A DNA stretch of 64,000 nt, from NCBI RefSeq assembly GCF_000381765.1, contig NZ_KB907085.1:1-64000 (forward strand), given 5' to 3'. The notes under the pieces are model-generated. The model did no database searches, was not told the DNA's origin, and saw only the letters and a program-made list of their open reading frames with translations. The translations under genes and the position numbers were made by a program. This DNA comes from [Zimmermannella] faecalis ATCC 13722. GTDB taxonomy: Bacteria > Actinomycetota > Actinomycetes > Actinomycetales > Microbacteriaceae. Positions 1 to 64,000 of the stretch are shown in pieces (positions within the stretch are counted from its first letter, which is position 1; each line of letters opens with the position of its first letter).

Positions 1-53
1 ACTGACGGCAACTTGCGGGATTCTCAACCGAAAAGCCGCAAATTGCCGTCAGT
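1..53. terminator. Long hairpin at the window edge
   Basis: Bases 1-18 and 36-53 are inverted copies with one mismatch, around a 17-base loop. No T-run is visible. It sits downstream of the minus-strand gene that ends at 130, so a bidirectional terminator is the simplest reading. The arm may continue outside the window. Bases 54-129 show nothing else. Confidence 0.5.
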
Positions 54-129
54 TCGCGGAGAAAAGAGGCGGCGGATAGGCGGAGCAAGCTCAGCGTCGG
101 TGCGCTCACCCGCGGATGCGGCACCGGGC

Positions 130-929
130 TCAGCGGCGGGCGGGGACCGCCGCGGCCACCGCATCCGCCACTGTCGGGTGCGTGAACTCGAACCCGCTCT
201 CGACGAGTCGGGTCGGCTGCACGTCGGCGTCGGCGAGCAGGAGCGAGTCGGCAGCGCGGCGCCCGAGCGCGGCCCGCAGGCCCCACTTCGGCACCGGCAG
301 CGCATAGGGCCGGCGCAGCCGCTGCGCGAGCTCGCGACCGAGGTCGTTCGACGTCGCCGGGGTCGGCCCGGCGAGGTTCACTGGCCCGGTCAGGCCAGTG
401 TCGATGACGTGGCGGATCGCCCGCACCTCGTCGTCGAGCGAGATCCACGGCATGACCTGACGCCCGCTGCCGAGCGGGCCGCTCACCCCGAGCTTCGTCA
501 GCCTGAGCAGCGGCTTCAGCACGCCGTCGGCGTGCACGAGCGGCGCCGTGCGCAGTAGCGTGACCCGAACGTCCGGCCCCGCGAGCAGGGCCGAGGCCGA
601 CACGAAGGCCGGCGCGTCGCTGCCGAGCGCCCGCAGCGCATCCGCGAGCACACGCGTCGGGCGCAGTCGCGAGCGGCGCAGCTTCGTGGCGTAGGCCGGG
701 GTCCACGGCAGGCGGCCCATGCTCGCGCCGCAGAGGTTGATGACCGCCTTGCCGCCCGCGAGGATGCTCGGGTCGAGCGGCTCGAAGTTCGCGAGCCGCT
801 GCACCTCGTCGGGCGACTCGGCGGGGCGGCGCACGAGCCGCACGACGGTCGCGCCGTCGCGGCGCAGCGACTCGGTGAGGGCGCGCCCGATCAGCCGGAG
901 GCACCCGCGATCACGTATCGATCGGTCAT
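130..929 (-). pseudogene. TIGR01777-type SDR epimerase, frameshifted and internally deleted
   Basis: This was an NAD(P)-binding SDR protein of the TIGR01777 / SDR39U1 type. The start ATG (929-927) overlaps the stop of the MMPL gene by ATGA. The first codons read MTDRYVIAGASG and then hit TGA, because one C is missing near 893-895. Restoring it gives GASGLIGRALTESL, the Rossmann glycine motif, in frame with the long downstream frame. That frame keeps GPLGSGRQ and the DUF1731-like C-terminus. The segment between SASA and the next strand (LLRTA) is about 35 residues shorter than in the family, so the usual YYG active-site stretch is absent. Two independent lesions make a decaying gene more likely than a base-call error. 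Confidence 0.75.
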
Positions 930-3130
930 GAGTTTTCCTTTCGCGCGAGCTTCGACGGCCACCACACTGCGCGGCCGACGTCGGTGAACAGCGCGGGCAC
1001 GAGCAGCGCGCGCACGAGGAACGTGTCGAGCAGCACGCCGAACGCGACGATGAACGCGAGCTGCGCGAGGAACAGAATCGGAATCACCGCGAGCGCCGCG
1101 AACGTCGCGGCGAGCACGAGCCCGGCCGACGTGATGACCCCGCCCGTCACGGCGAGGCCGCGGAAAATGCCCTCGCGCGTGCCGTGCAGCTTCGTCTCTT
1201 CGCGCACCCGAGTCATGAGGAAGATGTTGTAGTCGATGCCGAGCGCGACGAGGAACACGAAGCCGTACAGGGGCACGGCCGCGTCGGCGCCCGGGAAGTC
1301 GAACACGCCGTTGAACACGAGGGCGGCGACCCCAAGTGCCGTGCCGAACGAGAGCACCGTCGTGAGCACGAGCAGCACCGGTGCGAGCACCGAGCGCAGC
1401 AGCAGCATGAGAATCAGCAGAATCACGACGAGCACTGACGGGATGATGAGGTTGCGGTCGTGAATCGACGCGGTGTTCGTGTCGATCGCGGTGGCGGTGA
1501 CGCCGCCGACGAGCGCGTCAAGCCCCGCGTCGGCGAGCGCCTCGCGCACCTCGAGCACGGTCGATTGGGCCGCGTCGGAGTCGGCGGCGTCGGTGAGCGT
1601 GCCCTGCAGCAACACCTGCCCGTCGACCTCGGTGGGTTCGGGTGCGGGGGCGCCGGGCGGGCCGGATGCGCCAATCCCGTCGGCGGTGACCGGCGCGGTG
1701 CCGGCGGGGCTCGCGTCGCTCACGACCGCGACGCTCGCGATGCCGTCGCGCTCGAGCAGCACGTCGGCGGTCGCCTGCAGCGAGTCGGCGTCGACGACGA
1801 CGTTGACGGGGCTGCCCGAGCCGCCCGGGAAGTGCTCGCCGAGGGCGGCCTGCCCGTCGCGGGCCTGAGACGACGCGAGCACGAGGTCGGACTGCGGCAC
1901 GCCGTGCGCCTGCAGCTGCGTGACCCCGGCGGCGCCGGCGAGCAGCACGAGCGACGTCACGATCCAGATCATGCGGGGGCGGCGTTGAATGCCGCGACCA
2001 AGCCGCGCCCAGGCGCCGGTGGGTTCGCTCGCGGGGCGCTCATCCTCGCCCTCTGCGTATGCCGGGCCCTCGGCGTGCGCCGGCACGTACTTCGGTCGGC
2101 GCGGCCAGAACGCGGCGCGGCCGAACGCGTAGAGCACGGCGGGCAGCAGCGTGATGGCCGAGAGCATCGCGAACGCGATGCCGATCGCGGCGACGGGCCC
2201 GAGCGTGCTGTTCGACTTCAGGTCGCTGAGCAGTAGGCACAGCAGGCCCGCGATGACCGTGCCGCCCGACGCGAGAATCGGCTCGATCGCGCCGCGCAGG
2301 GCCCGCCACGTCGCCCGCCACTTGTCGGTCGTGTGCCGCAGCTCCTCGCGGAACCGCGCGACGTAGAGCAGCGAATAGTCGGTCGCGGCGCCGATCACGA
2401 GAATGAAGAGGATGCCCTGGGTCTGGCCGCTCAGCAGCAGCACTCCGGCCTTCGCGAGCCACCACACGGCGAGCAGCGCGACGGTGAGCGCGAACAGGCT
2501 CGTCGCGAGCACCGCGATCGGCAGCAGCAGCGAGCGGTACACGACGATGAGGATGACGAACACCGCGAGCAGCGCGACGAGCAGCAGCACGCCGTCGATG
2601 CCCGAGAACGCCTCGATGAGATCGGCCGAGAATCCGGCTGGCCCGGTCACGTACGCCGTGACGTCGTCGGGGGCCACCTCGTCGAGCTTCGCCGAGATCG
2701 CCTCGACGACGTCGCCGATGTCGGCGTCGCTCGCGATCGGCACGAACGCCTGCGCCGCGAGGCCGTCGTCGCTCGGAATCACGGGAGAGACCTCGTCGGC
2801 GACCCCCTCGAGCTCGGGCAGCGCGGCGATCGCGTCGCCGAGGTCGGCGAGGGCCGCCTCGTCGAGCTCGGTGTCGGCGGTGAACACGATGACGGCGGGC
2901 AGCACGTCGGCGTCGGTGAAGTCGGCCGCGAGCTCCTGCACGCGCGTCGCGTCGGCCGACTCGGGCAGGTACGCGGTCTGGTCGTTCGACGACACCTCGC
3001 TCACCTTGCCGAAGTATGGTCCGCCGATGCTCGCGCCGACCAGCCAGACGAGGATGAGCGCGGCGGGCAAGACAATGCGCAGCCATTTCGGCACGCCGGT
3101 GCGCTTCGGCTGGGTTCGAGCGTGGGTCAT
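926..3130 (-). CDS. MMPL/RND-superfamily membrane exporter
   Basis: A 734-residue membrane transporter of the MMPL family (actinobacterial lipid and drug exporters). There is a membrane segment right after the N-terminus (about 16-36), a large extracytoplasmic loop, a block of five to six helices, a second extracytoplasmic loop and a second helix block, i.e. the two-half layout of the family. Loops are rich in Asp and Ala. The start is set by GGAG 6 bases upstream of ATG at 3130; a frame continuing 24 codons further upstream has no family-like sequence. It is translationally coupled to the broken SDR gene downstream. The substrate cannot be read from sequence. Confidence 0.85.
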   Translation of the reverse strand: MTHARTQPKRTGVPKWLRIVLPAALILVWLVGASIGGPYFGKVSEVSSNDQTAYLPESADATRVQELAADFTDADVLPAVIVFTADTELDEAALADLGDAIAALPELEGVADEVSPVIPSDDGLAAQAFVPIASDADIGDVVEAISAKLDEVAPDDVTAYVTGPAGFSADLIEAFSGIDGVLLLVALLAVFVILIVVYRSLLLPIAVLATSLFALTVALLAVWWLAKAGVLLLSGQTQGILFILVIGAATDYSLLYVARFREELRHTTDKWRATWRALRGAIEPILASGGTVIAGLLCLLLSDLKSNSTLGPVAAIGIAFAMLSAITLLPAVLYAFGRAAFWPRRPKYVPAHAEGPAYAEGEDERPASEPTGAWARLGRGIQRRPRMIWIVTSLVLLAGAAGVTQLQAHGVPQSDLVLASSQARDGQAALGEHFPGGSGSPVNVVVDADSLQATADVLLERDGIASVAVVSDASPAGTAPVTADGIGASGPPGAPAPEPTEVDGQVLLQGTLTDAADSDAAQSTVLEVREALADAGLDALVGGVTATAIDTNTASIHDRNLIIPSVLVVILLILMLLLRSVLAPVLLVLTTVLSFGTALGVAALVFNGVFDFPGADAAVPLYGFVFLVALGIDYNIFLMTRVREETKLHGTREGIFRGLAVTGGVITSAGLVLAATFAALAVIPILFLAQLAFIVAFGVLLDTFLVRALLVPALFTDVGRAVWWPSKLARKENS

Positions 3131-3251
3131 GCAGCTCCAATGGTCGTCACAAGTCTTCTCGGCGTGGCGGCGCGCGTCAAGTTCGCCGCGCCCGCAGCGC
3201 ACCGTCTGTATCGCCGCGCCCGCATCGCCGCACCGGACCGGACCGGACCGC

Positions 3252-3257
3252 TACGAT
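3252..3257 (+). promoter_or_regulatory. -10 element (TACGAT) of a leaderless MFS gene
   Basis: TACGAT ends 7 bases before the ATG at 3265, and no Shine-Dalgarno sequence is present. The mRNA therefore probably starts at or next to the start codon. Just upstream is a short CCGGA pentamer run (about 3232-3248). Confidence 0.5.
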
Positions 3258-3264
3258 CGCGCAC

Positions 3265-4473
3265 ATGACCGAACGCACGCCAGGCCCCGACTCGACCGCT
3301 CGGCGTGCGCGGCTCGCCGTCGCCGCGATGTTCCTCACGAACGGCGCGCTGTTCGCGAACCTGATTCCGCGCCTGCCCGAGCTGAAGGCGCAGCTCGCGC
3401 TCGACAACACGGCGTACGGCCTCGTCGTCATCGCGTTCCCGTTCGGCGCGATCGTCGCGGGGCTCGCGGCCGCGGCGGCGATTCGCCGGTTCGGTTCGTC
3501 CGCGGTGTCGTGCGGCGCGACGCTGGGCATCAGCCTCGCGCTGCTCGCCGCCGGGCTCGCGCCGAACGTCGTGCTGCTGATGCTCGCGCTGTTCCTCGGC
3601 GGGGCGATGGATGCGCTCGCCGACGTCGGGCAGAACGCGCACGGGCTGCGCGTGCAGCGGCGCTTCGGCCGGTCGATCATCAACTCGTTCCACGCGATCT
3701 GGTCGATCGGTGCGGTGCTCGGCGGGGCGATGTCGGCCGGCGCGATCGCGCTCGGGCTGCCACTCCCGGTACACCTTGGCATTTCGGGGATCGTGTTCTG
3801 TGCCGTCGCGTTCGCGGCCTATCGCTCGCGCCTGCCCGGGCGCGACGACGAGGTCGTTCCCACCGCGACCGGGAGCGTCCCGGCCCCGGCGCCGAAGGCC
3901 GCGGTCACCGGCCGCACGGTCGGCATGCTCGTGCTGCTCGTGCTCATCGCGATGGCCGGCACGAGCGTCGAGGACTCGGGCAGCTCGTGGGCGGCGCTCT
4001 ACCTCGGCGACTCGCTCGGCGCACCGGCGGCGCTCGCGTCGCTCGGGTTCATCGCGCTCGTCGGCGCGCAGTTTGTGGGGCGGATACTCGGCGACAGCAT
4101 GGTTGATCGCTTCGGGCAACGGGCGGTCGCGCGCCTCGGCGGGGCCATCGTGCTCGTCGGGATGGGCCTCGCGCTCGCGTTCCCGACGGTGCCGGGCACG
4201 ATCGCCGGGTTCGCCGCCGCGGGCTTCGGCGTCGCGACGCTCGTGCCGGCCGCGATGCACGCCGCCGACGAACTGCCGGGCCTGCGGGCGGGCACGGGGC
4301 TCACGATTGTCTCGTGGCTCATGCGGCTCGGGTTCCTCTGCTCGCCGCCGCTCGTCGGCCTCGTCGCCGACGTCGTGTCGCTGCGGGTCGCGCTGCTCGT
4401 CGTGCCGCTCGCCGGCCTCGTGACCGTGCTCGCGGCGGGGGTGCTCGCGACGTCGCGCCGGCGCGCCGAATAG
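3265..4473 (+). CDS. MFS transporter, FucP/YbjJ-like
   Basis: A 402-residue major facilitator with about 12 hydrophobic segments and a central charged loop (about residues 190-215). The N-terminus carries NGALFANLIPRLPELK, and residues about 125-150 carry ALADVGQNAHGLRVQRRFG followed by NSFHAIWSIG. Both are typical of the YbjJ/FucP-like branch, which includes sugar and putative efflux carriers. It is monocistronic and divergent from the MMPL gene; its promoter looks leaderless. The substrate is unknown. Confidence 0.85.
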   Translation: MTERTPGPDSTARRARLAVAAMFLTNGALFANLIPRLPELKAQLALDNTAYGLVVIAFPFGAIVAGLAAAAAIRRFGSSAVSCGATLGISLALLAAGLAPNVVLLMLALFLGGAMDALADVGQNAHGLRVQRRFGRSIINSFHAIWSIGAVLGGAMSAGAIALGLPLPVHLGISGIVFCAVAFAAYRSRLPGRDDEVVPTATGSVPAPAPKAAVTGRTVGMLVLLVLIAMAGTSVEDSGSSWAALYLGDSLGAPAALASLGFIALVGAQFVGRILGDSMVDRFGQRAVARLGGAIVLVGMGLALAFPTVPGTIAGFAAAGFGVATLVPAAMHAADELPGLRAGTGLTIVSWLMRLGFLCSPPLVGLVADVVSLRVALLVVPLAGLVTVLAAGVLATSRRRAE

Positions 4474-4498
4474 TCGGCACGCCGGCGTCGCGGTCTCG

Positions 4499-5056
4499 CT
4501 ACGCGCGCGCCTTCTCGACGCGCTCGATGAGGGTGACGAACGCGGTGAGGTACGCCGTGAGGAACTCGCGCGTGCCGTCGTTCGTGATGTTGCGGTCGGC
4601 GTCGATGAGGCCCGGCGCCATCTGGATCATGCCCTCAGGCTGGCCCATGACGACGGCGTTGAAGTGGCCCATGATCGCGCGCAGGTGCTGCTGCGCCGCG
4701 GCGGTCGAGATCGGACCGCCCGAGGCCCCGATGATCGCGACCGGCTTGCCGTTGAACGACATGTTGCCGTAGGGGCGCGTCGACCAGTCGAACGCGTTCT
4801 TCAGCACGCCGGGAATCGAGCGGCTGTACTCGGGGGTGGCGATGAGCACGCCGTCGACCGACTCGATCGCGCGCTTGAAGTCGGTGGCCTCCTGCGGGAA
4901 CTCGGCCTCGAGGTCCTCCGAGTAGAACGGCAGGTCGCGAATCGAGATCTCGGTGAACTCGACGCCCTCGGGCGCGAGCTTCGCGATCGCCTCGACGAGG
5001 GCGCGGTTGATCGACGTGCTCGAGAGGCTGCCGACGATGTAGCCGATAGTCGTCAC
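4499..5056 (-). CDS. NADPH-dependent FMN reductase (SsuE/ArsH-like flavodoxin fold)
   Basis: A 185-residue flavodoxin-fold reductase that reduces FMN or quinones with NAD(P)H. GSLSSTSINRAL near the N-terminus is the FMN-phosphate loop. TPEYSRSIPGVLKNAFDW is the family signature, and GASGGPIST is the second flavin loop. The GTG start at 5056 is chosen because AAGGAG lies 8 bases upstream; the frame upstream of it is open but not family-like. Convergent with the MFS gene (25 bases apart) and divergent from the YeiH-type gene. Confidence 0.85.
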   Translation of the reverse strand: MTTIGYIVGSLSSTSINRALVEAIAKLAPEGVEFTEISIRDLPFYSEDLEAEFPQEATDFKRAIESVDGVLIATPEYSRSIPGVLKNAFDWSTRPYGNMSFNGKPVAIIGASGGPISTAAAQQHLRAIMGHFNAVVMGQPEGMIQMAPGLIDADRNITNDGTREFLTAYLTAFVTLIERVEKARA

Positions 5057-5174
5057 AGAGGTACTCCTTGATTTGTGGGAGGGACAGCGACGCGGACGCG
5101 CCGCCGGGGAGTTCAAGGCGCAAGCGCGGCCGGGTATTCCCAAGAGCTTCTTCACGCATCCTGGGTGCCGCAGT

Positions 5175-5191
5175 TACCGGCTCAGCCGGTA
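5175..5191. promoter_or_regulatory. Small perfect hairpin in the divergent 5057-5247 region
   Basis: TACCGGC-TCA-GCCGGTA is a 7-bp inverted repeat with a 3-base loop. It lies between the FMN reductase and the YeiH-type exporter and could be an operator or leader hairpin for either. I compared the region with common riboswitch patterns and found no convincing match. Confidence 0.25.
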
Positions 5192-5247
5192 CCCCTGCCG
5201 AAAGGTGCCTCTACCGGCAATCCGACGGCGCCTGGACCCTTGAGTGG

Positions 5248-6315
5248 ATGTCCACGACCAACGCCCCCTCGTTCCCTGCCCGCGCATCCGCCACTGCCCG
5301 CCTCGCCGCCCGAGCACCCGGCGTCGCCGCCTGCCTGCTCGCCGCCGCGGCGTCGTACGGCCTCAGCCTGCTGCTGCCAGGGACGAGCCCGCTGCTCATC
5401 GCGATCGTGCTCGGCATCGTCGTCGCGAACGTCGTGCCGATGCCGGCCGTCGTGGCGCCGGGCGTCGACTTCTCGGCGAAACAGCTGCTGCGCGTCGGCA
5501 TCGTGCTGCTCGGACTGCAGCTTTCGCTCGCCGACATCGCTGCGCTCAGGGCACCGATGCTCGGCGTCGTGGTCACGATCGTCGCGCTCGGCATCGGCGG
5601 CACGCTGCTGCTCGGGCGGATGCTCGGGGTCGCGCCGCGCCTGCGGCTGCTCATCGCGTGCGGGTTCTCGATCTGCGGTGCGGCCGCGGTCGCGGCAACG
5701 GCCGGCGTCACCGACCCCGACGACGAGCACGAAGAAGACACTGTCACGGCCGTCGCCCTCGTCGTACTCTTCGGCACGGCGCTCATCTTCGCACTGCCCG
5801 CGCTCGCCGGCGCGTTCGGGTTCAACTCGACGTTCGCCGGCATGTGGGCGGGCGGCGCGACGCACGAGATCGCACAGGTCGTCGCGATCGGCGGCACGCT
5901 CGGCGGCGGCGCGCTCGCCGTGGCCGTGCTCGTGAAGCTCGCGCGAGTGCTGCTGCTCGCGCCGGTCATGGCCGTCGTGAGCCTGCGCGAGCGCCGCCGC
6001 GTGCGCGCGGCGGCGGGCCGCGACGCGGAGCCAGGTGCAAGTGACGGCCCGAAGCTCCCGCCGATCGTGCCGTGGTTCGTCGCGGGGTTCCTCGCGCTCG
6101 TGCTCGTGGGCTCGTTCGTGCCGATCCCCGACGCCGCGCTCTCGATCGCGCAGGTGCTGCAGACGGGGCTGCTCGCCGCGGCGATGTTCGGGCTCGGCTG
6201 CGGCGTGCGGTTCGCGCGCCTCGCGCGGGTTGGCTTGCGGCCGTTCGCGCTCGCGACGGCGTCGACCGTGCTCGTCGGTTCGATCGCGCTCGGCGGCGTC
6301 GCGCTCGTCGCGTAG
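5248..6315 (+). CDS. YeiH-family putative sulfate exporter
   Basis: A 355-residue polytopic membrane protein of the YeiH / Cons_hypoth698 family, annotated by homology as putative sulfate exporters. Visible family marks are the segment with GVDFSAKQLLRVGIVLLGLQ, then CGFSICGAAAVAAT, then MWAGGATHEIAQVVA. About ten hydrophobic helices are broken by a charged cytoplasmic loop near residues 245-275. The ATG at 5248 precedes the first family-like residues; the frame is open upstream to 5068 but that part is Arg-rich and not family-like. No clear Shine-Dalgarno sequence is present. Whether it works with the divergent FMN reductase in sulfur metabolism is only a guess. Confidence 0.8.
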   Translation: MSTTNAPSFPARASATARLAARAPGVAACLLAAAASYGLSLLLPGTSPLLIAIVLGIVVANVVPMPAVVAPGVDFSAKQLLRVGIVLLGLQLSLADIAALRAPMLGVVVTIVALGIGGTLLLGRMLGVAPRLRLLIACGFSICGAAAVAATAGVTDPDDEHEEDTVTAVALVVLFGTALIFALPALAGAFGFNSTFAGMWAGGATHEIAQVVAIGGTLGGGALAVAVLVKLARVLLLAPVMAVVSLRERRRVRAAAGRDAEPGASDGPKLPPIVPWFVAGFLALVLVGSFVPIPDAALSIAQVLQTGLLAAAMFGLGCGVRFARLARVGLRPFALATASTVLVGSIALGGVALVA

Positions 6316-6345
6316 GGGCCGGATGTGCGGGGTTACGGTGCGACC

Positions 6346-6360
6346 GGGGCCACCGGCCCC
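6346..6360. terminator. Short GC hairpin after the YeiH-type gene
   Basis: GGGGCC-ACC-GGCCCC lies 31 bases after the stop, with no T-run. It is a weak terminator candidate. The rest of 6316-6527 holds imperfect repeats of an ACCGCC(T)TGAC-like unit and the Shine-Dalgarno AAGGAG at 6514-6519. Confidence 0.3.
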
Positions 6361-6527
6361 ACGGTCGGCACGGCGCCACAGCCGGCAAGGTGCCGCGGCC
6401 TGCAAAGATAAGCGGATGCGCCGCCCGGCCGGCCACGCACACCGCAGTCGCACCGCCGTGACGCCGAACCGCCGCGACCCGCACCGCCTTGACACCGAAC
6501 CGCCTTGACCTCCAAGGAGCAGCCCAC

Positions 6528-7430
6528 ATGGCCACCGCAATCACCGGCCTTAGCGCCTTCCCGCTCACGCCCCTGCGCGACGACCACGTCGACACGGCCG
6601 CGTTCGCGGCCCTCGTCGAGCGACTCAGCGCCGCGGGCGTCGACTCGATCACCGCGCTCGGATCGACCGGCTCGTACGCGTACCTTGACGCCGCCGAGCG
6701 GGCCGAGGTCGCCCGCCTCGCCGTCGAGCACGCCGGCACGACGCCCGTATTCGTCGGCGTCGGCGCGCTGCGCACCTCCCACGTGCTCGCGAACGTCGCG
6801 AGCGCCGAGCGCGCGGGCGCCGCGGGCGTGCTGCTCGCGCCGATGACGTACCAGCCGCTCACCGACGACGACGTCGTCGAGCTGTTCCGCGCGGTCACCG
6901 ACGCGACCGACCTCCCCGTCATCGCGTACGACAACCCCGGCACCACCCACTTCACGTTCTCGACCGAGCTCTACGCGCGCATCGCCGAGCTCCCGGGCGT
7001 CGCGTCGATCAAGATTCCCGCTGTGCCCGCCGACCTCGGCAAGGCGCGGGAACGCGTCGCGCGCATCCGGGCCGTCGTGCCCGACACCGTGTCGATCGGC
7101 GTCTCGGGCGACGCCGCGGGCGCCCGCGGGCTGCTCGCCGGCTGCGACGCCTGGTATTCGGTCATCGGCGGCACGCTCCCGGCCGCGACCCTCGCGATCT
7201 CGCGGCCGGCCGCCGCGGGCGACGTCGACGCCGCGCTCGCGGCCTCGCAGCGGCTCGCGCCGGTGTGGGACTTGTTCGCCGAGTTCGGCAGCCTGCGCGT
7301 CACCGCGGCGATCGCCGAGCACCTCGGCCTCGCGCCCGAGCGCTGCCTACCGCTGCCGATTCTCGGACTCGACGACGCTGCGCGCGAGCGAGTCGTGGGC
7401 GTCGTCGACGAGCTCGGGCTCGCCAGCTGA
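6528..7430 (+). CDS. Dihydrodipicolinate synthase/N-acetylneuraminate lyase-family aldolase
   Basis: A 300-residue TIM-barrel class I aldolase of the DapA/NanA family. The Schiff-base lysine is K162 in SIKIPAVP, and the partner tyrosine is Y134 in IAYDNPG. The substrate loop reads GSTGSY (45-50), where true DHDPS enzymes usually have G-T/S-T-G-E, so the substrate may not be aspartate semialdehyde. The ATG at 6528 follows AAGGAG by 8 bases. The stop is 2 bases from the GTG of the phosphopantetheinyl transferase, so the two are co-translated. A DapA-like enzyme here could feed lysine to the synthetase next door, but that is inference. Confidence 0.85.
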   Translation: MATAITGLSAFPLTPLRDDHVDTAAFAALVERLSAAGVDSITALGSTGSYAYLDAAERAEVARLAVEHAGTTPVFVGVGALRTSHVLANVASAERAGAAGVLLAPMTYQPLTDDDVVELFRAVTDATDLPVIAYDNPGTTHFTFSTELYARIAELPGVASIKIPAVPADLGKARERVARIRAVVPDTVSIGVSGDAAGARGLLAGCDAWYSVIGGTLPAATLAISRPAAAGDVDAALAASQRLAPVWDLFAEFGSLRVTAAIAEHLGLAPERCLPLPILGLDDAARERVVGVVDELGLAS

Positions 7431-7432
7431 CC

Positions 7433-7999
7433 GTGACCAGCCTCGAGCCGGGATGGCCGCGGGTCGTCGCGCTGCCCGACGGCACTCGCCTCGCGTGGGC
7501 TCCGCTCGACGCGAGGCCCCGGCGCGATGTGTCGCGTGGCCTCCTGCGGATGCTCCTCGCCGAGTCGCCCTGCGCGGATCAGCTTCGTGACGCGCCCCTC
7601 GCCCAGCGGTGCGCGGCGTGCGGCAGCGCGACGCACGGGCAGCTGCGCCTCGACGCCCCGGGCGCGCCCCTCGTCAGCGTGAGCTACGCGGGCGGATACG
7701 CCGTGACCGCCGTCGCGCCCGCGGGCTCGGCCGAGTTCGGCATCGACGCCGAGCCCGACACCGAGTTGACCCGGCGCGCGGTCGCGGAGTCGCTCGGCTG
7801 GGGTGCCGGCCACCGCCCCGACCGCGCCGTCGCGGAATGGACGCGCCTCGAGGCCATCGCGAAGGCGCGCGGCACGGGGCTTCGCGGCGACTGGCAGCAC
7901 CCGCGCGCCGACGACTTCGAGGTCGTGACCCGCGCGCTTGGTGCCCCCGCGTATCCGCTCATCGTCGCGGTCGCGCGCCGACCGGCCCCGAGTAACTAG
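7433..7999 (+). CDS. 4'-phosphopantetheinyl transferase superfamily protein
   Basis: A 188-residue Sfp-type transferase, which moves the phosphopantetheine arm of CoA to a carrier-protein serine. The magnesium-binding motif is FGIDAEPD (D105, E107). The second motif is EWTRLEAIAKARGTGL (W136, E140, K144), matching W-x-x-x-E-A-x-x-K. The N-terminal half is shorter and less typical than Sfp. Start GTG, 2 bases after the aldolase stop. Its obvious nearby client is the carrier domain (S612) of the large synthetase encoded on the opposite strand. The stop codon lies inside a 19-bp tandem repeat. Confidence 0.8.
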   Translation: MTSLEPGWPRVVALPDGTRLAWAPLDARPRRDVSRGLLRMLLAESPCADQLRDAPLAQRCAACGSATHGQLRLDAPGAPLVSVSYAGGYAVTAVAPAGSAEFGIDAEPDTELTRRAVAESLGWGAGHRPDRAVAEWTRLEAIAKARGTGLRGDWQHPRADDFEVVTRALGAPAYPLIVAVARRPAPSN

Positions 8000-8046
8000 G
8001 CCGACCCCGAGCAGCTAGACCGACCCCGAGCAGCTAGGCCGACCCG
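7990..8046. repeat. 19-bp tandem repeat, three units, over a stop codon
   Basis: Units 7990-8008, 8009-8027 and 8028-8046 differ at one to three positions each. The first unit contains the transferase stop codon and a second in-frame TAG. It looks like recent slippage in the 70-base convergent gap. Confidence 0.8.
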
Positions 8047-8068
8047 AACCCCTCAGCCGCGCTCGGCC

Positions 8069-9376
8069 TCAGTTCGCGGAGGGAAGTGGCGGCAGCGCAG
8101 TGTCGAACAGCCAGGCTTGCCAGACCTCGTCGAGCGACTCCCCCGCGACCTCGACCGCGAGCGCCGTGAAGTCGGCGGTGATGGCGAGCCGGTGGCGCCG
8201 CTCGGTGGCCCAGCGCAACAGCAGGGTGCGGAACGGCTCGTCACCGAGGCGGCGCCGCAGCGTCTCGAGCAGCAGCGCGCCGCGCTTGTACACGCGGTCG
8301 TCGAAGAGGTCGCGCTCACCCGGGTCGGTGAGCACGAGATTCTGCGGCAACCGCGCGAGCTTGCCGTGGTGGAGCTCGGCGCAGTCGCCGATGCTCGGGC
8401 CGTCCGAGGCCTCCGACCACACCCACTCCGAGTAGCAGGCGAAGCCCTCGTTGAGCCAGATGTCCTCCCACTTCGCGATGCCGACGCTGTTGCCGAACCA
8501 CTGGTGCGCGAGCTCGTGTGCGATGAGCCGCTGCTCCTCGGGCGCGCAGTGGTTCGCGCCGAACGTCGCCATGCCCTGCGCCTCGAGCGGAATCTCGAGG
8601 TCTTCTTCGGTGACGACCGTCGTGAGGTCTTCTTGCGGGTATGGGCCGAACCACTCCTCGAACACCCGCACCATGTCGGGCAGCGGCGCGAACGCCTGGC
8701 GCACGCGGGGCCACTGCGCGGCCGGGGTCACGACGCGGCCCGTGCCGAGGGGATACTCGCGATACTCACCGACGTGCACCGCCATGAGGTAGGTCGCGGT
8801 GGGCACGCCGCTCGCGAAGGTCCAGGCGCGCTTGCCGCCGCGGGTGCGCACGTGCCCCTGCGTGCCCGTGATTGCGACGAAGAACTCGCGGTCGCAGGTG
8901 AAGCGCACGTCGTAGGTCGCGCGATCGTCAACGCGGTCGTTGCACGGGAACCAGGTGGGGGCGCCGATCGGCTGCGACGCGACGAGGGCGCCGTTGTCGA
9001 GCTCTTCCCAACCGATGTGGCCCCAGCGCGAGCGGTACGGCGCGGGCCGGCCCGCGTAGTCGAGCTCAAGCCGCAACTCGGTGCCGGGCGCGAGCGGCGC
9101 GTCGAACTTCACCTGCACTGCGCGGCGCGACTGCGTGAACTGCTTGTGCGCCCGGCCGTTCACCCGCACCTTCGCGGCCTTGAGCCCGATGAGGTCGACC
9201 TTGAGCGCCTTCGTCTCGGCGAGCACCGTGACGTCGAGCGTCGCCGTGCCGTCGAGCCGGTTCGTGCGCGGCGTGTAATCGAGGTCGAGCGCGTAGTGCC
9301 GCACGGCATAGCGCGGGTCGCCCGTGTCGGGCATATAGGGATGCGGGGCGCGGTGGGTGGTGGCGGGAGTGATCAT
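8069..9376 (-). CDS. M1-family zinc aminopeptidase
   Basis: A 435-residue M1 metallopeptidase. Zinc ligands are H287 and H291 in HELAHQWFG and E310 in WLNEGF, with E288 as catalytic base. The region before the zinc site reads PLEAQGMATFG, the short actinobacterial substitute for the GAMEN exopeptidase motif. There is no signal peptide. The protein has only the N-terminal beta and catalytic domains, so it is about half the length of PepN. Start ATG at 9376; M15 (9334) is possible because no clear Shine-Dalgarno is seen. It lies 106 bases downstream of the synthetase on the same strand, so the two are likely co-transcribed. In epsilon-poly-lysine producers a zinc aminopeptidase (PldII, as I recall) is encoded next to pls. 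Confidence 0.9.
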   Translation of the reverse strand: MITPATTHRAPHPYMPDTGDPRYAVRHYALDLDYTPRTNRLDGTATLDVTVLAETKALKVDLIGLKAAKVRVNGRAHKQFTQSRRAVQVKFDAPLAPGTELRLELDYAGRPAPYRSRWGHIGWEELDNGALVASQPIGAPTWFPCNDRVDDRATYDVRFTCDREFFVAITGTQGHVRTRGGKRAWTFASGVPTATYLMAVHVGEYREYPLGTGRVVTPAAQWPRVRQAFAPLPDMVRVFEEWFGPYPQEDLTTVVTEEDLEIPLEAQGMATFGANHCAPEEQRLIAHELAHQWFGNSVGIAKWEDIWLNEGFACYSEWVWSEASDGPSIGDCAELHHGKLARLPQNLVLTDPGERDLFDDRVYKRGALLLETLRRRLGDEPFRTLLLRWATERRHRLAITADFTALAVEVAGESLDEVWQAWLFDTALPPLPSAN

Positions 9377-9482
9377 CAGCGCGTTTCGGTACGAGGGCGG
9401 AGCGACTTGCAGCCTACGCGGTGGGCGACGGCCAGGTCATCGGATGGGTCGGGTCGTCGGCTGGGCAAGGGCACCGGATGCG

Positions 9483-12400
9483 CTACTTCGTCGATTGATA
9501 GGCCCGCGCCTTCACCGCGCGCCACGGGCCGATGGGGTTCCCGCTCCACCGGGAGCCGACCGGCACCTGTTCGCCGCGCATGACGAGCGACGCGGGGCCG
9601 ACGGTCGCGTGGTCGCCAATCGAGGCGGCGGGAAGAATCACGCTGTGCGGCCCGAGCGTCGCGCCCGCACCGAGCTCGACGGCGTCGATGCTCATGATGC
9701 GATCGTGGAACAGGTGGGTCTGAACGACGCAGCCGCGATTCACGGTCGAGCCGTCGCCGAGGGTGACGAGGTCGGGCTCGGGCAGCCAGTACGAGTCACA
9801 CCACACGCCGTGGCCGACCTTCGCGCCGAGCGTGCGCAGCCATACGGCCATCGCGGGCGTGCCGACGGCGGCGCGCGCGAACCACGGCGCCGCGAGCATC
9901 TCGGTGAACGTATCGCTCACCTCGGTGCGCCACACGAAACTCGACCACAGGGGCTGCTCGCCGGCGCGGATCGGCCCGACGATCACCCACTTCGCGATCG
10001 TCGTGATGAGCGCCGCGACCGCGCCGGCCGCGAGCATCACGACGCCCGAGAGCAGGAGTGACCAGACCCAACCCGTACTTATCCAGAGCCAGGCGAAGGT
10101 GAACAGCACGGCGACGCCGAGCCCGTGCGACACGATCACCGGCACGATGCGGCACAGCTCCCAGAGCGTGCGCGCGATGCGCAGGCGCGCGCCGGGGTTG
10201 TACGTGCGCTCGTCGGCGCCCTCCTGCGTCACGCGGCGCAGTCGAACCGGCGGCGAGCCGAGCCACGACGACCCCGACTTCGCCTTCGACGGCGCGGCCG
10301 AAAGCACGGCGACGAGCGAGTTCTTCGGCACGCGATGGCCCGGCTGCGCCATGCCAGAGTTGCCGAGGAACGCCCGCTTGCCGATGCGCACCTCACCGAC
10401 GCGCAGCCAGCCGCGGTGCAGCTCGTACGAGCCGACCATCGTGTCGTCGGCGAGGAACGCGCCGTCGTCGATGCGGGTCATCTTTGGCAGCAGCAGCACC
10501 GTCGAAGCCTCGACGTTCTTGCCCACCTTCGCCCCGAGCATCCGCAGCCAGACCGGGGTGAACAGGCTCGAGTAGAGCGGGAACAGGAAGTTGCGGGCGG
10601 CGTCGAGGAGGCGCTCCGTGGTCCACACCTGCCAGCCGACGCGGCTGTGCACCGGGTAGGTGCCCTCGCGCACGCCGATCGAGCAGCACCGCACGAGCAC
10701 GACGACCCCACCCGCGTAGACGAGGCCGGCCGCGAGCACGGCGGGCACGAGCCAGGCGAGCGCGCCGAGGAACCCGGCCGCGAGCGTTTCGGCGCCGCGC
10801 ATCCCCGTGCTGAGCACGAGCGCGCCGACGGCGTACGCGACGAACGGGAGCAGCGCGAGTGTCACCGATGAGCATCCGTACGCGAACTTCCACGCGCGGA
10901 CCTGCGGCGCGGTGCCCTTCGGCCAGCCCTCGGCAGCCTTGCGGCGCTTCGAGTCTTTCGCGCCGCCGATGCGCACGGCGGGCGACCCCGCCCAGAGCTG
11001 GTCGGGCTTCACCCGCCCGAACACGGCCGAGCCCGGCGAGATCTCGGCGCCGTCGTCGATGCGGGTGCCCGGCGCGAGCGTCGAGCGCGCCCCGACCGTG
11101 ACGTTGCGGCCGATGCGCACGCCGCCGAGGCGCAGCAGGTCGCCGTCGATCCAGTAGCCGGTGAGGTCGACCTCGGGTTCGACCGCGCTGCCGCGACCGA
11201 TCTCGAGCATGCCCGAGATCGGGGGCAGCGAGTGCAGGCTCACCTCGCGGTCGATCTTCGCGCCGAGCGCGCGGGCATACACCGTCACCCACGGGGCGCC
11301 GGCGAGGCCGACGGCGTCGATCTGCGTCGCGAACTGTTCGGCGAGCCACAGGCGCATGTGCACGGCGCCGCCGCGCGGATAGTCGCCCGGTTTCACGCCA
11401 GCGAGCAGGATGCGCGCGACGAGCACCGCGAAGGCCATGCGACCGAACGGGGTCGAGACGAGCAGCAGCCCGACGATGAGCACCCACCAGGGCGCGCTCG
11501 GCAGCGCGGCGAACGCGTCGGCGTCGAGGGCGCGCAGCAGCGTCGTGCCCGTGAGCAGGTAGAGCAGCCAGCGCACGCCGCTCGCGATGAACAGGGGGAT
11601 GCCCGCGAGGGTCTGCGCCCACTGCGTGCGGCGGGGCGTCGGGCGCGGCTGGTGGTAGCTGTCGGGGTCGGCGTGCTCCTGCGTCGCCGCGATCGCCTTC
11701 GCCATGGCGGCGAGGCGGGGCACGTCGTAGATGTCGGCGACCGTGAACTCGGGCACGCGGGTGCGGATGCGCGACACGAGCTGCGCCGCCGCGAGCGAGC
11801 CACCGCCGAGGTCGAAGAAATCGGCGGAGACACTCGGCACGGGCACGCCGAGCACCGACTGCCACTGCTCAACGAGCCAGCGTTCGGTGCCGTCGAGTCC
11901 CGCGGCGCCGTCAAGGCCCTCCCCCGCGGCCGCGCCCGGGATCGGCCACGGCAGCGCGGCGCGGTCTACCTTGCCCGACGTACGGATCGGCAGCGACTCG
12001 ACCACCGCGAGCAGCGGCATGACGCCGGCTGCGAGGCGGTCGGCGAGGAACTCGCGGGCGTACTTTCGGTCAAGCTCCTCGTCGCCCTCGACGACGAGGT
12101 AGCCGACGAGCACGGGCACGCCCGCGTCGCTATTGCGTACGGCCGCGGCGGCCGCCGTCACGCCCGGGAGGTCCTGCAGCGCGTTCTCGACCTCGCCGAG
12201 CTCGATGCGTCGGCCGCCGACCTTCACCTGATCGTCGGCGCGGCCGAGGAACATGAGTCCCGACTCCTCGTAGCGCACGAGGTCGCCCGAGCGGTACGCG
12301 CGCTCCCAGCCGAGCGACGGCATCGGCGCGTACTTCTCGGCGTCCTTGGCGGGGTCGAGGTAGTGAGCGAGGCCGACGCCGCCGATGATGAGTTCACCCT

Positions 12401-13631
12401 GTTCTCCCGGGGCAACGCGGGTGCCGGCCGGGTCGACAACCGCGAGGTCCCAACCGTCGAGCGGCAGGCCGATGCTCACGGGGTTCACGCCGTCGAGGCG
12501 GCAGCCGCACGACACAACGGTCGCCTCGGTCGGGCCGTACGTGTTCCAAACCTCGCGCTCGTCGTCGACGAGTCGGGCGACGAGCTCGGGCGGGCAGGCT
12601 TCGCCACCGAAGATGAGTAGACGCACGTTCTCGATCGCCTCGGCGGGCCACATCGCCGCGAGCGTCGGCACGGTCGACACCACCGAGATGCTCTGGCGCA
12701 CGAGCCACTGCGCGAGGTCTTCGCCCGAGCGCACGAGCGCGCGCGGCGCCGGCACGAGGCAGGCGCCGTGACGCCACGCGAGCCACATCTCTTCGCACGA
12801 GGCGTCGAACGCGACCGAGAGCCCCGCGAGCACGCGGTCGCCGGGCCCGAGCGGGTCGGCCTGGAGGAACATGTTCGCCTCGGCGTCGACGAACGCCGCG
12901 GCCGAGCGGTGCGTCACCGCGACGCCCTTCGGCACACCCGTCGAGCCCGACGTGAAGATGATCCAGGCATCGTCGTCGAGCGCCGGGTCGTCGCGGTCGA
13001 TCGGCGTCTCGGGCGGTTCGACCCCGCCTGGCTCGACCGGCCGCGGCACGTAGCCGTCGTTGCCGATGATGCCAGCGACGTGCGCCTCGCCAAACACGAG
13101 CCGCGCTCGTTCTTCCGTGTCGTCGGCGTCGACGGGCACGTACGCCGCGCGGGCGCGCATGATCGCAAGAATCGCAATGTAGAGCCGCTGCGAGCCCGAG
13201 TCGACGCGCACGCCGACGCGGTCGCCCGGCCGCACGCCCGAGTCGCGGAGCGCATCCGCCGTCGCCTCAACCTCATCAAGCAGCTGCGCGTAGCTCAGGG
13301 CTGCCGAGCCGTCGTCGATCGCGGAGGCCTCGGGATGCGCCTCAGCCGTCGCGCGCAGCACGTCGATGAGCGTGCGTGGCTCGGGCGCGAGGTGGCCGCG
13401 CGTGAGCGGCGCCTGATCGCTCGCGTGGGGTGCGGGGTCTGTGCCGTTGGTGGTGTCTGGTGTTGCTGCGGCAGGGATTGCGGCGCCAGGGGCCGCCGCG
13501 TCTGGGGTTGCCGCGTCGGGGGTTGCCGCACCTGAGGCGTTGGCGTCGTCTGAGGTGCTGGCGTCGGTGTTGCTGGCGTCAGGGGCGCCATCGTCTGGGA
13601 CGTCAGCATCGGGGGTCGGGTGCGTCTGCAC
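9483..13631 (-). CDS. pls: Pls/PosA-type NRPS-like homopoly(amino acid) synthetase
   Basis: A 1382-residue single-module synthetase with the architecture of epsilon-poly-L-lysine synthetase. Residues 1-80 are Ala/Pro/Asp-rich linker. The adenylation domain spans about 85-560: FTSGSTGVPKG (226-236), NTYGPTEA (363-370), YRSGDL (446-451), GRADDQVKVGGRRIE (463-477) and SGKVDR with K554. The carrier site is S612 in DLGGGS. From about 675 on, hydrophobic helices (around 675-700, 714-745, 917-985, 1150-1215) alternate with three left-handed beta-helix acyltransferase-like domains (about 785-890, 1030-1130, 1265-1370), as in the TIGR02353 terminal region. The GTG start has GGAG 6 bases upstream. There is no thioesterase. 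The pocket reads D276 A277 E280 S319 I340 G342 T364 V372 V373 K554, which looks lysine-like. The product is inferred, not shown. Confidence 0.85.
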   Translation of the reverse strand: MQTHPTPDADVPDDGAPDASNTDASTSDDANASGAATPDAATPDAAAPGAAIPAAATPDTTNGTDPAPHASDQAPLTRGHLAPEPRTLIDVLRATAEAHPEASAIDDGSAALSYAQLLDEVEATADALRDSGVRPGDRVGVRVDSGSQRLYIAILAIMRARAAYVPVDADDTEERARLVFGEAHVAGIIGNDGYVPRPVEPGGVEPPETPIDRDDPALDDDAWIIFTSGSTGVPKGVAVTHRSAAAFVDAEANMFLQADPLGPGDRVLAGLSVAFDASCEEMWLAWRHGACLVPAPRALVRSGEDLAQWLVRQSISVVSTVPTLAAMWPAEAIENVRLLIFGGEACPPELVARLVDDEREVWNTYGPTEATVVSCGCRLDGVNPVSIGLPLDGWDLAVVDPAGTRVAPGEQGELIIGGVGLAHYLDPAKDAEKYAPMPSLGWERAYRSGDLVRYEESGLMFLGRADDQVKVGGRRIELGEVENALQDLPGVTAAAAAVRNSDAGVPVLVGYLVVEGDEELDRKYAREFLADRLAAGVMPLLAVVESLPIRTSGKVDRAALPWPIPGAAAGEGLDGAAGLDGTERWLVEQWQSVLGVPVPSVSADFFDLGGGSLAAAQLVSRIRTRVPEFTVADIYDVPRLAAMAKAIAATQEHADPDSYHQPRPTPRRTQWAQTLAGIPLFIASGVRWLLYLLTGTTLLRALDADAFAALPSAPWWVLIVGLLLVSTPFGRMAFAVLVARILLAGVKPGDYPRGGAVHMRLWLAEQFATQIDAVGLAGAPWVTVYARALGAKIDREVSLHSLPPISGMLEIGRGSAVEPEVDLTGYWIDGDLLRLGGVRIGRNVTVGARSTLAPGTRIDDGAEISPGSAVFGRVKPDQLWAGSPAVRIGGAKDSKRRKAAEGWPKGTAPQVRAWKFAYGCSSVTLALLPFVAYAVGALVLSTGMRGAETLAAGFLGALAWLVPAVLAAGLVYAGGVVVLVRCCSIGVREGTYPVHSRVGWQVWTTERLLDAARNFLFPLYSSLFTPVWLRMLGAKVGKNVEASTVLLLPKMTRIDDGAFLADDTMVGSYELHRGWLRVGEVRIGKRAFLGNSGMAQPGHRVPKNSLVAVLSAAPSKAKSGSSWLGSPPVRLRRVTQEGADERTYNPGARLRIARTLWELCRIVPVIVSHGLGVAVLFTFAWLWISTGWVWSLLLSGVVMLAAGAVAALITTIAKWVIVGPIRAGEQPLWSSFVWRTEVSDTFTEMLAAPWFARAAVGTPAMAVWLRTLGAKVGHGVWCDSYWLPEPDLVTLGDGSTVNRGCVVQTHLFHDRIMSIDAVELGAGATLGPHSVILPAASIGDHATVGPASLVMRGEQVPVGSRWSGNPIGPWRAVKARAYQSTK

Positions 13632-13790
13632 GTGCTCCGGGCTCCTTCGTCACAACACCGCAGTGGCGTTGGCAGGCAGGCGGTCGGTCAAATCGGGGTG
13701 ATTGTCTCACTGCCAAGCGACGCCCCGGTGTCGCGCCGTTAATCCCCCAGTGGCGTGCTGCGCGATATCGCTGCCGTCCGCTGCTGGCCC

Positions 13791-13858
13791 GAGTAGGTGC
13801 ATCCTCCGGCGACCGGCGGTACCGCACACGATGCACCCGGCCACCGCAGGATGCACCC
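13791..13858. repeat. 68-bp palindromic intergenic repeat, copy 1
   Basis: It matches 25786-25853 at 63 of 68 positions. The outer ends form an inverted repeat (GGTGCATCCT with AGGATGCACC), and the middle holds GCGGTACCGC. It lies in the 309-base gap between the synthetase and mog. Confidence 0.85.
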
Positions 13859-13867
13859 GCTCGCCCA

Positions 13868-13907
13868 GCTCACCCGCTCACCCGCTCACCCGCTCACCCG
13901 CTCACCA
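13868..13907. repeat. 8-bp tandem repeat (GCTCACCC), about five units
   Basis: Four exact units and one with a last-base change directly follow the 68-bp repeat. This is a simple-sequence tract of the sort that varies in copy number between strains. It ends 21 bases before the mog -10 element. Confidence 0.85.
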
Positions 13908-13928
13908 AGCTCGTCCGCAGCCGGCGCG

Positions 13929-13934
13929 TAGGAT
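13929..13934 (+). promoter_or_regulatory. -10 element (TAGGAT) of a leaderless mog operon
   Basis: TAGGAT is followed by 6 bases and then the ATG of mog at 13941. There is no Shine-Dalgarno sequence, so transcription probably begins at the start codon. Confidence 0.5.
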
Positions 13935-13940
13935 GGCCAG

Positions 13941-14426
13941 ATGGGCAATCTCGCAGCGCGCGCGGCGGTCGTCACGGTCTCTGACCGCTCGGCCACGGGT
14001 CAGCGCCGCGACGAATCGGGCCCGCTCGCGGTGCAGCTCCTCGCCGAGGCCGGCTGGCCCGCCGAGGTCACGGTCACGCCCGACGAAATCGACGGAATCC
14101 GCGCGGCCGTCGCCGACGCGATCGACGCCGGCGCCCGCCTCGTCGTCACCACGGGTGGCACCGGCATTGCACTGCGCGACGTCACCCCCGAGGCGATGGA
14201 CACGCTGCTCGACAAGGAGCTCCCCGGCATCGCCGAGGCGATCCGCGCCGCGAGCATCGCGAAGCTGCCCCAGGGGATGCTCTCGCGGGCACGGGCGGGA
14301 ATCCGCGGCAACGCGCTGGTCGTGAATCTCCCGGGTTCCCCCGGCGCGGTGCGCGACGGCATCCCGATCATCCTGCAGATCGCCGGCCACGTCGTCTCAC
14401 AGCTCGGCGGGGGCGGTCACGAATGA
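13941..14426 (+). CDS. mog: Molybdopterin adenylyltransferase (MogA/MoaB family)
   Basis: A 161-residue enzyme that activates molybdopterin by adenylation before metal insertion. The family signature TTGGTGIALRDVTPEA lies in the middle, and LPGSPGAV near residue 135 is the second conserved loop. The N-terminus AAVVTVSDRSATGQRRDESG is typical of the MoaB/Mog branch. First gene of mog-moaE-moaA; its end overlaps moaE by ATGA. Confidence 0.92.
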   Translation: MGNLAARAAVVTVSDRSATGQRRDESGPLAVQLLAEAGWPAEVTVTPDEIDGIRAAVADAIDAGARLVVTTGGTGIALRDVTPEAMDTLLDKELPGIAEAIRAASIAKLPQGMLSRARAGIRGNALVVNLPGSPGAVRDGIPIILQIAGHVVSQLGGGGHE

Positions 14427-14851
14427 TCGTCACGGCAGACATCTCCGCCGCACCCCTCGACGTCGCGGCGCACCTCGACGCGGTCACGACCTCCGAGACG
14501 GGCGCGACGTCGGTGTTCGTCGGCACGGTGCGCGACCACGACCCCGACGCCGCGGGCGAGGTGACCGCGCTCGAGTACAGTTCGCATCCCGACGCCGCGG
14601 CGCAGCTCGCCGAACTCGCCCGCGCCTGCGACCGCGACGACGTGCGCATCGCGGTGTCGCACCGCACCGGGGCGCTCCGCGTCGGCGACACCGCCATCGT
14701 GTGCGCCGTCGCGAGCGCGCACCGAGCCGACGCGTTCGACGTGTGTCGCGAGGTCGTCGAGCGGGTGAAGCACGAGCTGCCCGTCTGGAAGAAGCAGGTC
14801 GAGGCCGACGGCACGGCGCACTGGGTCGGGTTGGGGACGCTCGCATCATGA
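14423..14851 (+). CDS. moaE: Molybdopterin synthase catalytic subunit MoaE
   Basis: The 142-residue large subunit of molybdopterin synthase, which moves sulfur from the MoaD thiocarboxylate to precursor Z (cPMP). Visible marks are TSVFVGTVRDHD, LEYSSHPDAA (the family has LEYE) and VSHRTGALRVGDTAIVCAV. The conserved late segment LPVWKKQVEADGTAHWVG holds the active-site lysines. It overlaps mog at its start and moaA at its end by 4 bases each. Its MoaD partner is encoded about 1 kb away on the opposite strand. Confidence 0.93.
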   Translation: MIVTADISAAPLDVAAHLDAVTTSETGATSVFVGTVRDHDPDAAGEVTALEYSSHPDAAAQLAELARACDRDDVRIAVSHRTGALRVGDTAIVCAVASAHRADAFDVCREVVERVKHELPVWKKQVEADGTAHWVGLGTLAS

Positions 14852-15855
14852 ACGTCTTCGACGGGCCCCTCACCGACCGGTACGGCCGCGTGCACCGCGA
14901 CCTGCGCATCTCGCTCACCGACAAGTGCAACCTGCGCTGCACCTACTGCATGCCGGCGGAAGGCGTGCCCTGGCTGTCGAAGCAGAACATCCTCACGACC
15001 GACGAGATCGAGCGAGTCGCGCGCATCCTTGCCCGCCTCGGCATCGTCGAGGTGCGGCTCACGGGCGGCGAACCGCTGCTGCGCCCCGACCTCGTCGATG
15101 TCGTGCGCCGGCTCGCGCGCATCGAGGGGACGGAGGGCCCGCTGCGCGTGTCAATCACGACGAACGGGATTCGCCTCGATCACGTCATCGATGACCTCGT
15201 GGCGGCGGGGCTCGAGCGGCTCAACATCAGCATCGACACGGTGAATCCCGAGCGATTCGCGAAGCTCACCCGGCGCGACAAGTTCACCGACGTGCTCGCA
15301 GGAATCGAGGCGGCACAACACTCGGGTCTGCGCCCGCTCAAGCTCAACACGGTCGCGATGCGCGGCGTGAACGACGACGAGTTCTGCGACCTGCTGCGGT
15401 TTGCCCGTGACCACGACGCGCAGCTGCGGTTCATCGAGCAGATGCCGCTCGACGCCGGCCACATTTGGTCGCGCGTCGAGATGGTGCGCGGCGAAGAGAT
15501 TCTCGAGCAGCTCACCCGCGAGTTCGACCTCGAGCCATACGGCGATCGCGGCTCGAGCCCGGCGCAGGAGTTCCTCGTCGACGGCGGGCCGACGACGGTG
15601 GGCGTGATTGCCTCGGTGACGGCGCCGTTCTGCGGCGCGTGCGACCGCGTTCGACTCACCGCCGACGGGCAGATTCGCAACTGCCTGTTCGCGCGCGACG
15701 AATCCGACCTGCTCTCGCTGCTGCGCGGCAATGGCACCGACGAGGACATCGCCCGCATGCTCCGCAGCAACATCGAGATGAAGCTGCCGGGTCACGGCAT
15801 CAACGACCCGGGATTCTTGCAGCCCGACCGCCCGATGTCGGCGATCGGCGGCTAA
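14848..15855 (+). CDS. moaA: GTP 3',8-cyclase MoaA (radical SAM)
   Basis: A 335-residue radical-SAM enzyme that starts molybdenum cofactor synthesis by rearranging GTP. The SAM-binding [4Fe-4S] cluster ligands are C27, C31 and C34 (CNLRCTYC). The C-terminal cluster uses CGACDRVRLTADGQIRNC. The protein ends in Gly-Gly, required for activity in the family. The ATG at 14848 overlaps the moaE stop (ATGA). It is the last gene of its operon and converges on moaD with a 31-base gap. Confidence 0.95.
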   Translation: MNVFDGPLTDRYGRVHRDLRISLTDKCNLRCTYCMPAEGVPWLSKQNILTTDEIERVARILARLGIVEVRLTGGEPLLRPDLVDVVRRLARIEGTEGPLRVSITTNGIRLDHVIDDLVAAGLERLNISIDTVNPERFAKLTRRDKFTDVLAGIEAAQHSGLRPLKLNTVAMRGVNDDEFCDLLRFARDHDAQLRFIEQMPLDAGHIWSRVEMVRGEEILEQLTREFDLEPYGDRGSSPAQEFLVDGGPTTVGVIASVTAPFCGACDRVRLTADGQIRNCLFARDESDLLSLLRGNGTDEDIARMLRSNIEMKLPGHGINDPGFLQPDRPMSAIGG

Positions 15856-15886
15856 CGAGCGCCACCAGGCTCGTGCGGCAGCGGCC

Positions 15887-16138
15887 CTAGCCGCCGGCGA
15901 ACGGGGGCAGGATGTCGAGGGTCGCGCCGGCCGCGACCGGCACGTCGTCGTCGGCGCGGCGGCCGTCGATCATGACGCTGCAGCGCGACAGCACGTCGGC
16001 GAACTCGGCACCGTGCCGCTCGCGCAGGGCCGCGCGCACGTCGCCCACGACCGCGTTCGCGGCCACGTCGAGCGACGCTTCCTCGGTGCCGGCGGCGTCG
16101 GCGGCACCGGCGAACAGGCGCACCGTTACCGTTGCCAT
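15887..16138 (-). CDS. moaD: Molybdopterin synthase sulfur-carrier subunit MoaD
   Basis: An 83-residue ubiquitin-like sulfur carrier. It ends in PPFAGG, the di-glycine tail that MoeB adenylates and that then carries the thiocarboxylate. The start ATG at 16138 lies inside the last codons of the DUF6457 gene (13-base overlap). Last gene of the moeB-moeA-moaC-mobA-DUF6457-moaD operon. Confidence 0.93.
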   Translation of the reverse strand: MATVTVRLFAGAADAAGTEEASLDVAANAVVGDVRAALRERHGAEFADVLSRCSVMIDGRRADDDVPVAAGATLDILPPFAGG

Positions 16139-16368
16139 TCGCTGACCGCCTCTCGCGCAACCTCGGCGGCCTCGTCGGGCGTGCGGCCGGCCGCCACGGC
16201 GAGCCCCATGAGGTAGGTCGTGATCGGCCCGGCGGGGCGCACGACCCCGTGGGCCGCGTCGCGCGTGACGTTGAGCAGCATCCCGGTCGGCACCTCGCTC
16301 GGGTCGATGCCGAACTTCTCCGCGAGCGTGTCGACCCACCGCTGCAGGTCTTCGGGTGTGTCAGCCAT
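16126..16368 (-). CDS. Small DUF6457-type protein between mobA and moaD
   Basis: An 80-residue soluble protein with a conserved-looking pattern LQRWVDTLAEKFGID, then LLNVTRDAAHGVVRPAGPITTYLMGLAV. I recognise it as the DUF6457 type, found beside or fused to MobA in actinobacteria. No catalytic motif is evident. It overlaps mobA by 8 bases and moaD by 13, so its dose is tied to cofactor enzymes. A role as partner or chaperone of MobA is only inferred from position. Confidence 0.75.
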   Translation of the reverse strand: MADTPEDLQRWVDTLAEKFGIDPSEVPTGMLLNVTRDAAHGVVRPAGPITTYLMGLAVAAGRTPDEAAEVAREAVSEWQR

Positions 16369-16954
16369 CGGATGTTCCTTCCGCAGTTTCCGACTCATTC
16401 GCAGGGTACGCGGCAATCGCGTCCCAGGTGTCCAGGTCGATCGCGAGGTCGCCCACGGCAACCTCGCGCAGTCGGAGCGGTGCGAGCAGCCGCCGCATCG
16501 ATGCCCCGTCGACCTCACCAACTGCCGCGAGCGCGGCGCGCAGCGACGCGACCTGATAGCGGCCGGCGAGCCACTGCATCCGCCCCTCGCCGTCGACCGC
16601 AACGACGCCGTCACGGCCGGTGGGAATCGCGGCCCCGGCCAGTGCGGCAACGAGCGCCGGCGCCCGCGGGAGGTCACACGCGAGCAGCCACACCTCGTCG
16701 GGTTCGTCGGGTTCGAGCGCGGCGACGCCGGCCGCGACCGCGGCGACGGGGCCCCCAAACGGCGGCTCTTCGCGCACGACCGTCACGCCGGGCCGCGCGA
16801 GCGATGCCGGGCCGACCGCGACCACCGGCGAGCATCCCGACACCGCCGCGTACGCGTAGTCGACGAGCGCCCGCCCCGCGACCGAGACTGCGGCCTTGTC
16901 GGCCCCGCCGAGCCGCGAAGCGCGCCCGCCCGCGAGCACGATCGCGCCGATCAT
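16361..16954 (-). CDS. mobA: Molybdenum cofactor guanylyltransferase MobA
   Basis: A 197-residue nucleotidyltransferase that adds GMP to molybdopterin. The N-terminus [20 protein letters not shown] is the GTP-binding loop, and [10 protein letters not shown] contains the metal-binding Asp. The start ATG at 16954 overlaps the moaC stop by ATGA. A longer frame of five codons exists but lies inside moaC. The presence of MobA fits the bis-MGD oxidoreductase encoded at 23394. Confidence 0.92.
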
Positions 16955-17424
16955 TCGGGCCGCCGCCACTCCCCGCTCTTGCCGCCAGTCTTGCGCAGCA
17001 GCCGCACGTTCGAGATCTCCACACCCTTGTCGAGCGCCTTGACCATGTCGACGAACGCGAGCGCCGCAACCGACACCGCGGTGAGCGCCTCCATCTCGAC
17101 GCCGGTGCGGTCGGCGGTGCGCACGGTCGCCTCGATGCGCACGCCCTCGTCGGTCACCTCGAGGTCGACGACCGCGCCGTGCACGCCGATCACGTGCGCG
17201 AGCGGCAGCAGCTCGGGGGTGCGTTTCGCGGCGGCGATGCCCGAGATGCGGGCGACGGCGAGTACGTCGCCCTTTGGCACGGCGCCGTCACGAATCGCGG
17301 CGACGACCTCGGGGGCGCAGCGCACGAACCCCTCGGCGGTCGCCGAACGCACGGTCGGCTGTTTCTCGGTGACGTCAACCATGCGCGCGTTTCCGGCATC
17401 GTCGAGGTGGGTGAATTTGGTCAT
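16951..17424 (-). CDS. moaC: Cyclic pyranopterin monophosphate synthase MoaC
   Basis: The 157-residue partner of MoaA in making cPMP. Family motifs seen are [30 protein letters not shown] (the usual reads PLCHPI) and [42 protein letters not shown] is the conserved C-terminus. The usual Cys and Pro of P-L-C-H-P are Ala and Val here, a visible deviation. ATGA overlaps tie it to moeA upstream and mobA downstream. Confidence 0.93.
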
Positions 17425-18623
17425 GTGAGCTCCATCACGATCACGTCGTCTCCTTCTTCGACCCGTTCAACGTCGGCGGGAATCAGCGCGTAGGCTTCGG
17501 CGCGACCCAGGGAGGCGACGAGGTGCGACCCGCTGCCGCCGCGCGCCGACGGGCGAACGCCATTGCCCTCGAGCACAACGGGGAGCACTTGCGCTCGGCC
17601 AACCGGGGTTTTCCACGCCGCGAGCGCGCGCCTTGTCACGCGGGGCCGGTCGATTTGGGCGACCCCCGCGAGCTGGAGCAGCGCCGGGCGAACGAACATC
17701 TCGAACGAGACGGCGACGCTCACGGGGTTGCCGGGCAGACAGAACGCGAGGGCACCGCCCGGGAGCGTGCCGAACCCCTGCGGCTTGCCCGGCTGCATCG
17801 CGACCTTGTCGAACCGCACGTCGGGCAGCTCCCCGAGCACCGACTTCACGACGTCGAACGAGCCGACGCTCGCGCCGCCCGAAAGAATGACGACGTCGAC
17901 ATCGAGCCCCTCGACGACGGCCCGCAGCGCGTCGTCGTCATCGGGAACGATGTGCACCGACGCGACCTCGGCGCCTGCCTCGCGCACGCACCCGGCGAGC
18001 AGCACCGAGTTGGATTCGGGAATCTGGCCGCGCTGCGGCGTCGCGCCCGGGGGCACGAGTTCGCTGCCGGTCGAGATGATCGCGACGCGCGCCGCGGGCA
18101 CCACGCGCACCCGGTCGTGCCCCGCCGACGCGATCGACGAGAGGTCGCGGGCCCCGAGCCGAGTCCCCGCCGCAACGACTTCCGTTCCGGCGCGCGCGTC
18201 CTCGCCCTCGCGGCGGATGTGCGCACCCGGCTTCGGCTCGGCGGTGACGGTAATCTGCGCGGGCGGCGTCGCCCGCACCTCGGTGCCCTCGGCGGTTGCC
18301 TCGAGTGGTACGACGGCGTCGGCGGCCGACGGCACGGGCGCGCCGGTCATGATGCGCGCCGCCTCGCCGGGGCCGAGGTCGGGGTCGTCTGCGCTGCCGG
18401 CCGGCACATCGGCGACGACCCGCAGCACGGCGCCCTCGGTCGCGTCGGCCCCGCGCACGGCGTAGCCGTCCATCGCCGAGTTGTCGAAGAGCGGCACCGG
18501 CCAGCGGGTCGCGATCGGCTCGGCGAGCACGAGCCCGAGGGCATCGGTGAGCGGCAGCTCGACCGGCGGCAGCTGCGCCGCTGCGGCGAGCACGCGCGCC
18601 CGGTGGGCTTCGAGGTCAATCAT
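17421..18623 (-). CDS. moeA: Molybdopterin molybdenumtransferase MoeA
   Basis: A 400-residue enzyme that inserts molybdate into adenylated molybdopterin. Visible marks are [51 protein letters not shown] and [20 protein letters not shown]. The ATG at 18623 has AAGGAG 5 bases upstream and overlaps the moeB stop (ATGA). Domains run in the normal order and the length is normal. Confidence 0.95.
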
Positions 18624-19828
18624 GCGGACTCCTTCGCTGCGCCAGGTTTGCTCGTGGGGCCAGGTTTGCTCGTGGCGCCAGTGTCGTTCGTGGGGCCAGG
18701 TTCGGTCGTGGCGCCAGGCCCCTCTGTCGCCGACGCTGCCCGGCGCGCATCTTCGCCCGCCTGCGCCGCCCAGGCGCCGTATCCCCCGGCCAGCAGCAGC
18801 ACGCGCGCGTCGGGGCGCGCCGCCCGCAGTGCCCGGCCGGCCGCGCGCGACCGCGGCCCGAGCTGGCAGAACAGCACGATCGTCTCGCCCTCGGGCACCG
18901 CGTCGGGATGCGCGAGCAGGGTGTCGAGCGGCACGGCCGCCGCCCCGGGAATCGTGCCGGCTGCGACCTCGTCGGGCCGGCGCACGTCGACGAGCGCAAC
19001 CTCGCGCGACGCGCGCAGCGACGCGAGCTCGCCCGGCAGGACGTACTGCAGTCGCGCATCCACAGCCGGCGCGAGCGCGACCTCGCGGGTGCGTGCCGTG
19101 CGGGCATCGAGCACGAGCATGCGCCCCACGAGCGGTTCGCCGATGCCGCACACGAGCTTCACGGCCTCGGTCACGAGCAGCGAGCCGACCTGCCCGCAGA
19201 GCGACCCAACGACGCCGGCCTCGGCGCACGACGGCACGGTTCCCGCCGCAGGCGGTTCGGGAAACACGTCGCACAGCCCGATCGCCTGGCCCGCCGTCGG
19301 CCGCGACCAGAACACGCTCACCTGCGCGTCGAACTGCAGCACCGACCCCCACACGAGCGGCACGCCGAGCGCGTCGCAGGCGTCGGCTACTGAGTAGCGT
19401 GTCTCGAAGCTGTCGCTGCCGTCGATGACGAGGTCGTAGCCGTCGAGCAGCGAAACGGCATTCTCGGCGGTGAGCCACTGCCGCAGCTCGCGCACCTCGG
19501 TGTCGGGGGCGAGGGCACGGATGCGCTCGGCCGCGACCTCGGACTTCGGCCGCCCGACGTCACCGATGCCGAAGAGCACCTGCCGCTGCAGGTTCGACTC
19601 GTCGACGACGTCATCGTCAACGATGCCGATCGTGCCGACCCCGGCCGAAGCTAGATAAAGGAGTACGGGCGACCCAATGCCGCCCGCGCCAATCACCGCG
19701 ACGCGAGCCGCGGCGAGCCGGCGCTGCCCGACCTCGCCGATTTCGGGCAGCCTCCGCTGCCGTGCCGACCGGCGCGCCTCTGCGTCACCGAGCCGCGAGG
19801 CCGGTTCGACAAGCGGGGGAAAGAGCAT
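18620..19828 (-). CDS. moeB: MoeB/MoeZ-type adenylyltransferase-sulfurtransferase (ThiF + rhodanese)
   Basis: A 402-residue activator of MoaD: an N-terminal ThiF/E1 domain (GAGGIGS nucleotide loop near residue 46, FPEPPAAGTVPSCAEAG) and a C-terminal rhodanese domain with the loop CQLGPRS. The zinc CxxC pairs of typical MoeB are not visible: the first has one Cys and the second is absent. The C-terminus is a repetitive tail of G-(A/P)-T-x-x-P hexapeptides coded by an 18-bp tandem repeat. Start ATG at 19828; the frame upstream runs on but is not family-like. First gene of the six-gene cofactor operon, divergent from modA. Confidence 0.9.
   Translation of the reverse strand: MLFPPLVEPASRLGDAEARRSARQRRLPEIGEVGQRRLAAARVAVIGAGGIGSPVLLYLASAGVGTIGIVDDDVVDESNLQRQVLFGIGDVGRPKSEVAAERIRALAPDTEVRELRQWLTAENAVSLLDGYDLVIDGSDSFETRYSVADACDALGVPLVWGSVLQFDAQVSVFWSRPTAGQAIGLCDVFPEPPAAGTVPSCAEAGVVGSLCGQVGSLLVTEAVKLVCGIGEPLVGRMLVLDARTARTREVALAPAVDARLQYVLPGELASLRASREVALVDVRRPDEVAAGTIPGAAAVPLDTLLAHPDAVPEGETIVLFCQLGPRSRAAGRALRAARPDARVLLLAGGYGAWAAQAGEDARRAASATEGPGATTEPGPTNDTGATSKPGPTSKPGAAKESA
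18639..18728 (-). repeat. 18-bp tandem repeat in the moeB 3' end, five units
   Basis: Units start at 18639, 18657, 18675, 18693 and 18711. They stay in frame and code for alternating GATxxP and GPTxxx hexapeptides. Only the tail after the rhodanese domain is affected. Confidence 0.85.
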
Positions 19829-19870
19829 GCTCGTTACGTTAGTCGGCCCCACCGACACGCACGCCACAGC

Positions 19871-19876
19871 TACGCT
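19871..19876 (+). promoter_or_regulatory. -10 element (TACGCT) of leaderless modABC
   Basis: TACGCT is followed by 6 bases and the modA ATG at 19883; no Shine-Dalgarno is present. The whole moeB-modA divergent gap is only 54 bases, so both promoters must overlap. Confidence 0.5.
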
Positions 19877-19882
19877 CGGGAC

Positions 19883-20680
19883 ATGACGACTCTGCGCCGA
19901 TTCTCGATCGTTGCTGCCGCCGCGACGCTGCTCCTCACCGGATGTTCCGCCGCTGACTCGCCCCACGTCACGTCTGGCGCCGGCAACGGCGACGCGGCCG
20001 CGAGCGAACCCGTCATCATCTACGCCGCTGCCTCACTGCAGGCGAGCTTCGACGAGCTCGCCGAGGCCTTCACGCAGGCGCACCCCGAGTATTCGGTCGA
20101 CCCGATCACCTACGACGGCTCACAGGCGCTCGCAACGCAGATCGAAGACGGCGCCGATGTCGACGTCGTCGCATTCGCGAGTGAGAAGAGCATCGTGCCC
20201 CTCACCGACGCATCGCTCATTGGCGAGACGCAGCTGTTTGCCACGAACACGCTGCAGATCGCGGTGCCCGCCGGCAATCCGAAGGGTATCGAGCGTCTCG
20301 ACGACCTCACCGACCCCGAGATCAGCGTCGTGCTCTGCGCCGTCGAGGTGCCGTGCGGTTCGGCAAGCGAGACGCTCCTCGACGACGCCGGGCTCGACAT
20401 CACGCCCGTGAGCGAAGAGACGAACGTCACCTCGGTCGTCAACCGCATCGAAAACGGCGAGGCCGACGCGGGCCTCGTCTACGCAACCGACGTCATCGAC
20501 GCCGGCGACAAGCTCGAGGGCATCACGCCCGACAACGCCGACTCGGCGATCAACCGGTACCCCATCGCCGTATCGCAGAACGCGAAGTCGCCCGAGGCCG
20601 CCGAGGCGTTCGTCGAGTTCGTGCTCTCCGACGAGGGCCAGGCGATCCTCGAGGCGCACGGCTTCGGCTCGGCCGAGTGA
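19883..20680 (+). CDS. modA: Molybdate ABC transporter substrate-binding lipoprotein ModA
   Basis: A 265-residue periplasmic-type binding protein for molybdate or tungstate. The N-terminus is a lipoprotein signal (LLLTGC lipobox, cleavage before C21). The mature start IIYAAASLQASFDELAEAF carries the serine-rich oxyanion loop. GLVYATDV near residue 195 is the second ligand loop. It starts modABC, and the stop overlaps modB by GTGA. A leaderless promoter is likely. Confidence 0.93.
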   Translation: MTTLRRFSIVAAAATLLLTGCSAADSPHVTSGAGNGDAAASEPVIIYAAASLQASFDELAEAFTQAHPEYSVDPITYDGSQALATQIEDGADVDVVAFASEKSIVPLTDASLIGETQLFATNTLQIAVPAGNPKGIERLDDLTDPEISVVLCAVEVPCGSASETLLDDAGLDITPVSEETNVTSVVNRIENGEADAGLVYATDVIDAGDKLEGITPDNADSAINRYPIAVSQNAKSPEAAEAFVEFVLSDEGQAILEAHGFGSAE

Positions 20681-21465
20681 CACTCCCCCGCGGAATCCGA
20701 CTCGCGGCGGCAGTGGGGCTCGTGGCCCTGCTGCTGCCGCTCGTCGGGCTCGTCACGCGGGTGAACTGGCCGACATTCTGGAACGACCTCGGTTCGAAGG
20801 AGTCGCTCACCGCGCTCGGGCTCTCGGTCGCGACCGCGACGTGCGCGACCCTCCTCTGTCTCGTCGGCGGCGTGCCGCTCGCGATCATGCTCGCACGTGC
20901 GTCGCAGCGCACCGCCGCGATCGCCCGCACCCTCGTGACGGTGCCCCTTGTGCTGCCGCCCACGGTCGGCGGCCTCGCGCTCATCTCGCTGCTCGGGCGA
21001 TCGGGCCTCATCGGCCAGCCGATCTTCGCCTCGACCGGGTTCAGCCTGCCCTACACGACCGTCGCCGTCGTCATCGCGCAGGCCTTCGTGTCGTTCCCCT
21101 TCCTTGTGATCACGCTCGAGGGCGCGCTGCGCACCTCAGGCACCGCGCACGAACAGGTCGCCGCGAGCCTCGGCGCGAACCCGTGGCGCGTGCTCACCCG
21201 AGTCACCCTGCCGCTGCTGCTGCCTGGGCTGCTCGCCGGCACGGCGCTCTGCTTCGCCCGGGCGGTCGGCGAGTTCGGCGCAACGGCGCTGTTCGCCGGC
21301 AACACCGCGGGCGTCACCCGCACGATGCCGCTCGCGATCTACACCGCGTTCAACGGCGTCGGGGTGTCAAAGGAGTCGGCCGTCGCCCTCTCGGTGCTCC
21401 TGCTTGTCGCGGCCGCCGCCATCGTCGGCGGCATGCGCTCGTGGCGAGAGGATCCGGTGCGATGA
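20677..21465 (+). CDS. modB: Molybdate ABC transporter permease ModB
   Basis: A 262-residue inner-membrane permease. It has about six helices and the EAA loop EQVAASLGANPWRVLTRVTLP, which contacts the ATPase. PLVLPPTVGGLALI is typical of ModB. The start is the GTG at 20677 overlapping the modA stop (GTGA). The frame is open upstream but lies over modA. The end overlaps modC (ATGA). Confidence 0.93.
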   Translation: MTLPRGIRLAAAVGLVALLLPLVGLVTRVNWPTFWNDLGSKESLTALGLSVATATCATLLCLVGGVPLAIMLARASQRTAAIARTLVTVPLVLPPTVGGLALISLLGRSGLIGQPIFASTGFSLPYTTVAVVIAQAFVSFPFLVITLEGALRTSGTAHEQVAASLGANPWRVLTRVTLPLLLPGLLAGTALCFARAVGEFGATALFAGNTAGVTRTMPLAIYTAFNGVGVSKESAVALSVLLLVAAAAIVGGMRSWREDPVR

Positions 21466-22499
21466 GCACACCGCTCCACGTCGATCTCACCGCGACTCGC
21501 GGCACGTTCGAGCTGCGCACCGCCTTCGACCTCGCGCCCGGCGAGCGCCTCAGCGTGCTCGGGCCAAACGGCGCCGGCAAGTCGACTCTGCTCGGCGCGC
21601 TCGCCGGCAGCGTCCCGGCCACCGGCACGATTCGCCTCGGCGACCGGATGCTCAACGGCGGCCGCCGCCCGGTCGCGCCCCACGCGCGCCGCATCACGCT
21701 GCTCGATCAGAAACCGAGGCTGTTCCCGCACCTCGACGCCCGCGCGAACATCGCGTTCGGGCCCCGCTCGCGGGGTGTGAGCCGGAACGACGCCGCCGCG
21801 ATCGCCGACGACTGGCTCGGCCTGCTCGACCTCGCCGGCTTCGGCGACAGTAAACCCGAGGCGCTCTCGGGCGGGCAGCAGCAGCGCATCGCGATCGCCC
21901 GCGCGTTCGCCGCCGAACCCGACCTCGTACTGCTCGACGAGCCGTTTTCGGCGCTCGATGCCCGCACCGCGCCGCAGGTGCGCCGGCTCCTCCACGAGCA
22001 GCTGCAGGCGTCGCGCACGACGAGCATCCTCGTCACGCACGAGCTCGCCGACGCCTGGCAGTGGGCCGATCGGTGCCTCGTCATCGAGGGTGGCGAGGTC
22101 GTCGCCGACACCTCGCCGGCCGCGATCGCGTCGCGACCCGAGCATCCGTTCACCGCGGCCCTCGCCGGGTTCGGCGTCGTGCACGGCACGTGGTCGCGCG
22201 GGCGGCTCCTCGCCGACGGCCACGAACTCGCCGACGCGACGCCGATCGGGCCCATCGCCGAGGGCGACGCCGTCTTCGGCATCGCCGACCCCCGCGAGGT
22301 GCGCGTCGCCGCGCCCGACGAGCCGGGTGCGCTCCCCGGCCTCGTCATCGCCTCCTCGATTCGGGCGGGGATGCTCGAGCTCACCCACTCGTCGGGGCTC
22401 GTCGCCGAGGTGGCGGCGCCCACCACCGCCCCGTCGAGCGGCGACACCGTGTGGCTTCGCCCCGCCCGCATCGACGTGCGGCCCGCCCCGCATCGCTGA
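21462..22499 (+). CDS. modC: Molybdate ABC transporter ATP-binding protein ModC
   Basis: A 345-residue ABC ATPase: Walker [10 protein letters not shown], signature [16 protein letters not shown], Walker [14 protein letters not shown], switch HELAD. The roughly 110-residue tail after the ATPase matches a MOP/TOBE-like molybdate-sensing domain in position but is divergent. It ends 23 bases before fdhD. Confidence 0.93.
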
Positions 22500-22510
22500 T
22501 CCGCCCGGCG

Positions 22511-22516
22511 TACGCT
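22511..22516 (+). promoter_or_regulatory. -10 element (TACGCT) before fdhD
   Basis: TACGCT plus 6 bases precedes the fdhD ATG at 22523, and there is no Shine-Dalgarno. fdhD may thus have its own leaderless transcript besides read-through from modABC. Confidence 0.4.
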
Positions 22517-22522
22517 ACTGCC

Positions 22523-23407
22523 ATGGGACGAATCACGACTTCGCGCCCCGTCGTCAAGGTCACGCTCGGCGAAGGCACGCGCCGCCGACCCGACTCGCTC
22601 GCGGTAGAGGAGCCGCTCGAGATTCGGGTGGCCGGCACGCCGCTCGCCGTGACGATGCGCACGCCGGGCCAAGATGTCGAGCTCGCCCTCGGCTTCCTCA
22701 TCTCTGAGGGCATCGTCGCGAGCGGCGACGAGTTCCGCTCGGCGATCCACTGCGGTGGGCCCGGTACGGGCGGAACCGAGAACACCTACAACGTGCTCGA
22801 TGTGAGCCTCGCCCCCGGCGTCGCGCTGCCGACCGACGCGCAGTCGCGCAACTTCTACACGACGAGCTCGTGCGGTGTGTGCGGCAAGGCGAGCATCGAC
22901 GCGGTCGAGACCGTCTCGCACTACGACGTCGCCGGCGACCCGGTGACGGTCGACGCCGAGGCACTCGCGACGTATCCGACCGTGCTGCGCGACCACCAGG
23001 CCGCGTTCGACAAGACCGGCGGCCTGCACGCCGCGGGGCTCTTCGACGCGGCGACCGGCGAGCTGCTCGTGCTGCGCGAAGACGTCGGCCGCCACAACGC
23101 CGTCGACAAGGTCGTCGGCTGGGCCGCGCTCCAGGGCCGGCTGCCCCTGACCGGCTGCGTGCTGCAGGTCTCGGGCCGAGCGAGTTTTGAGCTCGCGCAG
23201 AAGGCCGTCATGGCGGGGGTTCCGGTGCTCGCCGCGGTCTCGGCGCCCTCCTCCCTCGCGGTCGAGCTCGCGGCCCGCGCCGGCCTCACCCTCGTCGGGT
23301 TCCTCCGCGGCCGCTCGATGAACCTCTACGCCCGCGCCGATCGCATCGTGATTCCTACCGACTCTGCCACCGCTGCCGCAAAGGAGCTGCACCATGACTA
23401 CCACTGA
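22523..23407 (+). CDS. fdhD: Formate dehydrogenase accessory sulfurtransferase FdhD
   Basis: A 294-residue sulfurtransferase that brings sulfur from IscS to the bis-MGD cofactor of formate-dehydrogenase-like enzymes. The reactive pair is in [24 protein letters not shown] and [18 protein letters not shown] are family marks. The end overlaps the downstream oxidoreductase by 14 bases, so the protein is made together with its likely client. Confidence 0.94.
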
Positions 23408-25757
23408 ACGCCGCACCACCGGCGGGGTCGACTACCCCGGTCAGGCGCTCGGGCTCATGCCCGACGTCCCGCGGCAGGGCGGGTTCGGCCCCGCGACCAC
23501 CGGCAAGTGGTCAATCAACGCGCCGTACCACCACCCGGCCGCCGGCTGGGGCGCCGCGATGTCGGTCGGCAACGTGCTCGTGCGCGAACGGCAGCCCGTG
23601 AAGGGCACCGTCACGATGTTCCAGATGAACCACCCGGGCAAGGGCTTCGACTGCCCCGGATGCGCGTGGCCCGACGGCCCCGGCGTCACGCTCGACATCT
23701 GCGAAAACGGCATCAAACACGTCACGTGGGAGATGACGTCGAAGCGCGTCGGCCCCGAGTTCTTCGCGAAGCACACGGTGACCGAGCTCGCCGACTGGAC
23801 CGACTACGACCTCGAAGACGTCGGTCGCCTCACGCATCCGATGGTCTACGACGCCGAGACCGACCGCTACCGGCCGATTTCGTGGCAGGGCGCGTTCGCC
23901 CTCATCGCGAAGCACCTGCAGGCGCTCACCTCCCCCGACGCGGCGTCGTTCTACACGTCGGGGCGACTCAGCAACGAGGCCACGTTTCTGTACCAGCTGT
24001 TCTGCCGCGAGTTCGGCACGAACAACATGCCCGACTGCTCGAACATGTGCCACGAAGCGTCGGGGCGCGCGCTCACCGCATCCATCGCGACGGGCAAGGG
24101 CACGGTCGACCTCGAAGACTGGGAGCACGCCGACACGCTGTTTGTGATCGGGGTGAACGCGGCATCGAACGCGCCGCGCATGCTCACGTCACTCGCCGAG
24201 GCGGTCGATCGCGGCGCGCAGGTCGTGCACGTGAACACGCTCCGCGAGGCCGGGGCGACCCGCACGATCGTGCCGCACGAGATTCTTGACATGGCGCGAT
24301 TCAAGACGACCGACACGTCGACCGCCAACCTGCAGGTGCGCCCGAGCGGCGACTTCGCGCTCATGCGCGGCATGGCAAAGGCGGTGTTCGAGGCGGCCGA
24401 GACGGATGCGAGCGCGATCGACCACGAGTTCCTCGCGAACTACACAACCGGGCTCGACGAGTACCGCGAGCTCGTGGCGGCGACGCAGTGGGCCGACCTC
24501 GAGCGGCAGTCGGGCCTCAGCGAGGCCGAGATTCGCGATGCGGCAAAGATCTACCTCGACTCCGAGCGCACGATCATCGCCTGGTGCCTCGGCGTGAGCC
24601 AGCAGGAGTTCGCGGTCGACACGATTCGCGAAATCATGAACCTCCTGCTGCTGCGCGGCAACATCGGGCGGCTCGGCGCTGGCCCCTCGCCCGTGCGCGG
24701 CCACAGCAACGTGCAGGGCAACCGCACCTGCGGCGTCAACCACCACCCCACCGAGGCGTGGCTCGCGCGCATGGATGCGGCGACCGGCATCGTCTCGCCG
24801 CGCAAGTACGGCCTCGACACGGTGCGCACGATCGAGGGCATGCACCGCGGCGACGTGAAGGTGTTCGTCGGTATGGGCGGCAACTTCGTGCGGGCCGTGC
24901 CCGACCCGGTCATGACCGCTGAGGGCCTCGCCCAGTGCGAGCTCACCGTGCAGGTGTCGACGAAGCTCAACCGCTCGCACCTCACCCACGGCAAGGATGC
25001 GCTCATCCTCCCCTGCCTCGGCCACTCCGAGCGCGACCTGCAGGCGTCGGGTGTGCAGAGCGTGAGCAACGAGGATGCGATGAGCAGCGTGCAGCTGTCG
25101 AAGGGGCCGAAGCGGCCGGCGTCGCCGTACCTGCTCAGCGAGTGCGACATCATCGCGCGCATGGCGATGGCGACGCTGCCCGACACGCAGACGCCGTGGC
25201 AGTGGTACGTCGACGACTACGACAACATTCGCGACGTCATGTCGCGGGCGCTCGAGGGGTTCGAGAACTTCAATGAGCTCGTGCGCCAGAAGTACGGATT
25301 CCGGATTCCCCAGCACGCCCGCGAGCGCGTGTTCCGCACGCCGAGCGGCCGCGCGGAGTTCTCGCACGCCGACCTGCCGAACGTGGTGCCTGCCGACTCC
25401 GAGACGCTCGTGCTGCAGACGATGCGGTCGCACGATCAGTGGAACACCACGATCTACACGAATAACGACCGGTACCGGGGCATCACGAACGCGCGCGAGG
25501 TGGTGCTGCTCAACGCCGAAGACATGCGCGAGCGCGGCATCGAGCACGGCGACCCGGTCGACATCGTCTCGACGTCGAAGGACGGTTCGCAGCGGCGGGT
25601 GCGCCGCTACCTCGCGCTCGAGTACGACACCCCGCGTGGTTCGGCGGCGGGGTACATGCCCGAGATGAACGCGCTCATCGGCGCCGCCGACTTCAGCCCG
25701 CAGAGCGACCAGCCGCTCATGAAGAGCGTGCACATTCGCGTGATGAAGTCGGTGTAG
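23394..25757 (+). CDS. FdhF/YdeP-family molybdopterin oxidoreductase
   Basis: A 787-residue bis-MGD oxidoreductase of the FdhF/YdeP type. It has [10 protein letters not shown] (C87, C90) but no classical four-cysteine [4Fe-4S] motif at the N-terminus. SNMCHEASG (C215, C219) is where the metal-ligand region is expected. [16 protein letters not shown] and the molybdopterin dinucleotide-binding C-terminal domain follow. It lies at the end of modABC-fdhD and overlaps fdhD. No electron-transfer subunit is encoded nearby. In other bacteria YdeP-like proteins are linked to acid resistance, and formate activity is often not shown; the substrate here is open. Confidence 0.88.
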
Positions 25758-25785
25758 GGGGGGGCGCGTCGTCGCGCGCGGTGCC

Positions 25786-25853
25786 GAGTGGGTGCATCCT
25801 CCGGCGAACGGCGGTACCGCACACCATGCACCCGCCCACCGCACGATGCACCC
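25786..25853. repeat. 68-bp palindromic intergenic repeat, copy 2
   Basis: The partner of 13791-13858 (63 of 68 bases identical), in the same orientation. The two copies bracket the molybdenum island and the synthetase boundary. Confidence 0.85.
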
Positions 25854-25904
25854 ATTCGGTTGTCGGCGACCGCACGGCGAGTACCGCGAGCGCCACCGCG
25901 CGAG

Positions 25905-25910
25905 TACCGT
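25905..25910 (+). promoter_or_regulatory. -10 element (TACCGT) before the amino-acid permease
   Basis: TACCGT lies 8 bases before the ATG at 25919. No Shine-Dalgarno sequence is visible, so a leaderless transcript is likely. Confidence 0.35.
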
Positions 25911-25918
25911 AGACCCCC

Positions 25919-27433
25919 ATGACCTCGCAGCCGAACCCGACCGCGCCAACCCCGACCGTGCGCGCATCCGCCTCGCCGCACGACGCACAGCCGCACCTGA
26001 AGCGAGCGCTGCAGAGCCGTCACATTCAGCTCATCGCCATCGGCGGCGCGATCGGCACGGGCCTGTTCATGGGGTCGGGCAAGACGATCTCGGTCGCCGG
26101 CCCCTCGGTGCTGCTGGTCTACCTCATCATCGGCGGGATGCTCTATTTCGTCATGCGTGCGATGGGCGAGCTGCTGTTGTCGCGCAAGTCGTACCGCAAC
26201 TTCGCCGACATGACGGGCGACATTCTCGGCCCGTGGGCGGCCTACTTCACGGGGTGGACCTACTGGTTCTGCTGGGTCGTGACGGCGGTCGCCGACGTCA
26301 TCGTCATCGCGTCGGTATACGTCGTGCACCTCGCACCGGCGCTGCCCGAATGGTCGCTGCCGGTCATCGCGCTCGTCGTCATCGCGATTCTCATCGGCCT
26401 CAACCTGCCGACGGTGCGTGCCTTCGGCGAGACCGAGTTCTGGTTCGCGATGGTGAAGATCATCGCGATCGTCGCGCTGATCGTCGCGGGTGTCGCGCTC
26501 ATCCTGGTCGGCTACGAGAGCGAGCACGGCCGCGCGACCTTCGCGCATCTCTGGGCCGACGGCGGCTTCTTCTCGACCGGCTTCATGGGGTTCGTCGCGG
26601 CCTTCCAGATCGCAACGTTCGCGTTCGTCGGCATCGAGCTCGTCGGCACGACGGCGGCCGAGACGAAAGACCCTGAGCACAACCTGCCGAAGGCCGTGAA
26701 CTCGATTCCGGTGCGCATCCTGCTCTTCTACATCGGCTCGCTCGTCGTGCTGATGTCGGTCATGCCGTGGACCGCGTACGACGCCGACAACTCCCCCTTC
26801 ATTCAGGTGTTCGACGCCGCAGGCCTGCCGGCTGCGGCCGCAATCGTGAACCTCGTCGTGCTCACCTCGGCGATGTCGTCGGCGAACTCGGGCATCTACT
26901 CGACCTCGCGCATGGTCTACGGCCTCGCGACCGAGCGGGATGCGCCCTCGGTGTTCGCGCGCCTGTCGCGGCGCAAGGTGCCGCAGAACGCACTGTTCCT
27001 CACGGGCGTGATGCTGCTCTCGTCGGTCGTGCTGCTCGTGTTCGGGCTCGGCGAGTCGACGGGGTTCGCGATCGTGACCACCGTGTCGTCGCTCTGCTTC
27101 ATGTTCGTGTGGAGCATGATCCTCATCAGCTACCTCGTCTACCGGCGTCGGCGGCCGCAGGAGCACGCGGCAAGCACGTTCCCCATGCCGTTCGGCCGGA
27201 TCATGCCGTGGGTCGTGCTCGCGTTCTTCGGGTTCCTACTCTGGGCGTTCACGGGCGACGCGGATACGCGCATCGGCCTCGTCGCGACGCCCGTGTGGTT
27301 CGCACTGCTCGCGGTGGGCTACCTCGGGCTGCGCCGCACGCCCGCGCACCGTCGCGCCCGGGCCGAGCACCGCGCCTTCGCCGCCCGCGAGGTCGTGCTC
27401 GCGGAGCGCTGGCGCCGCGGGTCGGGCGAGTAG
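25919..27433 (+). CDS. Amino acid permease (AAT family, CycA/GabP-like)
   Basis: A 504-residue APC-superfamily proton symporter with 12 predicted helices. IQLIAIGGAIGTGLFMGSG is the first helix signature of the amino-acid transporter family. GIELVGTTAAETKDPEHNLPKA is the conserved loop after helix 6. The closest family resemblance is to D-Ser/D-Ala/Gly (CycA) and GABA permeases. The Arg-rich C-terminus is cytoplasmic. It is followed 15 bases later by the unknown gene at 27449. Confidence 0.88.
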   Translation: MTSQPNPTAPTPTVRASASPHDAQPHLKRALQSRHIQLIAIGGAIGTGLFMGSGKTISVAGPSVLLVYLIIGGMLYFVMRAMGELLLSRKSYRNFADMTGDILGPWAAYFTGWTYWFCWVVTAVADVIVIASVYVVHLAPALPEWSLPVIALVVIAILIGLNLPTVRAFGETEFWFAMVKIIAIVALIVAGVALILVGYESEHGRATFAHLWADGGFFSTGFMGFVAAFQIATFAFVGIELVGTTAAETKDPEHNLPKAVNSIPVRILLFYIGSLVVLMSVMPWTAYDADNSPFIQVFDAAGLPAAAAIVNLVVLTSAMSSANSGIYSTSRMVYGLATERDAPSVFARLSRRKVPQNALFLTGVMLLSSVVLLVFGLGESTGFAIVTTVSSLCFMFVWSMILISYLVYRRRRPQEHAASTFPMPFGRIMPWVVLAFFGFLLWAFTGDADTRIGLVATPVWFALLAVGYLGLRRTPAHRRARAEHRAFAAREVVLAERWRRGSGE

Positions 27434-27448
27434 CGAAGGGGCGCTCCC

Positions 27449-28330
27449 GTGAAGTTCACGCGCGACACGCAGCGCGGCGCGTGGCTGCTCGATCGCGTCG
27501 GCGGCTGGGGCCGTGTCGGCGGCGTCGCGGGCACGGGATTCGAGGCCTACGCGCGCATCCTTCATCCCATTCACGCGTGGCGGTACGGCGATGCCGTCGA
27601 CGAGTGGGGCGTGCCACGAATCGAAGAAGAAGCGCAGTGGGGCTGGGAGCAGGTCGCTGAGCGCAATGGCCGGGTCATGCATCCGCTCGTGCAGTGGCGG
27701 CGCCTCACCGACGACGAGACGGCGCTCTCGTTCGCCGATGGCTGGGAGGTTTCGCAGACCGAGGAGGGCCGGCTCGAGCCGGGTCTGCTCGCGGCGCTGA
27801 CCACACACCTCAGCGACGCGACGTCGACTCCCGACGACGTCACCGCAGGCGTCTGGAACGGCTGGGGCGAGCTCCACGACGGCGCTTCACGGTACGCGGT
27901 TCTTGGGGTTGGCGCCGACGCGGCCGAAGTGGAACGCGAACGGGCGCGCCTCGAGGCAGAGGCTCGGGAGTCGGTCTCCCCCGAGGTGCGCGACGCTGCG
28001 CGCCATGGCCCGTGGCTCGAGTGGCCGGGCCGCGAATTTTTGCTCTTCGAGACGAGCCTCGCCGAGCTCAGCGACCCGGCATGGATACGCGGGGCTGGTC
28101 TCGGCGCGACGAGCGTCGACGACGGGGTCGCGCCGCAGCTGCTCTGGCCCGCCGACCGCGCGTGGGTGGTCGCGAGCGAGATTGACTGGGACTCGACGAT
28201 CGTCGCCGGGAGACGCGAGCTCATTGCCGCGGTGCTCGCCGACCCAGCGTTCGAGGCATTCGAGGTCGACGAGCGCGCCGACCTCACCTGGGACGGCGAC
28301 GCGCTCAACCCGCCGCGGCGCGAGCCCTGA
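27449..28330 (+). CDS. Conserved-looking protein of unknown function
   Basis: I do not recognise this 293-residue soluble protein. It is acidic and rich in Trp (about 5%), without signal peptide or membrane helix. The N-terminus reads KFTRDTQRGAWLLDRVGG and includes FEAYARILHPI. The C-terminal third holds LWPADRAWVVASEIDWDSTIVAG, then DLTWDGDALNPP. These stretches look like a folded domain specific to actinobacteria. The GTG start has GAAGGGG upstream. It may be co-transcribed with the permease. Confidence 0.7.
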   Translation: MKFTRDTQRGAWLLDRVGGWGRVGGVAGTGFEAYARILHPIHAWRYGDAVDEWGVPRIEEEAQWGWEQVAERNGRVMHPLVQWRRLTDDETALSFADGWEVSQTEEGRLEPGLLAALTTHLSDATSTPDDVTAGVWNGWGELHDGASRYAVLGVGADAAEVERERARLEAEARESVSPEVRDAARHGPWLEWPGREFLLFETSLAELSDPAWIRGAGLGATSVDDGVAPQLLWPADRAWVVASEIDWDSTIVAGRRELIAAVLADPAFEAFEVDERADLTWDGDALNPPRREP

Positions 28331-28348
28331 TTCGCGGGCTGGAACGCC

Positions 28349-28410
28349 CATGGGTTGTCACGAAGGCCCCGTCACACGCTGGTGTGACGGGGCCCTTCTG
28401 ACAACCCATG
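28349..28410. terminator. Long bidirectional terminator hairpin
   Basis: Arms 28349-28377 and 28382-28410 pair over about 29 bases with one small internal bulge and a 4-base loop. The arm sequence is related to the hairpin at 42690-42751. It ends the 27449 gene. Confidence 0.8.
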
Positions 28411-28450
28411 CGAGATTACGGGTCGAACGACGCGGCGGCCTCGTGCGACG

Positions 28451-28522
28451 CGGATGCAGTGGGCACAGCCGAGCGCCACGGCCACACTTCACCGCGACAC
28501 CCGGCTGCGCCCAGGTCGTTCG
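28451..28522 (+). repeat. 72-bp intergenic repeat, copy 1
   Basis: Starts CGGATGCAGTGGGC and ends GCCCAGGTCGTTCG, with the core GGCCACACTT in the middle. First member of a family with seven further full copies in this window. Confidence 0.8.
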
Positions 28523-28938
28523 CGAGGGCGCCACATACGCGATTGCGCAGCGAATGCATCCGTTCAATTCTCGCGATTGAACAGCGTTGAACCGCGTGAA
28601 ACGATCGAAGCAATACGAATCAACTTCGCCAGCAACTCCTGGAAAACGCGGCAATTCTCCGTTCACGTTCGGGAATGAACACGCCGCAGAGTACGGAATA
28701 TTCCCGCATAAATTCGGGTTCCTAAGAAACCTTACCGACAAAATCCCCTGGTCAACACGCATCCACCCTGCTAGCCTCTGGAACGTCTGAAGCGATTCAT
28801 ATTTGCCGTCAATGCTGACGCCGACGACTCGATTTCTGACCCCCAGTGTCCCGACTATTCCGTGGGCGCATTTGTCGCGCCCCGAGCCGTCTCGTTCGAT
28901 TTCCCACACATGGCCACCGCGCCAGAAAGCGATTCGCA
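28523..28938 (+). other. AT-richer upstream region of the GH106-like gene
   Basis: No gene is supported in these 416 bases. The stretch about 28575-28800 is clearly richer in A and T than its surroundings, as expected for a regulated promoter. I could not fix a -35/-10 pair or a convincing operator. The start at 28939 has only a weak purine run upstream. Confidence 0.45.
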
Positions 28939-31900
28939 ATGACAATCCCCCTGACCAGAGGGCGACGATTCGTCGCGCTCACGGCGGCCGCCGTCGTGGC
29001 CACAAGCCTCACAGTTCCCGGCGCCGCGTTTGGTGCCAGCGCCGCGCCCGCCACCGCGAGCGCCGTCGACCCGGCAGTGTTCGCCGACCCGACCATCGAC
29101 TACCGACCGGGCGTGCGCTGGTGGTGGCCGGGCAATGCCGCGAGCGAAGCCGACCTCATCGAGCAGCTCGACTACCTCGCCGAGAACGGCTTCGGCATGG
29201 TCGAGATCGTCGCCTTTTCGCAGTCGTATCTCGCGGAAGACGGTTCGAGCGGGTCAATCTACGCCGCCGAATCTGGCTACGACACTGAGGCGCTGCTCGA
29301 CTACGAATCGCCCGAATTCTTCGCGAAGCTCGACGCCGTCGTCGCGCACGCGAACGAGCTCGGCATCACGGTCGACCTGAACATCGGCAGCGGCTACCTC
29401 GCGAACGACGACTCGATCGACCTCGCCGACAGCCAGAGCACGCTCGCCCTGGGCCGAGCAACCGTGCGCGTCGACGAAGCGGGCGCCGTCGAGCTCGTCT
29501 CGGGCGACATCGCGACCCCCGAGGGTTCGGGCGCCGTCGAGCTCGGCATCCCGGCCGCGGAGCCGAGCCCATTCTTCGCCTCGGAGATGTATGGCTACGA
29601 CTTTGGCGAATGGGACCCCGATCTCGTCGATCTGAACGCCGTCATGCTCGCCCCAATCGCCGATGCGGGAGCACCGCTCCACAACGCGAACCAAACGCTC
29701 ACGGGCGATTTCAGCGGCGTGAACACGTACGACGCGCAGACCGTCCTCGACCTCGACGCGGCGCAGCTCGCTTATCCGCTCGAGGGCGACACGACGTTTG
29801 GCGTCGACACGACCGACCTCGCGGCCGGCGACTACGAAGTCGTCGCGCTCTACAGCGCGGCGACGGGCGCCTACGGGCTGAACTCGATCATCGAGAACGC
29901 ATCGGGCGACCGAAACTACGTCGTCGACCACCTGAACCCGAGCGCGATCACGAACCTCGTGAACGGATGGATCGGTGAATCCGACCTCGAGGGCATCGTG
30001 TCGTCGAACGACGTGCGCGCCGCATTCAACGACAGCTACGAGTTCTACACCGACATGAACTACAACGACCTCGTGCAGGCTGCCGCCGAGTCGACCGAGT
30101 TGCTCGGCTACGACATCACGCCGTACATCCCGACGCTCTACTCGATCTATGGCGACTCGTTCCTAATTCAGGGCACCCCGACCGTCAAGGCCGAATACGC
30201 CGAGCTCGGCCTCGAGATCCCGCAGGTGAGCCCGTTCGGTGGCGGCAGCACGCCACTGCTCGCCTCCGACCTCAGCGAAGCCGAGGCGGCACGCATTACG
30301 TACGACTATGGCCAGCTGCTCAACGCCCAGTTCCTCGCGGGTATGGAGGCGTTCTCGAGCGCGCTCGGCGAGTACGGCATCGACTATCGCCAGCAGGCCT
30401 ACAACCCGCCGGTCGACACCCTGCAGTCCGCGGAGTTTGTGGACATCCCCGAGACCGAGGGCCTCGACGAGTACTCGATCAAGCAGGTCACCTCGGGCGC
30501 CCACCTCTACGGCAAGAACCTCATCACCTCTGAGGTGTTCACGCTCGGGTCGGTACCGTTCCAGATCACGCCTGAGTTCATGAAGCAGGGCTACGACCTC
30601 ATGGCAACGAGCGGTGTGAACAACTTCTTCTACCACGGGCTCAGCGCCACGTATTACGGCAACACCGACCCGTCATTCACGTCGGACGACAACCTCTTCG
30701 CTGAGGAGGGCTGGCGAGCCTGGCCGACCATCGGTGTCGAAATGGCGAACACGGCCGGCATCGCCGCCTACTACGGGGCGATGAATGACTACGCGGCGCG
30801 CGCGAACTACGTCATGCAGCTCGGTTCGAGCAGCAGCGACGTCGCGATCTACATGCCGCTGTTCGGCAGCCTCGCAAGCGGCGGCGGCTTCAACGGCGAG
30901 CCTGCCACGCCGCTCACCGCAATCTCAACTGCGAACGCGAACGGATGGGCGTGGGACGCGATCAACGACGACACGATCCAGACGGGGCTGACCTGGAACG
31001 GCTCGCAGCTCATCGCCAATGGCGGCCACGCGACGTTCGACGCGCTCATCGTCGAGAGCAACACGGTTCCGGTCGAGACGATGGAAGCGCTCCAGCGTCT
31101 GCAGGACGGCGGCGCACCCATCGTGTTCGTCGGGAGCGCACCCTCGCAGCAGCCGAGCTTCGCCGGCGGCGACTTCGCCGCGGCCGACGCCACCGTCGCC
31201 GAGATCGCGAGCACGATGGGCGCACCGCTCGATGCGGCGTCGCTCGTGTCGACGCTCGACCCGGTGATCGCCGCCCCGATCTCGTACGCCGAGAACGAGG
31301 ACATTCGCTTCGCGCGGCGCACGGTCGAAACCGGTGGCGAGCTCGCCTACGTGCGCAACACGTCGAGCGAACACGCGACGACCGTCGACCTGCAAGTCGC
31401 GAGCGAGTTCGCGCAGTGCTGGTGGCTCGACCCCGAAACCGGGAACATCCACGACGCCACGGTGACCGACGGCGTCGTCACGGCAGCGCTCGACCCGGCC
31501 GGCGCGGCCATCCTGCTCTGCGAGCCCGCGGGCGTGGGCTTCGCCGACGGCGCGACGACGCCCGGCGTCCCCCTCGCACTCGACACCACCGATCGCGCAG
31601 TCGTGCACGAGCTCTCGGACTTCACCCTCGAGGTGACGGCCGACAACGTCGGCTCGGCGCTCCCCCACGACGAGCAGACGGTGACGCTCGAAGGCGACGT
31701 GTTCGGCGACTGGTCGAGCGACGAGTTCGCCGACGGTCAGCTCAAGTACGTCACCGATTCCGGCACGTACCGCACCGAGGTTGAGATTCCGGATGCGAGC
31801 GACCTCGTTGAAAATGGCGCGGTGCTGTCGCTCGGAGAGGTGCACGACGCCGCCACCGTGCGGGTGAACCCGGGGACCGACCACGAGTTCGAGACGCAGC

Positions 31901-32397
31901 TGTTCTCGGCGCCGTACGAGGTCGACATCGCTCCGGCGCTCGTCGACGGCACGAACGTTATCGAGATTGACGTGCAGCCCGTGCAGAACAATCGCCGCGA
32001 GGGCCTGAAGGAGCTGTACCTCAGCGATCCCGTCGCCTACGTGCAGTATCAGGCGTACGAGAGCCAGCATGGCGGCGACGAGCTCATGCCCGCGGGCATC
32101 ATCGGGCCGGTCGAGCTGACGAGCGCCGACGAGAGCGTCGCCGAGCCCGGTGCAACGCCGACGCCGACGGCGACGCCAACGCCGGGCCCGAGCGCGACCG
32201 AGCCAGGTGCGACCGACGGCGCGACCCCGCCCGAAACTGGCGGCCCCGACGCCGGTGGCCCCGACGCATCCGGTGACGACCTCGCGACGACCGGCGTCGA
32301 CACCGGGCTCCTCGCGACGCTCGCGGCGCTCGGCCTGGGGCTCGTGGCTGCAGGCACCGCGCTTGCGCTCCGCCGTCGAGCCCACGACAGCGAGTAA
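28939..32397 (+). CDS. Wall-anchored glycoside hydrolase, GH106-like (alpha-L-rhamnosidase type)
   Basis: A 1152-residue secreted enzyme. Residues 1-33 are a Sec signal peptide ending GAAFGAS. The body starts VRWWWPGNAASEADLIEQLDYLAENGFGMVEI, cut here by position, a hallmark of GH106-type rhamnosidases. A beta-sandwich with jelly-roll features (about 960-1090) follows. A Pro/Thr/Gly linker leads to LATTG, a hydrophobic helix and RRR at the C-terminus, a sortase-type anchor. The catalytic glutamates cannot be assigned by eye. The ATG at 28939 is chosen because the signal peptide begins there; the upstream open frame is Arg-rich. A plant-polysaccharide role is inferred from the family. Confidence 0.82.
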   Translation: MTIPLTRGRRFVALTAAAVVATSLTVPGAAFGASAAPATASAVDPAVFADPTIDYRPGVRWWWPGNAASEADLIEQLDYLAENGFGMVEIVAFSQSYLAEDGSSGSIYAAESGYDTEALLDYESPEFFAKLDAVVAHANELGITVDLNIGSGYLANDDSIDLADSQSTLALGRATVRVDEAGAVELVSGDIATPEGSGAVELGIPAAEPSPFFASEMYGYDFGEWDPDLVDLNAVMLAPIADAGAPLHNANQTLTGDFSGVNTYDAQTVLDLDAAQLAYPLEGDTTFGVDTTDLAAGDYEVVALYSAATGAYGLNSIIENASGDRNYVVDHLNPSAITNLVNGWIGESDLEGIVSSNDVRAAFNDSYEFYTDMNYNDLVQAAAESTELLGYDITPYIPTLYSIYGDSFLIQGTPTVKAEYAELGLEIPQVSPFGGGSTPLLASDLSEAEAARITYDYGQLLNAQFLAGMEAFSSALGEYGIDYRQQAYNPPVDTLQSAEFVDIPETEGLDEYSIKQVTSGAHLYGKNLITSEVFTLGSVPFQITPEFMKQGYDLMATSGVNNFFYHGLSATYYGNTDPSFTSDDNLFAEEGWRAWPTIGVEMANTAGIAAYYGAMNDYAARANYVMQLGSSSSDVAIYMPLFGSLASGGGFNGEPATPLTAISTANANGWAWDAINDDTIQTGLTWNGSQLIANGGHATFDALIVESNTVPVETMEALQRLQDGGAPIVFVGSAPSQQPSFAGGDFAAADATVAEIASTMGAPLDAASLVSTLDPVIAAPISYAENEDIRFARRTVETGGELAYVRNTSSEHATTVDLQVASEFAQCWWLDPETGNIHDATVTDGVVTAALDPAGAAILLCEPAGVGFADGATTPGVPLALDTTDRAVVHELSDFTLEVTADNVGSALPHDEQTVTLEGDVFGDWSSDEFADGQLKYVTDSGTYRTEVEIPDASDLVENGAVLSLGEVHDAATVRVNPGTDHEFETQLFSAPYEVDIAPALVDGTNVIEIDVQPVQNNRREGLKELYLSDPVAYVQYQAYESQHGGDELMPAGIIGPVELTSADESVAEPGATPTPTATPTPGPSATEPGATDGATPPETGGPDAGGPDASGDDLATTGVDTGLLATLAALGLGLVAAGTALALRRRAHDSE

Positions 32398-32407
32398 CCC
32401 GCCGAAC

Positions 32408-32448
32408 GGGCCGTGGCCCTGCGCACCAGTTGCGCAGGGCCACGGCCC
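32408..32448. terminator. Perfect 18-bp hairpin after the GH106-like gene
   Basis: Arms 32408-32425 and 32431-32448 are exact inverted copies with a 5-base loop, 11 bases after the stop. No T-run, as usual for high-GC actinobacteria. Confidence 0.8.
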
Positions 32449-32465
32449 GCATCCGGCGAGGCGAC

Positions 32466-32538
32466 ACGGATGCGGTGGGCACAGTCGAGCGCCACGGCCG
32501 CACTTCCCCGCGACACCCGGCGCCGCCCACCGCATCCG
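32466..32538 (+). repeat. 72-bp intergenic repeat, copy 2
   Basis: Both ends are of the CGGATGCGGTGGGC type and are inverted copies of each other, so the element can fold into a long hairpin around the core. Confidence 0.8.
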
Positions 32539-32549
32539 AAGCGGCGACA

Positions 32550-32621
32550 CGGATGCGGTGGGCGCAGCCGAACGCCACGGCCACACTCGCCCACGTCGCC
32601 CACCTTCGCCCAGGTCATTCG
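32550..32621 (+). repeat. 72-bp intergenic repeat, copy 3
   Basis: In tandem with copy 2 (11 bases between). The left end is of the GGATGCGG type; the right end is of the CAGGTCATTCG type. Confidence 0.8.
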
Positions 32622-32641
32622 AGACCTCGGCGACGCGCGAC

Positions 32642-33676
32642 CTACCGGTACAGCTCCGGCCGCTCGATCGTCGAGACCCCAACCCGGCGCGCATCGCCCG
32701 CGCGGAGCGACTCGACTACCGCCTCGGCGACGGCAGCCGCGGCGTATCCGTCCCACGCGGTCGCGAGCCCGAACGAGTCGGGCGATGCACCGGCGCGAAT
32801 CGACGCGATCCAGGCCTGCAGCTCGCCGCGGTACGCCTCGGCATATTTGCGGGTCGAATCGACGGGGAACGCCGTGCGGTGCGCGAGCGCGTGCCGCGTA
32901 TCCGTCAGCGGCAAATCGCGCAGCGACTGCGTGCCGCGCTCAAACACGAGTTCGCCGCGCACCTCGTAGCCGTACTCGGCACTCATGAAGAGCTCGAGCG
33001 TCGTGAGCACGCCGTCGGCCGTCTCGAGCAGCACGAGTTGCGGGTCGCGACGCGTCGTGCGCGACGACGACTTGCCGGCCTGCCACGACACCGTCGTGAC
33101 CTCGCTGCCGAGCAGCCACGGAACGAAGTCGAACTCGTGCACCGCCGACGCGGTCACAGTGTGCTCGGAGTCGCCCGGATACGGGTCGACGTTTCGGTGT
33201 GCGCAGTGCAGCATGAGCGCCTCGCCGAGCTCGCCCGATTCGCGCGTCTGCCGCAGCTCCATGCAGCCGGGGTCGAACCTACGCATGAACCCGAGCGTCA
33301 CGCGCGGCGCCGCCCCGTCGCTCGCGAGCTGCTGCTCAAGTTCGAGCACCTCGAGGCACTCGGTGGCCGTCGGCGCGAGCGGCTTCTCGCAGAGCACGTG
33401 CTTGCCGGCCCGCAGTGCCGCGAGCGTGAGCGGAACGTGAAAGTGATCCGGCGCCGCGATGATCACGGCGTCGACGTCGTCGGCCGCGATTGCCGCCGAC
33501 GGGTCGACCTCGACGCGGGCGACCGTCGAGCCCGACTCGGCGATCACCTCGGCCGCGCGTTCGGTGTCGAGGTCGGCGAGCACCGCGAGGTGGGCACCCT
33601 TGATTTCGCGCTCAACACGAAGGGCGTGGTCGGCGCCCATGAGGCCGGCGCCGATGACCGCGATTCCGATGGTCAT
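32642..33676 (-). CDS. Gfo/Idh/MocA-family oxidoreductase (inositol 2-dehydrogenase-like)
   Basis: A 344-residue NAD(P)-dependent sugar or inositol dehydrogenase. The Rossmann loop is [13 protein letters not shown], and the catalytic-site lysine is in [11 protein letters not shown] (EKP motif). [15 protein letters not shown] fits the conserved DxxxH/HDxD region. The ATG at 33676 has AAAGGAA upstream. It is the second gene of a LacI-controlled operon behind the isomerase (26-base gap). IolG-like enzymes oxidise myo-inositol, but other cyclitols or sugars are equally possible. Confidence 0.85.
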
Positions 33677-33702
33677 GTTGTTCCTTTCCTTTCGGCGCCC
33701 GG

Positions 33703-34635
33703 CTATTCGGCGAGGGCGGCGCGGAGCACGTCGACCGAGGCGGTGAGGCCAGCCTCGGGCGTCAGCGCAACGTCTTCGTGCTCGATGCTGAGCACGCCGT
33801 CGTAGCCGGCCGCCGCGAGGGCCGCGCAGAACTCGCGCCAGAACTCGACGCCGCCCGGGTGCCCCTGACCGAGGGTCACGTAGTTCCACGCGCGCGCGTC
33901 GCGCTCGGTGAAGAACGCCGTCTCGAGTCGGGTGCGGGTGGCAACACTCGGCTCGATGCGGGTGTCTTTCGCGTGCACGTGGTAGATCGCGCCCTCGAGC
34001 GCGCGCGCCGACGCAACCGGGTCGGCGCCCATCCACATGAGGTGGCTCGGGTCGAGGTTCGCGCCGACGAGGTCGCCAACCGCCTCACGCAGGCGCAGCG
34101 CCGTCGGCGCGTTGTAGACGAGCTGATCGCCGTGGGTCTCGACCGCGATGCGGCGGATGCCCTGGTCGCGCGCGAACTCGACGAGCCCGCGCCAGTACTC
34201 GGTCGCGGTCGCCCACTGCCGCTCGAGGTGTTCGCCGTTTTCGCGCGGCCACGCGGTCGTGATCCACGGGGCGACGCGATCACCCGGGTAGACAGCGGGC
34301 AGCCCCGACATCATCACGATCGTGTCGACACCGAGATGTGCCGCGAGCCGCATCGTGTCGCGGGCAACCGCATCCTGCTCGGAGCCGGTCTGCGGGTGCA
34401 GCACGTTGCCGCTCGCGTTGAGCGCGCCGAGGCGCAGGCCGCGGGAGGCGAGCTGCTCGGTGAGCTCGTCGCGACGGTCGGCGCTGTCGAGCAGTGCCGG
34501 CAGGTCGACGTGCGGGGCCGACGACCAGTTGCCGGTGGCGATTTCAACTTCGGTCACGCCGAGATCGGCCACGACGTCGAGGGCGTCGGGTAGCGAGAGG
34601 TGGGCAAGTCCGTCGGTGATGAATCCGATGTGCAT
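33703..34635 (-). CDS. Sugar phosphate isomerase/epimerase (AP-endonuclease-like TIM barrel)
   Basis: A 310-residue TIM-barrel protein of the xylose-isomerase-like family. Metal-binding candidates are the Glu in AVETHGDQ, the Asp/His in [11 protein letters not shown], the His in [10 protein letters not shown] and the Glu in LSIEHEDV. The start at 34635 has AAGGA upstream. It is the first gene of the operon with the MocA-type dehydrogenase, so the pair probably oxidises and then isomerises one sugar or cyclitol. The promoter and operators lie at 34683-34734. Confidence 0.85.
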
Positions 34636-34682
34636 GAGGTCTTCCTTGACGTGTGCGGGCCGTACGGTGTTTGGATGCGCGA

Positions 34683-34734
34683 GTAGAGCGCTCGACGCGA
34701 GGGTACGGCAAGAATGGGGCATTGTCATGACAAT
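34683..34734 (-). promoter_or_regulatory. Promoter with two operators for the isomerase-dehydrogenase operon
   Basis: Read on the minus strand: TGACAA (34727-34722), 16 bases, TACCCT (34705-34700). Palindrome ATTGTCATGACAAT (34721-34734) covers the -35 box. Near-palindrome GTAGAGCGCTCGAC (34683-34696) follows the -10 box, where a repressor would block start. The second matches a LacI-type operator and recurs before the sugar porter. Confidence 0.65.
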
Positions 34735-34800
34735 TTCCGCAATGCCTCTCGCCGCCCGCGACATCGCACCGAAGCCCCGCGGGAGTGCAATAGTTATGCA

Positions 34801-35826
34801 ATGGCGAATTCGGATGGGCAGGGCGACTCGCGCGCGTCGGTGACGATGGAGAATGTCGCGCGCGCGGCCGGAGTGTCGCGTGCGCTCGTCTCGAAGGCCT
34901 TTCGCGGCAAGGGCGTGAGCGAGGCCTCGCGAGCGGCGATCTTCGCGGCAGCCGACCAGCTCGGGTACCGACACAACCGCCTTGCCGCCAGCCTCGCATC
35001 CCAGCAAACCGACACGATCGGATTCTTCTTTCTCGACCTCTATAACGAGGTGTTTGCCGACATCTACACGGGCCTCGCCCGGGTCGTTGAGCGCGCGAAC
35101 AAGCGCATCGTGCTCGCGATCGGCGACCCTCGGCGCGGCGACGGTCGCGAGGCGGTCGAGAGCCTGCTCGACATGCGGGTCGACGCGATCGTGCTCGCCG
35201 GCACCCTGCTCGCCGACGAGCAGCTCGAGGCGCTCAATCGGTCGACTCCACTCGTCGCGGTGACCCGGTTCGTCGCGGGAATCGACTCGGCCGGCGTCGA
35301 CGATCGGCTCGGCGGGCGCCTCGCGACAGAACACCTCGTGCAGCTCGGGCACCGCCGCATCGCCTACATCAGCTACCACCGGCCCGAGCAGGGATTTTCC
35401 TATCTCGAGCGCGCCCGCGGGTACGCCGACGTGCTGGCCGATGCCGGCGCCTCCCCAATCGTCGCGTACACCGACTTCACCCGCGAGAGCGCCCGCGAGG
35501 CGGCCCGCGAGCTCCTCACCTCGCCCGATCGCCCGACCGCGATCTTTGCCCACAACGACCTCCTCGCGCTCGGTGTGATCGAGGCGGCGGCCGACCTCGG
35601 CCTCGAGGTGCCGCGCGACCTCTCGATCGTGGGGTACGACGACATCCAGGTCGGGTCGATCCCCGGCATCGGACTCACGACCGTCAATCACCGGGCGCAG
35701 CGACTCGGCGAGGTTGCCGCCGAGATGGCGCTCGCGCCGCGGGATGCCGCGCAGCAAGTCGCGCGCCACCGAATGTTCGACCCCGAGCTCATCGTGCGCG
35801 CGACGACCGGCCCCGCACCCGAGTAG
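34801..35826 (+). CDS. LacI-family transcriptional regulator
   Basis: A 341-residue repressor. The N-terminal helix-turn-helix reads [30 protein letters not shown], followed by the hinge helix [11 protein letters not shown]. The periplasmic-binding-like effector domain contains [29 protein letters not shown], cut here by position, and IVGYDDIQ. The ATG at 34801 is assigned by the HTH position; the Shine-Dalgarno is poor. It is divergent from the operon it probably controls and next to the sugar porter with the same operators. Confidence 0.88.
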
Positions 35827-35920
35827 CGGGCGACGCATCCGCCTCGCCACCGCGCATCCGTCCTCGACAACCCGCCAGCTCCGCGCCCCCGCAATCACCC
35901 CGCAGCGACCGGCGCCGCCA

Positions 35921-35958
35921 GCGACAACTGGCGCGGTCATAACGGCGCCAGTTGTCGC
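35921..35958. terminator. Perfect 14-bp hairpin after lacI
   Basis: Arms 35921-35934 and 35945-35958 are exact inverted copies with a 10-base loop. It lies between the regulator stop and the porter promoter. Confidence 0.7.
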
Positions 35959-35990
35959 CAGCATGGCCACTCACGAACCCGGCAACAAAA

Positions 35991-36049
35991 GAATGTCGTG
36001 ACATTCACCAAAGGGCCCGGTACTCTCGTCGGAGCGTAGAGCGCTCTAC
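35991..36049 (+). promoter_or_regulatory. Promoter with two operators for the sugar porter
   Basis: TGACAT (35999-36004), 16 bases, TACTCT (36021-36026). GAATGTC-GT-GACATTC (35991-36006) covers the -35 box. The perfect palindrome GTAGAGCGCTCTAC (36036-36049) follows the -10 box. Same elements in the same order as at 34683-34734, with the downstream operator about 57 bases from the start codon (54 there). Confidence 0.7.
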
Positions 36050-36098
36050 ACCTCAACGAGGTCGAACGCCACCCTCCACGCACCGACGAAGGAGTCAC

Positions 36099-37580
36099 AT
36101 GTCTCACAACACGAACCCGCTCGAGGCCGAGCTGCCGCCGCTTGGCGAGGCTGGGCCACATCGAAAGCGGCTCGGCCTCATCTCGATCGTGGCCTGCCTC
36201 GGCGGCCTGCTCTTCGGCTACGACACGGGCGTCGCGAACGGCGCCGAGGGGCCGATGGCGCAAGACCTCGGCCTCGACCTGCTGCAGCTCGGACTCGTCA
36301 TCTCGATTCTTTCGTTCGCCGCCGGCGTCGGCGCGTTCCTGGGTGGCAAGCTTTCGGATGCGGTTGGCCGGCGCCGCGCGATCATCGTGCTCGCGGTGCT
36401 CTTCTTCGGCGGCACCCTCCTCGTCATCTTCTCGCCCGGCGGCGGCGGAGAGTTCAACGCCTTCGGATTTGCGACGTTGCTCGCCGGGCGCATCACGCTC
36501 GGCCTCGCGGTCGGCGGCGCCTCAAGCGTCGTGCCGGTGTACCTCGCCGAGCTCGCGCCCTACGAGATTCGCGGCTCGATCACGGGCCGCAACGAGCTCG
36601 CGATCGTGTCGGGCCAGCTCGCCGCGTTCGTCGTGAACGCCGCGATCGCGAACACTCTCGGCGAAGAGGGCGGCGTGTGGCGCTTCATGTTTGCCGTGTG
36701 TGCGCTGCCTGCGGTCTTCCTCTTCTTCGGCATGCTGCGCATGCCCGAGTCACCCCGCTGGCTCGTCGAGCACGGGCGCTTCGATGAGGCCCACCGCGTG
36801 CTCGAGTCGGTGCGGTCGCGGTCGCGCGCCGACGCGGAGTTCACGCAGGTCGAGCAGATCGCGAACGAAGAGCGCGAGGCGAAGATCGGCTTCGGCGCCC
36901 TGTTCAGCAACAAGTGGCTCGTGCGCATCGTTGCGGTCGCGGCCGGCCTGTCGATGATCCAGCAGCTGACCGGCATCAACTCGATTATGTACTTCGGTTC
37001 GCGCGTGCTCGAAGAGGCGGGCATGACGCCCGAGCAGGCCGTGCTCGCGAACATTTCGTTCGGTGTCGTCGCGGTGCTCGGCGGCATCTTCGCCCTGCGC
37101 AACATGGACCGCATCAACCGCCGCACGACGTTCCTCATCGGCCTCTCGCTCACGACGACGTTCCACGTGCTCGTCGCGATCGCCGCCAACGTGTTCCCCG
37201 AGGGCCACCCGGCCCGCGCCGTCGTGATTCTCGTGCTCGTCGTCGGCTTCGTGCTGTCGATGCAGAGCTTCCTCAACATCGCCGTCTGGGTGTGGCTCGC
37301 CGAGATCTTCCCGCTGCACATGCGCGGCCTCGGGTTCGGAATCGCCGCGTTCTTCGGTTGGACCATGGGCGGCGTGCTCGCCCTGTTCGTGCCGACCCTC
37401 ATCGACTGGTCGCTCACCGGCACGTTCGTCGTGTTCGCGGCGATCGGCGTCGTCGCGATCCTCTACGTGTGGCGACTCGTGCCCGAGACTCGCGGTCGCA
37501 CGCTCGAGGCGCTTGAAGACGACGTGACGACCGGCGCGATTCACACCATCACGAAGTCACAGCAGACCCACGCCGAGTAG
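36099..37580 (+). CDS. MFS sugar porter (inositol/xylose/arabinose type)
   Basis: A 493-residue member of the sugar porter family with 12 helices. It has GYDTGVANGAEG in helix 1, GRRRAI between helices 2 and 3, PESPRWLVEHGR before the central loop, QQLTGINSIMYFG in helix 7 and PETRGRTLE at the C-terminus. The start has GAAGGAG 5-6 bases upstream. It is controlled by the same operator pair as the isomerase-dehydrogenase operon, so it most likely imports that operon's substrate. Confidence 0.9.
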   Translation: MSHNTNPLEAELPPLGEAGPHRKRLGLISIVACLGGLLFGYDTGVANGAEGPMAQDLGLDLLQLGLVISILSFAAGVGAFLGGKLSDAVGRRRAIIVLAVLFFGGTLLVIFSPGGGGEFNAFGFATLLAGRITLGLAVGGASSVVPVYLAELAPYEIRGSITGRNELAIVSGQLAAFVVNAAIANTLGEEGGVWRFMFAVCALPAVFLFFGMLRMPESPRWLVEHGRFDEAHRVLESVRSRSRADAEFTQVEQIANEEREAKIGFGALFSNKWLVRIVAVAAGLSMIQQLTGINSIMYFGSRVLEEAGMTPEQAVLANISFGVVAVLGGIFALRNMDRINRRTTFLIGLSLTTTFHVLVAIAANVFPEGHPARAVVILVLVVGFVLSMQSFLNIAVWVWLAEIFPLHMRGLGFGIAAFFGWTMGGVLALFVPTLIDWSLTGTFVVFAAIGVVAILYVWRLVPETRGRTLEALEDDVTTGAIHTITKSQQTHAE

Positions 37581-37588
37581 GCGCCGCG

Positions 37589-37651
37589 AAACCCCGTGTA
37601 TCCGATCGGGTCGAGCACCAGCGGTGCTTCGGCATCGGATACGCGGGGTTT
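37589..37651. terminator. 18-bp hairpin after the sugar porter
   Basis: Arms 37589-37606 and 37634-37651 pair with one mismatch. The loop contains a second small hairpin (AGCACC/GGTGCT). The arm ends in TTT on the plus strand. Confidence 0.8.
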
Positions 37652-37690
37652 CGTCGTGCGCGGCAGGCGCCACAGGCACATCGAGATGCC

Positions 37691-37696
37691 TATACT
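37691..37696 (+). promoter_or_regulatory. -10 element (TATACT) of a leaderless iclR-type gene
   Basis: TATACT, 6 bases, then the ATG at 37703. No Shine-Dalgarno sequence. Confidence 0.5.
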
Positions 37697-37702
37697 CGAG
37701 CC

Positions 37703-38479
37703 ATGAGTTCCGATGAGCGGATCACTCCGCGCTCGATGATTGGCCGCGTCGCCGCCGTACTCGGTGCTTTCTCTGGCGAGCGGCCCGTTATCGGCGTCAA
37801 CGAAATCGCCCGCAGCAGCGGCCTCGCAAAGTCGGTTGTTTCGCGCATTGTGAGTGAACTTGTTGAGGTCGACTTCCTCGAGCGAGCCGACTCCGGCGTG
37901 CGCGTCGGCATTCGGCTGTTCGAGCTCGGCGAACTGGCACAGCGCTCGAAGGAGCTCCGGCAGCTCGCCCTCGGCGCGATGGCCGACCTTCGCCAGGCGA
38001 CGGGCATCACGGTGCAGCTCAGCGTACTGAAGGGCGCCGACCAGGTGTACGTCGAGATCCTCCGCGGTCGGGACGCCGACATGGTGATCCGATCCCGCGT
38101 CGGTGGCCGTGTTCCGGCCTACGCGACCGCGGGCGGCAAGGCCGTCTTGGCGCACTCGAGCGACGAGGCAGTTCAACGAGCAATACCGACGACCTTCGAG
38201 CCGCTCGGGCCGGGGACGGTCGCCGACGAGCGCGCCCTCCGCAAACAGCTCGAGCTGGTGCGCGTGAACGGATACGCCCACGAAGTCGAGGAATCAAACC
38301 CCGGCGTCGAGTGCGTCGCGTGCCCGCTTCTTCGCGCCGACGGGACCCCGATCGCAGCCATTTCCCTGTCGGGCCCGGCGGGCCGCATCAACGTCCTGCA
38401 GCACGCGACCGCAGTGCGAATTACCGCGCTCGGACTCAACCGTCGCATTCGCGCAAACTCCGCGTTCAGTACCCTTTAA
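37703..38479 (+). CDS. IclR-family transcriptional regulator
   Basis: A 258-residue regulator. The winged helix is at about residues 10-70 (VNEIARSSGLAKSVVSRIVSEL). The effector domain carries SRVGGRVPAYATAGGKAVLAH and VNGYAHEVEESNPGVECVACPL, typical IclR marks. It probably binds a small organic acid or sugar acid. It precedes the dehydrogenase-carrier-aldolase genes on the same strand. A perfect inverted repeat 4 bases after its stop may be its operator. Confidence 0.88.
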   Translation: MSSDERITPRSMIGRVAAVLGAFSGERPVIGVNEIARSSGLAKSVVSRIVSELVEVDFLERADSGVRVGIRLFELGELAQRSKELRQLALGAMADLRQATGITVQLSVLKGADQVYVEILRGRDADMVIRSRVGGRVPAYATAGGKAVLAHSSDEAVQRAIPTTFEPLGPGTVADERALRKQLELVRVNGYAHEVEESNPGVECVACPLLRADGTPIAAISLSGPAGRINVLQHATAVRITALGLNRRIRANSAFSTL

Positions 38480-38482
38480 GCA

Positions 38483-38497
38483 TTCCGCTCAGCGGAA
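38483..38497. promoter_or_regulatory. Candidate IclR operator TTCCGCT-C-AGCGGAA
   Basis: A perfect 7-1-7 inverted repeat directly after the regulator gene and 135 bases before the dehydrogenase start. IclR-family operators often have TTCCG/CGGAA ends. A short stem near 38540-38565 also occurs in this gap. Confidence 0.5.
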
Positions 38498-38631
38498 CTC
38501 TCCTTACCCTTCCGCTTCGACTCAGAATTACTGTGACCGACGGCAGCGAAGTCGCTGCTGCCGCATTAGCCGTATGACGAAGACGCCAACGGGCTTGCTG
38601 CGGCACATTGAGTCGACGAGGAGGCGCCCAC

Positions 38632-39747
38632 ATGAGGGCGATGGTGATGCATGAGGCGGGTTCCCCGCTGGTACTTGAAGAACTGGTCTTGGATGCTCCT
38701 GGGCCAGGCGAAGTGCGAGTGCGCGTAGAAGCTGCCGGTGTGTGCCACAGTGACGTTCACTATCTGACGGGTGGCCTCCGTTCGCAGACCCCCATCGTGC
38801 TCGGGCACGAGGGCTCCGGCATCGTTGAAGCGGTCGGTGATGGCGTCACGCGCGTCTCCCCCGGCGACAAGGTGATCATGCTCTGGCGCCCGCGCTGCGG
38901 CGAGTGCCAGTACTGCCTCAAGGGCATGCCCGCGCAGTGCGAACTCGGCAAGATCCACGGGCAAACGAACGAGCTGCTCCGAGGCGGCACGCGCCTGAGC
39001 AAGGACGGCGAGCGCTACTACCACCTCATGGGCGATTCGGTGTTCGCCGAACAGGCCGTGGTCTCGCAGGAGTCGGTCATCGCAATCGACCAGAGCATCC
39101 CCTTCGACATCGCAGCAATCGTTGGCTGCGCCGTCATCACCGGCATGGGCGCGATCATGAACCACATGCCCGACCTGGCCGGGAAGTCGGTCGTCATCAT
39201 CGGCGCTGGCGGTGTGGGCCTTTCGGCAGTCATGGCCGCGAACCTCGTCGGAGCGGCACAGATCATCGTCTCCGACCTGGTGGAGTCGCGCCTTGAGAAG
39301 GCCCTGGAGCTCGGCGCGACGCACACAATCAACTCGGGCACCGAAGATTTCGCCACGCGAGTACGGGAAATCACCGACTCCGGCCCCGACTACGTGCTCG
39401 AAGCCATCGGCCGGTCGCAAACGATTCGTTCCGGCTTTGAGAGCCTCAAGCCTGGCGGCACGGAGGTCGTCGTCGGCCTCGGCTCCGTCGGCGACGACGT
39501 CTCCATCCCGGTCAACGTACTCGTGCAGGGTGACCGCCGCCTCGTCGGCTCCCTCTACGGCACGGCCAACAGCCCGATTCAGATCCCCGAGATCCTGCGC
39601 CTGTACAAGTCGGGCCGGCTGCCGCTCGACCAGCTTCTCGACCGACAGTTCCCCCTCGCCGAGGCGAACGAGGCGATCGATCACCTCCGCACCGGGGCCG
39701 TCGGCCGCCCCATCCTGGTCCCGAATTCGTCCATCAACTCGAACTAA
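38632..39747 (+). CDS. Zinc-dependent alcohol dehydrogenase (MDR superfamily)
   Basis: A 371-residue NAD(P)-dependent medium-chain dehydrogenase. Catalytic zinc ligands are C38 in GVCHSD, the His of GHEGSG and a later Cys/Asp. The structural zinc lobe is RCGECQYCLKGMPAQC. The cofactor loop is GAGGVGLSAV. The ATG at 38632 has GAGGAG upstream. First of three genes (dehydrogenase, MHS carrier, aldolase) after an IclR regulator. It probably oxidises a hydroxyl of the imported compound. Confidence 0.88.
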   Translation: MRAMVMHEAGSPLVLEELVLDAPGPGEVRVRVEAAGVCHSDVHYLTGGLRSQTPIVLGHEGSGIVEAVGDGVTRVSPGDKVIMLWRPRCGECQYCLKGMPAQCELGKIHGQTNELLRGGTRLSKDGERYYHLMGDSVFAEQAVVSQESVIAIDQSIPFDIAAIVGCAVITGMGAIMNHMPDLAGKSVVIIGAGGVGLSAVMAANLVGAAQIIVSDLVESRLEKALELGATHTINSGTEDFATRVREITDSGPDYVLEAIGRSQTIRSGFESLKPGGTEVVVGLGSVGDDVSIPVNVLVQGDRRLVGSLYGTANSPIQIPEILRLYKSGRLPLDQLLDRQFPLAEANEAIDHLRTGAVGRPILVPNSSINSN

Positions 39748-39776
39748 CGCACCTCACCGCTCTCAAAGGAGACAGC

Positions 39777-41099
39777 ATGACTGCTACAGCACCCACCGCA
39801 CCACCCGCGACCCAAATCCAAGTCAGCGCGCGTGATCGACGCCGCGCCCTCTGGGGCAGCGCCGTCGGCTCCACGATCGAGTGGTACGACTACTTCCTCT
39901 ACGGCACGATGGCGACCGCCGTCTTTAACGTGCACTTCTTCCCGAGCGAGGATGCGACGGTGAGCTCGATGCTCGCGTTCGCTTCGTTCGCGCTCGCGTT
40001 CGTTGTTCGCCCGCTCGGCGGCGTGGTCTTCAGCCACATTGGTGACCGCATCGGCCGCAAGAAGACCCTCGTCATCACCCTGACCCTCATGGGTGTCGCA
40101 ACCATGCTCATGGGCGTGCTTCCCGACTACGCGGCGATCGGCGTTGCCGCTCCGATTCTGCTCACGCTGCTCCGGCTCATCCAGGGCCTCGCCCTCGGTG
40201 GCGAGTGGGGAGGCGGCCTGCTGCTCGCCGTTGAGTACGCGCCGAAGAACAAGCGCGGCTTCTACGGCGCCGTGCCGCAGATCGGCGCGCTGACCGGTCT
40301 TGCGCTCGGTAACATCGTCACGATCGTCGCCCGAGCGGTCTTCCCCGAAGACGCCTTCACCGAGTTTGGATGGCGCATCCCGTTCCTTCTCTCCGGCGTG
40401 CTGCTCGCCGTCGGCCTCTGGATCCGTTCGAAGATCGACGAGACCCCGTCGTTCCGCAAGGTGAAGGCCGAAGGCAACACCGAGAAGCTCCCGATCGCGA
40501 CCGTCTTCAAGCACTACTGGCGCGAGGTGCTCATTTCGACCGGCGCAAAGTTCATCGAGACGAGCACGTTCTTCATCTTTGCGACGTTCTCGATCTCGTA
40601 CGCGACCGGCTTCGGGTATGACTTCACGGCGATCCTCAGCTTCGTGCTGGTTGGCTCCATCATCGGCGTCGGCGGCATGCTGTTCTACGGCAGCCTGTCT
40701 GACCGGATCGGCCGCAAGAAGGTGTTTCTCGGCGGCAGCGTCGCCGTGGCGATCTTCGTCTTCCCGTACCTGAGCATGCTGTCGAGCGGCAATCTCGCGC
40801 TTGCGGGTACCGCGATCATCATCTCGTTCGCCGTCATCTGGCCGACGTACGGTTCGCTCATCGGTACCGTGCTCGCCGAGAACTTTGCGCCCGAGATCCG
40901 CTACACGGGCGCATCCCTCGGCTACCAGATCGGTGCTGCGCTCGTGGGTGGGCCGGCCCCGCTCATCGCCACCGCCCTGCTCTCGGCGTTCTCTGGCAGC
41001 TGGGTGCCGGTCGCACTGTTTGTCGTCTTCTGCGCCGTCGTGAGCTTCATCTCGGTGTCGTTCGTGAAGGTGCGCCACAACGAGGACCTCGATGCCTAA
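39777..41099 (+). CDS. MFS transporter, metabolite:H+ symporter (MHS) family
   Basis: A 440-residue carrier of the ShiA/KgtP/ProP type. Helix 1 reads GSTIEWYDYFLYGTMA, the MHS hallmark. The loop GDRIGRKKTLV and the second-half copy SDRIGRKKVFLGG are present, with GGEWGGGLLLAVEYAP in helix 5. Members import organic acids and osmolytes. It overlaps the aldolase by 8 bases, so transport and cleavage are co-expressed. Confidence 0.9.
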   Translation: MTATAPTAPPATQIQVSARDRRRALWGSAVGSTIEWYDYFLYGTMATAVFNVHFFPSEDATVSSMLAFASFALAFVVRPLGGVVFSHIGDRIGRKKTLVITLTLMGVATMLMGVLPDYAAIGVAAPILLTLLRLIQGLALGGEWGGGLLLAVEYAPKNKRGFYGAVPQIGALTGLALGNIVTIVARAVFPEDAFTEFGWRIPFLLSGVLLAVGLWIRSKIDETPSFRKVKAEGNTEKLPIATVFKHYWREVLISTGAKFIETSTFFIFATFSISYATGFGYDFTAILSFVLVGSIIGVGGMLFYGSLSDRIGRKKVFLGGSVAVAIFVFPYLSMLSSGNLALAGTAIIISFAVIWPTYGSLIGTVLAENFAPEIRYTGASLGYQIGAALVGGPAPLIATALLSAFSGSWVPVALFVVFCAVVSFISVSFVKVRHNEDLDA

Positions 41100-41880
41100 C
41101 TCGACGATCGGACGGCAGCGGGATGCACCGAGTTTTGGCGCGTGGGTCACGCTCGATTCGCCGGTCGGCACCGAGCAGATCGCGCGCAGTGGGTTCGACT
41201 ACGTCTGTGTTGATGGCCAGCACGGCCTCGTCGGCTACGACGCGCAGGTGCGGGCCCTCCTCGCGATCACGGCGGGCGGCGCGACCCCATTTGCTCGGGT
41301 CGTGACGAACTCCCCCGCCGAGATTGGCCGGGCCCTGGACGCGGGCGCGCACGGCGTGATCGTGCCGCTCGTGAACTCGGCCGCCGAGGCGGAGCAGGCG
41401 GCTCGCGCGGCCCGGTACCCGACGTCGGGAGGTGATCGGTCGTACGGCCCGATGCGTCTCGGCTCGCACTTTGCCGAAACCCCGGGCGACACCGATGCCT
41501 CGGTCACCGTGCTCGTGATGATCGAGACCGCGTCGGGTCTCGCCGATCTCGAGGCGATCCTCGACGTCGATGGTGTTGACGGGGTGTACGTCGGCCCGTA
41601 CGACCTCTCGCTCGCACTCGGGGCCCGGGTTCCGCTTGAGGAGGAGATCCTCCCGCGACTGGATGCGGAGCTCGAGCGGATCGCGCGGGCCGCCGCCTCG
41701 CGCGGCAAGGTCGCCGGGGTCCATTGCGCCGACGGCGAGCAGGCCGCAAAGCGGGTGGAGCAGGGGTTCACGTTCATCACCGCGGCCACCGATGTGTCGT
41801 CGCTGCGGGCGGATGTGCAGCGTCAGCTCGCCGCGGCGAAGCGGATTCCACCCGACGGGCGCGGGGGCATGAGCTACTAA
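41092..41880 (+). CDS. HpcH/HpaI-family class II aldolase
   Basis: A 262-residue metal-dependent aldolase that splits 2-keto-3-deoxy or 4-hydroxy-2-oxo acids to pyruvate plus an aldehyde. The N-terminal part has FDYVCVDGQHG (base and His). VMIETASGLADLEAIL holds the metal Glu, and VDGVYVGPYDLSLALG the metal Asp. Family members act on 2-keto-3-deoxy-L-rhamnonate or 4-hydroxy-2-oxoheptanedioate; a rhamnonate-type substrate would fit the rhamnosidase-like gene 9 kb upstream, but this is speculative. Last gene before a terminator. Confidence 0.88.
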   Translation: MPNSTIGRQRDAPSFGAWVTLDSPVGTEQIARSGFDYVCVDGQHGLVGYDAQVRALLAITAGGATPFARVVTNSPAEIGRALDAGAHGVIVPLVNSAAEAEQAARAARYPTSGGDRSYGPMRLGSHFAETPGDTDASVTVLVMIETASGLADLEAILDVDGVDGVYVGPYDLSLALGARVPLEEEILPRLDAELERIARAAASRGKVAGVHCADGEQAAKRVEQGFTFITAATDVSSLRADVQRQLAAAKRIPPDGRGGMSY

Positions 41881-41890
41881 CTCGTGCGCC

Positions 41891-41939
41891 AACGAGGGGT
41901 GGGGTGTCGGCCGTTGCGGCCGGCACCCCACCCCTCGTT
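41891..41939. terminator. 22-bp hairpin after the aldolase
   Basis: Arms 41891-41912 and 41918-41939 pair with one G:U and a 5-base loop; the arm ends in TTT at 41938-41940 on the plus strand. Confidence 0.85.
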
Positions 41940-42036
41940 TCCGGTGCGGCAGGCGCATCCACCGCGCCTCAGCTGAGCGCCGCCTGCAGATTCAGAAAAA
42001 TTACTTGCACCTTGAACCAATGTGTGGTGTTATTTA

Positions 42037-42050
42037 GTTAAAGCTACAAC
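42037..42050. promoter_or_regulatory. Candidate operator GTTaaAGCTacAAC
   Basis: An imperfect palindrome centred on AGCT in an A/T-rich stretch (about 41990-42060) before the NADP reductase gene. It resembles operators of MarR/DUF24-type redox regulators. No such regulator is encoded next to it. Confidence 0.3.
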
Positions 42051-42080
42051 CAATAGCAACAACGCGGCGAGGAGCTCAGC

Positions 42081-42659
42081 ATGACTACTTTCACGATTTT
42101 CGGCACCGGCAACATGGCCAACGCAATCGGCAGCGTCGTCGCGGCAGGCGGCGCATCGGTCGAGCACATCACGCACGAGCAGGGTGCGAACGCACCCGTG
42201 AACGGCGACATCGTCGTCCTCGCCGTCCCCTACCCCGCACTCGCGGAGATCGTCGCGAACTACGGCGCACAGCTCGACGGCAAGGTCGTCGTCGACATCA
42301 CCAACCCCCTGAACCTCGAGACGTTCGACTCGCTCGTCATGCCCGCCGACAGCTCGGCCGCCGCTGAGCTGCAGCAGCAGCTGCCCGGCGCGCACGTCGT
42401 CAAGGCCTTCAACACGAACTTCGCGGCGACCCTCGCCTCGGGCAAGCTCGGCGACAACGACACGACCGTGCTCGTCGCCGGCGACAACGCCGATGCGAAG
42501 CAGCAGCTCGTGAACGCCGTCGTCGCGGGTGGCGTCAAGGCGATCGACGCCGGCTCGCTCAAGCGTGCCCGTGAGCTCGAGGCCGTGGGCTTCCTGCAGC
42601 TGACGCTCGCCGCCGGCGAGAAGATTCAGTGGACGGGCGGCTTCGCCGTCGTCGCGTAA
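42081..42659 (+). CDS. NADPH-dependent F420 reductase-family protein
   Basis: A 192-residue Rossmann protein of the F420H2:NADP+ oxidoreductase type. FGTGNMANAIG is the NADP loop; VVLAVPYPALAEIV and DITNPLN are the next conserved strands. HVVKAFNTNFAATL is the family mark before the substrate site. GCGAGGAG lies upstream of the ATG. Many proteins of this family in actinobacteria use other flavins or have unproven substrates, so F420 use is not certain. Monocistronic, with its own AT-rich promoter. Confidence 0.82.
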   Translation: MTTFTIFGTGNMANAIGSVVAAGGASVEHITHEQGANAPVNGDIVVLAVPYPALAEIVANYGAQLDGKVVVDITNPLNLETFDSLVMPADSSAAAELQQQLPGAHVVKAFNTNFAATLASGKLGDNDTTVLVAGDNADAKQQLVNAVVAGGVKAIDAGSLKRARELEAVGFLQLTLAAGEKIQWTGGFAVVA

Positions 42660-42689
42660 CCCCACGCATCGGCCCCACGGCCTCGCCGC

Positions 42690-42751
42690 CATGGGTTGCC
42701 AGAAAGGCCCCGTCGCGCCCCGTCGCGACGGGGCCTTTCTGGCAACCCATG
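42690..42751. terminator. Perfect 28-bp terminator hairpin
   Basis: Arms 42690-42717 and 42724-42751 are exact inverted copies with a 6-base loop. The sequence is related to the hairpin at 28349-28410 (shared CATGGGTTG and GGCCCCGTC). It separates the reductase from the opposing tRNA. Confidence 0.85.
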
Positions 42752-42788
42752 CGACGGGGCAACCCAGCGCGGCACAAACCGCGCAACG

Positions 42789-42816
42789 AAAAAATCCCCG
42801 GTCAAACCGGGGATTT
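42789..42816 (-). terminator. Rho-independent terminator of the tRNA
   Basis: On the minus strand an 11-bp stem (42816-42806 with 42802-42792) and 3-base loop run into six T. It lies 4 bases beyond the tRNA CCA end. Confidence 0.85.
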
Positions 42817-42819
42817 CAG

Positions 42820-42894
42820 TGGCTGGGGTACCTGGACTCGAACCAAGAATAACGGTACCAGAAACCGTCGTGTTGCCAATTACACCATACCCCA
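42820..42894 (-). tRNA. tRNA-Gln (anticodon CTG)
   Basis: A 75-base cloverleaf. The acceptor TGGGGTA pairs with TACCCCA, the discriminator is G, and CCA is encoded. The anticodon stem ACGGT/ACCGT encloses loop TTCTGGT with anticodon CTG, which reads CAG. The T loop is GGTTCGAGTCC. CAG is the main glutamine codon in the genes here. Confidence 0.95.
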
Positions 42895-43105
42895 TTGGTG
42901 CGCCCGCCGACCCGTGGAGAGGCCGCGGCACAACGCACAAGCTTACAGCGTTCCGACAGAATCGCAAATCGAGCCTTCGCGCGCCCGTCTTCGCGACGAA
43001 CGCCACGACCCAAGCCCCTTCGGCATGCGTCCACCCGAGCGCGCGATACTGAAGCCTCGCGCGTTTATCGCCACGCGTATCCGACCCGACCCTCGGAGGC
43101 ACCGC

Positions 43106-43486
43106 ATGATCACCAAGTTTGGCAACGTCATGATCTACGTCGACGACCCGCGCGGCATCGCCGACTTCTGGGTGAACACGGTCGGCTTCAGCGAGGTCGA
43201 TTCGCAGGAGGCCAACGGCACGACCCTCTTCGTCGAGATCACGCCGACGGTCGAGTCCGACGCCCACCTCACGCTGTTCGACCGCAAGGTCGTCGCCGAG
43301 TCCTCCCCCGAGCTTGACCTCGCGACGCCGTCGATCCTGTTCAAGAGCGCCGACATCACAGGGATGCGCGACACGCTCGCCGAGGCGGGTGTCACGGTCG
43401 GCGACATCGTCGAGCGAGGCGACGTGACCACGTTCAACTTCGCCGACCCCGAGGGCAATTGGTTCGCGGTGCAGCAGATCGCGTGA
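43106..43486 (+). CDS. VOC-family (glyoxalase/dioxygenase fold) protein
   Basis: A 126-residue vicinal-oxygen-chelate protein with two beta-alpha-beta-beta-beta repeats. VMIYVDDPRGIADFWVNTVGF opens the fold, cut here by position, and FADPEGNWFAVQQ closes it. The first metal His is replaced (VMIYV), so it may bind rather than catalyse. GGAGG precedes the ATG. Monocistronic; the partner substrate is unknown. Confidence 0.8.
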   Translation: MITKFGNVMIYVDDPRGIADFWVNTVGFSEVDSQEANGTTLFVEITPTVESDAHLTLFDRKVVAESSPELDLATPSILFKSADITGMRDTLAEAGVTVGDIVERGDVTTFNFADPEGNWFAVQQIA

Positions 43487-43562
43487 CGCGAACGCATCCC
43501 CGCCCGGCTGGGCGAGCAACCCCAGATTCAGCCCACCGCTAGGGAATCAACCCGGCAGCGGC

Positions 43563-43594
43563 TATCATTGCTAGCTGGGCCGTTTTCCGGCCCA
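43563..43594 (+). promoter_or_regulatory. -10-like element and leader hairpin before the helicase gene
   Basis: TATCAT (43563-43568) is followed by TGGGCCG-TTTTC-CGGCCCA (43576-43594), a 7-bp stem placed just after the expected transcript start. The leader to the GTG start would be about 180 bases, unlike the leaderless genes nearby. Confidence 0.35.
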
Positions 43595-43706
43595 TCGTCG
43601 CTGACGTAACTTGCCCGGGCCACGCCCGTGCGGCACATCTTCCGCGGCGAACCGATGCGCGAACTCTCGCGCACTCGCCGACCAAGCCACGAGGGCACGC
43701 ACCGCG

Positions 43707-43757
43707 ATGACTATCGCCGTGCCCAACATCGTGGCGCATACCGAAAGCACTCTGTGA
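43707..43757 (+). CDS. Possible 16-residue leader peptide coupled to the helicase
   Basis: ATG at 43707 opens a frame reading MTIAVPNIVAHTESTL whose TGA overlaps the helicase GTG (GTGA). Such overlap suggests coupling. There is no strong Shine-Dalgarno, and nothing else proves it is translated. Confidence 0.25.
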   Translation: MTIAVPNIVAHTESTL

Positions 43758-45231
43758 CTTCTTCTACCTTCGCCGAACTCGGCGTGCCCGCTCCCATGGC
43801 CAAGGCCCTTGAGCAGAGCGGGAAGACTTCCCCGTTCCCAATTCAGCGCGACACGCTGCCCGACTCGCTCGCCGGCCGCGACGTGCTCGGCCGCGGCCGC
43901 ACCGGCTCCGGCAAGACGATCGCGTTCGGCATCCCGCTCGTCGCGAACCTCGCCGACGACGCCGCCGCGAAGCGCCGACCGAACCGCCCGCGCGGCCTCG
44001 TGCTCGCGCCGACCCGCGAGCTCGTCACGCAGATCGCCGGACCCTCGAGCTGCTCGGCACGCCCATGGGCATCCGCGTCACCACGATCTTCGGCGGCGTC
44101 TCGCAGAAGCGTCAGGAAGACGCGCTGCAGCGCGGCGTCGACATCGTCGTGGCCGCGCCAGGCCGCCTCGACGACCTCATGCGCCAGGGCGTCGTGAGCC
44201 TCGACTCGGTCGAGATCACGGTGCTCGACGAGGCCGACCACATGGCCGACATGGGGTTCCTCCCCGTCGTCACGCGCATCCTCAACGCGACCCCGAAGCG
44301 CGGCCAGCGCCTCCTCTTCAGCGCGACCCTCGACGGTGGCGTCGACGGCGTCGTGAAGAAGTACCTCCACTCCCCCGTGCTCCACTCGGTCGACAGCGCC
44401 GAGTCGCCCGTGCCGCAGCTCACGCACCACGTGTTCGACGTCGCGGGCAAGGCTGAGAAGGATGCGGTGATCGAGGCACTCGCGTCGGGCACCGACCGTC
44501 GCATCTTCTTCACGCGCATGAAGCACCAGGCGAAGAAGCTCGCGAAGCAGCTCACCGCGCGCGGCATCCCCGCCGTCGAGCTGCAGGGCAACCTGTCGCA
44601 GAACGCCCGCGACCGCAACCTTGCGGAGTTTGTGAGCGGCGAAGCGAAGGTGCTCGTCGCGACCGACGTCGCCGCCCGCGGCGTGCACGTCGACGGCGTG
44701 ACGCTCGTCGTGCACATCGACCCGCCGGTCGAGCACAAGGCATACCTGCACCGCTCGGGCCGCACCGCCCGCGCCGGAAACGAGGGCGACGTCGTGACGA
44801 TCGTGCTACCCGAGCAGCGCGGCGAGATGAAGCAGCTGCTGCGCGCCGCGAAGATTCGCGTGACTCCGCAGCAGGTGACCGCGACAGACCGCGCCGTCGT
44901 CTCGCTCATCGGTGACGTCGCCGACCGCGTCGACCCGAAGGTGACCGAGCGCAAGCGCGCCGAGGCCCAGGCGGCGCAGCAGCGCGCGAACGGCCAGGCG
45001 CCGGCGGGCCAGGGCAAGTCGCAGGGCGCGAACGCGAAGCGCAAGCGCTCGCGTGGCGGCCGCGGCCGCAGCAACGCGACGCAGGGCGCGGCCCCGCAGG
45101 GCCAGCGCGGCGGGCAGGCGCCCCGGGGCGGCCAGGCGGCCGACCACCAGCAGCCGCGCACGCAGCAGCAGGGTCAGCGCCGCGGCGGCCGTCGCGCGCA
45201 GTCGCCGGCCGGTGCGCCGCGCCAGCGCTAG
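43754..45231 (+). pseudogene. DEAD-box ATP-dependent RNA helicase with one frameshift
   Basis: An RNA helicase for ribosome assembly or RNA turnover, about 492 codons once repaired. Q motif TFAELGVPAP...PIQ, motif I GRTGSGKT, Ia APTRELV, II DEAD (LDEADHM), III SAT, V ATDVAARG and VI HRSGRTARAG are all intact. The tail is rich in Arg, Gly and Gln. At 44036-44040 (GCCGG) one base is missing: the frame leaves ELVTQIA, and the next frame resumes with TLELLGTPMGIRV. Repair to GCCGCG restores QIAATLELLG. Because every motif is preserved, a sequencing error or a very recent mutation is likely. The start GTG at 43754 is tentative. Confidence 0.85.
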
Positions 45232-45329
45232 TTCACACGGATGCGCGACCGCAGCGTCGCGCGTATCGGCGGTGTGTCAGGGGCTCGTTCCCCGGCACAC
45301 CGCCTTTCGTTTCCCACCTGCCGCCCGCC

Positions 45330-45392
45330 ATTGATGCAGTTTTCTGGTACGGTAACGGTTCTAGCCGCATCGCTGCGGGAAAACCGCATCGG
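45330..45392 (+). repeat. 63-bp hairpin repeat, copy A
   Basis: Ends GATGCAGTTTTCT and GAAAACCGCATC are near-perfect inverted copies around a variable middle. In tandem with copy B. Confidence 0.75.
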
Positions 45393-45423
45393 CGCGGGAG
45401 TGTCCGGGTCAGACGTCGCGGCG

Positions 45424-45486
45424 ATTGATGCGGTTTTCTCGCAAAGCTGCAGCTACAACCGCGGCGATGATAGAAAACCGCATCGG
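45424..45486 (+). repeat. 63-bp hairpin repeat, copy B
   Basis: Same length and ends as copy A (GATGCGGTTTTCT ... AGAAAACCGCATC), with a largely different middle. Conserved ends with a variable centre suggest that the hairpin shape is kept. Confidence 0.75.
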
Positions 45487-45601
45487 ACCGCAGCGCCCAG
45501 ACCGCGATCGAGGCCGCAACCGCAACCGCGGCGCAACCGTGCCGCGACCGCATGCGAGCCGCGGCGGCCGCCGCGCGCAGAGCCCCGGCAGCACCTGCTA
45601 G
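45467..45601 (+). pseudogene. Relic resembling the helicase C-terminal tail
   Basis: A 44-codon frame that ends SRGGRRAQSPGSTC and is full of RGRN-type repeats. The helicase 0.4 kb upstream ends RRGGRRAQSPAGAPRQR, and the two DNA segments (45557-45589 and 45179-45211) align well. It looks like a duplicated or left-over 3' end, now overlapping hairpin copy B. No Shine-Dalgarno is present, so translation is unlikely. Confidence 0.45.
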
Positions 45602-45639
45602 TTAGCAGTTCGTCGCGGTTCGCCTCGATGAGATTGGAT

Positions 45640-45702
45640 GATGGCCGAGATTTTGGCGTTTGAACGGGCTGAGCCCGTTCAAACGCCAAAATCTCGGCCA
45701 TC
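45640..45702. terminator. Perfect 63-bp palindrome
   Basis: Arms 45640-45670 and 45672-45702 are identical inverted copies of 31 bases around a single central G. It sits between the helicase and the homocysteine synthase, which converge here. A bidirectional terminator is the plain explanation; the perfection of the arms is unusual. Confidence 0.75.
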
Positions 45703-45758
45703 GTCCCTGTTTCCGGACGGCACCCGCCCGAAGACGCATGGTTACCGCGCCGCGTCGG

Positions 45759-47066
45759 CTAATGCGCCGCGGCAACCGCCGAGAGCGCCGACGCGAGGTC
45801 GGCCCGCAGGTCGTCGACCGACTCGATGCCGACCGAGAGTCGCACGAGCCCGGGGTGGATGCCGAGGGCCGCGCGCCGCTCCTCGCTGAAGCTCACGTGC
45901 GTGGTCGTGCCGGGATGAATCGCGAGCGACCGCGTATCGCCGATGTTCGTCATGCGCGAGAACACACGCAGGTGATCGATGAACGTGCGGGCTCCTTCGA
46001 GCCCGCCGCGCACTGTCATCGAGAACACCGACCCGCTGCGGCCGCCGTAGAGCCGTTCGGCGAGCTCGGCGTCGCGCGAGCCGGGCAGCCCCGCGTAGTC
46101 GACCGATTCGACGGCCGGCTGTGCGTCGAGCCAGAGAGCGAGGTCGCGGGCGTTCTCGATGTGGCGCTCCATTCGCAGCGAGAGCGTCTCCATGCCCTGC
46201 TGCAGCAGAAAAGCGTTGAAGGGCGAGAGCGTCGCGCCAAAGTCGTAGAGCTGGGTGAACCGCACGTGCTGCTCAAACGCGCGCCGCGCGCCCCACTTCG
46301 TGACGGCGTCGGCGAGCTGCGGGTACCGGTCGGCATGCGCGGCCCAGTCGAAGCGGCCGCCGTCGACGGCAACGCCCGACATGGTCGCGCCGTGCCCGCC
46401 GAGAAACTTCGTCGACGAGTGCACGATGATGTCGGCGCCGTGTTCGATGGGCCGGATGAGCGCCGGCGTCGCGATCGTGTTGTCGACGATGAGCGGTAGC
46501 TCGGCCGACTCGGCGATACCGGCGACAACGGCGATGTCGACGATGTCGTTCTTCGGGTTCGGGATCGTCTCGGTGAAGATCGCCCGCGTCTCGGGGCGAA
46601 TCGCGGCGCGCCACTCGTCGGCGTCGCGCCAGTCGGCGACGAACGACACCGAGATGCCGAGGCGCCCGAGCGTGCGCTCGAACCCGGCGATCGTGCCGCT
46701 GTAGATGCTCGCAGTCGAAACAAAGTGCTCGCCCTGCCCGCACAGCGCGAGAATCGTCGCCATGATCGCGGCACTGCCCGAGGCGAACGCGACCGCGCCC
46801 GTGCCGCCCTCGAGCGAGGCGATGCGCTGTTCCGCGACCTCGACGGTGGGGTTGAGGTGGCGCGAGTAGAGCTGCCCCTCGGTCTCACCGGCGAAACGAT
46901 CCCACGTGTCTTGGAACGAGTCGAAGCGGAACGCGTTGCTCACGTGGATGGGCGCGACCCGGTCGCCGTGGTCGGCGTTCGGTTGTTCGCCGGCGTGCAC
47001 CTGCCGGGTGTCGAAGCCGAATCCCTCCCAGTCGTAGTTTGGCTCGACGGGCGCGCCGTGGCTCAC
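45759..47066 (-). CDS. O-acetylhomoserine sulfhydrylase / homocysteine synthase MetY-type
   Basis: A 435-residue PLP enzyme of the Cys/Met metabolism family. It condenses O-acetyl-L-homoserine with sulfide to homocysteine, and often with methanethiol to methionine. The PLP lysine is in HSSTKFLGGHG. LYSRHLNPTVEVAEQRIASLEGG and VDNTIATP are family marks, and FDTRQVHAG opens the fold. Start GTG at 47066 overlaps the upstream monooxygenase stop (GTGA). It is the last gene of the five-gene operon, as expected if the operon frees sulfide, sulfite or methanethiol. Confidence 0.9.
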   Translation of the reverse strand: MSHGAPVEPNYDWEGFGFDTRQVHAGEQPNADHGDRVAPIHVSNAFRFDSFQDTWDRFAGETEGQLYSRHLNPTVEVAEQRIASLEGGTGAVAFASGSAAIMATILALCGQGEHFVSTASIYSGTIAGFERTLGRLGISVSFVADWRDADEWRAAIRPETRAIFTETIPNPKNDIVDIAVVAGIAESAELPLIVDNTIATPALIRPIEHGADIIVHSSTKFLGGHGATMSGVAVDGGRFDWAAHADRYPQLADAVTKWGARRAFEQHVRFTQLYDFGATLSPFNAFLLQQGMETLSLRMERHIENARDLALWLDAQPAVESVDYAGLPGSRDAELAERLYGGRSGSVFSMTVRGGLEGARTFIDHLRVFSRMTNIGDTRSLAIHPGTTTHVSFSEERRAALGIHPGLVRLSVGIESVDDLRADLASALSAVAAAH

Positions 47067-48115
47067 GCGGGTACCTGTTCGGCGGCCCGAAGCTCCTCGA
47101 CGAGCGGAATCACCTGTTCGCCGAATCGCACGAGGTCGCCCTCGGGGTCGGCAAACTGCAGCAGCAGCACGTCGAGCCCGACGCGCTCGAACTCAAGGAT
47201 GCGGCGGGCAACCTGCTCGGGCGTTCCGACGAAGTTCGGGCGCAGGCCACGGTTCGACACCGAGTAGTCCTCGAGCGAGACGTTGACGTTCAGCTCCGAC
47301 TTCGAGATGAAGTCCTGGTACGACTGGAACCCGGGCGATCCCTCGGCGACGTTCGTGATGCGGTCGCGCTCGGTGAGCGCCTCCTCCTCGGTGTCGCGCA
47401 CGATCGCGAACGCGGCCATGCCGAAGTGGGTGAACGGCTCGAGCCCCGCGGCCTCGCGCCGACCCCGCATATCCGCGATCTTCTCGGCGAGCTCCTCGAC
47501 CGTGCCGCCGTGGGTGAGGTACGAGTCGGCGTACTCGGTGATGGATGCGCGGCCCGCGGGCGATTCGCCGCCGGCGAAGATGTGGGGCGCGGGCTGCGGC
47601 TTCGGCTGCAGGTGCACGTTCTCGAACTGCACGAACTCGCCGTCGAAGCTCGCGACGTCGTCGCGCCAGAGCGTCTTCAGCGCCTCGACGTACTCGCGGG
47701 TGAACGCGTACCGGTCGTCGTGCGCCGCGAACTCCACCCCGTACTGGCGGGCTTCTTCGGCCCACCAGCCCGACACGACGTTGACGCTGAAGCGGCCGTT
47801 CGTGAGCACGTGCTGCGTCGCCGCCTGCTTCGCCGCGAGCTGCACCGGCTGGTGGTAGATCGGGCGAATCGCGGCGAGAATCTCGAGGCGCTCGGTCGAG
47901 GCGCCGAGGGCGGCCGCGAGGGTCCAGGCGTCGAGCACGGGGCCGTCGGCGCCGCCGATGTCGCTGAGGTTGAGCTCGAGGATGAGCGTGATGTCGAACC
48001 CGACTCGCTCGGCCTCGCGCGCGATGCGCTGCTGCGCGGCGAGGTCGATGGGGAAGGTCTCGTCAACGTTGCGAAGCCAACGGTCCATCGTCGGCGTCCA
48101 ATAGCCAAAGCGCAC
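47063..48115 (-). CDS. LLM-class FMN-dependent monooxygenase (SsuD/SfnG-like)
   Basis: A 350-residue flavin monooxygenase of the bacterial-luciferase fold. VRFGYWTPTMDRW opens the barrel; RFSVNVVSGWWAEEARQYG and YRF-type phosphate contacts follow (DDRYAFTREYVEALKTLW). YLTHGGTVEELAEKI is the conserved late loop. The opening recalls dimethylsulfone monooxygenase SfnG and alkanesulfonate monooxygenase SsuD. GTG start at 48115, 5 bases after the ATP-grasp stop. It would use FMNH2 from the flavin reductase in the same operon. The exact substrate is unknown. Confidence 0.87.
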   Translation of the reverse strand: MRFGYWTPTMDRWLRNVDETFPIDLAAQQRIAREAERVGFDITLILELNLSDIGGADGPVLDAWTLAAALGASTERLEILAAIRPIYHQPVQLAAKQAATQHVLTNGRFSVNVVSGWWAEEARQYGVEFAAHDDRYAFTREYVEALKTLWRDDVASFDGEFVQFENVHLQPKPQPAPHIFAGGESPAGRASITEYADSYLTHGGTVEELAEKIADMRGRREAAGLEPFTHFGMAAFAIVRDTEEEALTERDRITNVAEGSPGFQSYQDFISKSELNVNVSLEDYSVSNRGLRPNFVGTPEQVARRILEFERVGLDVLLLQFADPEGDLVRFGEQVIPLVEELRAAEQVPA

Positions 48116-48120
48116 GGGAG

Positions 48121-49170
48121 CTACTTTCGGGTTGCGTCGAGTTCGCGGCCAAGGGCGCGAACGAGGGTGGTGGCGGCCGAGACGGGTGCGGCCGCCTCGA
48201 CGTCGGGGTTGTAGTTCGTGTTCGTGTTGATGTCGTAGACGACGCGGCGGCCGTCGACGGTCTCCATGAACTCGATGCCGGCGACCTCGACGCCCTGGGC
48301 CGCGAGGAATTCGCGCAGGCGCACAATGAGCTCGTCGTCGGCGGTGATCTCCGAACGAATTGAGAAGAGGGAGTCGGCGCCGACCTCGCAGGCGGCCGCC
48401 GCGGGGGCGAAGTCCGCGAGCTGCGCGGGAGCCGCGGTGAGGCCCGCGAGCCCGCCCGGCGCATCCGTCGCCCCGACCGGCACGGCGCACGCCTCGGCTG
48501 GGCAGAGCTCGAAGCTGCCGGCCGACGTGTCGACGCGCACGGCGTAGACGAACTCGCCGTCGACGAACTCGGCGCGGGTGACGAATGCTTCGGCGCCGAC
48601 GAGGTACTCCTGCAGCAGCGTGATGCCGTCGACGGGCTCCTCGAAGTCGGGGCCGTCGACGTACTCGACGAACTCGGCGAGCGAGTCGAAGCGACGCACG
48701 CCGAGGCCCTTGCCGCCCTGGTTGTGCTTCGTAATGAAGGGGGTCGGGAGCTCGGCCGCGCGGGCCGCGAGCGCCTCGCGCCCGAACACCGCGATCGTGT
48801 GCGGCACGTCGAAGCCGGCCGCCGCGAGCGCGACGTACTGCGCGACCTTCGACACCTCGAGCTCGGCGACGCGCGAGCCGTTCACGACCCGGCGGCCGTG
48901 CGCCTCGAGCCAGCGCAGCACGGCGCGCGCGTACTCCTTCGCGGGGCCGTGGTCGCGCGTGTGCGACGACGCGCTGAGCCGCGACCAGAACACGCCCTGC
49001 GGCGGCTCGGCCGTGAGGTCGATCGCGCCCTCGGTGAGCTCGATCTCGCGCAGGGGCACGCCCTCGGCCGCGAAGGCGTCGCGCAGCGGCGGCAGCCAGT
49101 CTTCGTTCTCGTGAAGCACGTAAACGGCGGGCTCAGCCGCGGCGTTCGTGAGGTCAAACGCGGTCGTCAA
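48121..49170 (-). CDS. ATP-grasp ligase (RimK/D-Ala-ligase-like)
   Basis: A 349-residue ATP-grasp protein, a family that joins a carboxylate to an amine or thiol through an acyl-phosphate. ATP contacts are in FITKHNQGGKGLGV (K148, K154). QEYLVGAEAFVTRAEF is the purine-binding strand, and IEFMETVDGRRVVYDINTNTNY holds the metal ligands E300 and N-x-N near 315-318. The start is a TTG overlapping the flavin reductase stop (TTGA), with GAGGAG upstream. Its place inside a flavin-monooxygenase operon suggests it modifies or protects the substrate, or ligates the product; neither is shown. Confidence 0.82.
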   Translation of the reverse strand: MTTAFDLTNAAAEPAVYVLHENEDWLPPLRDAFAAEGVPLREIELTEGAIDLTAEPPQGVFWSRLSASSHTRDHGPAKEYARAVLRWLEAHGRRVVNGSRVAELEVSKVAQYVALAAAGFDVPHTIAVFGREALAARAAELPTPFITKHNQGGKGLGVRRFDSLAEFVEYVDGPDFEEPVDGITLLQEYLVGAEAFVTRAEFVDGEFVYAVRVDTSAGSFELCPAEACAVPVGATDAPGGLAGLTAAPAQLADFAPAAAACEVGADSLFSIRSEITADDELIVRLREFLAAQGVEVAGIEFMETVDGRRVVYDINTNTNYNPDVEAAAPVSAATTLVRALGRELDATRK

Positions 49171-49676
49171 ATCGAAAACTCCTCGAAGCGGCCGAAGCGG
49201 CCGCGGTAGTACGCGAGCGGGGCGCCGGATGCGGCGCTCGCCTCGAGCGCGCGGCCAAAGTACACGGTGTGGGTACCGCCGACGGGGGCGTCCATCACCT
49301 CGCAGACGATCGTCGCGAGCGAGCCTTCGAGCACCGGCACGCCGCCGTGCTCCGAGAGCGTGTAGTCGACGCCCGCGAACTTGTCGTCGGACTTGCGCGC
49401 GAAGTGCTTCGCGAGGTCGGCGTTCGCCTCGCTGAGAATGTTCACGGCGAAGTAGCCCGACTCGGTGATGGCGGGGTTCGTCGAGCTCGTCTTGTTCAGG
49501 CAGGCGAGCACCGAGAGCGGGTCGACCGAGAGCGACGAGAACGCCGAGGCGGTCGAGCCGAAGAGTTTGCCGTCGAGCGCGGTCGTGATGACCGTCACAC
49601 CCGAGGCGAAGTGGCCGACGACGTTGCGAAAGTCGGCCTCGGTGAGGGCATCGAACTGTGTGCGGGTGGTCGTCAT
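49167..49676 (-). CDS. Flavin reductase (HpaC/SnaC-like FMN-binding split barrel)
   Basis: A 169-residue NAD(P)H:flavin oxidoreductase supplying FMNH2 to the two monooxygenases beside it. FRNVVGHFASGVTVITT, GSTASAFSSLSVDPLSVLAC and AVNILSEANADLAKHFA are the family marks. ATG at 49676 overlaps the upstream monooxygenase stop (ATGA), and the end overlaps the ATP-grasp start. Confidence 0.92.
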   Translation of the reverse strand: MTTTRTQFDALTEADFRNVVGHFASGVTVITTALDGKLFGSTASAFSSLSVDPLSVLACLNKTSSTNPAITESGYFAVNILSEANADLAKHFARKSDDKFAGVDYTLSEHGGVPVLEGSLATIVCEVMDAPVGGTHTVYFGRALEASAASGAPLAYYRGRFGRFEEFSI

Positions 49677-51079
49677 CGTGCGTGCTCCAGGTCGGATACG
49701 GTGGCCGAGAATGCGCCTCGGTACTGGGCGGCGGGGTGGGATTCGAAGACGCGCGTGGTGCCCTCGCCGTACAGCGATTCTCGCAGCGTCGTCCCCGAGT
49801 ATTCGGTCTGCGCGCGGCCGCGGCGCTGCAGTTCGGGCACGACGTAGTCGACGAGATCTTCGAACGTGCCGGGCGTGATCGCGTAGGCGAAGTTGAAGCC
49901 GTCGAGGTCGCCGACCTCGATCCAGCGCTCGAGCTCGTCGGCGACGGTCTCGGGGCCGCCGACGATGACGGGGCCCATGCCGCCGATGCCGCGGCGCTCG
50001 ACGATGTCGCGCACGGTCCACTGAATGGAGTTGTCGGCCGAGGTGAGCGAGGCGAGCACCGAGCGCAGGCTGTCGTTGTCGACGGCCTCGAGGGGCTCGT
50101 CGAGGTCGAACTTCGAGTAGTCGATGCCGGTCCAGCCGCCGTAGAGCGCGAGCACGCCTTCGGGGTTCGCGTACCGCAGGTACTCCTCGAACTTCGCCTG
50201 TGCCTTTTCGTCGGTCTCGTCGGTGATCACCGTGACGAGCGCGAACACCTTCACGTCGTCGCGCTTGCGCCCCTGGGCCTCGGCGAGGTCGCGAATGTCG
50301 TCGGTGATGACGCGGGCGCCCTCGGGGTTTGCGGGCGAAATGAACACGCCCTCGCCGTGCGAGGCGGCGAAGCGGCGGCCGCGGGTCGAGGCGCCGGCCT
50401 GGAAGATTACGGGCGTGCGCTGCGGCGACGGCTCGGTGATCGCGAAGCCTGGCACCGAGAAGTACTTGCCCTCGTGGTGAATCGGGTGCACCTTCTCGGG
50501 GTCGGTGAACACCCCGCGCTCGGCGTCGAACGCGACCGCGTCGTCGTCCCACGAGCCCTCGAGGAGCTTGTAGACGACGTCGAGGAACTCCTCGGCGAGC
50601 TCGTAGCGCTCGTCGTGGCCGAGCTGCTTCGTGAAGCCGTGGTTGAGCGCGGCCGAGTTGAGGTACGACGTCACGACGTTCCAGGCGACGCGGCCCTTCG
50701 TGAGGTGGTCGAGCGTCGCGATGCGGCGGGCGAACGGGAACGGCTGGTCGTACGTCACGGCCGCCGTCACGCCGAAGCCGAGGTGCTCGGTGACGGCCGC
50801 CATCGCGGGCACCTGCAGGAACGGGTCGTTCACCGGGGTCTGCGCCGCGTCGCGGAGCGCTGCGGCGGCGGAGTCGCGGAACACGTCGTATGTGCCGAGC
50901 ACGTCGGCGATGAAAATGCTGTCGAAGCGGCCGCGTTCGAGGGTCTTCGCGAGGTCGGTCCAGTACTCGAGGTCTTTGTACCGGTGTGCCTGGCTGTCGG
51001 GGTGCCGCCACGTGCCCGAGGTCTGGTGCGTCGTCGTGGTCATGTCGAACGCGTTGAGAATAATCCGCTTCTTGCCCAC
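49673..51079 (-). CDS. NtaA/SnaA/DszA-family FMN-dependent monooxygenase
   Basis: A 468-residue two-component flavin monooxygenase. IILNAFDMTTTTHQTSGTWRHP at the N-terminus (cut here by position) is typical of the NtaA, DszA, DmoA and CmoJ/YtnJ group, as are ARRIATLDHLTKGRVAWNVVTS and PVIFQAGASTRGRRFAA. Members attack nitrilotriacetate, dibenzothiophene sulfone, dimethyl sulfide or S-alkyl-cysteines. The GTG at 51079 is chosen for AAGGAG 6-7 bases upstream. First gene of the operon. Confidence 0.9.
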   Translation of the reverse strand: MGKKRIILNAFDMTTTTHQTSGTWRHPDSQAHRYKDLEYWTDLAKTLERGRFDSIFIADVLGTYDVFRDSAAAALRDAAQTPVNDPFLQVPAMAAVTEHLGFGVTAAVTYDQPFPFARRIATLDHLTKGRVAWNVVTSYLNSAALNHGFTKQLGHDERYELAEEFLDVVYKLLEGSWDDDAVAFDAERGVFTDPEKVHPIHHEGKYFSVPGFAITEPSPQRTPVIFQAGASTRGRRFAASHGEGVFISPANPEGARVITDDIRDLAEAQGRKRDDVKVFALVTVITDETDEKAQAKFEEYLRYANPEGVLALYGGWTGIDYSKFDLDEPLEAVDNDSLRSVLASLTSADNSIQWTVRDIVERRGIGGMGPVIVGGPETVADELERWIEVGDLDGFNFAYAITPGTFEDLVDYVVPELQRRGRAQTEYSGTTLRESLYGEGTTRVFESHPAAQYRGAFSATVSDLEHAR

Positions 51080-51244
51080 CGTGCGCTCCTTCTGTCGTCT
51101 GAACTGCACAGCAGCGCGCTGTGCCACCACTTCATCTTGCGTGGCGACGCGGGTGGGCGCGAAGGCGCATGACCCCGAGTTACACCGCAGCCCGATTGCC
51201 CGCGTGTTCGCGCGGCGGCGAGGTTACCCCGTATGACGACGGCC

Positions 51245-51835
51245 TCAGCGCAGGTCGTCGAGTTCGCGCAGCAGGTTCACGCGCGCCGGGTCTTCCCAGT
51301 GCGCAGCGCCGTACTCGGTGAAGAAGAGCCGCGGGCGCGCAACGAGCCCCTCGAGCTGCGCGCGACGGCGGGCCCGCCACTCGCGCCCCGTGAGTTCGGG
51401 CAGCTCGACGCGAATGCCCTCGATGTTCGCCTCGTAGGTGTCCCAGTCGGCGGCGAGGCCGACGAGGTCGGCGTCGGAGACGCGGGCACCCGCCAAGTCG
51501 TCGGGCGCGGGCTGGTGCGCGATCGTGACGAGGATGAGCCGGGTCACCTCGTCGAGCTCGGTGTCGGTGAGGTTGCCCCACAGCAGCTGTTCGGCGACGT
51601 CGACCGACGCGTGCTCGTCGGCGGGCGACGTGTTCGTGTGCACGGCGTCGTGGCACCAGAACGCGATCTTCTCGAGCTGCGTGCCGCCGAGCTCGTCGAG
51701 CGCGGCCAGGCCCGCGGCGAGGTGCGAGACGCCGTGATAGTCGCGGTGCGGCTCCTGCCACATCTCAAGCAGCCGCTGCTGTACCGAGTCGGGCAGGCCC
51801 GCCTCGTCGAGGTTGTTGCCGTCAACGATCACCAC
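51245..51835 (-). CDS. HD-domain phosphohydrolase-like protein
   Basis: A 196-residue predicted metal-dependent HD-superfamily hydrolase. Ligand candidates are YHGVSHL (His) and FWCHDAVH (His-Asp pair), followed by a distal Asp in SDADLVGLA. The substrate in the family is unsettled. It overlaps the small membrane protein by 7 bases and is read with it, divergent from satD. Confidence 0.82.
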   Translation of the reverse strand: MVIVDGNNLDEAGLPDSVQQRLLEMWQEPHRDYHGVSHLAAGLAALDELGGTQLEKIAFWCHDAVHTNTSPADEHASVDVAEQLLWGNLTDTELDEVTRLILVTIAHQPAPDDLAGARVSDADLVGLAADWDTYEANIEGIRVELPELTGREWRARRRAQLEGLVARPRLFFTEYGAAHWEDPARVNLLRELDDLR

Positions 51836-52224
51836 AGTCGCACCACTCCAAACGCAATGCCCGCGAACGCCGCCGCCCAGAGCATGCTCGCGAACGTACC
51901 AATAATGAACAGCTCGCCGATGCGCGACTCCGACTGCGCCTTCAGCTGCGGGTACCGGCCGAGGCCCTTCACCGCGATGATCATCGCGAGCCCTGCGGGG
52001 AATCCCGCGACGATGGTCGCGTACACGGCGGCGCGCTCGAGCAGGCCGATCCAGCGACCGCCCGGCAGCACGCGGTCAGACTCGAGAATCTTCGGCCCGG
52101 GCGCATCCGGCTTCGGCGGCTCGATGCGGCGCAGCAACCAGCGGATGGGCGGATTCGCGAGCAGGGCCGCAATGCCGCACACGAGAATCACGAGCGACTT
52201 CAGCAGGAGGCTGACGAGGTCCAT
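51829..52224 (-). CDS. Small membrane protein divergent from satD
   Basis: A 131-residue protein with about three hydrophobic segments (residues 5-25, 58-78, 104-128) around a charged loop. The segment ERAAVYATIVAGFPAGLAMIIAVKGLGRYPQL looks conserved, cut here by position. I believe proteins of this kind accompany SatD in other actinobacteria, but I cannot name a function. ATG at 52224 has AGGGA upstream; a longer frame starts at 52254. Likely controlled by the operators at 52264-52310. Confidence 0.7.
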   Translation of the reverse strand: MDLVSLLLKSLVILVCGIAALLANPPIRWLLRRIEPPKPDAPGPKILESDRVLPGGRWIGLLERAAVYATIVAGFPAGLAMIIAVKGLGRYPQLKAQSESRIGELFIIGTFASMLWAAAFAGIAFGVVRLW

Positions 52225-52248
52225 CCCGTGTTCCCTTTCTCGTGAGGC

Positions 52249-52276
52249 TTGCATCTGCCCAGAATGAAGATAAACT
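52249..52276 (+). promoter_or_regulatory. satD promoter (TTGCAT-N16-TAAACT)
   Basis: A -35 box at 52249-52254 and a -10 box at 52271-52276, 6 bases before the ATG at 52283. A leaderless transcript is likely. The -10 box lies inside the first operator. Confidence 0.55.
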
Positions 52277-52310
52277 CTTCATATGTCACAGATGAAGGTA
52301 TTTACTTCAT
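52264..52310. promoter_or_regulatory. Twin 19-bp operators at the satD start
   Basis: ATGAAGA-TAAAC-TCTTCAT (52264-52282) and ATGAAG-GTATTTA-CTTCAT (52292-52310) are matching inverted repeats 28 bases apart, centre to centre. The first covers the -10 box; the second lies in the first codons of satD. Confidence 0.7.
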
Positions 52311-52933
52311 GCGTGGCGCTGCTTGCTGACATTGTCGATTCTCGCAGTTCCGACCGCGTCACGGCGCACCACGCCGTGGTCGATGTGCTCTCGCAAGTCA
52401 ACCAGGAGCATCCGACACTGCACCCGCTACGCGTAACCGTTGGCGACGAGCTGCAAGGCGTCTACGCGACACTTGGCGCCGCTCTCGCTGCGAGCTGGCG
52501 GCTGCGCCTGCTTCTCGAGGGCAAGGTCGAGTTGCGCTTCGGGCTTGGCGGCGGCGACGTGCGTGTCATCGATGCCCAACGCGGCATTCAAGACGGCGAC
52601 GCATGGTGGCGCGCCCGTGAGGCAATCGACGGTATCGAGCAGCTCGCCGACGATCCGCAGTACCTCGGCGTACGCACGGGCATCATCGACGGCCGCGACG
52701 CCGCGACGCCATTCGCCCACCTCACCGTTACTTCGGCACGGCTCGCCGACGTGCGCTTCGCCAGCCTCCGCACCGGCGCTCGAACGAGCCTGCGACTGCT
52801 ACTCGAGGGACTCGACAACCGGCGCGCCGCCGAGGCCGCCGGCATCAGCGCATCCGCGAACTCGCAGCGCGTGCGCACGAACCAGCTCCGCGTGCTCGCC
52901 GACGCGATCGAGGCCCTCGCGCAGCTGCCGTAG
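52283..52933 (+). CDS. SatD-family protein
   Basis: A 216-residue protein of the SatD family. The N-terminal motif VALLADIVDSRSSDR is its hallmark, followed by VTVGDELQGVYATLGAAL and LRFGLGGGDVRVI. The C-terminal third (RRAAEAAGISASANSQRVRTNQL) is a helix-turn-helix-like DNA-binding region, so it may bind the twin repeats at its own start. The ATG at 52283 fits the leaderless promoter; the ATG at 52292 is an alternative. Function in other bacteria is poorly known. Confidence 0.85.
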   Translation: MSQMKVFTSCVALLADIVDSRSSDRVTAHHAVVDVLSQVNQEHPTLHPLRVTVGDELQGVYATLGAALAASWRLRLLLEGKVELRFGLGGGDVRVIDAQRGIQDGDAWWRAREAIDGIEQLADDPQYLGVRTGIIDGRDAATPFAHLTVTSARLADVRFASLRTGARTSLRLLLEGLDNRRAAEAAGISASANSQRVRTNQLRVLADAIEALAQLP

Positions 52934-52990
52934 CCGCGTATCCGGCTGCGCGCGCCGCCCTCTCCCGGTCGCCGGCCGCGATCATCCGAT

Positions 52991-53062
52991 CGGATGCAGT
53001 GGGCGCGGCCGAGCCTTGTGGCCACACTTGCCCACGACACCCAACTCCGCCCAGGGCATCCG
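52991..53062 (+). repeat. 72-bp intergenic repeat, copy 4
   Basis: Ends CGGATGCAGTGGGC and GCCCAGGGCATCCG; the core GCCACACTTGCCCACG is the clearest version of the family. Confidence 0.8.
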
Positions 53063-53074
53063 CCATCAAGCGAC

Positions 53075-53146
53075 CGGATGCGGTGGGCACAGCCGAGCGC
53101 CATGGCCACACTTGACCACGGCGCACGACTGCGCCCACGACATCCG
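53075..53146 (+). repeat. 72-bp intergenic repeat, copy 5
   Basis: Tandem neighbour of copy 4 (12 bases between), both ends of the GGATGC type. Together they fill most of the 276-base satD-reductase gap, which holds no gene. Confidence 0.8.
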
Positions 53147-53209
53147 CAATCGCAGCCGCCAGACGCAACCAGCAGCCGCCAGCCGCCACCCGCTAAACGG
53201 CAGCCCGAG

Positions 53210-54166
53210 CTAAAACGCCGTCGCGTCGCGATTCGCGGCAATCGCCGTGCGCGCGCCCTTGCCTGCCGAGATGATGAGCACCTCGGGCCCTGGCGCGGTG
53301 AGTTCGCCGGTCGCGTAGAGGTTCTGCACGCGGGTGCGGCCGACGCGGTCGGCGACGATGAGCCCCTCGTCGTCGAGGTCGGGGCGCACGTCGTCATCAA
53401 GAAAGTCGATCTGCGAGTCGAAGCTCGGCGCAACGAACGCCGCCTCAACCGGCACGACCTCACCATCGGCGGTGCGGATGCCCGTGAGCGTCGCCCGCTC
53501 CCCCACGACGTCATCGATCTCGCGGCGGTCGACCGCGACACCGCGCAACCGCAGCCGCTCGGCATCGACCTCGGCCACCTGCTCCTCGCTCGCAAACAGC
53601 GTCACGTGCGAGCCAATACGCGCGAGCTGCGCGGCCCGGTACGCGAGCGTCGTCGACTCCGGCACGCCGAACACGGCGATCGACGCGTCTCGCTTATTCC
53701 ACGCGTCGCAGACGATGCAGGAGTGGATGTGCGTGCCATAGAACGCGCGCAGGGTCGGCAGCTGCGGGAAAATCTCCTTCAAACCCGTCGCGAGAATCAC
53801 GCGCTCGCCGTGCACGAGCCGGGCGCGCGAGCCGCGAACGCCCCGCGCCTCGACGCGGAACCCCTCGCCGTCGCGCGACACCCGCGTGACCTGCGCGAAC
53901 TGAATCTCGGCGTTCTCGTACTGCTCGACCTGCTCGCGACCGACCGAGCGCAGCTCGTTCGGCGGAATGCTGTCGCGGGTCAGGAACCCGTGCGCCTCCA
54001 TCGTCGCCGAGTGCCGCGGCCGGTTGCCGTCGAGCACGAGCACCCGGCGCAGCTGCCGCGCGAGAATCAGCGCGGCCTGCAGGCCGGCCGGCCCGCCGCC
54101 GATAATCACCACCTCGTAGTGGTCCTCGGGGGCAATGGGCGCGGCAACGACACCGGCATCGGTCAC
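53210..54166 (-). CDS. Thioredoxin-reductase-like NAD(P)/FAD oxidoreductase
   Basis: A 318-residue pyridine-nucleotide-disulfide oxidoreductase. GGGPAGLQAA is the FAD loop, and the redox pair is C150/C153 in HSCIVCDAW, in the position of thioredoxin reductase CATCDG. The NADPH loop reads FGVPEST and lacks the full GxGxxA pattern, so activity or cofactor use may differ. NLYATGELTAPGPEVLIISAGKG closes the FAD site, cut here by position. GTG start with AGGAG 8 bases upstream. Reads toward the repeat pair; gltX is 27 bases upstream. Confidence 0.82.
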   Translation of the reverse strand: MTDAGVVAAPIAPEDHYEVVIIGGGPAGLQAALILARQLRRVLVLDGNRPRHSATMEAHGFLTRDSIPPNELRSVGREQVEQYENAEIQFAQVTRVSRDGEGFRVEARGVRGSRARLVHGERVILATGLKEIFPQLPTLRAFYGTHIHSCIVCDAWNKRDASIAVFGVPESTTLAYRAAQLARIGSHVTLFASEEQVAEVDAERLRLRGVAVDRREIDDVVGERATLTGIRTADGEVVPVEAAFVAPSFDSQIDFLDDDVRPDLDDEGLIVADRVGRTRVQNLYATGELTAPGPEVLIISAGKGARTAIAANRDATAF

Positions 54167-54193
54167 GATCAGGCTCCTGGACGACGTGCGCGG

Positions 54194-55711
54194 CTAAGCG
54201 CTGAGGTGGGCGCGGAGTCGCTCGAGGCGCGCGAGCGTCTCGTCGCGACCGAGCAGTTCCATCGATTCGAACAGCGGCGGCGAGATGCGCCGACCCGACA
54301 GGGCGACTCGGGCCGGGCCGAACGCGAGCCGCGGCTTGTGGCCGAGCTCGTCGATGAGCTTGCCGCGCATCGCCGCCTCGATCGCCGCCGTCGACCAGTC
54401 GTCGACCGCCGCGAGCGCCTCGGCCGTCGCGGCGATGACGTCAACCGCGCCGTCCTTGAGCGTCTTCAGCGCGTCGTCCTGGTATTCGATCTCGTTCGCG
54501 GGCACGAAGAGGAACCCGAGCATATCGGGCGTCTCGCCGAGCAGCTGCATGCGCTCCTGCACCAGCGGCGCGGCCGCGCGCACGAGCTCGAGCTGCGCAT
54601 CCGTCGCCTCGGGCGAAGCCACAAACCCGGCCTGCTGCAGGTACGGCACGAGCCGCCCCGCGAACTCTTCGGGCGCGAGCAGGCGCATGTGCTCGCCGTT
54701 GATCGCCTCGGCCTTCTTCAGGTCGAAGCGTGCGGGGTTCGGGTTCACGTCGGCGACGTCGAACGCGGCGCACATCTCATCCATCGTGAACACGTCGCGG
54801 TCGGCCGCGATCGACCAGCCGAGCAGTGCGAGGTAGTTGAGGAGCCCCTCGGGGAGGAACCCGCGGTCGCGGTGGTGGAACAGGTTCGACTCGGGGTCGC
54901 GCTTCGAGAGCTTCTTGCTGCCCTCGCCCAGCACGTACGGCAGGTGGCCAAAGCGCGGGATGAACTCGGCCACGCCGATCTCGACGAGCGCGTGGTGGAG
55001 CGCGATCTGCCGCGGCGTCGACGAGAGGAGGTCTTCGCCGCGCAGCACGTGGGTGATGCCCATGAGCGCGTCGTCGACCGGGTTCACGAGCGTGTAGAGC
55101 GGCTTGCCGTTCGGGCGCACGACGACGAAGTCGGGGAACGAGCCCGCCTTGAACGTGATCTCGCCGCGTACGAGGTCGTCGAAGCTGAGGTCGGCGTCGG
55201 GCACGCGCAGGCGCAGGCTCGGCTGGCGGCCCTCGGCACGCAGCTCGGCCTTACGCTCCTCCGAGAGGTCGCGCTCGAAGTTGTCGTAGCCCTGGCGCGG
55301 GTCGCGACCGTTCGCGACGTTGCGCGCCTCGATCTCCTCGGCGGTCGCGAACGACTCGTAGAGGTGACCGGCCTCAAGCAGCTTCGCGATGACGTCCTGG
55401 TAGATGTCCGCGCGCTGCGACTGCCGGTACGGGCCGTGCGGGCCGCCGACGTTGACGCCCTCGTCCCATTCGAGCCCGAGCCAGCCGAGCGCCTCGAGAA
55501 TCTGCTCGTAGCTCTCTTCCGAGTCGCGCTCGGCGTCGGTGTCTTCGATGCGGAAGACGAATTTGCCGCCAACGTGCTTCGCGTAGGCCCAATTGAACAG
55601 GGCGGTGCGGATCAGCCCGACGTGCGGGGTGCCCGTCGGCGAGGGGCAGAAACGAACGCGGATATCGGTGCCCGTTGCGTCGGTGACGCGGGCCTGAGGT
55701 ACAGAATTCAT
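54194..55711 (-). CDS. gltX: Glutamyl-tRNA synthetase
   Basis: A 505-residue class Ic synthetase that charges tRNA-Glu (and in actinobacteria usually tRNA-Gln, later amidated). The HIGH-type motif is [10 protein letters not shown] near residue 27, and the KMSKS-type motif is KLSKRD near residue 270. [13 protein letters not shown] and GRDPRQGYD are normal. Start ATG at 55711. In many actinobacteria a FAH-family hydrolase gene lies directly upstream; here corA and a channel gene separate them. Confidence 0.95.
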
Positions 55712-55864
55712 GGTCTCCCCATCCTAGTGACGCACTCGCGTGCGGTGGCCTGAGATTCCACAGAACGCCGACCTCGAGCGCGGCATTCGTCGCGACCCCC
55801 GATTCATGAGAGCATTCGAGACGCGCCCGGCCCACCGGCCGGCACCGTCACGATGGAGGTGGCC

Positions 55865-56977
55865 ATGTTCAGCTCGGCACCCAACCGGCCCGGATTTCGC
55901 CGCGCCGACGCAAAGCACGCGGCGAAGCAGCCCGCGGCCGAGCCCGCCGCCTCGCCCGAGCCGCTCATCCGCTACGTCACCGACGGCCACCCCGAGCACG
56001 CACCCGCTGGCGCGACGATCGCCGACGCCCTCGAGTTCGCCGGAGCCGCGCCGCAGCGCATGGCGACCGTGCTCTACGCCGAGCCGGACCCCGAGCGCAT
56101 CGCCGAACTCGGCACCGCGTGGCAGCTCCACCCGGTCATTCTCGAAGACCTGCTCGTCGCGAACCAGCGCCCGAAGCTCGAGCGCTCGGGCGACGTGCTG
56201 TTCGCGGTGCTCCGCTCGGCCCGCTACGTCGACGAGCTCGAAGAGGTCGAGTTCGCCGAGTTCCACGCGCTCGTGCGGCCCGACGCGGTGGCCGTCATCT
56301 GCCAAGACAGCCAGTGGCTCGACGGCAAACCGCTCGACCTGAACCTTGAGCATCCGCTCGCCCCGATTCGCCGCAACGACGCCCTGCTCTCACACGTGAA
56401 CCTGCTCGAACTCGGGCCAGAGGCAGTCGTGTACCGCGTGATCGACTCGATCGTCGACGGCTACGAGCCGGTGCTGCGCGGCCTCGATATCGATAAGGAA
56501 CAGATCGAGCGCCAGGTCTTCAGCGGCGACACCGCGGCCGCCGAACGCATCTACCGACTGAGCCAAGAGGTCATCGACATGCAGCAGACCGTGTCGTCGA
56601 TGACCGAGGTGGTGGATGCGCTGAAGTCGGGCTTCGACAAGTACCAGATTCCCGAGGCGCTGCAGAAGTACCTCGACGACGTCGGCGACCACCTGGAACG
56701 TGCCGCCTCGCGCTCGCGCGACCTTCGCGACGCGCTCTCGCAGATTCTCAGCGTGAACTCGACGCTCGTCGCGCAGCGGCAGAACGAAGATATGAAGAAG
56801 ATTTCGGGCTGGGCCGCGATCCTCTTCGCGCCGACGCTCGTCGGGGCGATCTACGGCATGAACTTCGACGACATGCCCGAGCTCCACTGGGCGTTCGGCT
56901 ACCCAATGGCGCTCTGCATGATGCTCGTGCTTGCCGTGGCGCTCTACATCATCTTCAAACGCGCGAAGTGGATGTAG
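55865..56977 (+). CDS. corA: CorA-family magnesium/cobalt transporter
   Basis: A 370-residue divalent-cation channel. A large cytoplasmic N-terminal domain is followed by a long helical stalk (about 200-310) and two C-terminal helices with the signature YGMNFDDMPEL between them. The ATG at 55865 is preferred over 55853 because GGAGG lies 5 bases before it. Divergent from gltX. Confidence 0.93.
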   Translation: MFSSAPNRPGFRRADAKHAAKQPAAEPAASPEPLIRYVTDGHPEHAPAGATIADALEFAGAAPQRMATVLYAEPDPERIAELGTAWQLHPVILEDLLVANQRPKLERSGDVLFAVLRSARYVDELEEVEFAEFHALVRPDAVAVICQDSQWLDGKPLDLNLEHPLAPIRRNDALLSHVNLLELGPEAVVYRVIDSIVDGYEPVLRGLDIDKEQIERQVFSGDTAAAERIYRLSQEVIDMQQTVSSMTEVVDALKSGFDKYQIPEALQKYLDDVGDHLERAASRSRDLRDALSQILSVNSTLVAQRQNEDMKKISGWAAILFAPTLVGAIYGMNFDDMPELHWAFGYPMALCMMLVLAVALYIIFKRAKWM

Positions 56978-57024
56978 CGCCGCGGAGCTCGTGCGTGTGA
57001 CGCGCGCGACTCCCCCGTGACTCG

Positions 57025-57096
57025 CGAATGACCTGGGCGCAGTTGGACGCCATGGCCAAGTGCGGCCAGGTGGCCCGGCTCCGCCCATGTGGCTCG
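57025..57096 (-). repeat. 72-bp intergenic repeat, copy 6 (inverted)
   Basis: The minus strand reads CGAGCCACATGGGC at one end and GCCCAGGTCATTCG at the other, with core GGCCGCACTTGGCC. It is the only full copy in reverse orientation. Confidence 0.75.
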
Positions 57097-57211
57097 GCAT
57101 TGTGAGCGGCAGGTCGGTCGGCATCGCGCGCACGAACGGATACGCCGACATGCGCCGCTGAGCGCACGCCGGTTCGGTCGCGTGGCTGATGCCGCTCGGC
57201 CCCTCGTTTTC

Positions 57212-57217
57212 TACGCT
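57212..57217 (+). promoter_or_regulatory. -10 element (TACGCT) of the leaderless channel gene
   Basis: TACGCT, 6 bases, then the ATG at 57224, without a Shine-Dalgarno. Confidence 0.5.
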
Positions 57218-57223
57218 CGACGT

Positions 57224-58078
57224 ATGCGCACCGACTCCTCGCACGAGCCCTGGCCGCCCAACCCCCACGCGACGGGTATCCGGCGCCGGATCGGCGAGTT
57301 CGTGCTGCACCCGACCGTGCAGAACTTCGTCATCGTCGTGATCATCGTGAATGCGGTCGCGCTCGGCCTCGAGACGTCCGACGCGGTGATGGCACGGGTC
57401 GGCGGGCTGCTCCACGCCCTCGACCTCATCGCGCTCGGCATCTTCGTCGTCGAGCTCGCGGCGAAGATGTTCGCGCTCGGCCGGGCGTTTTGGCGCGACG
57501 GCTGGAATGTTTTCGATTTCCTCGTCGTTGCGATCGCGCTGATTCCCGCATCCGGGCCGCTCGCAGTGCTGCGTTCGCTACGCGTGCTGCGGGTGTTGCG
57601 GCTCATCAACCGCATGCCTCAGCTGCGCCGTATCGCCGACGCGATCATCAAGGCGATCCCCGGCATCGGCGCGATCGCCGCGCTCATGGCGATCATCTTC
57701 TACGTCGGCTCGGTGATGGCGACCGTGCTGTTCGGCGACACGCACCCCGAGATGTTCGGGTCGATTCCGGCCTCGCTGCTCACGCTGTTTCAGGTGATGA
57801 CGCTCGACAGCTGGGCGCTCGGCGTCGTGGTGCCGGTCATGGCCGAGCACCCGACCGCCTGGATGTTCTTCATCCCGTTCATCCTCGTGTCGGCATTCGT
57901 CATGCTCAACCTGTTCATCGCCGTCATCGTCGACACGATGTCGAACCTCGGGCGCGACGAGAAACCGACCAAGCTCGAGCATCCGCTCTTTCACGCCGAC
58001 TCGGAGCTCGCGCGGGTACATGCCGAGCTCGCCGAGATCAAGGCGCTGCTCAAGGAACATCCGGCCCCGCGCGACTGA
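57224..58078 (+). CDS. Single-domain voltage-gated cation channel (NaChBac/NavAb type)
   Basis: A 284-residue six-helix channel subunit that would form tetramers. Helices S1 (about 33-51), S2 (64-84), S3 (95-108) and S4 with arginines every third residue (R117, R120, R123, R126) are clear. The pore helix and filter read TLDSWA (193-198), where bacterial sodium channels usually have TLESW. S6 is FILVSAFVMLNLFIAVIVDT, and the tail ELARVHAELAEIKALLKEH is a coiled coil, as in NavAb. Leaderless promoter. It lies between corA and FAH, flanked by repeats on both sides. Confidence 0.9.
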   Translation: MRTDSSHEPWPPNPHATGIRRRIGEFVLHPTVQNFVIVVIIVNAVALGLETSDAVMARVGGLLHALDLIALGIFVVELAAKMFALGRAFWRDGWNVFDFLVVAIALIPASGPLAVLRSLRVLRVLRLINRMPQLRRIADAIIKAIPGIGAIAALMAIIFYVGSVMATVLFGDTHPEMFGSIPASLLTLFQVMTLDSWALGVVVPVMAEHPTAWMFFIPFILVSAFVMLNLFIAVIVDTMSNLGRDEKPTKLEHPLFHADSELARVHAELAEIKALLKEHPAPRD

Positions 58079-58100
58079 CCCGCGCATCCGCCCGCCATGC

Positions 58101-58172
58101 CGAACGACCTGGGCACAGCCGGGTCACCTGGCCTCACTTGCCCACAACACACAACCACGCCCATGGCATGCG
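58101..58172 (+). repeat. 72-bp intergenic repeat, copy 7
   Basis: Starts CGAACGACCTGGGC and ends GCCCATGGCATGCG, with core GGCCTCACTTGCCCAC. First of a tandem pair after the channel gene. Confidence 0.75.
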
Positions 58173-58184
58173 ACTGCCCCAAGC

Positions 58185-58256
58185 CGAACGACCTGGGCAG
58201 AGCCGGGCCACCCGGCCACACTTGCCCACCACGCAGAACTGCGCCCACCGCATCCG
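58185..58256 (+). repeat. 72-bp intergenic repeat, copy 8
   Basis: Starts CGAACGACCTGGGC and ends GCCCACCGCATCCG, with core GGCCACACTTGCCCAC. Separated from copy 7 by 12 bases. Confidence 0.8.
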
Positions 58257-58265
58257 ACACAAGAA

Positions 58266-58283
58266 CGGATGCGATGGGCGCAG
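58266..58283 (+). repeat. Partial 72-bp repeat (left end only)
   Basis: CGGATGCGATGGGCGCAG is the family's left end without core or right end, directly after copy 8. It may also pair with the right end of copy 8 as a hairpin. Confidence 0.6.
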
Positions 58284-58312
58284 CAAGCGGGCAAAACCCC
58301 GCGGGCGCGAAC

Positions 58313-59083
58313 CTAGGCCGCGACGACCGGGTTCATCAGCGCGCCGATGCCCTCGATGACGCAGGTCACCTCGTCGCCGTCAACGATCTGGCCGACGCCC
58401 TCGGGCGTGCCGGTGAGCAGCACGTCGCCGGGCAGCAGCGTGAACACGCTCGAGGCGTACTCGATGAGGGTCGCAACCGAGCGCTCCATCTGGTTGAGGT
58501 TGCCGACCTGGCGGGTTTCGTCGTTCACCTGGCTGCCGATCGCGCCCTGCGACGGGTCGAACTCGGTCTCGATGTACGGGCCGAGCGGGCAGAACGAGTC
58601 GAAGCCCTTCGCGCGCGACCACTGGTCGTCGCTGCGCTGCAGGTCGCGGGCCGTGACATCGTTGCCGACGGTGTACCCGAAGATGACCTGGTGCGCGTCG
58701 GCGGCCGGCACGTTGCGGGCGACCTGGCCGATCACCACGGCGAGCTCGGCCTCGTAGTGCACGTTCTGCGACTGCTTCGGCAGGATGATCGGATGCCCGG
58801 GGCCGATGATCGAGGTGTTCGGCTTGAGGAACATGAGCGGCTCGCCCGGCACCTCACCGCCCATCTCGGCCGCGTGCGCGGCGTAGTTGCGGCCGAACGC
58901 GACCACCTTCGAGCGGGGAATCACGGGCGCGAGCAGGCGCGCATCGTCGAATGGGATGCGCTCGTCGGTGGTCTCGAAGCCCGTGTAGAGCGGGTCGCCG
59001 AAGAGCTTGACGTATTCGTTCGCCTCCTCGTCGAGAATTCCGTAGGCGAGCTGGTTCTGGTAGTCGAAGCGTGCGATCTTCAC
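58313..59083 (-). CDS. Fumarylacetoacetate hydrolase-family protein
   Basis: A 256-residue FAH-fold hydrolase or decarboxylase. Metal-binding Glu/Glu/Asp candidates are in HYEAELAVVIGQ and GYTVGNDVTARDLQ, with KGFDSFCPLGPY and LTGTPEGVGQI as family marks. It cleaves C-C bonds of acylpyruvate-like acids in known members. GTG start at 59083 preceded by TAGGCT-N6 (59095-59090), so it is probably leaderless. The 1-residue-shifted ATG is not available. Confidence 0.9.
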   Translation of the reverse strand: MKIARFDYQNQLAYGILDEEANEYVKLFGDPLYTGFETTDERIPFDDARLLAPVIPRSKVVAFGRNYAAHAAEMGGEVPGEPLMFLKPNTSIIGPGHPIILPKQSQNVHYEAELAVVIGQVARNVPAADAHQVIFGYTVGNDVTARDLQRSDDQWSRAKGFDSFCPLGPYIETEFDPSQGAIGSQVNDETRQVGNLNQMERSVATLIEYASSVFTLLPGDVLLTGTPEGVGQIVDGDEVTCVIEGIGALMNPVVAA

Positions 59084-59102
59084 CCGGCCAGCCTAACGCG
59101 AC

Positions 59103-60713
59103 CTACTCTGGCAGCAGCTCGACTCCCTCGACCTTGTCACGTTCATAGTCGGAACTTCCCAGGGTTTCGCCGCGGAAGTAACGCGGGTTCGCGGCGCGCA
59201 TGACGAACATGAGCACCACCCCGAGCAGCAGCACGCCGACGCCGAGCACGAACACGAGGCCGATGCCGTCCTGCGCGACCCCGTCGGCGTCGTACGTCGT
59301 CGCGAACAGTGCTGAGCCCGAGCCGTACGACGGGCTGAGCGAGTCGATGCAGGTCTGCACGAACATCCACACGAGCGTCACGCCGCCGGCGAGCGGCAGC
59401 AGGAACCGCATGAAGAAGTTGCGCACGCTCGTGAACCAGCTGCGACGGAAGTACCAGACCGCGGCGAGGCCGGTCGCGCCGTAGTAGAAGCAGACCATCA
59501 TGCCGAGTGCGGTGATCGTGTCCCAGAGCGCGTTCTCGCTGAGCAGGCGCATGACGACGTAGAACACGACCGACGCGGCGGCCGCGACAAACGTCGCGAC
59601 GGCGGGCGACTTGAACCGCGGCGAGATGCGCGCGAACGACTTCGGCATCGCCTCGTAGTAGCCCATCGCGAGCATCGTGCGCGCGGGCGACACCATGGTC
59701 GACTGCAGCGACGCGAGCGACGACGTGAGGATCGCGATCGACATGAGCATCGCGAACGGCCCCATCACCTCGGGGGCGAGCACGGCGAAGATCGATTCCT
59801 GGTTCTCGGGGTTGCCGGCACCGAACCCCTCGCCACTGATGCCCGACCACATGAGGGTCGCGACGGTGACGAGCAGGTAGAGCGCGACGATCGTGATGAT
59901 CGTGACGGTCGCGGCGCGGCCCGGCGTGCGCTTCGGGTCTTTCGTCTCCTCGTTCATCGTGATGACGGTGTCCCAGCCCCAGAACATGAAGATCGACAGC
60001 GAGACGCCGGCGATGACGACCGAGAGGTCGCCGACCTCGAACGGGTTGAACCAGCTCACGTCGACGGGCGTGTAGTCGTACGCGTCGCCGCTGACCGCCG
60101 AGGTGATCGCGGCGACCGAGTACCAGACGAGCGCGATGAGCTGGAAGATCACGAGGCCCCACTGCACGCGCTCGGTGGTCTCGACGCCGCGGTAGCCGAT
60201 CCACGCCGCGAGCGCGACGAAGACGGTCGTGATGAGGATGTTGATGCCGAGGTTGTCGAAGGGCACGTCGGCAATCGCGGGGTCGCCGAAGATCTGGCTC
60301 AGCAGAATGAAGAAGAAGTCGGTCGCGACCGCCGCGAGGTTCGAGAGCACGAGGATCGTCGCCGAGACGAGGCCCCAGCCGGTCATCCACCCGACCCACG
60401 GCCCGAACGCGCGCGTCGCCCACGTGAATGAGGTACCCGAGTCGGGCAGCGCCATGTTGAGCTCGCGGTAGCCGAACAGCACGAGCAGCATCGGGATGAA
60501 CCCGATGAGCAGAATCGCCGGGGTCTGCAGGCCCACCTCCGAGACCGTCGGGCCAAGCCCCGAGGTGAGCGTGTACGCCGGCGCGATCGTCGAGACGCCG
60601 ATGACGGCGCCACCGATGACGCCGACCTTCCCGATCGTGAGGCCCTTCGCGCCGGGCCCCGAAATGGCGGTCGTAATTGGTCCCGCGACGTCGGCCTGCG
60701 GTCGTGTGCTCAT
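59103..60713 (-). CDS. APC-family amino acid permease
   Basis: A 536-residue amino-acid/polyamine transporter with 12-14 helices. GVIGGAVIGVSTIAPAYTLTSG is helix 1 (cut here by position), PDSGTSFTWATRAFGPWVGWMTG helix 3, and FMFWGWDTVITMNEETKDPKRTPG the conserved loop after helix 6. GGAGG precedes the ATG at 60713. A perfect palindrome 30 bases upstream may be an operator. Together with the nearby TetR gene and gabT it may serve GABA or polyamine use; this is inferred from position only. Confidence 0.87.
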   Translation of the reverse strand: MSTRPQADVAGPITTAISGPGAKGLTIGKVGVIGGAVIGVSTIAPAYTLTSGLGPTVSEVGLQTPAILLIGFIPMLLVLFGYRELNMALPDSGTSFTWATRAFGPWVGWMTGWGLVSATILVLSNLAAVATDFFFILLSQIFGDPAIADVPFDNLGINILITTVFVALAAWIGYRGVETTERVQWGLVIFQLIALVWYSVAAITSAVSGDAYDYTPVDVSWFNPFEVGDLSVVIAGVSLSIFMFWGWDTVITMNEETKDPKRTPGRAATVTIITIVALYLLVTVATLMWSGISGEGFGAGNPENQESIFAVLAPEVMGPFAMLMSIAILTSSLASLQSTMVSPARTMLAMGYYEAMPKSFARISPRFKSPAVATFVAAAASVVFYVVMRLLSENALWDTITALGMMVCFYYGATGLAAVWYFRRSWFTSVRNFFMRFLLPLAGGVTLVWMFVQTCIDSLSPSYGSGSALFATTYDADGVAQDGIGLVFVLGVGVLLLGVVLMFVMRAANPRYFRGETLGSSDYERDKVEGVELLPE

Positions 60714-60742
60714 GCGGTCCTCCGTTGGATCATCCCGCAATA

Positions 60743-60754
60743 TTAATCGATTAA
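60743..60754. promoter_or_regulatory. Perfect palindrome TTAATCGATTAA
   Basis: A 12-bp perfect palindrome in an A/T-rich patch upstream of the APC permease. Its position near the expected -10/-35 zone suits a repressor site. The regulator is unknown; the TetR protein encoded at 61894 is the nearest candidate. Confidence 0.4.
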
Positions 60755-60825
60755 GTTTGGCGCACAACACATGCCCGCTCGCGGCCAAGACGGATACGCG
60801 CGGTCGCGCGCCGCTCGGCGCACGC

Positions 60826-61746
60826 CTACTTGCCGGCGTTGTCGCGCTTTGGGCCGCGGTATTCGCTCGGCAGCACGATGACCGGCACCTCGAGCGCCTC
60901 GAGGATGCGCCGGGCTCGCGACCCGAGAAACACGCTCAGCCCGCGGCCGAGCCGGCTCGAGCCGATGAGCGCGAGGTCGCCCGGGCGCCAGTCGATCTTC
61001 GCGAGGGCGTCTTCGAACCCGCGCCCCTCGGCGATCTGAATCGTCGCGCGCCCCGAGTCGAGCATCCCGACCGCGGTGTCTTCGAGGTGGCGCCCGCCAA
61101 AGCTGCGTGCCTCGTCGTAGATCTCGCGCACCTCGCGCGGCGCGACCTGGTCGACCTGCACGAGGGAGACGAGCCTGAGCGGCACGTCGCGCTCGACCGC
61201 GCGCTGCACGGCCCGGCCGATGACCACTTCGGAACCCGCGCGCGTGCCGTAGATGCCAGTGATGCGCTGCACGGGTGTTCCCGGGTCGGCGAAGCGCCGC
61301 ACCGCGAGCCCAACGGGCACGGGCGAGGCGTGCAGCAGGGCGTTCGCGACCGGCCCGAGCGTGAACCTGTGCAGAATCGGGCCCGCGTGTGCACCGATCA
61401 CGATCACCGAGGCATCGACCTCTTCGGCCGCCTCAATCAGCCCGCGGGCAGGGTTGTCGTCGAAGCGCACCTCAAAGCGGGCGTCGATCCCCTCGGGCAC
61501 GCGGCGCAGCGCGTCATCGCGCCACTCGCGCAGCTGGGCCGAGTAGATGCGGTCGGTGGGGATGAACGTGCCGACACTCGCGGCACCGTACGCCGACGGC
61601 TCGGGCACGACCATCGTGATGATGACTTCTGAGCCCTTGTCGCGAGCAAGGAAGCTCGCGAGGGCGAGTGCGTCGTAGCCCGGCGCATCCGCGACATACC
61701 CCACGATGATGCGCTCGGGGGATGTCGATGCTGCCGGTGCCGTCAT
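60826..61746 (-). CDS. Universal stress protein with two UspA domains
   Basis: A 306-residue tandem UspA protein. The first domain (about 12-145) ends in VIVIGAHAGPILHRFTLGPVANALLHASPVPV, cut here by position. The second (about 155-295) ends in LALIGSSRLGRGLSVFLGSRARRILEALEVPVIV. Both keep G-x-H/S-x9-G-S-type ATP-binding loops in part. ATG at 61746 with GAGGAG upstream. Divergent from the TetR gene and in line with the APC permease downstream (112 bases). Confidence 0.88.
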   Translation of the reverse strand: MTAPAASTSPERIIVGYVADAPGYDALALASFLARDKGSEVIITMVVPEPSAYGAASVGTFIPTDRIYSAQLREWRDDALRRVPEGIDARFEVRFDDNPARGLIEAAEEVDASVIVIGAHAGPILHRFTLGPVANALLHASPVPVGLAVRRFADPGTPVQRITGIYGTRAGSEVVIGRAVQRAVERDVPLRLVSLVQVDQVAPREVREIYDEARSFGGRHLEDTAVGMLDSGRATIQIAEGRGFEDALAKIDWRPGDLALIGSSRLGRGLSVFLGSRARRILEALEVPVIVLPSEYRGPKRDNAGK

Positions 61747-61893
61747 TGGCTGCCACTCCTCATTCTCACTGCGCGCTCCCGCACCCTCTCGAACGGCGCC
61801 GCCACGCGTAGCCATAATGCTACCCGCCGACCCCACTGACGAATGTCGATCATTTATTCTTTACCCTGAAGGCACCGACGAAGGAGGCCGACC

Positions 61894-62562
61894 ATGGCTG
61901 GAAACCGACGCCCCGCGGGCCGACCGCGCACGCGTATCCTCGGCCGCGAGGTCATCACCGAGGCCGCGCGCAAGATTATTGCGACGAACGGCGTGCAGGC
62001 GTTCACAATGACGCAACTCGCCGCCCGCCTCAATGTGACCCCGTCGGCGGTGTACAACCATGCCGACTCGAAGCTCGAGATTTTGCGCTGGATCGAAGAC
62101 TCGATCATGGGCGAGATCGACGTGACGCCCTTCGATGAGAAGCCGTGGCGCGAGGCGCTGAAGCTCTGGGCGCGCAGCTACCGCGACACGATGGCGAAGC
62201 ACTCCGAGCTCATCACGGCGATCGCGACGACCGAGGTGCTCGAGTCGCCGCAGACGGTCGCAATGTACGAGCGCGTCACGCAGGCGCTCGTCGAGGCCGG
62301 CTGGCCGCTCGAGTCGATCGTGCCGCTCATCACGGCGCTCGAGTCGTTCATCTACGGCAACGCGATCAACGAGCACGCGCCCGAAGACGTCTACGCGGTC
62401 GGCGAGCTCGCGCGCTACGCGCCGACGTTCTCGAAGGCGGTTGAGGCGCAGCCCGAGCGCAGCCAGCACGCGATCAACGACGAGCTGTTCGACATCGGCT
62501 TCGAGGCGATCGTGACGTGGACCCAGGAGCACTTCGCGAAGGGAACCGGAGCGCAGAAGTAG
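61894..62562 (+). CDS. TetR-family transcriptional regulator
   Basis: A 222-residue regulator. The helix-turn-helix is AFTMTQLAARLNVTPSAVYNHADSKLEIL at about residues 37-65. The ligand domain resembles the TetR_C type with long helices. AAGGAGG precedes the ATG. It is divergent from the stress protein and convergent with gabT. The 3' end including the stop codon lies in a duplicated 30-bp unit. Confidence 0.87.
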   Translation: MAGNRRPAGRPRTRILGREVITEAARKIIATNGVQAFTMTQLAARLNVTPSAVYNHADSKLEILRWIEDSIMGEIDVTPFDEKPWREALKLWARSYRDTMAKHSELITAIATTEVLESPQTVAMYERVTQALVEAGWPLESIVPLITALESFIYGNAINEHAPEDVYAVGELARYAPTFSKAVEAQPERSQHAINDELFDIGFEAIVTWTQEHFAKGTGAQK

Positions 62563-62585
62563 AGCGCGAAGGGAACCGGAGCGCA
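62535..62585 (+). repeat. 30-bp-period direct repeat across the tetR-type stop
   Basis: The same 21 bases occur at 62535-62555 and 62565-62585. The first copy is the last coding stretch; the second lies just after the stop. A recent tandem duplication. Confidence 0.85.
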
Positions 62586-62608
62586 ATAACAGAGCGTCAG
62601 CCCAAACG

Positions 62609-62647
62609 AACGGCGGGGCCCGAGTCAGTGACTCGGGCCCCGCCGTT
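62609..62647. terminator. Perfect 19-bp hairpin between convergent tetR-type gene and gabT
   Basis: Arms 62609-62627 and 62629-62647 are exact inverted copies around a single base, with TTT after the plus-strand arm. A bidirectional terminator. Confidence 0.85.
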
Positions 62648-62660
62648 TCGTGGATACGCG

Positions 62661-63986
62661 CTACGCGTTCGCGCGGATCGCGGCGACCAGCACGTCGAGG
62701 CCGTCGCGGAGCGTCTTCTCCGGCATGACGAGCGGGGGCAGCAGGCGAATCACGTTGCCGTAGGTGCCGCAGGTGAGGAACAGCACGCCCTCGCCGAGCG
62801 CCTGCTTCACGATCTTGCCGACGACCTCGGGGTTCGGGGTCTTGTCGGCACCCGTGACGAACTCGATCGCGAGCATCGCGCCGCGGCCGCGCACCTCACC
62901 GACGATGTCGAGCTCGTCGACGAGCGGCTCGAGCACCGACTTCGCGACCTCTTCGATCTTCAGCGCGGCGTCGAGCAGGCCCTGCTCCTCGTACGCCTCG
63001 ATCGTCGCGAGCGCCGACGCGTTCGCGACCGGGTTGCCCGAGTAGGTGCCGCCGATGCCACCGGGCTGGGGCGCATCCATGATCTCGGCGCGGCCGATGA
63101 CTGCCGACAGCGGCATGCCGCCCGCGAGGCCCTTCGCCGAGGTGACGAGGTCGGGCTCGATGCCGCTCCATTCCGAGCAGAACCACTTGCCGGTGCGGGC
63201 CATGCCGGCCTGCACCTCGTCGGCAACGAACACGATGCCGTTGTCGTTCGCGAACTTCACGAGGCCCTCGAGGAACCCGTCGGCCGGCACGAGGAAGCCG
63301 CCCTCGCCGACGAGGGGCTCGATGACGATCGCGGCGACGTTGTGCGCGCCGACCTGCTTCTCGATCGCCGAGATGGTGCGGGCCGCGGCCGCTTCGCCCG
63401 AGAGCTCGTCGCGGTACGGGTAGCTGAGCGGCACGCGGTAGATCTCGTTCGCGAACGGGCCGAAGCCGTCCTTGTACGGGAGGTTCTTCGCGGTCATCGC
63501 CATCGTGAGGTTGGTACGGCCGTGGAACGCGTGGTCGAACACGACGATCGCGTTGCGGCCCGTGTACTTACGGGCGATCTTCACGGCGTTTTCGAGCGCC
63601 TCGGCACCCGAGTTGAACAGGGCGGCCTTCTTCTCGAACGAGCCGGGGGTGAGCTCGGTGAGGCGCTTGCAGAGCTCGACGTAGTTGCCGTAGGGCGCCG
63701 TGTTCACCTGCAGGTGGAGCGCGTTCGCCGCGGCGTCCTGCACGGCCTTGACGACCTTCGGGTTCGCGTTGCCGACGGTCGACACGCCAATGCCCGAGCC
63801 GAAGTCGATGAACTGGTTGCCGTCGACGTCGCGCAGCACGACACCGTCGGCGTCCTCGATGTAGCTCGGCAGGGCCGAGCCGATCGACGCGCTCACGTAC
63901 TTCGTGCGCTCCTTCGCGAGCTCCTGCGACTTGGGGCCGGGGATCTCGGTGACAATCTTCCGCTGCTGTTCGAGACGGAACTCCAT
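62661..63986 (-). CDS. gabT: 4-aminobutyrate aminotransferase (class III)
   Basis: A 441-residue PLP enzyme that moves the amino group of GABA to 2-oxoglutarate. The PLP lysine is in TSAKGLAGGMPLSAV, NSGAEALENAVKIARKYTGR is the phosphate/Ser region, and FVADEVQAGMARTGK holds the cofactor Asp. SGIGVSTVGNANPKVV is typical of actinobacterial GabT. AGGAAGG lies upstream of the ATG at 63986, so the gene is complete. Related 5-aminovalerate transaminases cannot be excluded. Confidence 0.92.
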   Translation of the reverse strand: MEFRLEQQRKIVTEIPGPKSQELAKERTKYVSASIGSALPSYIEDADGVVLRDVDGNQFIDFGSGIGVSTVGNANPKVVKAVQDAAANALHLQVNTAPYGNYVELCKRLTELTPGSFEKKAALFNSGAEALENAVKIARKYTGRNAIVVFDHAFHGRTNLTMAMTAKNLPYKDGFGPFANEIYRVPLSYPYRDELSGEAAAARTISAIEKQVGAHNVAAIVIEPLVGEGGFLVPADGFLEGLVKFANDNGIVFVADEVQAGMARTGKWFCSEWSGIEPDLVTSAKGLAGGMPLSAVIGRAEIMDAPQPGGIGGTYSGNPVANASALATIEAYEEQGLLDAALKIEEVAKSVLEPLVDELDIVGEVRGRGAMLAIEFVTGADKTPNPEVVGKIVKQALGEGVLFLTCGTYGNVIRLLPPLVMPEKTLRDGLDVLVAAIRANA

Positions 63987-64000
63987 TGCTCTGCCTTCCT

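Follow-up and report, generated by a model that had tools for sequence, protein, structure and literature searches.

The locus considered here raises the question whether a poly(amino acid) synthetase gene and its neighbours form a biosynthetic system, which of the neighbours belong to it and which polymer it would make. The locus lies in what we call the window, the whole 64 000-nucleotide stretch of DNA that was analysed, and the genome carrying it (2.85 Mb) is assembled in 17 contigs. A sequence-only reading of this DNA had described four genes, all of which are present where it had placed them, and had proposed that precursor supply, enzyme activation, polymer synthesis and polymer turnover are grouped here. 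Among the elements that it described, the only doubtful point is the meaning of the dapA neighbour. The features are listed below.

6528-7430, plus strand: gene of the DHDPS/KDG-aldolase superfamily (DapA-like; 106 bits), judged to be a neighbour only
7433-7999, plus strand: gene for a Sfp-type 4'-phosphopantetheinyl transferase, 188 residues, GTG start (family profile and signature residues)
8069-9376, minus strand: gene for a PldII-like M1 zinc peptidase, 435 residues (Peptidase_M1, 87 bits)
9483-13631, minus strand: pls, gene for a Pls/PosA-family poly(amino acid) synthetase, 1382 residues, GTG start (Pfam, TIGR02353 and 7wew matches)
About residues 87-567 of Pls: A domain (Pfam AMP-binding; comparison with 7wew)
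Residues 584-647 of Pls (11691-11882, minus strand): carrier (PP-binding) domain, with the attachment Ser612 in GGGS
Residues 672-1367 of Pls: C-terminal membrane part with three hexapeptide-type domains (TIGR02353; hhalign)
13642-13648, minus strand: GAAGGAG, likely ribosome-binding site of pls, ten bases upstream of the GTG (from the sequence)
At 14701: radical-SAM gene, identified as MoaA (TIGR02666, 365 bits)
62661-63986: class-III aminotransferase gene, some 49 kb from the pls locus

The pls stop is separated by 106 nt from the peptidase gene on the same strand, and the transferase gene is convergent to the peptidase gene, with 69 nt between them. The DapA-like stop and the transferase GTG, which also share a strand, are two bases apart (7431-7432), exactly the spacing noted earlier. 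A YeiH-type gene lies upstream of the DapA-like gene. Scans for sigma-70 sites and terminators found zero sites.

The domain composition of the synthetase is well defined. Pls matches TIGR02353 over residues 672-1367 with 721 bits (cut-off 423) and the general amino-acid adenylation model with 335 bits (cut-off 317). Its Pfam matches are AMP-binding, PP-binding and hexapeptide, and neither a condensation nor a thioesterase domain was matched in Pfam. Aligned pairwise, the three C-terminal segments prove homologous (hhalign probability 98.8, 96.7 and 98.8), and in the C-terminal profile the first and third of them match solved hexapeptide-repeat acyltransferases and gamma-carbonic anhydrases (best E 8e-7). 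Hydrophobic stretches were located at 675-737, 922-980 and 1162-1210 by a hydropathy scan; on the basis of profile and hydropathy, three tandem acyltransferase-like domains are therefore arranged between membrane segments. Pfam, TIGR02353 and hhalign thus agree with the initial description of a 1382-residue A-carrier-membrane protein with three tandem domains and without a thioesterase.

For comparison we used a first set of 86 loci, consisting of the best 80 of at least 592 confirmed loci from named genomes, five loci from congeners and the window itself, and a further set of 41 loci in which the synthetase frame was chosen by similarity. The best named matches of Pls come mostly from Microbacterium, with best segments up to 76% identical among the matches listed, and on this ground the window genome most likely belongs to the Microbacteriaceae. 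The GGGS attachment motif is present in all 86 proteins of the first set, which includes the best 80 of at least 592.

The zinc aminopeptidase noted earlier beside the synthetase gene, and on its strand (8069-9376, Peptidase_M1 87 bits), proved to be a constant companion of pls. In all 86 loci of the first set (among them the best 80 of at least 592) the best-scoring M1 frame lies on the pls strand, its product has HExxH, WLxEGFA and YKRGA, and the recognition Glu is kept. In the same loci, again including the best 80 of at least 592, the M1 and pls open frames are <300 nt apart or overlapping in 82 cases and 430 to 2068 nt apart in the other four (L062, L048, L041 and L042). An M1 match was also detected in the flank of each of the 41 further loci, the match in L096 being weak (26% identity, opposite strand).

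The window peptidase itself contains HELAHQW, WLNEGFA and DRVYKRGA and keeps the Glu of the GxMEN position (LEAQG), so that it shows the M1 family membership, HExxH...E, the Tyr and the recognition Glu of a PldII-type enzyme. As the GxMEN letters are missing, loss of the aminopeptidase Glu was at one point suspected. One other M1 gene of the window genome has GAMEN, as in PepN, and the Glu of the PepN-like GAMENAG aligns, as read by eye, with that of LEAQG, a comparison that ruled out the loss. PldII of S. albulus is likewise an M1 protein encoded beside pls with an intact catalytic motif, the likeness being one of family and motifs. PldII is reported at the cell surface (PMC9223678, excerpt), whereas a simple hydropathy scan found no hydrophobic stretch in the window peptidase; such a stretch is present in 10 of the 86 peptidases of the first set (best 80 of at least 592 included). 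Polymer degradation by PldII and a pls-pldII operon are known (excerpts of PMC8117764, PMC4361855 and PMC9223678), and by analogy the window M1 peptidase probably trims epsilon-poly-lysine.

The transferase is short (188 residues) and divergent, with a CxxC...HG motif, and its identity follows mainly from its family. On its own it scores 18.4 bits against Pfam ACPS, below the cut-off of 25, and is matched by no NCBIfam model at E 0.01, while a profile built from its family recognises B. subtilis Sfp (1qr0) with E 1.4e-5. At E <= 0.01, Pfam ACPS matches 20 of the 34 family members and NCBIfam HetI 16 of them, the window member not being among the latter. Alignment A1 (32 rows) shows no variation at C60, H68, D105, E107, W136, E140 and K144; in alignment A2 (34 rows) the only one of these to vary is E107, which occurs in 30 rows. 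The window protein carries GIDAE and WTRLEAIAK, corresponding to GxDxE and W...(K)EAxxK, which we take to be the Sfp-type signature. The likeness to Sfp/HetI-type transferases, and with it the earlier assignment as Sfp-type, is thus upheld by the profile match and the signature residues, although not by the Pfam ACPS score of the protein itself.

How regularly does this gene accompany pls? Among the named loci (the best 80 of at least 592), a transferase was found in 39, that is, in 39/44 Micrococcales-type and 0/36 Mycobacteriales-type loci, a split that reflects our own sorting and counts one Propionibacteriaceae assembly among the 44; the zero refers to linked transferases in the DNA of the 36 loci. 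Several named loci are cut by contig ends, and L063, one of the Micrococcales misses, ends 520 nt past the peptidase match. Within this best 80 of at least 592, 34 of the linked transferase genes sit next to the peptidase gene in convergent orientation, and the other five are found elsewhere in the locus.

Whole genomes give a sharper picture. In 11 genomes of the genus, pls (TIGR02353, E <= 1e-50) is present in six and the transferase in the same six (Fisher p 0.002); since all but one of these six genomes, the window's included, supplied rows to profile A1, the presence side of this comparison is partly circular and the absences are not. The survey of 150 family genomes, some of which may equal named loci that supplied profile rows, scored up to 28 transferase candidates per genome. 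TIGR02353 was matched in 59 genomes and the transferase in 70; 59 have both, and the synthetase is never found alone. The transferase therefore occurs in 59/59 genomes with a TIGR02353 match versus 11/91 without (Fisher p 7e-31, kinship ignored); counted by genus, TIGR02353 is found in 37/85 and the transferase in 44/85. The two genes are <5 kb apart in 55 of the 59 genomes. In 50 of these the transferase gene is downstream and convergent, and in five (G014, G059, G095, G111 and G133) it is upstream on the pls strand, within 5 kb. As for the remaining four, the genes are on different contigs in G114 and G076, 7.7 kb apart in G157 and 886 kb apart in G017. In G100, which belongs to the 59, the synthetase match is split over two frames.

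Judged by gene content and gene order, the phosphopantetheinyl transferase is a real and regular partner of pls, and it looks like the overlooked third partner of the known pls-peptidase pair. We read the locus as a three-gene cassette. The synteny in relatives that the sequence-only reading had put forward as a check is borne out for this set of three (pls, M1 and transferase), which recurs elsewhere.

Regular association does not by itself say whom the transferase serves. It might be a general enzyme for any carrier protein, found beside pls as this is usually the sole carrier gene outside fatty-acid synthesis, and we consider this a substantial possibility, a little short of even. Of the two PP-binding places in the window genome, one is the carrier domain of Pls and the other a 117-residue frame corresponding to a short ACP. 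The ACPS-family model finds one place over its cut-off, a 121-residue frame that we read as AcpS-like by its length, and misses the window transferase; the transferase profile, in turn, matches the window gene alone. We then compared 43 genomes, comprising 11 with the transferase only, 10 congeners and 22 taken from the top of the family lists. Each of the 12 pls genomes has at least two PP-binding places, including that of Pls (exactly two in 11 genomes, three in G016). Among the 20 genomes with neither pls nor transferase, 15 have one or no PP-binding place and five have two. Eight of the 11 transferase-only genomes have two or more and three have one; seven of the 11 have a PP-binding place no more than 10 kb from the transferase gene (compared by eye). 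These counts suggest that the transferase tends to go with any extra carrier gene, which in pls genomes is Pls. The eight genomes with extra carriers and the seven with a nearby one speak for a general enzyme. Against it, Pls is the only candidate client found besides ACP in the window genome, and the practical outcome there would be the same. That pls in Microbacteriaceae/Micrococcaceae-type actinobacteria is an inherited self-sufficient cassette, in which a dedicated transferase activates Pls in hosts otherwise equipped with AcpS only, has in our estimate an even chance.

A three-gene cassette could also be silent or decayed and yield no product. We regard this as rather improbable for the window: the locus shows no internal stop, keeps the catalytic residues and is conserved across many species. 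The precedent for silence is the pls gene of Corynebacterium variabile: polymer was seen neither in the native host nor in C. glutamicum, where the Pls protein was made, and expression from another promoter in S. coelicolor did yield polymer (PMC8117764, excerpt). This pls thus required a foreign promoter and host, and the failure in two hosts means that an intact locus need not imply production (same excerpt).

Which polymer would the locus make? Among solved structures, Pls is matched best by 7wew, which represents the epsilon-poly-L-lysine synthase A domain (631 bits), and the A domains of the window protein and of S. albulus Pls (7wew) share 317 of 494 aligned residues (64% identity). The ten-residue substrate code, at positions that we presume from GrsA (gramicidin-synthetase) numbering, is DAESIGTVVK, identical to that of 7wew. 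The same code occurs in all 86 proteins of the first set (including the best 80 of at least 592) and in 40 of the 41 further loci. The exception, L096, which belongs to a different family within the order, carries DFEYNGTVTK, indicating that the code match is not automatic across the synthetase family. Published codes are DMEHNGTVSK for PosA and DGESISVVNK for the poly-beta-lysine enzyme, and code position 2 is Phe in diaminopropionate and diaminobutyrate enzymes, Ala in lysine enzymes and Met in PosA (PMC10522769, excerpt). The window Pls has none of the PosA, poly-diaminopropionate or poly-beta-lysine codes. As its code equals that of 7wew and differs from the published PosA, diaminopropionate, diaminobutyrate and beta-lysine codes, lysine is the best-supported substrate. 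From its sequence, the window Pls is most likely the enzyme for the antimicrobial polymer epsilon-poly-lysine; the TIGR02353 score of 721 bits, the lysine code and the 64% identical A domain all favour the Pls-type synthetase proposed at the outset.

Another diamino-acid polymer (of ornithine, diaminobutyrate, diaminopropionate or beta-lysine) is an improbable product. The Pls/PosA family does span all these substrates (PMC10522769, excerpt), L096 exemplifies a member with a different code, and a class-III aminotransferase gene is present some 49 kb off. Against these points stand the Ala at code position 2 of the window protein, as in lysine enzymes, and the direct neighbours scanned (part of the frames), among which no amino-acid-making gene was found. 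The radical-SAM gene at 14701 had suggested poly-beta-lysine, a reading ruled out once the gene was identified as MoaA and not a lysine aminomutase.

The DapA-like gene remains to be placed. Six places in the window genome match the DHDPS family at E <= 0.001, and the window copy scores lowest among them (106 bits). A DapA-family match is absent from all five congener pls loci (16-18 kb each) and present in one of the 80 named loci (best 80 of at least 592), L069, where it is weak and ~2.9 kb upstream of pls. The strongest copy in the genome, the one on C7, has YDIPGR and GTTGE where the window copy has YDNPGT and GSTGS (Arg to Thr after the Tyr motif), residues that presumably matter for DapA function. 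A four-gene group in which the DapA-like enzyme would supply the lysine pathway behind the polymer has the two-base spacing to the transferase gene and the shared strand in its favour, and is very improbable in view of the TIGR00674 dapA score of 106 bits (cut-off 206, exceeded only by the copy on C7 with 272 bits), the changed motifs and the congener loci L112 and L113, in which a YeiH-type gene adjoins the transferase gene directly and the DapA-like gene is absent. Given its score, near-absence from pls loci and residue changes, we reject the gene as a part of the system, and the proposed precursor supply is not supported; the best reading is that of an unrelated neighbour. The sequence-only reading had named the absence of the four genes together from related genomes as counting against itself: this is what we found for the four, and not for the three.

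Set against characterised systems, the pls-peptidase pair resembles that of S. albulus. Pls is alike in its A-carrier-membrane layout, three C-terminal domains, code and neighbouring M1 peptidase, the direct comparison (64% identity, identical code) covering the A domain of 7wew only. The pls and peptidase genes of S. albulus overlap by 4 bp (PMC4361855, excerpt), unlike the pair with the 106-nt gap in the window. Further differences in the window are the linked transferase and a long N-terminal stretch of Pls rich in Ala, Asp and Thr. C. variabile Pls and its homologues from eight coryneform genera, Microbacterium and seven others, are of the same family and have a peptidase neighbour and the same predicted substrate, with a pls-peptidase operon in Corynebacterium (PMC8117764, excerpt). 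The occurrence outside Streptomyces that the sequence-only reading pointed to is therefore real and not new: the pls-pldII pair and Microbacterium pls are published in that excerpt, so the core of the locus is of an already known kind. NAPAA (non-alpha poly-amino acids), an antiSMASH prediction class to which we liken the window by description only, is listed for two Microbacterium strains (PMC10456417, excerpt) and for Micrococcaceae (PMC11078813, excerpt).

A gene link between pls and the transferase was not found described in our searches of open-licence papers. A word beginning with 'phosphopantetheinyl' is absent from the main text of PMC8117764, and 'phosphopantetheinyl' occurs zero times in PMC9223678, PMC8506220 and PMC9205021; the phosphopantetheinyl passages of PMC8949500, PMC4361855 and PMC4668381 do not describe such a link. 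The new element is the transferase, as a regular third partner; the correction concerns dapA, which we place outside the system.

From what the genes encode, their catalytic residues and lysine code, and their observed linkage and co-occurrence, we consider the locus to be, with high probability, a three-gene cassette whose product would be a cationic isopeptide, most likely epsilon-poly-L-lysine. The transferase would load the 4'-phosphopantetheine arm onto Ser612 of Pls, a step suggested by genome content alone. The A domain would adenylate L-lysine and transfer it to the arm, and the membrane part with its three acyltransferase-like domains would join each loaded lysine via the epsilon-amine of another. 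The chain would be released without a thioesterase. Hydrolysis of the polymer by the M1 peptidase could then limit its length or protect the producer. Product, polymerisation and degradation are here inferred by analogy with characterised relatives from Streptomyces, Kitasatospora and Corynebacterium.

A missing matching transferase may be one reason why Pls protein can be present without polymer, as reported for C. variabile pls expressed in C. glutamicum, and offers a conjectural alternative to the promoter explanation of that case. Against this idea, C. glutamicum, taken as a control genome, has a TIGR02353 match over the cut-off (E <= 1e-50), so that this host may already be suitably equipped. 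If the transferase is indeed the activator of Pls, it would bear on silent or inactive coryneform pls genes in new hosts. Produced in Streptomyces, epsilon-poly-lysine serves as a food preservative, and compact producers with small genomes would be of practical interest. For finding them, pls together with the M1 peptidase and transferase genes would provide a sharper genome-mining signature.

The stop codon of the Sfp-type phosphopantetheinyl transferase gene that regularly accompanies pls, the gene for a putative epsilon-poly-L-lysine synthetase, is spanned by a 19-bp tandem repeat (7982-8045; 3.4 copies, 88% matches). The transferase gene adjoining pls in one congener (locus L113 of genome G009; 6082-6562) is split across two frames, a state that may reflect either decay or an assembly error.

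At three sites elsewhere in the window, a unit of 83-84 bp is tandemly duplicated:

32447-32612, site 1
52976-53151, site 2
58095-58258, site 3

A core is common to all three, and scanning the window with at most one mismatch returned 7 matches to the 12-base core TGGGCACAGCCG (0.59 expected). The duplications look like a dispersed repeat family.

The vicinity of pls (14701-22499) also harbors the molybdenum cofactor genes MoaA and MoeA; one further gene there encodes a solute-binding protein and another an ABC protein. They are accompanied by:

23394-25757, molybdopterin oxidoreductase

Pls matches at E <= 1e-50 occur in 83 of 72,556 plasmid records; the homologues carried by Rhodococcus and Mycobacterium plasmids (records H3-H5 and H9-H13) are 55-59% identical. 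Within the genus, the window pls shares 83-85% identity with its counterparts in three congeners and just 53-54% with those in two others (L114 of G001 and L115 of G008). This disparity in sequence identity suggests that pls has been replaced or transferred within the genus.
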